The notes beneath the pieces are model-generated. The model did not search any database. It saw nothing but the letters and a program-made list of their open reading frames with translations, and had not been told where the DNA came from. A stretch of 36,675 bases of DNA from an uncultured Cellvibrio sp. (GTDB lineage: Bacteria > Pseudomonadota > Gammaproteobacteria > Pseudomonadales > Cellvibrionaceae), in the NCBI GenBank assembly GCA_903858205.1, contig CAIOHY010000054.1, positions 1-36,675 of the forward strand, in the 5' to 3' direction. Positions 1-36,675 of this stretch are shown here, piece after piece. Within the stretch, counting starts at the first letter, position 1; every line of letters begins with the position of its first letter. The position numbers and the translations under genes were made by a program.

Positions 1-434
1 ATTTCATTGGCGTTAAAGCGTGTCAGCAGAAGCGCCGCAATTGCCGCCCACGCCATACTGGCGAGAGCACCGCTGGCGATGATCACTGGCAAGACCCAAA
101 TCCCTTCGCTCTCTGCCAATTGCAACGTCACCGCGCCGCCGATAAGCGCACCAAACACAAATTGGCCTTCCGCGCCTATGTTCCAAATTTTTGCTTTGAA
201 GCAGAGCGTTAAACCAATCGCGCAGAGTAATAGCGGCGTGACTTTTACCGCGAGTTCAGAAAGCCCGTAGAGATCGCTAATCGGCGCGATAAAAAAGGTG
301 TAGAGACTGCCGAGCGGTGGGCGGCCGAGTAATGCAAATAATAATGCGCCGGAGATGAGTGTTAATAAGAGCGCGAGTAGTGGCGATAAATACACCATCA
401 GCTGCGAGTCTTGCAGGCGTTTTTCAATGCGCAT
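1..434 (-). CDS. ABC transporter permease, nucleoside/purine type (partial, runs off left edge)
   Basis: Reverse complement reads MRIEKRLQDSQLMVYLSPLLALLLTLISGALLFALLGRPPLGSLYTFFIAPISDLYGLSELAVKVTPLLLCAIGLTLCFKAKIWNIGAEGQFVFGALIGG..., typical of BmpA-linked permeases (KIWNIGAEGQ motif); AGGAGG-like SD upstream; overlaps the 3' end of the ATPase gene. Absent from the ORF track because it has no stop in the window. Confidence 0.88.
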   Translation of the reverse strand, partial: MRIEKRLQDSQLMVYLSPLLALLLTLISGALLFALLGRPPLGSLYTFFIAPISDLYGLSELAVKVTPLLLCAIGLTLCFKAKIWNIGAEGQFVFGALIGGAVTLQLAESEGIWVLPVIIASGALASMAWAAIAALLLTRFNANE

Positions 435-1971
435 GGGCAACCTCCTGGCTCGCGTGGCTGCCGAAATCACCGGTCATCCATTGGCCGAGTTGCGCAAGTG
501 GTACATTGGCTTTGGCGGCGAGCGGCGACAAGCGCCCGCCGCATAATGCGCCGAGTCGATCGGCTAATAAATAGAGTTCGTCGAGGTCTTCGCTAATGAC
601 CAAAATTGCTGCGCCCTTATCGCGCAATTTAATCAGCTCTTGATGAATTAAATTTGCAGCACCTACATCAACGCCCCAAGTGGGATGAAAACACACCAAC
701 ACGTTTGGATTCTGCAGAATTTCGCGGCCAATAATAAATTTTTGCAAGTTGCCGCCAGAGAGACTTTTTGCGCTGGCATCAGCGCCTGTTGCTTTGACTT
801 TGTAAGTGGCGATGATGTCGGTAGCGCGCGCTTTAATCGCCGGCCAATTCAGCCAACCGAATTTTCCGGTTTGATTGATGTAGCTGGTGAGAAAATTATT
901 TTCGGTCAAGCTCATATTGCCGAGTGCGCCGCGCCCGATTCGGTCAGCGGGGACAACACCTAGCCCCATATTGCGCCGCTCCTGCACACCGGTGTTGCCA
1001 ATATCCTTGCCGTGAAAAATCAGGCTGCCGCTATCGCTGCCCAACTCACCGTTAATTAAATCTACCAATTCATCTTGCCCGTTACCGGCTACACCCGCGA
1101 GGCCGAGAATTTCGCCCGCGTGTAATTGCAATTGAATATCTTGCAGGTGAATTGCGAAAGCATCGCGCGGTTTTACATCTATATGATTAAGTGCGAGTAG
1201 GCATTCACCGGCATTGCCTGCGGGCATGGTGTCTTGTAATTCCAATTCACCGCCGAGCATCAGGCGCGCCATTTCGGCGGGGCTGGTCTCGCGCGGGATG
1301 CAGGTGCCGGTTACCTTGCCGCCGCGCAAAATAGTGGCCTTATCGCAGAGTGCATTCACTTCGTGCAATTTGTGCGAGATAAATAAAATGCTGCACCCTT
1401 TGCGCGCGAGTTTTTTCAATACCTCGATTAGCTGTGCCACTTCGGGTGGAGTGAGTACTGCGGTAGGTTCATCGAGAATTAAGAGTTGGATGTCTTGCAA
1501 CAGGCAGCGAATAATTTCCACACGCTGCTGTTCGCCGACTGAGAGGCTGTGGACGAGGCGATCAGGATTTATCGCGAGGCCATATTCATCGCCCACGGCG
1601 ATAATGCGTGCACGCAGTAAATCGAGCGTGCCGTATTCCGCAGGCGTTAAATAGAGTGCGATATTTTCGGTCACGGTCAGTGTTTCAAATAGCGAGAAAT
1701 GTTGAAACACCATGCCCATACCCAGTTGGCGTGCATGGGCCGGGCCGGTGATGTTGACCTCGCGATCATTCCAGGTCATTTGCCCTGCATCGGGTTTGAC
1801 GACACCGTAGATCATTTTCATTAGCGTACTTTTACCTGCGCCATTTTCTCCCAGAAGCGCATGGATTTCCCCTGCTGCGACCTGCAGGCTCACCGCGTCA
1901 TTCGCGATGCAGCCTGGATAGGTTTTGGTAAGGGAAAGCAACTCAAGGCGCATCGCCTTATTTTCAGACAT
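424..1971 (-). CDS. ABC transporter ATP-binding protein, two NBDs, nucleoside/purine (BmpA-linked) type
   Basis: 515 aa ORF with Walker A GENGAGKST, LSVGEQQRVEI, LLILDEPTAVLTP, second-half LSGGNLQKFIIGRE and PTWGVDVGAA. Confidence 0.93.
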   Translation of the reverse strand: MSENKAMRLELLSLTKTYPGCIANDAVSLQVAAGEIHALLGENGAGKSTLMKMIYGVVKPDAGQMTWNDREVNITGPAHARQLGMGMVFQHFSLFETLTVTENIALYLTPAEYGTLDLLRARIIAVGDEYGLAINPDRLVHSLSVGEQQRVEIIRCLLQDIQLLILDEPTAVLTPPEVAQLIEVLKKLARKGCSILFISHKLHEVNALCDKATILRGGKVTGTCIPRETSPAEMARLMLGGELELQDTMPAGNAGECLLALNHIDVKPRDAFAIHLQDIQLQLHAGEILGLAGVAGNGQDELVDLINGELGSDSGSLIFHGKDIGNTGVQERRNMGLGVVPADRIGRGALGNMSLTENNFLTSYINQTGKFGWLNWPAIKARATDIIATYKVKATGADASAKSLSGGNLQKFIIGREILQNPNVLVCFHPTWGVDVGAANLIHQELIKLRDKGAAILVISEDLDELYLLADRLGALCGGRLSPLAAKANVPLAQLGQWMTGDFGSHASQEVAHAH

Positions 1972-1991
1972 AAACCCGCTCGCTTATAAAC

Positions 1992-2019
1992 CTGACTATC
2001 TGGACAAAAAGATAGTCAG
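1992..2019. repeat. Perfect 10-bp inverted repeat in divergent intergenic region
   Basis: CTGACTATCT-GGACAAAA-AGATAGTCAG, between the ABC ATPase (minus) and xdhA (plus). Confidence 0.75.
1994..2005. promoter_or_regulatory. Candidate regulator site 1 (GACTATCTGGAC)
   Basis: Resembles GTCTATTTGGCC (2085-2096) and GTCCATTTGGAC (13319-13330), all in divergent control regions of the purine genes. Confidence 0.4.
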
Positions 2020-2084
2020 ATTTGAGCAAATTGCATGCCAGTAACTGTTAAATGCCTGCTCCGGCAAAAAACTCATAAAAAATT

Positions 2085-2100
2085 GTCTATTTGGCCAGAC
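2085..2100. promoter_or_regulatory. Candidate regulator site 2 (GTCTATTTGGCCAGAC)
   Basis: Imperfect palindrome sharing 10/12 bases with the 13319-13330 palindrome. Confidence 0.45.
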
Positions 2101-2215
2101 TTTTGCTTCGGGTGACGAAGAGATGACGAAGAGCAAACGGTATAGCTGAAATCGGCTATAACCAATTAACGGTGGTGTGCCCTGAATCACGGGGCGCTAG
2201 AGTGGAGAAAAATCT

Positions 2216-3718
2216 GTGCGGTTGGCGGTAAACAATGTTTCAGTTGAAGTAGCGGAGGCGGCGGCGGACACGACGCTCTTGCAGTATCTACGCAGCCAGC
2301 AAAATTTGATGGGCACCAAAGAGGGCTGCGCCTCGGGTGATTGCGGCGCTTGCACTGTGCTGGTGGGCCGCCGGAGCGCGGATACGCTGGTTTACAGCAC
2401 CGTTAACGCCTGTATTTGCCCGCTCGGCAGCCTGCGGGATTGCCATATTGTGACCGTTGAAGGGCTCTCAGCAGGGGCGGAGACACTGCATCCGGTGCAG
2501 GCGGCGATGGTGGAATGCAATGGTTCCCAATGCGGATTTTGTACGCCCGGTTTTGTGGTGTCGCTCGCGGGATTGCAATTGGCGGGTGGTACTGAATTGG
2601 CTGATGCTGATATCGCCGTCCAGCGCGCAGCGGTGATTGATGCAATCTCGGGCAATTTGTGTCGCTGTACGGGTTATCGCCCGATTATCGACGCCGGTTT
2701 GTCTTCTCTTAAAAAACCTGCCTGTGTGGCCAGTTTTGTGCAAAATTGGGTGCCCGATGCACCTTTAACGGGCACAGCCGCTGAGCTTGCGAGTAGCGGT
2801 CACAGAAACTTGTCCGATGGCGTCAGCAATTACCGGCAGCCAGATACCGAAGCGGCATTACAGCGATTGCTTGGAGAGTATCCCGAGGCGCGTCTGGTTG
2901 CTGGCGGAACAGATTTAATGTTGGAAGTCACCCAACAATACAAAACGCTTGCGCAACTCATTGATCTCAATCGCATTGAAAGCCTCAGCACAATTCATAT
3001 CGCAAATGACGAGATTGTTTTAGGTGCAGCGGCGAGTTATAGCGCAATCGAAAAAGCGCTGCATAAAATCTCCCCCGAATTTGTCGCGCTGCTCGCGCGT
3101 TTGGGTTCACGCCAAATTCGCAATCGCGGAACGCTTGGCGGAAATATTTGTAACGCCTCGCCGATTGCCGATGCTCCGCCTTATCTATTGGTGATGGATG
3201 CAGAATTGGAAATCCTGAATAGCAAGGGCGATTCACGGCGAGAATTGCTCACGCATTTTTATCGCGACTACAAAAAAACCACGCTCGGCGCCGATGAATA
3301 TCTCGCGCGTATTCGCATTGCGCGCGCGCAACTGGCGCGGCCACTGAAATTATTCAAAATCACCAAGCGCTATGAAGATGATATCTCGGCGGTGATGGGT
3401 GCATTTTGCTGGAGTGGAAAAGCGACCAACGAATTTAAGATCGCGTTCGGCGGCATGGCGGCAATTCCCAAACGTGCCGGCGCGACTGAACAATTTTTAA
3501 GTAACGCCAATTGGTATGTCACTGGTGATGTCGATGAAGACATTCTTGCGCAGGCCTGTGATTTGTTGCGTAGCGAATTTTCGCCACTGAGCGATGTGCG
3601 CGCCAGCGCCGCTTACCGCATGGTCATGGCCTGCAATCTGCTCAAAAAAGCCTGTTATGAATTTGCCGCCGAAGCCTCAGGCAAGGTAATTGAAGAGAGG
3701 CTGTTTAACCATGCGTAG
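2216..3718 (+). CDS. xdhA: Xanthine dehydrogenase small subunit (2Fe-2S + FAD)
   Basis: GTG start; GTKEGCASGDCGACTV and GNLCRCTGYRPI iron-sulfur motifs; FAD-binding LVAGGTDLMLEV and RNRGTLGGNICNASPIAD. Confidence 0.96.
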   Translation: MRLAVNNVSVEVAEAAADTTLLQYLRSQQNLMGTKEGCASGDCGACTVLVGRRSADTLVYSTVNACICPLGSLRDCHIVTVEGLSAGAETLHPVQAAMVECNGSQCGFCTPGFVVSLAGLQLAGGTELADADIAVQRAAVIDAISGNLCRCTGYRPIIDAGLSSLKKPACVASFVQNWVPDAPLTGTAAELASSGHRNLSDGVSNYRQPDTEAALQRLLGEYPEARLVAGGTDLMLEVTQQYKTLAQLIDLNRIESLSTIHIANDEIVLGAAASYSAIEKALHKISPEFVALLARLGSRQIRNRGTLGGNICNASPIADAPPYLLVMDAELEILNSKGDSRRELLTHFYRDYKKTTLGADEYLARIRIARAQLARPLKLFKITKRYEDDISAVMGAFCWSGKATNEFKIAFGGMAAIPKRAGATEQFLSNANWYVTGDVDEDILAQACDLLRSEFSPLSDVRASAAYRMVMACNLLKKACYEFAAEASGKVIEERLFNHA

Positions 3719-6080
3719 AATTGTTGTTAATTCGGAATTATCGCCTGCGGTTAACAAAGGCACTGCTATCGGTGGTGTTGGCCATTCCATCGCCCATGAA
3801 TCTGCCCACAAGCATGTGCGCGGTACCGCAGAATATGTGGATGATCTGCCGCTGCTGCCCGGCACTTTGTTTGTCGCTACTGGCCAGTCGAGCAAACCCC
3901 ATGCGCGTATTCGTGCGTTGGATTTGTCAGCCGTTAAATCTGCGCCCGGTGTTATCGATGTGATTGTACAAAGTGATATTCCGGGCAAAGTGGATGTCGC
4001 ACCCGTGTATTCCGGTGATCCTTTGCTTGCCGGTGACCTGGTGGAATTTATTGGACAACCGATTTTTGCGGTGGCTGCGACGAGTTTTGCAGCAGCGCAA
4101 CGGGCAGCGCTCTTGGCAAAAATTGATTACGAAGAATTGCCCGCACAATTAACGGTGGAAGATTCACTCGCCGCGCAAAGTTTTGTGTTGCCGCAACATC
4201 AATTGCTCCTAGGCGAACCGGACGCGAATATTGAATCGGCGCCGCATCAATTATCGGGTGAAATTTATGTGCGCGGTCAGGAACATTTTTATCTGGAAGG
4301 TCAGATCAGCGAAGCGCGTTTGACTGAAGACGGTGGCATTCATGTTATCAGTTCGTCACAACACCCTACTGAAATTCAAAAATTAGTCGCTGAAGTCTTA
4401 GCAATTCCTCTGCATTTAGTGATTGCAGAAGTGCGCCGTATGGGCGGCGGTTTTGGTGGCAAAGAAAGTCAGGCCGCTCCGCTTGCGTGTATCGCCGCAT
4501 TATTCGCGCAGCGCAATCGCCGCCCGGTGCGCTACCGCATGCCGCGCCGCGATGACATGATCCAAACCGGCAAACGCCATGATTTTTTAAATCGCTGGAA
4601 AGCCGGTTTCGATGCGAATGGAAAATTACTTGGCGTGGATATGTTGCTCGCTGGCAAATGCGGATTTTCGCCGGATTTATCCGAAGGTATTGTTGACCGC
4701 GCGATGTTTCATGCGGACAACTCCTACTTTTTAAATAATGCCCGTATTCTCGGCTTACGCTGTAAAACCCATACGGTATCCAACACCGCCTTTCGCGGAT
4801 TTGGCGGCCCAAAGGGAATGATGGCGATTGAAACCTTGCTGGAAGATATTGCGCGCGCACTCGGTAAAGATCCGCTCGATATTCGTAAAGCTAATCTTTA
4901 TTGCGAAGGTTCCGACGAAACACCTTACGGCCAAAAAATCGAGCAGCATGTGTTGCCGGTATTAATTGAGCGCTTGGAAAAAAGTTCTGGTTATCGCGCG
5001 CGCCGCATTGCCATCACCGAATTTAATAGCACTCATCGCACGCTTAAAAAAGGTATCGCTTTAACGCCGGTAAAATTCGGTATTTCATTTACCGCCAAAC
5101 ATCTCAACCAAGCTGGCGCGCTCTTGCAAATTTACACCGACGGAAGTTTGCTGATTAATCACGGTGGTACGGAAATGGGGCAGGGGCTCTATACCAAAAT
5201 TCAACAAATTGTTGCCAGTGCGTTTGGTGTGAGTGTAAGTCGCGTCATGGTGTCATCGACTCGTACTGATAAAGTGCCAAACACTTCACCCACAGCAGCC
5301 TCGTCGGGCACCGATTTAAATGGTATGGCCGCTAAAGATGCCTGTGACAAAATCAAGGCTGATTTAATTTGCTTTGCTTGCGACCATTTTCAAATCACGG
5401 CTGAACAAATCCACTTTAACAATGACGTGGTTGTGCTCGGTGACCAGGAACTCGATTTTCCCGCATTTATCAAGCTCGCCTATCTCAATCGCGTTGCGCT
5501 ATCGGCAACGGGGCACTATCGCACGCCTAAAATTTTCTATGATCGCGCTGCTGCCAAAGGTCAGCCATTTTTATATTTCGCCAATGGTGCGGCAGTGTCA
5601 GAAATCACACTGGATTGTTTAACTGGCGAATACAAAGTAGAACGCGTGGATATTTTGCATGACGTTGGTAAATCATTAAATCCGGCGATTGATATCGGCC
5701 AAATTGAAGGAGGCTTTATTCAAGGCATGGGTTGGTTGACCACGGAAGAATTATTGTGGGATGAAAAAGGCCGCATTATTTCCAATAGCCCTGCGAATTA
5801 TAAAATCCCTACCGCGTTTGATGTGCCGGAGATTTTTAACGTGGAATTATTTGATGAGCCGAATTTGGAAAATACCATTCATTTATCCAAAGCCGTCGGA
5901 GAACCGCCGTTGATGTTGGCGATCTCGGTGTGGGCAGCGCTGCGCGATGCGTGCAGCAGTATAACCAATTATCAATTCAGTCCGCGTTTGGATACACCCG
6001 CAACACCCGAGCGAGTCTATTGGGCGCTACAAGAATGCGTCGCGTTTAATAAGGCTGCCGCGACAGAGAGGAAATCCTGA
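3711..6080 (+). CDS. xdhB: Xanthine dehydrogenase large molybdopterin subunit
   Basis: ORF opens at a TTG (3690) but ATG at 3711 with upstream AGAGAGG is the likelier start; MGGGFGGKESQ, AFRGFGGPKG, GTEMGQGLYTK, AVGEPPLMLAISVWAALRDA. Confidence 0.96.
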   Translation: MRRIVVNSELSPAVNKGTAIGGVGHSIAHESAHKHVRGTAEYVDDLPLLPGTLFVATGQSSKPHARIRALDLSAVKSAPGVIDVIVQSDIPGKVDVAPVYSGDPLLAGDLVEFIGQPIFAVAATSFAAAQRAALLAKIDYEELPAQLTVEDSLAAQSFVLPQHQLLLGEPDANIESAPHQLSGEIYVRGQEHFYLEGQISEARLTEDGGIHVISSSQHPTEIQKLVAEVLAIPLHLVIAEVRRMGGGFGGKESQAAPLACIAALFAQRNRRPVRYRMPRRDDMIQTGKRHDFLNRWKAGFDANGKLLGVDMLLAGKCGFSPDLSEGIVDRAMFHADNSYFLNNARILGLRCKTHTVSNTAFRGFGGPKGMMAIETLLEDIARALGKDPLDIRKANLYCEGSDETPYGQKIEQHVLPVLIERLEKSSGYRARRIAITEFNSTHRTLKKGIALTPVKFGISFTAKHLNQAGALLQIYTDGSLLINHGGTEMGQGLYTKIQQIVASAFGVSVSRVMVSSTRTDKVPNTSPTAASSGTDLNGMAAKDACDKIKADLICFACDHFQITAEQIHFNNDVVVLGDQELDFPAFIKLAYLNRVALSATGHYRTPKIFYDRAAAKGQPFLYFANGAAVSEITLDCLTGEYKVERVDILHDVGKSLNPAIDIGQIEGGFIQGMGWLTTEELLWDEKGRIISNSPANYKIPTAFDVPEIFNVELFDEPNLENTIHLSKAVGEPPLMLAISVWAALRDACSSITNYQFSPRLDTPATPERVYWALQECVAFNKAAATERKS

Positions 6081-6940
6081 TGCAACTGCTCAACTGGTCT
6101 GCCGCCATTCAACACTGCCAACAAAGCGGTAATGCCTATGTGATCGCCACCATTATTAATACGCAAGGCTCAACGCCGCGCGATGGTGGAAGCAAAATGG
6201 TGATCACTGTCGATGCTACTTACGACACCATTGGCGGTGGTCAGTTGGAATTTTTGTTGGTGCAACAGGCGCGTGAACTTCTTGCGCAAAATAAGACTTG
6301 CCAGATATTAAAAGCCATTCCACTTGCAGCTGAGGCCGCTCAATGTTGTGGTGGAAATGTGACGGTGATGCTGGAAGCCTTTGCGGCATGCCATTGGCAG
6401 ATCGCACTTTTTGGTGCAGGGCATGTATGCCAATCACTGGTGACGATTCTTGCGGGTTTACCTTGTCAGGTGCGTGTTATTGATAATCGCCCCGAATTAA
6501 TGACCAATAGTTTGCCAGCGAATTGCCGCTACGAATTTTATGGCGATCCTACCGAGGCAATCGCGCAATTACCTGATGATGTCTGGGCAATTATTTTTAC
6601 CCATGACCATGCGCTGGATTTTGCGCTGTGCAAAACATTGTTATCCGATCAGCGCTGGGCTTATGCGGGCATGATTGGTTCGCAAACCAAAGCGCTGCGC
6701 TTTCGCAAACGGTTGGCCGATGCCGGTTTTGCTGCGCAAGCAATCGAAAAAATTTACAGCCCGATTGGTTTGCCCGAGGTGAAAGGAAAATTACCAATGG
6801 AGGTGGCCGTATCAATCGCTGCGCAATTGCAAAGTCTTTATTACCAAGGTGTGCCTGTGCAAACAGGGCGTTCAACATCATGGCGTGAAATTAAAACAAT
6901 TATGCAAGTGCAAAAGACAACGGGAATTTTGTGCGAGTAG
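6080..6940 (+). CDS. xdhC: Xanthine dehydrogenase accessory protein XdhC
   Basis: Start overlaps xdhB stop; GSTPRDGGSKMVI, ALFGAGHVCQSLV, YAGMIGSQTKALRFRKRL, SPIGLPEVKGKLPMEVAVSIAAQL. Confidence 0.95.
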   Translation: MQLLNWSAAIQHCQQSGNAYVIATIINTQGSTPRDGGSKMVITVDATYDTIGGGQLEFLLVQQARELLAQNKTCQILKAIPLAAEAAQCCGGNVTVMLEAFAACHWQIALFGAGHVCQSLVTILAGLPCQVRVIDNRPELMTNSLPANCRYEFYGDPTEAIAQLPDDVWAIIFTHDHALDFALCKTLLSDQRWAYAGMIGSQTKALRFRKRLADAGFAAQAIEKIYSPIGLPEVKGKLPMEVAVSIAAQLQSLYYQGVPVQTGRSTSWREIKTIMQVQKTTGILCE

Positions 6941-6968
6941 TTTCGGGCTTTATTGAAAGGACTGAATT

Positions 6969-7469
6969 ATGACGTTAAGCGAATTCAATGCACTGCCAAA
7001 AGAAGATGCTATAGCAGCGCTCTACGGTTGTTGCCATTGCCAATTCTGGGCAAAACAGGTTGCTGAGCGGCGCCCTTTTGCAAGCGTGGAAAAATTAATC
7101 ACCACGGCTAACTGTTTTTGGACAGGTGTAGAGGAAGCGCAAATTCTCGAAGCGTTTTCGGGTCATGCCCGCATTGGCGATATCGACTTGCTCCGCTCCC
7201 GTTATGCAGGGCGTGCTACGCAGGAGCAGGGGCAAGTATTGCAGGCGAGTGAAGCCGTTATTCAGAGCTTGTATCAGCTTAATCATGAGTACGAAGCAAA
7301 AAACGGTTTTATTTTTATTGTTTGCGCCAGCGGAAAATCTGCAGAAGAGATGTTGCGTTTACTGCAAGACAGAATCGACAACCCGCGCGACGTCGAATTG
7401 CAAAATGGAGCGCGTGAGCAAGGCGATATAACGCGCTTGCGCATTGCCAAATTAATTGATGGTCAGTAG
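6969..7469 (+). CDS. uraD: OHCU (2-oxo-4-hydroxy-4-carboxy-5-ureidoimidazoline) decarboxylase
   Basis: 166 aa; HARIGD, EYEAKNGFIFIVCASGKSAEEML; adjacent to the HIU hydrolase gene. Confidence 0.93.
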   Translation: MTLSEFNALPKEDAIAALYGCCHCQFWAKQVAERRPFASVEKLITTANCFWTGVEEAQILEAFSGHARIGDIDLLRSRYAGRATQEQGQVLQASEAVIQSLYQLNHEYEAKNGFIFIVCASGKSAEEMLRLLQDRIDNPRDVELQNGAREQGDITRLRIAKLIDGQ

Positions 7470-7487
7470 TGATTGACGGAAAACATT

Positions 7488-7826
7488 ATGAAAAAAGCAG
7501 CTATTACCACCCATATTTTAAATCTCGAAACGGGTAAGCCGGCGGCCAATGTGCGCGTGACTTTACATGGTCCGCATACAGATGCACCTATCGCCACTGC
7601 ATTAACCGATACGGACGGTCGCATTATGCAATGGGAGAATGCGTTTGAATTAGGTGCTGGGGATTATCATTTATGTTTTGCGATAGGCGATTGGTATGCG
7701 CAGCAAGAGCGCAGCAGTTTTTATCCGGAAATCCAAATCTGTTTTAAAGTGATTAATGTAGATGAGCATTATCACGTACCGCTGTTGTTGAATGCCTATG
7801 GCTATTCAACTTATCGTGGTAGTTAG
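7488..7826 (+). CDS. uraH: 5-hydroxyisourate hydrolase (transthyretin-like)
   Basis: ITTHILNLETGKPAANVRVTL ... HYHVPLLLNAYGYSTYRGS*, with the C-terminal YRGS signature; ATG at 7488 preferred over the upstream TTG. Confidence 0.96.
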   Translation: MKKAAITTHILNLETGKPAANVRVTLHGPHTDAPIATALTDTDGRIMQWENAFELGAGDYHLCFAIGDWYAQQERSSFYPEIQICFKVINVDEHYHVPLLLNAYGYSTYRGS

Positions 7827-7864
7827 TATTTCGTGGTAGTTAGTAGTTCGTGGTGATTTGGATT
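7814..7864. repeat. About 3 copies of a 17-bp tandem repeat spanning the uraH stop codon
   Basis: TCGTGGTAGTTAGTATT / TCGTGGTAGTTAGTAGT / TCGTGGTGATTTGGATT. Confidence 0.8.
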
Positions 7865-7905
7865 TTTGATTTTCGCTTTCGTTTTTTCTTGTGTTAAGGC
7901 TGGTT

Positions 7906-9246
7906 ATGACTGCTACAGATGTAAGCGCTTTTCGCGCGCGAATTTTACATTTCACTGATGTGCCTGATCCGCTCACGGGTGCTGGTATTGAATACTTTGA
8001 CGATGGTGTGCTCTTGGTAGAGCACGGCCGTGTCAAAGCGGTTGGCAGTACTGATGATATGGTGCGGCAAGGGCTGGATTTGCAACAGTGCCGCCACACT
8101 CCCGACCATTTATTAATGCCCGGTTTTATTGACAGCCATATTCACTATCCACAAACCAGTGTGATTGCCTCTTACGGCGAACAATTATTGGATTGGCTGA
8201 ATAATTATACCTTTCCGACCGAATTACAATTTTCTGATCCCGATTTCGCTGCCCTAGCCGCCGACGCCTTTTTAAAATTCTTGCTGCAAAATGGCACGAC
8301 TACCGCGATGGTGTACACCAGTGTATTTGCCCAGTCGACGCACGCATTTTTTTCGGCCGCCGAAAAAATGAACCTGCGTATGATCGCCGGTAAAGTGATG
8401 ATGGATCGCAACGCGCCCGCAGAATTATTGGATACGCCTGCAAGCAGCGATGCAGATTGCCGCGAATTGATTGAATGCTGGCACAACACCCGTCGTTTGC
8501 AATATGCGCTCACGCCGCGTTTTGCACCGACCAGCTCACCTGAGCAATTAACCATAACAGGACAGTTGTATCGCGATTATCCCGGCATTTATTTGCAAAC
8601 GCACCTCTCGGAAAACCAACAGGAAATCGCCTGGATAAAATCCCTTTACCCGGGCGCGCGCGATTATTTGGATGTTTATGACCATTACGGCTTGCTGGGG
8701 CCGCGTAGTGTATTTGGCCACGGCATCCATTTAAGTGATGCAGAAGTTGCGCGCATGGCGCAAACACAATCGGGCATTGCATTTTGCCCTACATCGAATT
8801 TATTTCTTGGCAGTGGTTTGCTGAATATGGCGCGTTTGGAGGCCGCTGGTATTCCGGTAAGTCTCGCTACCGACATTGGTGGCGGCACTAGTTTTTCGCA
8901 ATTGCGCACCCTCGCTGAAGCTTACAAAGTATTGCAGCTGCAAGGGCAATGTTTGCATCCATTAAAAGGGTTTTATATGGCTACCTTGGGTAATGCACGC
9001 GCCCTGCAATTGGATCATTGCATTGGTAATTTTGAAAAGGGAAAGGAGGCGGATTTTATTCTTATCAATTTGGGTGCAACACCTTTACAAGCATTACGGC
9101 AATCCAGCGCGCAGACATTGTCGGAAAAATTGTTTGCATTAATGACCCTGGGCGATGAGCACAATATCGCACGCGCGTACATTATGGGTAAATTGGCATT
9201 TCGTCGCACTGAAAGCGCACAGGGAGCATTGGTATGGATGGATTAA
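7906..9246 (+). CDS. guaD: Guanine deaminase
   Basis: Amidohydrolase fold: MPGFIDSHIHYPQ, QTHLSENQQEIAWI, FGHGIHLSDAEV, ATDIGGGTSFS; in the purine operon. Confidence 0.94.
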   Translation: MTATDVSAFRARILHFTDVPDPLTGAGIEYFDDGVLLVEHGRVKAVGSTDDMVRQGLDLQQCRHTPDHLLMPGFIDSHIHYPQTSVIASYGEQLLDWLNNYTFPTELQFSDPDFAALAADAFLKFLLQNGTTTAMVYTSVFAQSTHAFFSAAEKMNLRMIAGKVMMDRNAPAELLDTPASSDADCRELIECWHNTRRLQYALTPRFAPTSSPEQLTITGQLYRDYPGIYLQTHLSENQQEIAWIKSLYPGARDYLDVYDHYGLLGPRSVFGHGIHLSDAEVARMAQTQSGIAFCPTSNLFLGSGLLNMARLEAAGIPVSLATDIGGGTSFSQLRTLAEAYKVLQLQGQCLHPLKGFYMATLGNARALQLDHCIGNFEKGKEADFILINLGATPLQALRQSSAQTLSEKLFALMTLGDEHNIARAYIMGKLAFRRTESAQGALVWMD

Positions 9247-10457
9247 TTAACCCCTTGGTGCTTGAGTGGTTGAATCTCGCCTTTCGCTGGTTTCATGTGG
9301 TCGCTGCCATCGCCTGGATTGGTGCTTCTTTTTATTTTATTTGGCTGGATTTAAGTTTGCGCACACCTCCGCAATGGAAGGCAGATCAAGGTGTGAAAGG
9401 TGATTTGTGGGCAATTCACGGCGGCGGAATTTATGAGGTCGCTAAATACCATTTGCGCCCACCGGAAATGCCGGTGAAATTGCATTGGTTTAAATGGGAG
9501 GCTTACAGTACTTGGTTAAGTGGTACAGGTTTATTGATTTTAATGTACTACTTGCAAGCGCAAACCTATTTGGTGGGGCATAACACGCTGATCCAATCAC
9601 CGGGCTGGGCAGTCGTTGCGAGTGTGGCGTTTATTCTCGGTGGTCAATCTATTTATGAATTGTTATTGCGCACCCCCTTAGTAAAACGCGGTTTATTTAT
9701 TGCTGCAGCGCTGCTCGTGATCATTACCTTGGCGAGTTATATCGCACATCAATTATTTTCACCGCGCGCAGCGTATTTGCATGTGGGAGCCATGATCGCA
9801 ACCTGGATGGCCGGTAACGTGTTCTGGGGGATTATGCCAGCGCAGCGAAAATTTATTGCAGCGGTCAGTAATAATGAAGTGCCGGATACCAATGCGATGT
9901 GTTTTGCCAAGTTGCGCTCTACGCACAATAACTATTTAACCTTGCCCGTTATTTTTTGCATGCTCAGCAACCACTATTCTTTTTTATATAGCCATGCCTA
10001 TTCGTGGCTGGTGTTGGTGGGAATTGGTGTGTGTTTAGCCTGGGGGCGTCACTTTTTTAACTTAAAACATTTGGGACATGTGAAACCGATTATTTTGGTT
10101 ACCAGTTTACTTGGGATTATTTTAATCGCTGTATTGATGTCGATCACCGCGAAAAATTCTGGTGCCGTTGTTGGTGGCAATGAGATTAAATCTAATTCAG
10201 AAGCTGCATCGACAGAGACTGCAAAAATCACCCAGCTCATTCAGGTGCACTGCACTAATTGCCATGCTGCTACACCCTCACAGCCCGGTTTTGCAGCGGC
10301 ACCGGCGGGGTTAATTATTGATTCGGCAGCTGGTCTTGCCGCACAAAAAATTCGCGCCTTGCCCGCCTTGCAATCCGGTTATATGCCGCTAGGCAATTTT
10401 CATCAAATGACCGAGCTTGAGCGTAAATCACTTATCGATTGGCTCAATTCACAATGA
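9234..10457 (+). CDS. puuD: Membrane-bound cytochrome-c-fused urate oxidase (PuuD type)
   Basis: N-terminal multi-TM urate oxidase domain (FRWFHVVAAIAWIGASFYFIWLD) and C-terminal CTNCH haem-c motif; overlaps guaD. Confidence 0.94.
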   Translation: MDGLINPLVLEWLNLAFRWFHVVAAIAWIGASFYFIWLDLSLRTPPQWKADQGVKGDLWAIHGGGIYEVAKYHLRPPEMPVKLHWFKWEAYSTWLSGTGLLILMYYLQAQTYLVGHNTLIQSPGWAVVASVAFILGGQSIYELLLRTPLVKRGLFIAAALLVIITLASYIAHQLFSPRAAYLHVGAMIATWMAGNVFWGIMPAQRKFIAAVSNNEVPDTNAMCFAKLRSTHNNYLTLPVIFCMLSNHYSFLYSHAYSWLVLVGIGVCLAWGRHFFNLKHLGHVKPIILVTSLLGIILIAVLMSITAKNSGAVVGGNEIKSNSEAASTETAKITQLIQVHCTNCHAATPSQPGFAAAPAGLIIDSAAGLAAQKIRALPALQSGYMPLGNFHQMTELERKSLIDWLNSQ

Positions 10458-10478
10458 TATTTTTTTAAGGGAAGGTTT

Positions 10479-10784
10479 ATGGTTGCTTATGTCATTGTCG
10501 ATATAGAAGTTCACCATGCGGAAAACTACAAAGAGTATCTTGCTAAAATAACGCCCACGGTTGCCGCCTGTAACGGCCGCTATCTGGTGCGCGGCGCGCA
10601 GACACAAGTGATCAGCGGCAATTGGCAACCCAAACGTTTGGTGGTGATGGAGTTCCCCGATCGCGCTACCGCCAACCACTGGGCGACCTGTGCCGAATAT
10701 GCCCCCATCCATGCGCTGCGCAATGCGAATGCCAGTGCGAATATGATTATTGTGGAGGGGAGTGTGGATTTCATTGCAAGCTGA
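10479..10784 (+). CDS. DUF1330 family protein
   Basis: MVAYVIVDIEVHHAENYKEYLAKI ... GRYLVRG ... LVVMEFPDRATANHWATCAEYAPI. Confidence 0.85.
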   Translation: MVAYVIVDIEVHHAENYKEYLAKITPTVAACNGRYLVRGAQTQVISGNWQPKRLVVMEFPDRATANHWATCAEYAPIHALRNANASANMIIVEGSVDFIAS

Positions 10785-10855
10785 GTAACTCTTCTCATTT
10801 AGATTTCACTGCACTTGTTACCATCTTGGCACTGAATAGATGCCAGGGTGTCACA

Positions 10856-12178
10856 ATGAATTTTTCATCACTAATAGTGCGATTTTTTGCATCTTTTATA
10901 TTGTTAACGCTTATCTCCTGTGGTGGTTCTGGTGGTGGATCAGATTCCCCTGCACCGGCGAGTCGATCATCAACACCGGCGAGTAGTGAAGCGAATAGTT
11001 CATCAAACAGTTCATCAAATAGCGCTCTGGTTGTTAGCAGCTTGTCTTCATCTTCTGCTTCCTCAACTATTTCTCTTGCCGCGCCACAAAATATTTCCGC
11101 TGTTCCTGCCAATGGCGCGGTGACGCTCACTTGGAATCCAGTGGTTGGTGCAACTGGTTACCATATTTACTACGCATCCGAGCCAAATATTTTAATTAAT
11201 AATATCGCCAGTTTTGATGATGGCACCCGGCTGCAAAATGTAGCTTCACCGCGTGTGATTAACTCATTGCGCAACGATGAGACTTATTATTTTGTAGTGA
11301 CGGCCGTGAGTGCGGGCTCTGAGAGTGTGGCGAGTAGTGAAGTGAGTGCAACACCGGCGCTGATCGATTTGGCTAAACAGCCGACAGCCCAGGAAGTATT
11401 GGTCGTTGAGTTGGTAAATCGCGCCCGCGCCAATCCGGAAGCCGAAGCAACACGTTTGGGTATTGGATTAAATGATGGCATTACCGGCACCCAGCTTACC
11501 GCTACTGCCAAGCAACCACTTGCGCACAATCTATTGTTGATTGACTCGGCGCGCACCCATTCACAGTGGATGTTGGATGCGGATATTTTTTCTCACACCG
11601 GCAACAATAACAGTACCGCCACTGAACGCATGAGCGCAGCAGGTTATGTGTTTTCAGGTAGCTGGACCAGCGGTGAAAACATCGCTTGGGGTGGTACGAC
11701 AGGTTCGAGTATTAGTTTGACCAATTATGCCGCTTCGCAACACGAAGGTTTGTTTAAATCGCCGGGGCATAGAGTGAATACTTTGAATGGCAATTTCCGT
11801 GAGCTGGGTGTTGGTCAGAAGCAGGGCAATTTTTTATCAGATGGCAGAAACTATTTATCTTCCATGCTAACGCAAAATTTTGCGCGTTCCGGTTCAAGTT
11901 TCTATTTAACCGGCGTGGTATACAGCGATACCAACAACAATGATTTTTACGATGTAGGCGAAGGCATTAGTGGTGTCACCATCAGTTTCAATGGAAAGTC
12001 CTATCCTGTGTTCGCGACTGGCGCCTATACGATTCCTGTTAATAATGGCACTTATAATTTAACGATTACCGGTGATGCACTGGGTGCTGCTGTCTACCAT
12101 AACGTGCAAGTCAACGGTGCCAATAGGAAAGTAGATGTTGTAAAAACCGGAAATGCCATTGATGTTGTGAGTCGGTAA
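10856..12178 (+). CDS. Lipoprotein with Ser-rich linker, FN3-like domain and CAP/SCP (Pfam CAP) domain
   Basis: ATG at 10856 gives MNFSSLIVRFFASFILLTLISCGGSGGG (lipobox LISC); FN3-like NISAVPANGAVTLTWNPVVGATGYHIYY; CAP-like LVNRARANPEAE, HSQWMLDADIFSHTG, GENIAWGG, HRVNTLNGNFRELGVG. The tracked start (10622) overlaps the DUF1330 gene and is unlikely. Confidence 0.85.
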   Translation: MNFSSLIVRFFASFILLTLISCGGSGGGSDSPAPASRSSTPASSEANSSSNSSSNSALVVSSLSSSSASSTISLAAPQNISAVPANGAVTLTWNPVVGATGYHIYYASEPNILINNIASFDDGTRLQNVASPRVINSLRNDETYYFVVTAVSAGSESVASSEVSATPALIDLAKQPTAQEVLVVELVNRARANPEAEATRLGIGLNDGITGTQLTATAKQPLAHNLLLIDSARTHSQWMLDADIFSHTGNNNSTATERMSAAGYVFSGSWTSGENIAWGGTTGSSISLTNYAASQHEGLFKSPGHRVNTLNGNFRELGVGQKQGNFLSDGRNYLSSMLTQNFARSGSSFYLTGVVYSDTNNNDFYDVGEGISGVTISFNGKSYPVFATGAYTIPVNNGTYNLTITGDALGAAVYHNVQVNGANRKVDVVKTGNAIDVVSR

Positions 12179-12190
12179 CCGTTTTTTCTG

Positions 12191-13126
12191 TTACACCGGG
12201 TAATGGTGTTCGTGCCAGTGCCGTGCAATTGCATCGCGGCGGCATACCCATACATCATTGTGTTGCAAAATATAGTGGATAAATTTTTCCAGCGCTTGAA
12301 TGCGCCCCGGTCTGCCGATAATGCGGCAGTGCAAACCTATGTTCAGCATCTTGGGGGCAAATTCACCTTCGGCGTAAAGCGCATCAAAGCTGTCTTTGAG
12401 ATAGGTAAAAAATTGGTCGCCACAATTAAATCCTTGCGCCGCTGCAAAACGCATATCGTTGCTGTCGAGCGTATAGGGAATAATTAAATGCGGTTTGCCG
12501 TTATTGATGCGCGCATATTCCTGCGTCCAGTAAGGCAAATCGTCGGCGTAGGAATCCGAGTCATATAAAAATCCGCCTTGCTCTATAACCAATCTGCGTG
12601 TGTTAGGGCTGTCGCGGCCGGTGTACCAACCGAGAGGGCGCGAGCCGGTCACGCGTGTGTGGATTTCAATTGCCGTGCGAATATGTTCGCGTTCAATATC
12701 TTCTGGCATAAATTGGTGGTCGATCCAGCGGTAGCCGTGGCTGGCAATTTCCCAGCCGGATTCAAGCATAGCCTCGACTGCATCCGGGTTGCGCTCCAGT
12801 GCCATAGCCACGCCGTAAATGGTTACCGGCAGTTCATATTTGTTGAACAGGCGATGCAAGCGCCAGAAGCCTGCGCGGCTGCCGTATTCGTAGAGCGATT
12901 CCATACTCATATGGCGCGCTTCAAAGGCGCGTGCGCCGATAATTTCTGATAAAAATGTTTCCGATGCGGCGTCGCCGTGGAGCACGCAATTTTCCGCTCC
13001 CTCTTCGTAATTCAGCACAAACTGCACAGCAATGCGGGCACCGCCCGGCCAGTTGGCCTTGGGGGGATTTTGGCCGTAGCCGAGTAGATCGCGTGGATAG
13101 GATGGAGGGGTGTTGTTATCGCTCAT
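12191..13126 (-). CDS. puuE: Allantoinase PuuE (polysaccharide-deacetylase fold)
   Basis: YPRDLLGYGQNPPKANWPGGARIAVQFVLNYEEGAEN, EIASHGYRWIDHQ, GWYTGRDSPNTRRL; GTG start at 13132 also possible. Confidence 0.94.
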   Translation of the reverse strand: MSDNNTPPSYPRDLLGYGQNPPKANWPGGARIAVQFVLNYEEGAENCVLHGDAASETFLSEIIGARAFEARHMSMESLYEYGSRAGFWRLHRLFNKYELPVTIYGVAMALERNPDAVEAMLESGWEIASHGYRWIDHQFMPEDIEREHIRTAIEIHTRVTGSRPLGWYTGRDSPNTRRLVIEQGGFLYDSDSYADDLPYWTQEYARINNGKPHLIIPYTLDSNDMRFAAAQGFNCGDQFFTYLKDSFDALYAEGEFAPKMLNIGLHCRIIGRPGRIQALEKFIHYILQHNDVWVCRRDAIARHWHEHHYPV

Positions 13127-13142
13127 TCTCACTATCGCTCAT
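13117..13142. repeat. 10-bp direct repeat duplicating the puuE start codon context
   Basis: Plus strand TATCGCTCAT at 13117-13126 and 13133-13142; minus strand ATGAGCGATAgtgagaATGAGCGATA. Confidence 0.75.
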
Positions 13143-13318
13143 GGTTGTTCGGTCGATAAAAGCGCGGTACCAAAACCTTAATCAATACCGCGTGTTTGTC
13201 AAAGCAACATCAAATTCTGTGCCATCGTCCAAGGTTAGCACTTTGTGCAATATCGCCAGTAAAGCCGCAATATTACTGGGCAAAAAAGCATGGCTTGCAC
13301 CAGATTAAAACAAATCTC

Positions 13319-13330
13319 GTCCATTTGGAC
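13319..13330. promoter_or_regulatory. Candidate regulator site 3 (palindrome GTCCA-TT-TGGAC)
   Basis: Between divergent puuE and the exported deaminase gene; matches sites 1 and 2. Confidence 0.5.
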
Positions 13331-13458
13331 AGGATATTGTTGGGGCTAATCCCCAGCTGGCGTGGAATCGCACCTGCTGGTATCACAATTGCATTAGCCT
13401 GCTCTGTCTTGCTCCCCCTTCTCTTTATCAACTTTCTGGTTTTTCAGAGATTCTGCTT

Positions 13459-14958
13459 ATGTCATTGCCTCGTATTCCGACCCTTATCCGCGCAGGGCGC
13501 GGTGCCACATGTGCGGTTTTAGTTGCTTTAAATTGCTTATTGGCTATCTGGAGTTTAGCGGCTTCTGCCACTAGCCCGTCGATAGGTTCAACAACCAGCC
13601 GCGATTGGTTTGAAAAATTCAAAGCGACGGCGAGCGATGAAGACTTGTATCGCTTTTTGTATGCGATGCCCAAAGGTGGTGATTTACACAACCATATTAG
13701 TGGCTCGGTCATGTCCGGTTGGTGGTATGAGGTGGCACTTGCGCAAAAAGCCCATGGCTACCGTTTTTATACCAAGGTACGCATCAATAATTGCCGCGAT
13801 TTCGCCGATAACAATTTTGGTTATCGCCCGTATTTGATGTTGTTCAACAATCTTATGGAATCCACTTATAACCAATTGCCTGACTGCGAAAAAGCAGAAT
13901 ACAAACGTCTGGAAGATCTGGATGAAAAAGAAAAAGCGGGTTGGGTCAATAGCGTAACCCTGAGTCATGACCATGAAGGGCGCGATGAATTTTTTCAAAC
14001 CCATTGGCAGCGATTAGATCAGTTACTTTACAGCCCTTATTTAATTGCGGAAATTCTGTATAAAAATATGGAAGCCTTTGGCGAAGAAGGTTTGATTTAT
14101 TTGGAGACCATGCTGGAAGCGGGCGGCTATTTTAAACCCGACGGTAGCCCGATCAGTGAGGACGAAGCCGTCGCTATATTTCGCCAGCGGCTTGCACAGG
14201 CGGATGCGAAAAAAACCGGCGTTACTGTGCGTTTTCAGGAATCTATTTTACGTTTTGTTCCCAGTGCCGAAGCACAATTGCGCGCGTCTTACGACATAGT
14301 ATCGCGTCATCGCGATTTGTATGTGGCGGTAAATATGGTGGGGCGTGAAGATAACGACAAAGGATATCCGTTGCGTTTTACTCAAACCCTGCGCGAGCTG
14401 CGCCACAAGTACAACAACGTACGTTTGTCGGTACACGCTGGTGAAGTGGACGAACCCAATTCCCATATTCGCGATACCTTAATGCTCGGTGCAGATCGCA
14501 TCGGCCACGGTGTGAATTTAATTAGTGATCCGGAATTGCTGCGTGAGATGCGCCATGGCCCTTATCTGGTCGAAATCAATTTAATTTCTAATTTGCTGCT
14601 CGAATACGTTAGCGATTATGCGCAGCATCCCTTCCCTGAATATTTGCGCTTGGGAATTCCGGTTGCGCTTTCAACGGATGATCGCGGCATGTGGGATTCC
14701 AATATCACTGACGAATTTTTTGTGGCGGTAAAAGAATTCAATTTGTCCTGGGATGAATTGTTGCTGCTCAGTCGCAACTCGCTGCAATACAGTTTTGTGG
14801 AAGAGGATGTAAAAGCGCAGTTATTAAAAACCTACAACACGCGTGTTAGCGCGTTTCAAAAATCGTTTGAGAAAAATGGTGTTGGTAGTTTGAAAAATGC
14901 CAAACCGGTTTCCTATGGTTTTACCTGTAAGCGCTATTCATTGTGTGATTTCAAATAG
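13459..14958 (+). CDS. Exported adenosine-deaminase-like enzyme
   Basis: Hydrophobic N-terminal signal (CAVLVALNCLLAIWSLAASATS); metal motif MPKGGDLHNHISGS; LSVHAGEVDEPNSHIRDTL, RIGHGVNLI, VALSTDDRGMWDSN. Confidence 0.88.
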   Translation: MSLPRIPTLIRAGRGATCAVLVALNCLLAIWSLAASATSPSIGSTTSRDWFEKFKATASDEDLYRFLYAMPKGGDLHNHISGSVMSGWWYEVALAQKAHGYRFYTKVRINNCRDFADNNFGYRPYLMLFNNLMESTYNQLPDCEKAEYKRLEDLDEKEKAGWVNSVTLSHDHEGRDEFFQTHWQRLDQLLYSPYLIAEILYKNMEAFGEEGLIYLETMLEAGGYFKPDGSPISEDEAVAIFRQRLAQADAKKTGVTVRFQESILRFVPSAEAQLRASYDIVSRHRDLYVAVNMVGREDNDKGYPLRFTQTLRELRHKYNNVRLSVHAGEVDEPNSHIRDTLMLGADRIGHGVNLISDPELLREMRHGPYLVEINLISNLLLEYVSDYAQHPFPEYLRLGIPVALSTDDRGMWDSNITDEFFVAVKEFNLSWDELLLLSRNSLQYSFVEEDVKAQLLKTYNTRVSAFQKSFEKNGVGSLKNAKPVSYGFTCKRYSLCDFK

Positions 14959-15302
14959 TTGCGCGTAAATCGAATCAGGGCTTGGTCAATTCAAATAACT
15001 CTGTGCGACTTCAACGATCTTATTGGGGTGCAACATATTGGTTCAAGTGTGCGTGCATGGCGCATTATTTTGCATCAATAAATCGGTGCCCCCATCTACC
15101 TCTAGTGTGTTTCTCTGCGCGTTTTTTTCAATATATAGCCGATCGAACTGTATTTTGAGCAAGTTAAATAATTGAAAAATAAGGAAATTAATATGTATTT
15201 TTTAAAGAGTTAACCGTTTAGACAGGAAATGGCATGGCGCTTGCAATTTCCCGAGCAGCTTTCCTGATACATATTATTAGACACCCTTGGAGTGCATTCA
15301 CT

Positions 15303-17744
15303 ATGACCATACACAAACGTTTTATTCGCAATAAACTCGCGTTGCTTGTCAGCATGGGTTGTGTCGTTGCATCGACACCAGCGTGGTCAGCGGAAGAGAT
15401 TGCAGCGCAAGCTGTTGCGCCTGTAGCGGCGGCCGGTGCAGTGGAAGAAACGCTGGTGATTGGCGACACCATGGGCTTGATGACCAAGCAAGGTAAATCT
15501 GCCTTTGGTTTTAACAAGCCAATAGAGGAAACGCCGCGCAGTCTTAGTACGGTGAGCGCAGACATGATGGAGAGTTACAACATTAGCGATATCGACGATT
15601 TGGTGTTGGTATCGCCGGGTGCTTTCACACAATCTTTCTTTGGTGTTGCAGGTTCGTTGGATGTGCGCGGAACACCCGGTGAAGTTTATTATCGCGGTAT
15701 GCGTCGTGTTAATAATCCGGGTAACTATCCAACCCCGATTGGTGCGTCTGATCGTATCGATATCGTGCGCGGTCCTGCATCGCCGATTTTTGGTCCATCA
15801 AAAATTGGTGGTTACCTCAACTTTGAACCCAAGTCTGCGCGTGTGGAGTCTGGTCAGTATTTTGATAAGGCCGAAGGTCAATTCTCGTTGACGCGCGGTA
15901 GTTGGGACAAAAATATTGTCACCGCCGAAGTTGGCGGCCCGGCAAAAGTAGGCGAGAAAGATCTGGGCTTTTATGTGTATGCGGAAACTGAAAATTCAGG
16001 CTCCTATTACGAAAACTCCGGCACTGACCAAAATATTTTGCAGGCTGCGTTTAATATGGAGCTGTCGCCGTCTACCCGTATTGAATTCGGCGGTATGTAT
16101 CACGAATTTGATGGTAATCAAGTGGCGGGATGGAATCGCCTCACGCAAGATTTAATTGATCATGGTACTTACATCACCGGTTCGCCAACCTCGGTCGATC
16201 TGAATGGTGACGGCGCTAACTCGCCCGATGAATTTGATGCATGGCTGGGAACCAAAGCGAATAACTTTTTTGTTCCTGGTGCGGCCGCAACCGATGCAAG
16301 CATGAGCCCAGCCTGGGCTTTGCAAAATGTAGGTGTCGCAAAACTGGATGGCAGTCAAACAATGGTGGCGGCGGATGACAAATTGATCACCACCGTGGGC
16401 ACCTTTTATTTTGACACTATTCATGAAGCCTCGGATTCCTTCTCTATTACCAACAAAGTGTTCTATGAAGAACTCGAAAACATCAATGAAAATGCCTATG
16501 GCTTCTCCCAGTTTGTAGACAGCTATGTAGTAGAAGATCAGCTGATATTTGAATTTGATGCAGAGCACACCGATTGGTTGGATGCCAGCTATCAGCTCTC
16601 GCCAAGTATTCGTTACACTAATGCCAAACAGGCTGACGATTTTGATTACGAATATTTTGATCGCCGAGATCTAACCAAGCCTTCTTCGGCCTTGGATAAA
16701 AAGTTACTCGCCACTAGAACTGATTCTGATTATGCCAACTATGTTTTGAGCGAGTATACGGATTACGGTGTTGCGGTCTTGGCTGACTATACCATCGCTG
16801 AAAATATTGGATTGTTATTGGGCGGGCGCTATGACGTTATTGATATTGAGTCGACGTCGGTAGGTGGGAAGTTGCATGTGCAACGTCCGGATTTTACTGC
16901 AACGGATACCGATGAAGGTGGCTCATGGACTGCTAGTTTGTCCTACAAAACGCCAATTGGCTTTATCCCCTATGTGACTCGCTCAACCCAATCCACTATC
17001 GTCATGGGGCAGGGTTCGGAAATCGCACCCGGTTTGATTTATGCCGATGGTGATGCAGCAGGTAATGCGCTTGCCGATTCAGAGTTAAAAGAGGCCGGTG
17101 TGAAGGGCAATTTCTTTGATGAGCGTCTCTATGTGTCTGCAGCATATTTTGATCAAACTCGCACGAATTTCAGTGCCCAGGATCAAGTGAGCAACAACAC
17201 CACTCAAAGTGAAGGTTACGAGTTGGAAGGTCGCCTGTTGATTACGGAAGATTTCACCATTACGGCTGCATTGACCCATTTGGAAATTACCAATTTAACG
17301 GCATTGAAAAGTGGCGTTCAATTTGGATTTCTTGGTGCAGGCGATCTGCCCAATGTGTCTGATCCATCGCTCTATTATGGTTATGTGATCAAAGGTTTAA
17401 ATTTGGTTGGCAATGAAGAAGATGCGAAAAAATCCGGTATTCCTGAAAATATGATGAGCATAACCGGCGCCTATAATTTTGGTGATGGTTACAGTATCAC
17501 CGCGAGTGCCGTGCATGCTGATTCAACCTATTCCGGTTTTTCCAAAGCGATTAAGTTGCCCTCCTATACCTTGTTTAACGCGGGCATTTCTTACAGCACG
17601 GATACTTGGGGTGTAAGTTTGCAAGGCAAAAACTTGACGAACGAACGCTACTTCCGCGCGAACTTCCCGGATCTGTTTGGTAGCACAATTGTGTTGCCAG
17701 AATTACCGCGCAGTTTTGTTGGTAAGGTGACTTTCAAATTCTAG
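15303..17744 (+). CDS. TonB-dependent outer-membrane receptor, FhuA/ferrichrome-like architecture
   Basis: Signal MTIHKRFIRNKLALLVSMGCVVASTPAWSAEE; plug domain ETPRSLSTVSADMMESYNISDIDDLVLVSPGAF ... RIDIVRGPASPIFGPSKIGGYLNF; C-terminal beta strand SFVGKVTFKF. ATG at 15234 is an alternative start. Confidence 0.93.
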   Translation: MTIHKRFIRNKLALLVSMGCVVASTPAWSAEEIAAQAVAPVAAAGAVEETLVIGDTMGLMTKQGKSAFGFNKPIEETPRSLSTVSADMMESYNISDIDDLVLVSPGAFTQSFFGVAGSLDVRGTPGEVYYRGMRRVNNPGNYPTPIGASDRIDIVRGPASPIFGPSKIGGYLNFEPKSARVESGQYFDKAEGQFSLTRGSWDKNIVTAEVGGPAKVGEKDLGFYVYAETENSGSYYENSGTDQNILQAAFNMELSPSTRIEFGGMYHEFDGNQVAGWNRLTQDLIDHGTYITGSPTSVDLNGDGANSPDEFDAWLGTKANNFFVPGAAATDASMSPAWALQNVGVAKLDGSQTMVAADDKLITTVGTFYFDTIHEASDSFSITNKVFYEELENINENAYGFSQFVDSYVVEDQLIFEFDAEHTDWLDASYQLSPSIRYTNAKQADDFDYEYFDRRDLTKPSSALDKKLLATRTDSDYANYVLSEYTDYGVAVLADYTIAENIGLLLGGRYDVIDIESTSVGGKLHVQRPDFTATDTDEGGSWTASLSYKTPIGFIPYVTRSTQSTIVMGQGSEIAPGLIYADGDAAGNALADSELKEAGVKGNFFDERLYVSAAYFDQTRTNFSAQDQVSNNTTQSEGYELEGRLLITEDFTITAALTHLEITNLTALKSGVQFGFLGAGDLPNVSDPSLYYGYVIKGLNLVGNEEDAKKSGIPENMMSITGAYNFGDGYSITASAVHADSTYSGFSKAIKLPSYTLFNAGISYSTDTWGVSLQGKNLTNERYFRANFPDLFGSTIVLPELPRSFVGKVTFKF

Positions 17745-17775
17745 GTTAGCATTTGTTTTGCCTCTCGGGTGTTGT

Positions 17776-17808
17776 GCGCAGGCCATTGTTAAAGCCAGTG
17801 GTCTGCGC
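17776..17808. repeat. 13-bp intergenic hairpin (two G-U pairs), no T tract
   Basis: GCGCAGGCCATTG-TTAAAGC-CAGTGGTCTGCGC between the TonB receptor and NUP genes. Confidence 0.65.
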
Positions 17809-17864
17809 CGCAAAAACTCATCGAGTTATTTATTGCGCTCCGAACTTATTACAGGATTTTTCCA

Positions 17865-18986
17865 ATGCAAAAATGTAAACCGGGTTTATTGTCTATTGCG
17901 CTCTTGTCATTATTGTCGGCAGGTCTAATGACAGGTTGTGAAAAGCCTGTAACGGAAACGGCCAATAAGTCTGACGCTAGTGTGCAAACACCCGCGCCGA
18001 TAAAAGTAAAATTTGTGGTAGTCACCATGTTTGAAATTGGTGAAGACTCGGGCGATAAAGCCGGTGAATTCCAGTTGTGGAAAGAACGCCAAAAACTCGA
18101 TACCAAATTTGAATTTCCCAATTCTCACCACGATATTTATATGAATATGGAAACCGGTGTAATGGGTATTGTGACCGGTATGGGCACTGCGCATTCCACC
18201 GCTGCGACTATGGCGCTGGGCATGGACCCGCGTTTTGATTTTTCGGATGCTTATTGGTTGGTGGCGGGCATTGCGGGTATCGATCCGGAAGATGCATCCA
18301 TCGGCTCAGCGGCATGGGCAGAATATTTGGTGGATGGCGACCTCGCCCATGAAATTGATGCGCGTGAAATTCCCGCTGATTGGGAAACAGGTTATTTCCC
18401 GCTGTTTACATCCAAACCCTATGACCCTAAAAAACCTGCGCCGTCAGGTGAAGTTGCGCGCTTGAATCCCGAGCTAACAGAGTGGGCATTTCAATTGACC
18501 AAAGACATTCAGTTGCCGGACATCGAAAGCCTTGAAGCTACGCGCAAACTTTACGTGAATCACCCGAATGCACAGCGCAAACCTTTTGTGTTGAAAGGCG
18601 ATCAGCTTGCGGCCATGACCTTCTGGCACGGTGAGATCTTGAATACCTGGGCGAATAAGTGGACGGATTATTGGACCGAAGGCAAAGGCGAGTTCGTAAC
18701 TTCAGCGATGGAAGATACAGGTACTTATTTGTCGCTTACCTATTTGCACAATATCGGCAAAGTGGATAAAAACCGCGTGCTGGTGTTGCGCACTGGCAGC
18801 AATTACACCATGCCGCCGCCGGGCATAACGGCAGCTGCTAACCTACACGCTGAAAATGAAGGCTATGCTGGATTAGAGGCTTCGTTAGAATCGGCCTATA
18901 TTGTCGGTACGGCGGTGATGGATAAAATTCTGGGTAACTGGGAAGTTTACAAAGATAAGGTTCCGGTGCCGGCGGAATTGAAATAG
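17865..18986 (+). CDS. NUP-family (purine nucleoside permease, Pfam NUP) lipoprotein
   Basis: Lipobox LMTGC; VKFVVVTMFEIGEDSGDKAGEFQLW, GVMGIVTGMGTAHSTAATMALGMDPRFDFSDAYWLVAGIAGIDPEDASIGSAAWAEYLVDGDLAHEID, VLVLRTGSNYTMPPPG. Confidence 0.92.
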   Translation: MQKCKPGLLSIALLSLLSAGLMTGCEKPVTETANKSDASVQTPAPIKVKFVVVTMFEIGEDSGDKAGEFQLWKERQKLDTKFEFPNSHHDIYMNMETGVMGIVTGMGTAHSTAATMALGMDPRFDFSDAYWLVAGIAGIDPEDASIGSAAWAEYLVDGDLAHEIDAREIPADWETGYFPLFTSKPYDPKKPAPSGEVARLNPELTEWAFQLTKDIQLPDIESLEATRKLYVNHPNAQRKPFVLKGDQLAAMTFWHGEILNTWANKWTDYWTEGKGEFVTSAMEDTGTYLSLTYLHNIGKVDKNRVLVLRTGSNYTMPPPGITAAANLHAENEGYAGLEASLESAYIVGTAVMDKILGNWEVYKDKVPVPAELK

Positions 18987-19004
18987 TTTTCAAAGGCTTT
19001 ACAC

Positions 19005-20198
19005 ATGTCGCTCGATCAACGCGTCTTCGCATGGCGTGGTCACTACCCTAATCCCCGCGCAGGCTCTGGCAGCCTTGCTGGCTTGCGGCTGGGAGTTAAA
19101 GATTTATTCCATATCGCCGGTTTACCGACCGCCGCAGGAAATCCTGACTGGCTGGCTAGTCACGCGATACCTGAGCACACATCACCGGTAGTGACGCAAT
19201 TGCTCGACGCCGGTGCCGAACTGATCGGCAAAACCCAAACCGATGAACTCGCCTACAGCCTCAACGGATTAAATATTCACTACGGCGCGCCGATTAATCC
19301 GCGCAGCCCCGAGCGTTTGCCGGGCGGTTCATCCAGTGGCTCTGCTGTTGCCGTTGCTGCAGGTGATATTGATATAGGTTTAGGAACCGATACCGGCGGC
19401 TCCATCCGTGTGCCCGCCAGCTACAACGGCCTGTTTGGAATTCGCACCAGCCACGGTTTGATTAGCTCAGAGCAGATGGTACCGCTCGCGCCCTTATTCG
19501 ATACCGTCGGTTGGCTCACCCGTGATGCAAACACCCTCGCGCAAGTCGGCGAGGTGCTATTGCCCGATAATTTATCGCGCAATTTTGAACGCAGCTCATT
19601 GCGCATCGCACTGCTGCTGCCATTACAAAATGGCGCGCTCTGGACGCCCGCTCATAAAGCCTGGCTTAACGAGCAGCCCATGCTGCATGGATTTAAACCC
19701 CAAGGCATTAAATCAGTGATGCTGAATAGCGACTGGCTCACGCGCGCCAGCCAATGTTTTCGCACGCTGCAAGGTCGATCGATTTGGCAAACCCATGGCG
19801 AATGGATCAGCCAAAACCAGCCGACATTTGCGCCGGATATCCACGCCCGTTTCCAATGGTGCGCGACGCTCACCGACGCTGATCAAACAGCGGCAGAAAT
19901 TGAGCGCGCCAGTTTGCAGGCCGACATCGACAGTTGGTTTGCCGATGTCGATTTAATTCTGCTGCCCACCACACCGGGCGCAGCGCCTTTGCTAGGCGCT
20001 GATTTCAATTGGATGGATTCTTATCGCAGCCAACTTATGGGGCTGACCGCGCCCGCAGGCTTGGCTGGATTACCGCAAGTGCATTTGCCGGTGCTGAATG
20101 ATCAAGGCGCGCCCTGCGGTGTGTCGCTGCTCGGCAAGCGCGGTGACGATAAGGCGCTGCTGCAACTGGCAATCGATTTATGTGGTACTCACTCATGA
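19005..20198 (+). CDS. Amidase-signature family hydrolase
   Basis: GVKDLFHIAG, GKTQTDELAYSLNG, RLPGGSSSGSAVAVAAGDIDIGLGTDTGGSIRVPASYNGLFGIRTSHG (Lys-Ser-Ser amidase signature). Confidence 0.93.
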   Translation: MSLDQRVFAWRGHYPNPRAGSGSLAGLRLGVKDLFHIAGLPTAAGNPDWLASHAIPEHTSPVVTQLLDAGAELIGKTQTDELAYSLNGLNIHYGAPINPRSPERLPGGSSSGSAVAVAAGDIDIGLGTDTGGSIRVPASYNGLFGIRTSHGLISSEQMVPLAPLFDTVGWLTRDANTLAQVGEVLLPDNLSRNFERSSLRIALLLPLQNGALWTPAHKAWLNEQPMLHGFKPQGIKSVMLNSDWLTRASQCFRTLQGRSIWQTHGEWISQNQPTFAPDIHARFQWCATLTDADQTAAEIERASLQADIDSWFADVDLILLPTTPGAAPLLGADFNWMDSYRSQLMGLTAPAGLAGLPQVHLPVLNDQGAPCGVSLLGKRGDDKALLQLAIDLCGTHS

Positions 20199-21802
20199 TT
20201 CAACATGGCATTGCCTTTAGTGCGCCGCACGCCCTGGCCTTTACTGCACCCCATCAACAGGCCGCTGAAATCGGCCTGGATGTGTTGCGTGAAGGTGGCA
20301 GTGCGGTGGATGCAATGATTGCTGCGGCGGCTGCCATCACTGTGCTTTATCCGCATATGAACAGCATGGCGGGCGATGGTTTCTGGCTGATCCATAAACC
20401 CGGTGAAGCACCGCGTGCGATCGATGCCTGCGGCTGCGCGGCAGAATTGGCGAGTATCGATTGGTATGGCGACAAGGGCTTCCAGCAAATCCCCAGCCGT
20501 GGCGCGCTCGCGACTGTCACTATGGGCGGCACACTTGCCGGTTGGCAAAAGGCGCGTGACATTGCCGCCGAATCATCACCGCAATTGCCATTAAGCCGCT
20601 TGTTAGCGCCCGCAATTGCGCTTGCTAACCAGGGCATTAAAGTCACTCACAGCCTCGCAGCAGCCAGCCGCAAAGTGCAGATGGAGTTGGCCGAGCAGGC
20701 GGAATACCAGCGCGTATTTATGCCCAATGGCCGCCCGCTGATCGAGGGCGAAACGCTCACCAATCAGGATTTGGCGACCACGCTGACCCGGTTGGTCAGC
20801 CACGGATTGGAGTCGGCTTACAGCGGCGAATTGGCGGGTTTAATCGCCACGCAACTAGAACAACTCGGCAGCCCGCTGCGCTTGTCGGATTTTCAAAACT
20901 ATCGCGCGCAAGAAGTCAAACCCCTCTCGGTGCAAACCCGTTTTGGTCACTGTTTCAATTTGCCCGCACCGACGCAAGGTGTTGCCTCGCTCCTGATTTT
21001 GGCGATTTATGACCGCCTGTTTAAACCCGAATGGGATGAGGCCGCGCGCGTTCATGGTTTGATTGAAGCTACCAAGCTCGCCTTTATCGTGCGTGACCGT
21101 GAAGTCGCCGACCCGCGTCGGCTAAGCGAACGCTGGGATGATTTGTTGGATGATGAACATATCGACCAGCTGGCCTCCGTCATCACCGAACGCGCCTTGC
21201 CTTGGCCACAAGTCGCCGAACCGGGTGATACCGTGTGGATGGGTTGCGTCGATAACACTGGCACTATGGTCAGTTTTATCCAAAGTATTTATTGGGAATT
21301 TGGTTCGGGCGTAGTGATCCCCGGCACCGGTTTGGTGTGGAATAATCGCGGCGTGGGTTTTAGTTTGGAGCGGAATCATCGCAATGCGCTAGCACCTGGC
21401 TACAAACCCTTTCACACACTCAACCCCGCATTTGCACTGTTGAATGATGGCCGCCGTATCAGTTACGGCACCATGGGTGGCGAAGGCCAACCGCAAACAC
21501 AAGCGGCACTGCTCAGCCGCTACCTGTACGATGGGCTCTCGCTCGACGCGGCGATCAGTCGCGGCCGCTGGCTGCTCGGTCGCACCTGGGGCGATAACAA
21601 TCACGATTTAAAAATGGAGCAGGATTTGGTTGAACTAATTGGCAATAATTTGCGCGCGCGCGATCACGCTATTAAAGCGGTTCCCACACTCAGTGAAATG
21701 ATGGGGCATGCAGGTGCGGTTGTAAGTCTCGGCGATGGTAATGCAATTGCCGCGAGCGATCCCCGCAGTGATGGCTTGGGGCTGGCGGAGCAAATTCGAT
21801 GA
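20195..21802 (+). CDS. hpxW: GGT-fold Ntn hydrolase, HpxW-like (probable oxamate amidohydrolase)
   Basis: GGSAVDAMIAAAAAITVLYPHMNSMAGDGFWLIH, Thr-nucleophile region GDTVWMGCVDNTGTMVSFIQSIYWEFGSGVVIPGTGLVWNNRG; no signal peptide; ATGA overlap with the amidase gene. Confidence 0.8.
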   Translation: MIQHGIAFSAPHALAFTAPHQQAAEIGLDVLREGGSAVDAMIAAAAAITVLYPHMNSMAGDGFWLIHKPGEAPRAIDACGCAAELASIDWYGDKGFQQIPSRGALATVTMGGTLAGWQKARDIAAESSPQLPLSRLLAPAIALANQGIKVTHSLAAASRKVQMELAEQAEYQRVFMPNGRPLIEGETLTNQDLATTLTRLVSHGLESAYSGELAGLIATQLEQLGSPLRLSDFQNYRAQEVKPLSVQTRFGHCFNLPAPTQGVASLLILAIYDRLFKPEWDEAARVHGLIEATKLAFIVRDREVADPRRLSERWDDLLDDEHIDQLASVITERALPWPQVAEPGDTVWMGCVDNTGTMVSFIQSIYWEFGSGVVIPGTGLVWNNRGVGFSLERNHRNALAPGYKPFHTLNPAFALLNDGRRISYGTMGGEGQPQTQAALLSRYLYDGLSLDAAISRGRWLLGRTWGDNNHDLKMEQDLVELIGNNLRARDHAIKAVPTLSEMMGHAGAVVSLGDGNAIAASDPRSDGLGLAEQIR

Positions 21803-22620
21803 ATGACTTTTTAAGCCAGTGGTTACCCACCATGATTGCGATGGTGCTGACCGGCGCCTTCGCGGGAATTCTCGCTGGTTTGCTCGGCGTGGGCGGTGGC
21901 ATTGTAATCGTGCCGGTATTATTTTTTGTCTTGCAACATTTTGGTATTAGCGCGGGGACAGCCATGTTAGTCGCCACCGCGACTTCTTTGTTGGTCATCG
22001 TACCCACCAGTATTTCTTCTGTGCGTGCGCATCACAAACGCGGCAATGTGGATTGGGCACTGCTCAAACGCTGGTGGCCATTTATGGTGGTGGGCGTAAT
22101 TGCAGGCAGCGCTTTAGCGTTAAAAGTAAAAGGCGAAGTGACCAGCGCGGTGTTTGGCGTAGTCGCATTACTCGTTGCCGCCAATATGTTATTCCGCGCA
22201 AAAGCTGCACCCATTGCACAGCAATTACCGGGCATGGCAGGGCAGGGTGTGATGGCGGGCACCACTGGATTTTTTTCAGTGATGATGGGCGTTGGTGGCG
22301 GCACTATCGGCGTGCCGCTGTTGACCTCGTGCAATTATCCTCCGCATCGCGCGGTGGGTACTGCCTCCTTTTTTGGTTTATTAATTTCAATTCCCGGTGC
22401 GACCGCTATGTTGCTCGCCGAGACTCCGGCCGACGCACCGCAAGGCATGATCGGCATGGTGAATTTGCCTGGATTTTTATTGATTGTTCCGCTCACCGTA
22501 TTGCTTGCACCAGTGGGCGCCTGGATTGGTTCCAAGCTTGAACCCGTGATGTTAAAGCGCGTCTTCGCGATTTTTTTATGTATCAGCGGTGGGCGTATGT
22601 TGATGCAGCTATTTGCTTGA
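21799..22620 (+). CDS. TauE/SafE (TSUP) family membrane permease
   Basis: GILAGLLGVGGGIVIVPVLFFVLQ and MMGVGGGTIGVPLLTSCNYPPHRAVGTASFFGL; overlaps the GGT-like gene. Confidence 0.92.
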   Translation: MNDFLSQWLPTMIAMVLTGAFAGILAGLLGVGGGIVIVPVLFFVLQHFGISAGTAMLVATATSLLVIVPTSISSVRAHHKRGNVDWALLKRWWPFMVVGVIAGSALALKVKGEVTSAVFGVVALLVAANMLFRAKAAPIAQQLPGMAGQGVMAGTTGFFSVMMGVGGGTIGVPLLTSCNYPPHRAVGTASFFGLLISIPGATAMLLAETPADAPQGMIGMVNLPGFLLIVPLTVLLAPVGAWIGSKLEPVMLKRVFAIFLCISGGRMLMQLFA

Positions 22621-22666
22621 GTTTGAAAAGTTGCTTGAGTTTGAAAAATTGGGTGAGATTAAAAAA
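22613..22666. repeat. About 3 copies of an 18-bp tandem repeat spanning the TSUP gene stop codon
   Basis: TTGCTTGAGTTTGAAAAG / TTGCTTGAGTTTGAAAAA / degenerate TTGGGTGAGATTAAAAAA. Confidence 0.8.
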
Positions 22667-22715
22667 TTTTCCACGATGTGTTTGTGTTTTATCTGTCGCC
22701 GTCAGGAGTCGTTAA

Positions 22716-23972
22716 ATGTCTGATCAGTACACTGTGAGTCCATCGCTTCTGCGGCCTTTTTCTCCACCGCCGCGTTTATTAATGGGGCCGGGGCCGATTA
22801 CGGTTGATCCGCGCGTATTGCGCGCCATGTCTGCACAACTGGTCGGCCAATATGATCCGGCGATGACGCAGTGCATGAATGAAACCATGGCCTTGTATCG
22901 CGGCGTATTCAAAACCAAAAATCAATGGACGTTGTTGGTCGATGGCACTTCGCGTGCAGGTATCGAAGCCGTATTAATTTCACTGATTGAACCGGGCGAT
23001 AAAATTCTCGTGCCAGTGTTTGGCCGCTTTGGTCATCTGCTGTGTGAGATCGCTGAACGCTGCGGCGCAGAGGTGCACAAAATTCACAAAGAGTGGGGCG
23101 AAGTATTTTCGCCTGACGAAATCGAAGCCGCGATTAAACAAGTGCAGCCCAAAGTGCTTGCGATAGTGCAGGGCGATACTTCCACCACCATGTTGCAACC
23201 GCTCGATTACCTCGGTGAAATTTGCGCGCGCCACGGCGTTTTATTTTATTCCGACGGCACTGCATCCATTGGTGGTAATCCGTTTGAAACGGACAAGTGG
23301 CAATTGGATGCAGTCTCCGTCGGTTTGCAAAAATGTTTATGCGGCCCATCCGGTAGTGCGCCAATTACACTTAGCGAAAAAGCGGTTGCCAGTATTCGCA
23401 AGCGCCGCCATATCGAAGCGGGCATTCGCACCGACAATCATATCGCCGGTAGCGGCCGTCGCATTGTCTCCAATTATTTTGATTTGGGCATGATCATGGA
23501 TTACTGGGGCGAAGAGCGCCTTAACCACCACACTGAAGCCACTACGATGTTGTACGGCGCGCGCGAATGCGCTCGTATTTTATTGGAAGAAGGTGTTGAA
23601 AATGCCATCGAACGCCACCGTATTCACGGCAAGGCTATGGCGCAGAGTTTGGCGGCGATGAATCTGAAATTATTCGGCGATCAATCCAACAAAATGCACA
23701 ACGTTGTCGGTGTATATATTCCTGAAGGTGTTGCTGGTGAAGCAGTGCGCAGCAGTATGCTCAACGATTTTGGAATTGAAATCGGCACTTCTTTTGGTCC
23801 TTTGCACGGGAAAATTTGGCGCATCGGCACCATGGGCTACAACGCGCGCAAAGATGCAGTCTTGCAAACGCTAGCGGCTTTAGAGGCAGTATTGCGCCGC
23901 GCCGGACACTCGCAAACGGCAAATGCGGGTGTGGATAGGGCGATGACCATCTACACTCAAGAAGGTTATTAA
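22716..23972 (+). CDS. pucG: (S)-ureidoglycine-glyoxylate aminotransferase-like, PLP class V
   Basis: [79 protein letters not shown]; purine cluster context. Confidence 0.88.
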
Positions 23973-24000
23973 TATTCATGAAGGTAAAGGAGCAGCGCTT

Positions 24001-25068
24001 ATGATTCCTTCTGTAATTCCCGCCGATTTTTCCGGCGTGCCGAAATTAACTGAGCTTGCCTCGCGCGAGTTTTTAGCGGGTTTGCCCAAAGCGGAATTGC
24101 ATATGCATCTCGACGGTGCTTTATCGCCCGCGATGATGTTTGCCCTCGGTCAGCGCAATCAGGTGAGTCTGCCCTACAGCAGCGTGGAGGAAATCGAGGC
24201 AGCCTATCAATTTACCAATCTACAAAGTTTTTTGGATTTGTTATACCAAGGCGCATCGGTACTCAAACACGAGCAAGATTTTTACGACCTCACACGCGAT
24301 TATTTTCTCAAGTGCAAAGCCGATAATGTCCTGCACACCGAATTGTCGTTTGACCCGCAGAGCCACACCGAACGCGGCATTCCTTTCGCAACAGTCATCG
24401 GTGGTATTTTGCGTGCGATGGATGATGCGAAAAAAGATTGGGGCATCAGTTCAAAGTTAGTGATGGATTTCCTGCGTCACTTGAGCGCCGATAGCGCGAT
24501 GAAAACGCTGGAAGAATCTTTGCCTTTGAAAGATAAAATTATCGCCGTAGGTTTGGACAGCTCCGAACTCGGCCATCCACCGAGTAAATTTACGGAAGTC
24601 TTCGCCCGCGCTCGCGCTGAAGGTTATCGCATAGTGGCTCACGCCGGTGAAGAAGGCCCGCCGAGTTATATTTGGGAGGCGATTGATTTATTAAAAGTTG
24701 AGCGCATCGATCACGGTGTGCGTTCCGATGAAGATCCCAAGTTGATGGACTATCTGCGCGAAACCCAAATTCCACTTACCGTTTGCCCACTCTCCAATGT
24801 ACGTTTATGTGTGTTCGACAAAATGGCCGACCACAATTTATTTACGTTAATGGATGCCGGTTTGCGTGTAATGATCAACTCAGATGATCCCACCTATTTT
24901 GGCGGTTATCTCAATGACAATTATTTTGCATTGGCCGATGCGTTTCCGCTAACGCGCGAACAGGCATTGTTATTGGCGCACAATAGTTTTACATCGAGTT
25001 TTATTAGCGACGCTGAAAAGCAAAATTTTATCGCGCAACTAATTAGTTATGCCAAAAGTTTTCACTAG
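24001..25068 (+). CDS. Adenine deaminase (adenosine-deaminase-like family)
   Basis: [89 protein letters not shown]; the SDDPxYFGGY variant fits the adenine rather than adenosine subfamily. Confidence 0.85.
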
Positions 25069-25117
25069 TTTTTTTTGATTTTAATTGAAGGCAAACCAGC
25101 TGGTATGAAGCAAGGGT

Positions 25118-25209
25118 GGGGCTGTTTACTCGGAGACCGTATGCGGCATGGATGCCGCATTCGAGCCTACAGGGAAGTATTTACGGCGAGTCTCAGAGTA
25201 AACAGCCCC
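25118..25209. mobile_element. 92-bp MITE-like / structured palindromic repeat element
   Basis: Perfect 14-bp terminal inverted repeats GGGGCTGTTTACTC...GAGTAAACAGCCCC (about 20 bp with one mismatch) enclosing hairpin ATGCGGCAT-GG-ATGCCGCAT at 25141-25160. Confidence 0.65.
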
Positions 25210-25244
25210 AGCCGCAGCGCCTCACTCTATGTCGAGAAAAAACC

Positions 25245-26480
25245 TTGAACGCAATCACCACCGAAGCACTAGCAAAAAAAGTTATGAATTGGTGCGATCA
25301 ACTCGCCGCCATCAGCTCGAATCCTGAAAACATCAGCCGCTTTTATTTAACCCCCGAACACAAACGCTGCAATGCATTAGTCGCCCAGTGGATGCAAGAA
25401 GCCGGAATGGAAACCTGGGTTGATGCAGCGGGCAATCTTTGCGGCCGTTACGACGCCCAAGACGCCTGTGCAAAAACATTATTGATTGGCTCCCATCTGG
25501 ATTCCATCCCAAATGCGGGAGCTTACGACGGTATTCTCGGCGTATTGATTGCGATTGCGGTAGTCGAACAATTTTATCAAAACAATATTGCGTTGCCCTA
25601 CGCGATAGACATTATCGGCTTTGGCGATGAAGAGGGCACACGCTTCGGCAGCACACTCTTAGGTAGCCGCGCCGTCGCTGGAACCTGGAATCCCGCTTGG
25701 TGGGACTTAAAAGATCGCGCTGGAATTAGTTTGAAACAAGCCTTTATCGATTTCGGTTTGCTGCCGGAAAATATTCGCAGCGCCGCACGCAATCCCGACG
25801 ATCTGCTCGCCTACCTTGAGGTGCATATCGAACAAGGCCCGGTACTGGAAGATGAAAATCTCGCACTCGGAATCGTCACTGCCATCGCCGGTGCACGCCG
25901 CTTTGCAATAGAAATCCAAGGCTATGCCGGACACGCCGGTACAGTCCCCATGCCCATGCGCAAAGATGCGCTCGTCGGCGCCGCACTCGGTATTGTGCTC
26001 GTAGAAGATATTGCCAAAGAATTTGATGTTGTCGCCACCGTTGGAAAAATCGAATGTGGTCCCGGTGCTGTGAACGTAATTCCCGGGCACGCAAAATTTA
26101 CCATCGATATTCGTTCCGGTGACGATCAACTGCGCGACCAAGCGCTCGCAAAAATTCAGCACGAACTGGATTTGATTTGTATCGCAAGAAATCTCACCGC
26201 CAGCTGGAATGAAATTCACAACGCGCCCGCTGTCGTCTGCGCTGATTGGATGCAAGCACTACAAGAATCAGTCTTGTGCGATATGAATTTAAATCCCTAT
26301 AAACTCATGAGTGGCGCCGGTCACGATGCAATGGCAATGGCAGACATATGCGATGTTGCTATGTACTTTGTGCGTTGCAAAGGCGGCGTAAGTCATCATC
26401 CTGATGAATCAGTCACAGTGGAAGATGTCGCTTTGGCCATTGATGCACTAGCTACTACACTACAAAAACTTGCTCAATAA
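25245..26480 (+). CDS. allC: Allantoate amidohydrolase-like M20 family hydrolase
   Basis: LIGSHLDSIPNAGAYDGILGVLIAI, GFGDEEGTRFGSTLLGSRAVAG, EVHIEQGPVLE, GHAGTVPMPMRKDAL, SGAGHDAMAMA. Likely TTG start at 25245; the longer ORF start lies inside the 25118-25209 element. Confidence 0.86.
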   Translation: MNAITTEALAKKVMNWCDQLAAISSNPENISRFYLTPEHKRCNALVAQWMQEAGMETWVDAAGNLCGRYDAQDACAKTLLIGSHLDSIPNAGAYDGILGVLIAIAVVEQFYQNNIALPYAIDIIGFGDEEGTRFGSTLLGSRAVAGTWNPAWWDLKDRAGISLKQAFIDFGLLPENIRSAARNPDDLLAYLEVHIEQGPVLEDENLALGIVTAIAGARRFAIEIQGYAGHAGTVPMPMRKDALVGAALGIVLVEDIAKEFDVVATVGKIECGPGAVNVIPGHAKFTIDIRSGDDQLRDQALAKIQHELDLICIARNLTASWNEIHNAPAVVCADWMQALQESVLCDMNLNPYKLMSGAGHDAMAMADICDVAMYFVRCKGGVSHHPDESVTVEDVALAIDALATTLQKLAQ

Positions 26481-26500
26481 AATAATATTGGAAGGTCTCT

Positions 26501-27082
26501 ATGGAAAAACATTTTATTACCGCCAATGAACTCCTGCTCGATTCATTTAAATTGGGCGAACAAATTTATCAGCGCGGCTTTCGTCCGCATTTTATTGTCG
26601 GCGTCTGGCGCGGCGGCTCACCAGTCGGCATCGCTGTGCAAGAGTATTTGGAATACATGGGTATCTCCACTGACCATATCGCCATTCGTACATCATCTTA
26701 TTACGGCATCGATAAGCAGAGTAAAGACATCCGCGTACACGGCTTGGATTACATTATTAAAAATGTGGATGCCGATCAGGAACTGTTGATTGTCGATGAC
26801 GTATTTGACTCCGGCCGCTCAATTCAAGCAATTATTGATGAGATCAAACGCAAATCGCGCCGCAATACTCCTAACGTCATTAAGGTTGCCTGCCCCTGGT
26901 ACAAACCAACGCGCAACGTTACCGATTTAAAACCGGATTTTTATGTGCACGCCACCGACCGCTGGTTAGTGTTTCCGCACGAATTATGTGGATTAACACC
27001 GCAAGAAATTTTACAGGGCAAAGGTAGTGAAATTGCCGATACACTGGCGCGTGCGAGTGATGCAAGTAAGTTTACTGAGTGA
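26501..27082 (+). CDS. Purine phosphoribosyltransferase family protein (hypoxanthine-type)
   Basis: PRPP-binding motif ELLIVDDVFDSGRSIQAIID; FIVGVWRGGSPVGIAVQEYL. Confidence 0.86.
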   Translation: MEKHFITANELLLDSFKLGEQIYQRGFRPHFIVGVWRGGSPVGIAVQEYLEYMGISTDHIAIRTSSYYGIDKQSKDIRVHGLDYIIKNVDADQELLIVDDVFDSGRSIQAIIDEIKRKSRRNTPNVIKVACPWYKPTRNVTDLKPDFYVHATDRWLVFPHELCGLTPQEILQGKGSEIADTLARASDASKFTE

Positions 27083-27117
27083 CGCGTGAATGCGCGTCTT
27101 CGTGGGGAGGCGATGCG

Positions 27118-28143
27118 CTATTTATAGTCGCCCTGCAAATAGCGATGAAATGCCAGATTCACCCAAGTCGCTTCAGGCGAAACTGACCAAGCGGGATTTA
27201 ATTGTTGGATAGCTTTTACCAGTGCGGGCGCTTGATTAGGTAGTGATAGCAAGAGAGCAGTTTCTTTGCCATCGCTCACGGCAATTTGTGTTGCGCTAGC
27301 AAAGCCTTCTGCGGCATTTTTACTGCGATAAAAAGGTTGCCACCAGGCGCTGCGAATTAAACCGGATTGATTGGCGGAATCTTTTTTAGCGTAGCGATCA
27401 ATCGCGGCGACAAATTTTGTTTTATCGGACGCGGTAAGAAATTCAAAATGCAAATCATATTCGCTCGCCTCAACCAAACGGCGATTGTTGCCCAAATCAA
27501 TGAGTGATTGGTTCAGCATGCCCCAATCATCGCGATATAAAAATGCCGAGGTTTTGTGCGATAAACCCACGCGTGCTTGCAGTCCTTCGCTTGCTAAAAG
27601 TGCAAGCAGTTGCTGTGCGTGATCGATATCGCTATGGCCATAAATTATATGTCTATCTGTTGCAAATAGTGGCCAGGGTGTAGTGACAAGGTTGTAGCCG
27701 GTTGCAATGCCCTGACCGATTAACTGCCGTAGTTCCAACGCAAAATCTGAAGGTTTGGCGTCAGGCGTTATTTTCCAGTGTGTTTCAATTCGTTGATAAA
27801 GTGAGCTCTCGCTGAGTTGTCCGAGATAAGCGGGATCGGGCCGATTGTAATTAGCGATAAATTCAGCGAGTGTTTTTGAATTGGTGTTTGAGTCAAGCAT
27901 CGGCGCGCCGATGAGTTGCAGTGTCGCTGCCGCCTGCAATTCCGGAAGCGATAATTTTTCTTCATCGGGTAATTTACTAATCGCGAGTGCTTTCTCGCGG
28001 CTGAAGGTTGCAGCCAGTTCACTAAAGCCCAGTTGTGTTACGGCATCCTGATAGCTGGTTGCATAAGCTTGAGTGGAAAAAATTGCAAAGACGAAGCTCA
28101 GCGCGACGGGTGCCAGTGTGGAATTACCGAGTTGCCTGCGCAT
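27118..28143 (-). CDS. Hypothetical exported protein
   Basis: 341 aa with signal peptide LAPVALSFVFAIFSTQAYA; GGAAAC SD near the start; family not recognised. Confidence 0.75.
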   Translation of the reverse strand: MRRQLGNSTLAPVALSFVFAIFSTQAYATSYQDAVTQLGFSELAATFSREKALAISKLPDEEKLSLPELQAAATLQLIGAPMLDSNTNSKTLAEFIANYNRPDPAYLGQLSESSLYQRIETHWKITPDAKPSDFALELRQLIGQGIATGYNLVTTPWPLFATDRHIIYGHSDIDHAQQLLALLASEGLQARVGLSHKTSAFLYRDDWGMLNQSLIDLGNNRRLVEASEYDLHFEFLTASDKTKFVAAIDRYAKKDSANQSGLIRSAWWQPFYRSKNAAEGFASATQIAVSDGKETALLLSLPNQAPALVKAIQQLNPAWSVSPEATWVNLAFHRYLQGDYK

Positions 28144-28177
28144 AGGAGTTTCCTGCTGTAGAGTGCCCTGGGTGAAA

Positions 28178-28199
28178 TAAAAAAGCCCGCAACGCGGGC
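28178..28199 (-). terminator. Intrinsic terminator, minus strand
   Basis: Minus strand GCCCGC-GTT-GCGGGC followed by TTTTTT, 5' of the 27118-28143 gene. Confidence 0.7.
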
Positions 28200-28504
28200 A
28201 AGACTACTACGGATCGAGAACATAGTATTCACAGCAAGTTTCGTTCCTGAGTAACTCAAACGGGATAGTTAACTGACTGTCTGGGCAGGAAATCAAAAAA
28301 GTTACTCAATGGGCTCGGGAGGTCGCACTTAATTGTTTCGCGAGCCCTGTGTTTTGCGCTAATTGCGGTCATCTTAGTTGGTGTTAACTCGCTGGCATGC
28401 TGGTGCTGCAGATGATGTATCAAGTAGGGGGGAGCGTATAGCGGACTTGGAGGGCGCCTAGAAATTAACCATTGATAAAAAAGGACTTTTTTTACTTTTC
28501 TGTA

Positions 28505-28533
28505 TTGACTCAAAAAGGCCAAACGGGTTTAAT
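28505..28533 (+). promoter_or_regulatory. Sigma70-type promoter of tRNA-Phe
   Basis: TTGACT - 17 bp - TTTAAT followed by GC-rich discriminator ACGCGCC. Confidence 0.7.
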
Positions 28534-28581
28534 ACGCGCCTCTTGCAGTGCAGCGCTTAGCGAGCCAACAAGAAGCGACAC

Positions 28582-28657
28582 GCCCAGATAGCTCAGTCGG
28601 TAGAGCAGTGGATTGAAAATCCTCGTGTCCCTGGTTCGATTCCGGGTCTGGGCACCA
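28582..28657 (+). tRNA. tRNA-Phe (anticodon GAA), CCA encoded
   Basis: GCCCAGATAGCTCAGTCGGTAGAGCAGTGGATTGAAAATCCTCGTGTCCCTGGTTCGATTCCGGGTCTGGGCACCA, cloverleaf very close to E. coli tRNA-Phe. Confidence 0.98.
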
Positions 28658-28661
28658 TATT

Positions 28662-28695
28662 AAAACCCGAAGTTCGTAAGAGCTTCGGGTTTTTT
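28662..28695 (+). terminator. Intrinsic terminator after tRNA-Phe
   Basis: AAAACCCGAAG ... CTTCGGGTTTTTT. Confidence 0.85.
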
Positions 28696-28787
28696 ATTGC
28701 GCGGTGCTTTTTGGATTGCTGAGGTCATTTCTCCAATTTAATTGCCTCGTCTATAGTGATGCTACCAACCCATCTGGATTTTTCACC

Positions 28788-29279
28788 ATGACCAATAACG
28801 ATATTCTCCGCCGTTTGCGTTTTATTTTTGATTTTGGCGATGCGCAAATGATGGCGCTGTTTGCGTCGGGTGGTTTTAACGCATCGCGCGAGCTGGTGAG
28901 CGATTGGTTGAAAGCCGATGACAAGCCTGAGTTTAAAGAGTTGCGCGATGTGCACTTGGCGATTTTCTTGAATGGCTTGATCAACAAAAAACGCGGCAAG
29001 CGCGAAGGTGAACAACCCGAGCCGGAAAAAAAACTCAATAACAATATTATCCTGCGCAAATTAAAAATCGCGTTGGATTTTAAAGATGAGCAGATTCTTG
29101 AGGTGATGGAGCTTGCCGGTTTTCCCTTAAGCAAGCACGAGTTAAGCGCATTTTTCCGCAAGCCGGGGCACACCAATTATCGCGAGTGCCAATCGCAAGT
29201 TCTGCGCAATTTTTTAAAGGGTTTGCAGTTTAAAATGCGCGGAAATATGGTTGATGCGAGCGAGTCTGTGCCTGAATAG
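28788..29279 (+). CDS. DUF1456 family protein (YehS-like)
   Basis: MTNNDILRRLRFIFDFGDAQMMALF and second repeat NNIILRKLKIALDFKDEQILEVMELAGF. Confidence 0.9.
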   Translation: MTNNDILRRLRFIFDFGDAQMMALFASGGFNASRELVSDWLKADDKPEFKELRDVHLAIFLNGLINKKRGKREGEQPEPEKKLNNNIILRKLKIALDFKDEQILEVMELAGFPLSKHELSAFFRKPGHTNYRECQSQVLRNFLKGLQFKMRGNMVDASESVPE

Positions 29280-29424
29280 GCGTTCCCGTTAACACTATGA
29301 TTTGTTCTAAACCCATAGCCTCTTCATAGCAATTGCTTCCGTTCTATGCGAAGTTGCTGAATTACACTTTAGTTGCCGCACCTTGGCCGCGGGTAATTCA
29401 ACAGCTTGCAGTGAGGTATTTGTT

Positions 29425-29841
29425 ATGCGCACCTATATTCGCCATCCTATATCCATACCTATTCAACTCTCTGCCGGCGGCAATGAGGAGTCACGTGTCC
29501 ACGTGCGCAACCTGAGTGCTGGCGGCTTGTGTTTTATCACTGACAAACCGGTGAAAGTTGGCACTTTTGTCGAGTTTGATATTCCGGTGACCAAGCCGGA
29601 TTATCATGGTCGCGGTGTTATCGTTTGGCGTCGTGAGCAATCATCCAAACAATATGAAGTGGGTGTGCGCTTCACCAGTGATGATGAGTTTTTTCGCGCG
29701 CGTATGGTGGAGCAGGTGTGCCAGATTGAGGATTATCGGCAGCGGTTGGCATTAAAGGGTCGGCAACTGACTAGTGAAGATGCGGCCTTGGAGTGGATTG
29801 AGCGCTACTCGGCGAGTTTTGATCAGCACTCGCAGCATTAG
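29425..29841 (+). CDS. PilZ domain protein
   Basis: RHPISIPIQLSAGG ... VHVRNLSAGGLCFITDKPVKVGTFVEFDIP ... GRGVIVWRRE ... YEVGVRF. Confidence 0.88.
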   Translation: MRTYIRHPISIPIQLSAGGNEESRVHVRNLSAGGLCFITDKPVKVGTFVEFDIPVTKPDYHGRGVIVWRREQSSKQYEVGVRFTSDDEFFRARMVEQVCQIEDYRQRLALKGRQLTSEDAALEWIERYSASFDQHSQH

Positions 29842-29862
29842 CAACTGAGGTTGCGGAAAAAC

Positions 29863-29886
29863 AAAACCCGGCCTTAGCCGGGTTTT
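29863..29886. terminator. Bidirectional intrinsic terminator
   Basis: AAAACCCGGC-CTTA-GCCGGGTTTT between convergent PilZ and symporter genes. Confidence 0.8.
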
Positions 29887-29909
29887 GGGGTGACTCACGG
29901 CGAAGCCGC

Positions 29910-31478
29910 TTAGGCTTCGTTTTGTTGACGGCGTAGGATCAGATCGTTTTCGATGATCTTCATCTTTTTGTCGTCGAGCGTGTAGAGGAGTGTAAAGATA
30001 ATACCAAGGATGCCAATCACCAAAGGTATGCCACTCATCAGTAACACCATTCCTGGTGTTGAAGCAGCGATTGTGCTTTCAACTTTGGCGTCATAGCCGT
30101 AAATGGCAAGAACGATTAAGACCATGGCGCCCGCAAATCCGTGACCGGTTTTATTGATGAAGGTGCCCGCTGAGTAAATCAGGCCGGTGGCGCGACGATG
30201 GTTTTTCCATTCGGAATAATCCACGGTATCGCCGAGCATGCTGAAGAAAAGCACAGGCATCATCCCCGCAAAAAATTCCCCGATGGTGGCCAGTATCATC
30301 ATGGCGGTGATGTCTTGCGGGCTGACGAAATAAATTGCGCCATTGAAAGCTGAGCCCAATGTAAAGGCCGCAATCATCAAGGTGCGCTTATTGAAGCGGT
30401 TTGATAGCCAGCCAGTTGCTACCGCTGCTAGGAGTGATGCTAGGAGGGTGATGAAGAAATAAATGCTGATTAAGTCGGGGCGCTCCAGATAATACTTAAA
30501 GTAATAGCTTGCGGCGCTGGGGCGAACCACGGTGAACAAACCAAACATGATTCCCACGCCGAGCAAAATCATCCAGGGCTGATTGGTGAGCAAGTCGGCC
30601 AGATCTTTTTGCGTATTGGTAAGAATGTCGCGGGGTTGGCTGATAATTTTATTGCGCAGGTGAACGGTGTAAACAAAGCTCAACAACATAAATACCAGTG
30701 CGCCGTATTTGTAGGTTTGTGGCCAATCTTGCATGGCGAGGCTAATGATAAAAACGCTGATACCGAAGACGGGAACCAAAATCACCCACAAATTGGAAAA
30801 CAGATCCTTCATTTCTTGCCAAAAGGTGCCATTAATTTCGGTGGGTGGAGTAATCCGCTCGCGAGTGGTTTTGTAGGTAATAAACATAAATACGCCTAGC
30901 AACAGCGCAAAAATTATCATTGTGCGTTGATAGCCTTGCGCTTCGCTGCCGTCGCCCAATTTTTCGACGAGGAAGGGCAGTGTGCTCATCACTAATAATC
31001 CGCCGGCGAAAGCGCCAATAAAACGGAAGCTGGACAGGCTGGCACGCTCTTTTACGCTATCTGTCATCACGCCCATCAATGCCCCATAGGGAACGTTGTT
31101 GGCGGTGTAGGCAAGTGTCAGGCAGAAATAAATCACAAAGGCGTAAATAATTTTTCCGGTGTAACTTAAATCAGGCGTGGTAAAGATGAGCGCAAGAAAG
31201 AGCCCGAGAAACGGTGTAGACCACAGGATCCAAGGGCGAAATTTGCCGTGTTTGGTGTTGGTGCGGTCCGCAATGGAGCCCATCATAATATCGGTGATGC
31301 CGTCTGAAAGGCGCACGATCAGGATAAGAATGGTGGCATGAGCTGCGGCCAAGCCAAAGGTGTCGGTGTAGAAGACGGGGATAAAAAATCCGCTGCGCCA
31401 GACGAAGTTGGCGGCGGCATCGCCTAACGAATAACCAATTTTCTCTCGCATTGAGAGTTTGTGAGTGGATTCCTGCAT
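29910..31478 (-). CDS. GPH (glycoside-pentoside-hexuronide) family sugar symporter, MelB-like MFS
   Basis: MREKIGYSLGDAAANFVWRSGFFIPVFYTDTFGL, RLSDGITDIMMGSIADRTNTKHGKFRPWILW. Confidence 0.9.
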   Translation of the reverse strand: MQESTHKLSMREKIGYSLGDAAANFVWRSGFFIPVFYTDTFGLAAAHATILILIVRLSDGITDIMMGSIADRTNTKHGKFRPWILWSTPFLGLFLALIFTTPDLSYTGKIIYAFVIYFCLTLAYTANNVPYGALMGVMTDSVKERASLSSFRFIGAFAGGLLVMSTLPFLVEKLGDGSEAQGYQRTMIIFALLLGVFMFITYKTTRERITPPTEINGTFWQEMKDLFSNLWVILVPVFGISVFIISLAMQDWPQTYKYGALVFMLLSFVYTVHLRNKIISQPRDILTNTQKDLADLLTNQPWMILLGVGIMFGLFTVVRPSAASYYFKYYLERPDLISIYFFITLLASLLAAVATGWLSNRFNKRTLMIAAFTLGSAFNGAIYFVSPQDITAMMILATIGEFFAGMMPVLFFSMLGDTVDYSEWKNHRRATGLIYSAGTFINKTGHGFAGAMVLIVLAIYGYDAKVESTIAASTPGMVLLMSGIPLVIGILGIIFTLLYTLDDKKMKIIENDLILRRQQNEA

Positions 31479-31600
31479 GGTCTTAAAACCTCGTGTTGTT
31501 GTTCTACTCAGAATGGTTTTTATGATAGTTGACCGGTTGTATTCTGATGCACTTCCTTGCAGTGATTCTGGGTAAATCTGGATTATTGCCTGCTCTTGGA

Positions 31601-31631
31601 ACAGGGGGCTGGTCTTTGACTAGCCCCCTGT
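31601..31631. repeat. 14-bp GC-rich hairpin with one G-U/mismatch position
   Basis: ACAGGGGGCTGGTC-TTT-GACTAGCCCCCTGT; no T tract. Confidence 0.6.
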
Positions 31632-31644
31632 GATCTCTCTCACC
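31629..31644. promoter_or_regulatory. Candidate CRP/Vfr-like site upstream of the GPH symporter
   Basis: TGTGA-TCTCTC-TCACC, near-consensus TGTGA-N6-TCACA, about 150 bp upstream of the minus-strand start at 31478. Confidence 0.45.
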
Positions 31645-31718
31645 TGATCAAGCGGTTGACACTGCTTTGTTTGGTTTTACTTTTTATTGCGATTCGTGCA
31701 TCGCTATTTTGTATACAA

Positions 31719-32249
31719 CTATTTGTTGGCTTTGTAGGTTTCAGCCGCTTTCAGAATTTCAGCACGCGCTTCTTCCAAATCACCCCAGCCAGCGACTTTT
31801 ACCCACTTGCCTTTTTCCAGATCTTTGTAGTGTTCAAAGAAGTGTTCAATTTGCTTGAGCGTGATTTCAGGCAAGTCTTGCAAGGTTTTTACATTGCTGT
31901 ACAGGGTGGTGAGTTTATCGTGCGGTACCGCAACGATTTTCGCATCTTCACCGGCTTCGTCGGTCATCTTCAGTACGCCCAGCGGGCGGCAGCGAATCAC
32001 TGAACCTGCTTGTACTGGCTGTGGGAATACTACGAGCACGTCGGCGGCATCGCCATCGCCACACAGGGTGTTGGGGATGTAGCCATAGTTGCAAGGGTAG
32101 TACATGGCAGTGCTAACCAGACGGTCAACAAACAGCGCATTGCTGTCTTTGTCGATCTCGTACTTGATACCGGAATTCATGGGGATTTCGATAACTACGT
32201 TAAAGTCATCGGGCAGGCTTTTGCCCGCAGGGACAAGTTCAAAACTCAT
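31719..32249 (-). CDS. ppa: Inorganic pyrophosphatase, family I
   Basis: [43 protein letters not shown]. Confidence 0.97.
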
Positions 32250-32352
32250 GATGTGTTCCTGACGTCTATTGAATGAAAACTAATGGATTGAAGCCGGTTA
32301 CTGTGGTGCACCGGGTGGAGCAAGAATTCTTTGAGCTAATAGGCGGCGGATT

Positions 32353-33183
32353 CTACCACAACAAAAAGGTGACGATAGCAGTGACCATCAGCGTGGCTGC
32401 GATCAGCGCCAGCCAGGCATTGCGACGGCCGCTGCTCGAACTGGGTTCGATTCGGTTGCCCGGTGATGTGGGGCGTGTTTTCCACCGTTTGGGTTCGCTA
32501 CTGGGCAGTTTCCGTTCGACGGGTTTGCTCAATTCGTCGATAGGTTTGCGAATACGGGTTTTGCTATCTTCCAGATCGGGCGCGACTATGCGGAAGCTGT
32601 AGACATCCAAACGCAAACGGTCGCCATTGTTTGCGGTGGCATTGTCGATACGAAGCTCATTGAGGAAAGTGCCGTTGGCTGAGCCAAGGTCTTTGATGCG
32701 CAGATGGTTGCCTTCGATGCTGATCTCGGTATGGCGGCGCGATAAATGCGTGCCGGGGATCACGATATCGCACTGGTTGCCGCGCCCTATTACCGTGGCT
32801 CGTTCGGGCAGGAGGATAAAGTGCTTGCCTGCTAACCAACTGCTGTCGGATACGAGCCGCCAAGGGGCGCTGTAGTTCTCTTTCGTTTTGTCTGGCAGCG
32901 AGCGGGGGTCGAGTACGATAAAGTCACTATTACCAATTTTGATAATATCGCCAGGTAGAATTTCTTTTTGTGTGATGCGCTGGCCATTGATGAAACAGCC
33001 GCTGCTACTGTTATTGTCCTTGAGGAAATACTTGGTGTTTTCCTGAAAGATTTTGGCATGAAGCGGGTCTACGCCGTCTTCATCGATGATCAAGTGATTG
33101 TCTGCCGCTCTACCAATAGAGAAGAGTTTTTCGACAATCCACACAGGCGGACGTCGATTGTCCTTAAAATGGAGTTTGAGCAT
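32353..33183 (-). CDS. Protein with two FHA domains and a C-terminal TM helix
   Basis: SIGRAADNHLIIDEDGVDPLHAKIF and VIGRGNQCDIVIPGTHLSRRHTEISIEGNHLRIKDLGSANGTFLN; C-terminal AWLALIAATLMVTAIVTFLLW. Confidence 0.9.
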   Translation of the reverse strand: MLKLHFKDNRRPPVWIVEKLFSIGRAADNHLIIDEDGVDPLHAKIFQENTKYFLKDNNSSSGCFINGQRITQKEILPGDIIKIGNSDFIVLDPRSLPDKTKENYSAPWRLVSDSSWLAGKHFILLPERATVIGRGNQCDIVIPGTHLSRRHTEISIEGNHLRIKDLGSANGTFLNELRIDNATANNGDRLRLDVYSFRIVAPDLEDSKTRIRKPIDELSKPVERKLPSSEPKRWKTRPTSPGNRIEPSSSSGRRNAWLALIAATLMVTAIVTFLLW

Positions 33184-33322
33184 GGCAGATTCCGTATTTT
33201 TTGGCGCCTGAATCGTTATGGGGCTGCTATCTACCCTGAAACTGCAAATTTGGGTGCCGATTCTGTGATCCGAATGACCTTAGCAGCGAATTCTATTAAC
33301 TCATACCCTAAAGGGCAATCAA

Positions 33323-33658
33323 ATGGCTGATATTAGTGAGCACATAATTCCACCAGCTCCAGTCCAACCAAACAATAAAGTGGTTATTCACTACTGCAAT
33401 ATGTGCCGCTGGATGCTGCGTTCCGCATGGCTTGCGCAGGAATTATTGAGCACCTTTGATGGTGAACTCGACGAAGTGGCGCTGCGCCCCGGTACAGGTG
33501 GCATTTTCCATGTGTGGCTCAATGATCAGTTGATTTGGGATAGGGTCAGCGATGGGGGCTTTCCCGAAGCTAAAGAGTTAAAGCAGCGGGTGCGCGATGT
33601 GCTTTGCCCCGAGCGCTCGCTTGGTCACAGTGATGGACACACGAAAAAGGTAGACTGA
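33323..33658 (+). CDS. SelT/SelW/SelH (Rdx) family protein with CxxC motif
   Basis: VVIHYCNMCRWMLRSAWLAQELLSTF ... ALRPGTGGIFHVWLNDQLIWDR ... GGFPEAKELKQRVRD. Confidence 0.9.
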   Translation: MADISEHIIPPAPVQPNNKVVIHYCNMCRWMLRSAWLAQELLSTFDGELDEVALRPGTGGIFHVWLNDQLIWDRVSDGGFPEAKELKQRVRDVLCPERSLGHSDGHTKKVD

Positions 33659-33820
33659 CTTTTGTAACAAATCGTTTCAGCCCCCCTGAGTTGATGGCCT
33701 TTTTACTGTTTTAAACAGAGGTGGCTGGCATAATGGCGCCACCCTTCTGGTCGATGCACCACTGGCACGCCTTTATTCAGATCCTGTCGCTCAGGGAAAT
33801 TTTACCAACCGGATTTTTTC

Positions 33821-36406
33821 ATGCAGACACTTTCACGCTTTTATCTGTTGCTTAATCGTTTTTACCGCGCGCTCGTTATCAACCGCCCCTACCATGTGCT
33901 CACGACGCTGGTGTTGCTCACCATACTCGCTGCGTTTGGCATGACCAATTTCAAATTGGATGCGTCCGCCGACTCGCTCACACTTGAGCACGACACCTCC
34001 ATTGATTATTTGCGCGAAATTTCCAAGCGCTATCAAAGCGGTGATTTTTTGGTGCTCACTTACGCACCTAAATCCGATATGTTTTCCGATGAATCAATCA
34101 ATACGTTAAAGCAATTGCGCGATGAGCTAGCGAGCGTTGATGGTGTGGCCAGCGTCTACTCCATGATCGATGTGCCGTTGCTCTACAGCCCTATGCGCCC
34201 CTTGGCTGAGCAAAAAGAATCGACGCGCACTTTGCTAACTCCCGGTGTTGATCGCGCGATGGTCAAGCAGGAATTTTTAACCAGCCCTATTTACCGCGAT
34301 ATGTTGTTGAGCCCGGATGGGACGACATCAGCGATTCTGCTCAACTTAAAAGTGAATAACCAATACATCCAAATGGCGCGTCATCGCGACGCGCTGCGTA
34401 TGAAGCGTGACAAAGAAGGTTTGAGCGAGAGTGAAGAAAAAGAATTGGCGCAGGTGTCGGCCGAGTTTTTGGATTATCGCACTGCAACGGCTGCACATGA
34501 CGCAGCGCGCGTGGAAATTGTACGCGGCATAGTCGCGAAATATCAGGATCGCGCCCAAATTTTTCTCGGCGGTGTAAGCATGATCACCACCGATATGATC
34601 GCTTATATCAAAAGTGATCTGGTGGTATTTGGCGGCGCATTGGTTGCGTTCATTATTTTTATGCTGGCATTTTTATTCCGTCAGTGGCGGTTTGTGGTAC
34701 TGCCGCTCACCACCTGTTTGATGTCAGTGATCTTGATGCTCGGTTGGTTAAGCTGGATTGATTGGCGGCTCACCGTCATCTCATCCAATTTCGTTGCGCT
34801 CTTATTGATCATGGTATTTGCATTCACCATTTATGTGGTGGTGCGCTATCGCGAAATCCATGCGATTGATCCCGATATGGATCAAGCCGATATCGTTTTA
34901 CAAACTGTGCGCGACATGGCTGTACCTTGTCTGTATTCGGCACTGACTACGGTTGTTGCTTTTATGTCGCTGGTGATGAGTGGCATTCGCCCGGTGATTG
35001 ATTTTGGTTGGATGATGACGATCGGGTTAACAGTGGGTTTTATTTTGGTGTTTGTCGTTCTGCCCGCCGGTTTAATGATTCTGCCTAAGGGCGAACCCAA
35101 AGACCGTGGTGATAATTCCGCTGCGCTTACCCTGCGCTTTTCCAAACTGGCCGAATTTCACGGCGGCAAAATTTTATTGCTTTCACTGCTAGCTGTTCTT
35201 GTCAGTGCCTGGGGGATCACCAAGTTGGAGGTGGAAAACCGCTTCGTTGATTACTTTAAAAGTGACAGCGAAATCCATCAGGGCTTGAGTGTGATTGATC
35301 GCCAACTCGGCGGCACAGTCACGCTTGATATTATTCTCGATGCCGACAAAAACACGATTGATATTGTTGAATCAGAAGCAAGTGACGAGGAAGACCCTTT
35401 TGCTGAAGATGGCGGCGACACGGCAGGTACGGATGAGTTTTCTGATGAAGAAGATCCCTTTGCCGAAGCGGGTGAAGAGGATGCTTTTGCGGATGAAGCA
35501 AGCAGTACCAACTCCGCTCCAAGTTATTGGTTTAGCGTTGCTGGGTTGGATCAAATCAAGCAGCTGCATGGATATTTGGAATCTTTGCCGGAAGTGGGCA
35601 AGGTGCAATCGCTCGCGACTGTTTATCAGTTAGCGCATGACATCAACAAGGGCAAGTTGAACGATTTTGAATTGAACGTACTGCGCAATATGCTTTCCGA
35701 CGACATCAAAAGTTTTTTAATTACGCCCTACCTCGTCGACGAGGCGCAACAAACGCGCATCACTCTGCGTGTGATTGAAACCACGCCGGATTTGAAGCGC
35801 GCCGAGTTGGTTGAAAAAATTCGCCAGTACGCACTGAATAATGCAGGGTTAAAGCCGGAGCAGGTCAATTTTACGGGCATGTTGGTGCTTTATAACAATA
35901 TGTTGCAGAGTTTGTTTGCATCACAAATTGCGACCATCGGTGTAGTGTTTGTCTCTATTATGTTGATGATTATCGGCTTATTCCGCTCATTTAAAATTGC
36001 GTTGATCTCCATACTGCCCAATATCCTTGCCGCTGGAACCGTATTGGGCGCTATGGGATTGGTAGGGATTCCGCTTGATATGATGACCACCACCATCGCG
36101 GCGATTGTGGTGGGTGTCGGCGTGGATCAGGCGATCCAATATTTCTATCGCTTTCGTATTGAGTTTGCACACGACCAAAATTATGTTGAGGCAATGCATC
36201 GCTCGCATGCGTCGATTGGCCGAGCCATGTATTACACCTCGGTGACGATTATTGTGGGTTTCTCCATCTTGATGCTCTCACAATTTATTCCTTCAATTTA
36301 TTTTGGCGTGCTTACTGCGTTCGCCATGTTTATGGCGATTGTTGGATCGCTGACGCTGCTGCCAAAATTAATTTTGATGCTAAAACCTTTTGGTCCCGGG
36401 AAATAA
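33821..36406 (+). CDS. RND/MMPL superfamily exporter
   Basis: 861 aa, two-fold repeated TM organisation, long periplasmic loops, second-half motif VVGVGVDQAIQYFYRFR. Confidence 0.92.
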   Translation: MQTLSRFYLLLNRFYRALVINRPYHVLTTLVLLTILAAFGMTNFKLDASADSLTLEHDTSIDYLREISKRYQSGDFLVLTYAPKSDMFSDESINTLKQLRDELASVDGVASVYSMIDVPLLYSPMRPLAEQKESTRTLLTPGVDRAMVKQEFLTSPIYRDMLLSPDGTTSAILLNLKVNNQYIQMARHRDALRMKRDKEGLSESEEKELAQVSAEFLDYRTATAAHDAARVEIVRGIVAKYQDRAQIFLGGVSMITTDMIAYIKSDLVVFGGALVAFIIFMLAFLFRQWRFVVLPLTTCLMSVILMLGWLSWIDWRLTVISSNFVALLLIMVFAFTIYVVVRYREIHAIDPDMDQADIVLQTVRDMAVPCLYSALTTVVAFMSLVMSGIRPVIDFGWMMTIGLTVGFILVFVVLPAGLMILPKGEPKDRGDNSAALTLRFSKLAEFHGGKILLLSLLAVLVSAWGITKLEVENRFVDYFKSDSEIHQGLSVIDRQLGGTVTLDIILDADKNTIDIVESEASDEEDPFAEDGGDTAGTDEFSDEEDPFAEAGEEDAFADEASSTNSAPSYWFSVAGLDQIKQLHGYLESLPEVGKVQSLATVYQLAHDINKGKLNDFELNVLRNMLSDDIKSFLITPYLVDEAQQTRITLRVIETTPDLKRAELVEKIRQYALNNAGLKPEQVNFTGMLVLYNNMLQSLFASQIATIGVVFVSIMLMIIGLFRSFKIALISILPNILAAGTVLGAMGLVGIPLDMMTTTIAAIVVGVGVDQAIQYFYRFRIEFAHDQNYVEAMHRSHASIGRAMYYTSVTIIVGFSILMLSQFIPSIYFGVLTAFAMFMAIVGSLTLLPKLILMLKPFGPGK

Positions 36407-36427
36407 GCTTCCAAACGGATTCAGTAG

Positions 36428-36451
36428 GGGCGCGATTTATCGCGCCCTTTT
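36428..36451 (+). terminator. Intrinsic terminator after the RND gene
   Basis: GGGCGCGA-TTTA-TCGCGCCC-TTTT. Confidence 0.8.
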
Positions 36452-36520
36452 GTGCCCCTCTCTTCTAGGCATCCTTCTATCTACATGTTTTATTTTATTT
36501 GCTAATCGATCGGCAAATTT

Positions 36521-36675
36521 TTACCAATCCATCAATGCTTTCAATTGCGGCGCTAAATCTTTTGCCATTAACGCATGTTGTTCTTTGGTAGGGTGTGCAT
36601 CCTGCTCATCGCCAGGATAGTAATGTGAGGTAACCTGATGAACGCGCGAGTCATTCACGCGCGAAATGGCTTCGC
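36521..36675 (-). CDS. C-terminal part of a possible SGNH/GDSL-type hydrolase (partial, runs off right edge)
   Basis: Reverse complement reads ...EAISRVNDSRVHQVTSHYYPGDEQDAHPTKEQHALMAKDLAPQLKALMDW*, resembling the D-x-HP catalytic block; not in the ORF track. Confidence 0.5.
   Translation of the reverse strand, partial: EAISRVNDSRVHQVTSHYYPGDEQDAHPTKEQHALMAKDLAPQLKALMDW

Follow-up and report, generated by a model that had tools for sequence, protein, structure and literature searches.

The 36,675-nucleotide window analysed here, the entirety of contig C54 in a Cellvibrio metagenome-assembled genome (MAG; 92% complete, 4.4% contaminated) whose nearest match is Cellvibrio sp. UBA7671, encodes what we take, with a probability of roughly 0.7, to be a nitrogen-controlled outer-membrane scavenging module for purine nucleosides. 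In the proposed mechanism, a TonB-dependent receptor (TBDR) would bring a purine nucleoside, or perhaps a small nucleotide or RNA fragment, into the periplasm. There, an exported ADGF-type deaminase would convert adenosine (or AMP) to inosine (or IMP), after which a NUP lipoprotein, a putative nucleosidase with an MTAN/PNP fold, would split inosine or guanosine into hypoxanthine or guanine and ribose. In the window, the ABC system would carry the base across the inner membrane; many relatives would use AzgA/xanthine-type NCS2 permeases instead. The base would then be oxidised by way of xanthine and urate to allantoate and, finally, ammonia. Sigma-54 promoters would drive the receptor, the deaminase and the ABC importer. 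While the parts belong to known families, we did not find their assembly (a TonB receptor with, in relatives, a motor to itself, and sigma-54 promoters serving purine nitrogen) described in the literature searched.

Gene content of the locus

The original prediction drew attention to three consecutive plus-strand genes, for an exported deaminase, a TonB receptor and a NUP-family protein, within a larger set of purine genes. All three open reading frames are real (13459-14958, 499 aa; 15234-17744, 836 aa; 17865-18986, 373 aa), their products score above the respective Pfam cut-offs, and the surrounding island does comprise XdhABC, OHCU decarboxylase, HIUase/transthyretin, guanine deaminase, a membrane urate oxidase, PuuE and AllC (Table 1). 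The ABC importer at the left contig edge is a candidate inner-membrane purine importer; its RbsA-like NCBIfam matches all fell below cut-off. Gene order from NUP to AllC is kept in many relatives. We take the GGT-like protein in this stretch to be similar to the oxamate amidohydrolase HpxW, and the class-V aminotransferase to HpxJ.

Some further genes of the neighbourhood are recorded here in their own right. The amidase, GGT-like and TauE genes (19005-22620) come after NUP in many relatives. An exported protein with no Pfam match (27118-28143) is kept beside NUP, hydrolase or deaminase genes in L074, L075, G018 and G021, and a protein with CAP and fn3 domains (10622-12178) lies within the island, between urate oxidase and PuuE.

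Table 1. Features of the window, in order of position.
Feature	Position	Strand	Basis or remark
ABC permease, cut by contig end	3-470	-	PF02653
ABC importer ATPase, two ABC domains	424..1971	-	PF00005
Sigma-54 promoter of ABC importer, TGGCATGCAATTTGCT	2025..2040	-	perfect; 53 bp upstream of ATPase start
Second copy of dyad GTCCATTTGGACAG, 0 mismatches	2085..2098	+	44 bp upstream of ABC importer -24 box
XdhABC, UraD, HIUase, guanine deaminase, urate oxidase, PuuE (base to allantoate)	2216..13132	.	profile searches
Weaker sigma-54-like site ahead of PuuE, TGGCACAGAATTTGAT	13209..13224	-	1 mismatch; conserved in intergenic alignment
Dyad GTCCATTTGGACAG, possible activator site	13319..13332	+	45 bp upstream of deaminase -24 box
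Sigma-54 promoter of deaminase, TGGTATCACAATTGCA	13378..13393	+	perfect; conserved
Exported ADGF/ADA2-like adenosine (or AMP) deaminase, predicted	13459..14958	+	PF00962 and motifs
Sigma-54 promoter of receptor, TGGCATGGCGCTTGCA	15230..15245	+	perfect; conserved in Cellvibrio relatives
TonB-dependent receptor, revised start	15303..17744	+	start by orthologue L035
EF-hand-like Ca2+ loop DLNGDGANSPDE in receptor	16197..16232	+	pattern in 22/29 orthologues
NUP (PF06516), exported lipoprotein, nucleoside-phosphorylase-I/MTAN fold, predicted purine nucleosidase	17865..18986	+	profile and model
Amidase, GGT-like, TauE, class-V aminotransferase, cytosolic adenosine deaminase, AllC, PRTase	19005..27082	+

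The deaminase matches PF00962 (A_deaminase) with 128.6 bits, over the cut-off, and carries the HNHISGS and VHAGE motifs first read from its translation. The ADGF model TIGR01431 spans residues 53-466 at 117.7 bits, below its cut-off of 315, and the best PDB match is the Helix pomatia AMP deaminase/ADGF. A hydrophobic N-terminus is found in 40 of 42 long-form relatives, as against 11 of 28 short forms.

NUP as a predicted nucleosidase

The match of the window NUP to PF06516 is full length (387.8 bits against a cut-off of 27), and in the Pfam profile search this was the only family found, with no match to PNP_UDP_1 (PF01048). An AF2 model built from 36 relatives (pLDDT 90.3) has one N-terminal hydrophobic helix (residues 8-23) and a soluble alpha/beta body. 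A multi-TM membrane permease, considered as a candidate, does not agree with a model that has only this single helix. The lipobox proposed earlier is present as MTG-C, with a Met at -3 that is atypical; among 67 NUP relatives, 39 have a lipobox Cys after the hydrophobic stretch and all have a hydrophobic N-terminus.

A fold search of 17865-18986 had been suggested as a check on the function of the protein. Foldseek matched the model to MTAN-type nucleosidase folds in the PDB (586 hits at E<=0.001; best MTAN E 4.9e-11, TMt up to 0.78). The best 50 of these 586 matches are all MTAN-type nucleosidases or futalosine hydrolase, and the alignments of the 50 matches listed cover more than 300 columns at 11-16% identity. 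At the level of sequence, a bridge protein, L119:6905-8008(-), reaches 217 bits against NUP and, over that stretch too, 46.9 against PNP_UDP_1 (cut-off 25.1); its matches to MTAN profiles are weak. Since it passes both cut-offs, it links the two families. An alignment made through this bridge places MTAN residues M173-E174, R193 and S196 opposite NUP M282-E283, R309 and S312, each of which is invariant in 36 sequences, and MTAN E12 opposite the invariant E68, with E57 as an alternative.

When NUP was compared directly with MTAN/PNP, profile against profile, by hhalign, the result was not significant for the set used, a poor one of 22 mostly MTAP-like proteins, and searches of PDB sequences with a single NUP sequence and with the NUP profile returned nothing relevant. 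The case for homology therefore rests on fold, bridge and motifs. Together, these support membership of NUP in the nucleosidase/phosphorylase superfamily and lead us to predict a nucleoside-splitting activity. The original suspicion that "permease" is a misnomer is upheld by the lone hydrophobic helix in a confident model, the nucleosidase fold, the bridge sequence and the catalytic residues. As NUP has already been grouped in the purine/uridine phosphorylase superfamily (PMC9815663), this is a correction and not a discovery.

The same alignment suggests a substrate. The Asp that protonates N7 in enzymes acting on 6-aminopurines, D197 in MTAN, is absent from the window NUP, which has N313 instead; L091 has Asp at this place. 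In trimeric PNPs, Asn at the corresponding position confines the enzyme to 6-oxopurines and Asp widens its range to adenosine (PMC5074518), so that a preference of NUP for inosine and guanosine is predicted. Such a preference would suit an adenosine deaminase acting upstream.

The identity of this residue also bears on two other readings of NUP. In MTAN structural work the same change, Asp to Asn at 197, was made as a mutant (PDB 1z5o), and NUP could accordingly be a catalytically dead lipoprotein that binds nucleosides and passes them to the importer. We think this very improbable given the invariance of M282, E283, R309 and S312 noted above, the fusion of NUP to a nucleoside hydrolase domain in relatives, and the exported PNP-type proteins that share its SN motif (see below). 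That NUP is a phosphorylase releasing ribose-1-phosphate, as membership in the superfamily of DeoD and an Asn at the purine-binding position like that of trimeric PNPs might suggest, is a less distant prospect and still an unlikely one: nucleosidases head the fold matches, MTAN E12 has a Glu opposite it in NUP, and no residue matches the phosphate-site Arg of DeoD. A PfkB kinase, possibly a ribokinase, that neighbours NUP in L051 and, by family, in L054 and L055 likewise speaks for hydrolysis, which we retain as the probable reaction.

Fusions and neighbours of NUP in relatives

NUP is fused to a nucleoside hydrolase (IU_nuc_hydro, PF01156) in L040:11953-14073, where the fusion is Pfam-confirmed, and by family membership in L053:15993-18107; in both, the two domains form one exported protein. 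NUP and a nucleoside hydrolase are separate adjoining genes in L035, G018 and G021. Other architectures include a tandem NUP-NUP fusion in Verrucomicrobia (L087:8799-10829, with an L088 protein of similar length) and a NUP-Cupin_5 (DUF985) fusion in Paraglaciecola (L069:9962-11674 and relatives). Stand-alone Cupin_5 genes also occur near other NUP loci, the L112 copy having a lipoprotein-like N-terminus. In the sister locus L035, an exported PNP_UDP_1 protein is encoded between receptor and NUP, and exported PNP-type proteins of this kind share the SN motif of NUP. No PF01048 enzyme was found in the window's own MAG or in the closed genome G018 of the genus Cellvibrio. We read these fusions and neighbours, together with the RNase T2 and acid phosphatase genes of sister Cellvibrio loci, as further support for NUP as a nucleosidase.

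In 34 of 65 loci, NUP has genes for NCS2 nucleobase permeases nearby, which suggests that in most relatives the cleaved base crosses the inner membrane. No NCS2 permease was found in the window's own MAG, leaving the ABC system as the inner-membrane route. The original proposal that cleavage precedes inner-membrane import thus fits, with the refinement that the base, and not the nucleoside, is probably what most relatives import.

A possible but clearly less favoured reading is that the receptor imports a larger purine ligand, such as oligoribonucleotides or nucleotides, as part of RNA scavenging, with RNase and phosphatase steps coming ahead of deamination and cleavage. Free nucleosides are of a size to pass porins, which makes their active import puzzling and leaves room for a larger ligand. 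RNase T2 genes adjoin PuuE in G018 and G021, L037 has an RNase T2-acid phosphatase open reading frame and L035 an acid phosphatase gene, and ADGF relatives can use AMP, as does the Helix pomatia enzyme. Against this, RNase T2 was not found in the window's own MAG, and most NUP loci are also without it. We keep nucleosides as the preferred ligand.

Promoters and control

The 36.7 kb window was searched for perfect matches to the sigma-54 pattern TGGYAYN5TTGCW. Exactly three were found where 0.37 were expected, a number reached in 1 of 100 shuffles of a simple first-order kind. They lie 53-66 bp ahead of the ABC importer, the deaminase and the probable receptor start, respectively, and RpoN is present. 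Across all fetched loci, sigma-54 sites scored with hand-made weights occur upstream of 26 of 46 receptors compared with 12 of 393 other genes (p 1e-20, a value that ignores shared ancestry). For exported deaminases the figure is 12 of 41, and for NUPs it is 3 of 67. The PuuE family, with 0 of 17, is not enriched for such sites. The site is absent from alphaproteobacterial and verrucomicrobial copies, so that this form of control belongs to the Gammaproteobacteria.

NtrC-like dyads at p<=0.05 are present in 18 of 38 TBDR upstream regions, more than shuffles allow, and the window has one NtrC-like site agreeing with the consensus at 10 of 12 positions. The receptor, deaminase and ABC importer are probably under NtrC or another activator, and the module would be under nitrogen control. 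The dyad GTCYATTTGGMCAG is a lead only, since its two perfect copies in the window are not matched by over-representation once mismatches are allowed.

Other forms of control were considered. The best Fur-like site before the receptor agrees at 11 of 19 positions and is outscored by chance sites elsewhere in the window, and Fur regulation of the receptor was rejected for want of a site above chance. A known riboswitch in the conserved leaders was likewise rejected: Rfam gave only a tRNA above gathering score, and the conserved block holds a sigma-54 promoter.

The receptor and its linkage to NUP

The siderophore-receptor architecture first ascribed to the receptor is borne out by Plug (44.0 bits) and TonB barrel (67.5 bits) matches, both over cut-off. 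Its start is most likely the ATG at 15303 (MTIHKRFIRNK...) and not the ORF-finder start at 15234, because an 86%-identical orthologue in L035 starts there and the stretch upstream holds the conserved sigma-54 promoter. A predicted helix (residues 308-315) comes after the EF-hand-like loop in the receptor model (pLDDT 79); by analogy with BtuB, ligand binding may be calcium-dependent. As a separate observation, L109 (G000:C459) encodes two larger TonB receptors, locally 36-38% identical to that of the window and the first with an STN signalling domain, which come after two open reading frames forming a candidate FecI/FecR pair and stand ahead of an amidase.

A neighbourhood survey, also suggested at the outset, found receptor orthologues near 45 of 65 NUP genes, immediately 5' in 30; about one third of NUP loci are without this TBDR in the fetched flank. 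In a family-level sample of 144 genomes, 32 have NUP and 18 the receptor, all 18 being NUP-positive (hypergeometric P 1e-14 by genomes and 1.6e-5 by genera, both ignoring shared ancestry). Within the genus, the receptor-positive and NUP-positive sets are an identical eight genomes. Several relatives add a private TonB motor: the full operon TBDR, DUF3450, ExbB, ExbB, ExbD, TonB, TPR, NUP occurs in G018, G021, G003 and G135, and in G059 the cassette lies between TBDR and NUP with the TonB open reading frame not called. The DUF3450-ExbB-ExbB-ExbD-TonB-TPR cassette is also found in Neiella and Thalassolituus. The window, with 120 bp between receptor and NUP, has no cassette, and either lost one or never had one.

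These patterns weigh on whether the receptor is simply a ferric-siderophore receptor that happens to be located in a purine island. Its nearest solved relatives by fold and sequence are indeed FhuA, FoxA, Fiu, PiuA and FpvA, and the folds nearest to its model are Fiu/PiuA/FhuA at 13-17% identity. However, identity in the fold table does not exceed 17%, co-occurrence with NUP is strict, the TonB cassette of relatives sits inside a purine operon, and the promoters bear sigma-54 sites and no Fur box. We regard a siderophore receptor as most improbable. The purine-type ligand originally proposed gains support from NUP co-occurrence, the private motor in sister genomes and promoters of the sigma-54/NtrC and not the Fur type. 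No purine-linked TonB receptor was found in the open-access literature searched. On balance, if a little less firmly than for the window itself, we favour the existence of a class of TonB receptors specialised for purine nucleosides or RNA fragments, with their own TonB-ExbBD motor in relatives and sigma-54/NtrC control, paired with exported nucleosidases mislabelled "purine nucleoside permeases".

Significance and comparison with known systems

The substrates known to be taken up actively across the outer membrane are mainly iron, B12, glycans and metals. Nitrogen-regulated purine-nucleoside uptake, if true, would add a substrate class to this list and would explain competition among marine and freshwater bacteria for dilute nucleic-acid nitrogen. 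If NUP were relabelled as a nucleosidase instead of a permease, annotations would be corrected in bacteria, archaea and fungi alike, with consequences for metatranscriptome studies in which COG5042 is counted among the transporters (e.g. PMC2847192).

The window receptor shares its architecture with the ferric-siderophore receptors FhuA, FoxA and PiuA, but differs from them in its lack of a Fur site, its EF-hand-like loop, and a purine operon that in relatives brings its own TonB. The deaminase has in common with ADGF/ADA2-type extracellular deaminases a signal peptide and most of TIGR01431, whereas it is bacterial, scores below the ADGF cut-off and stands in a TBDR operon. With the PNP_UDP_1 superfamily (MTAN, DeoD, futalosine hydrolase), NUP shares the fold, the catalytic Glu and Arg-x-x-Ser; it departs from it in insertions of some 100 residues, Asn for Asp, export and the lack of a PF01048 match.

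The rus locus of Bacteroides thetaiotaomicron reportedly combines a SusC-type TonB receptor with nucleoside-cleaving enzymes. This locus (BT2803-2809; PMC12596196) resembles the window module in its use of ribose from nucleosides. There, however, ribose serves as carbon under RusR, in contrast to the window, where sigma-54 control of the nitrogen type goes with complete oxidation of the purine and no SusD was seen.

Lastly, the name of the family (PF06516) is common to NUP of the window and of Candida albicans, the latter annotated as a permease and the former a single-helix exported bacterial lipoprotein with a nucleosidase fold. Among the Foldseek matches of the window NUP is PDB 1nc1, an MTAN with bound methylthiotubercidin. 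7-deaza analogues resist nucleoside-cleaving enzymes of this type, and for this reason extracellular cleavage by the Candida protein would fit an absence of toyocamycin sensitivity. With Candida albicans NUP, a yeast adenine auxotroph uses adenosine without toyocamycin sensitivity (PMC9431476), a pairing which extracellular cleavage could explain. If so, the permease annotation would be wrong for the whole family, its founding Candida member included.
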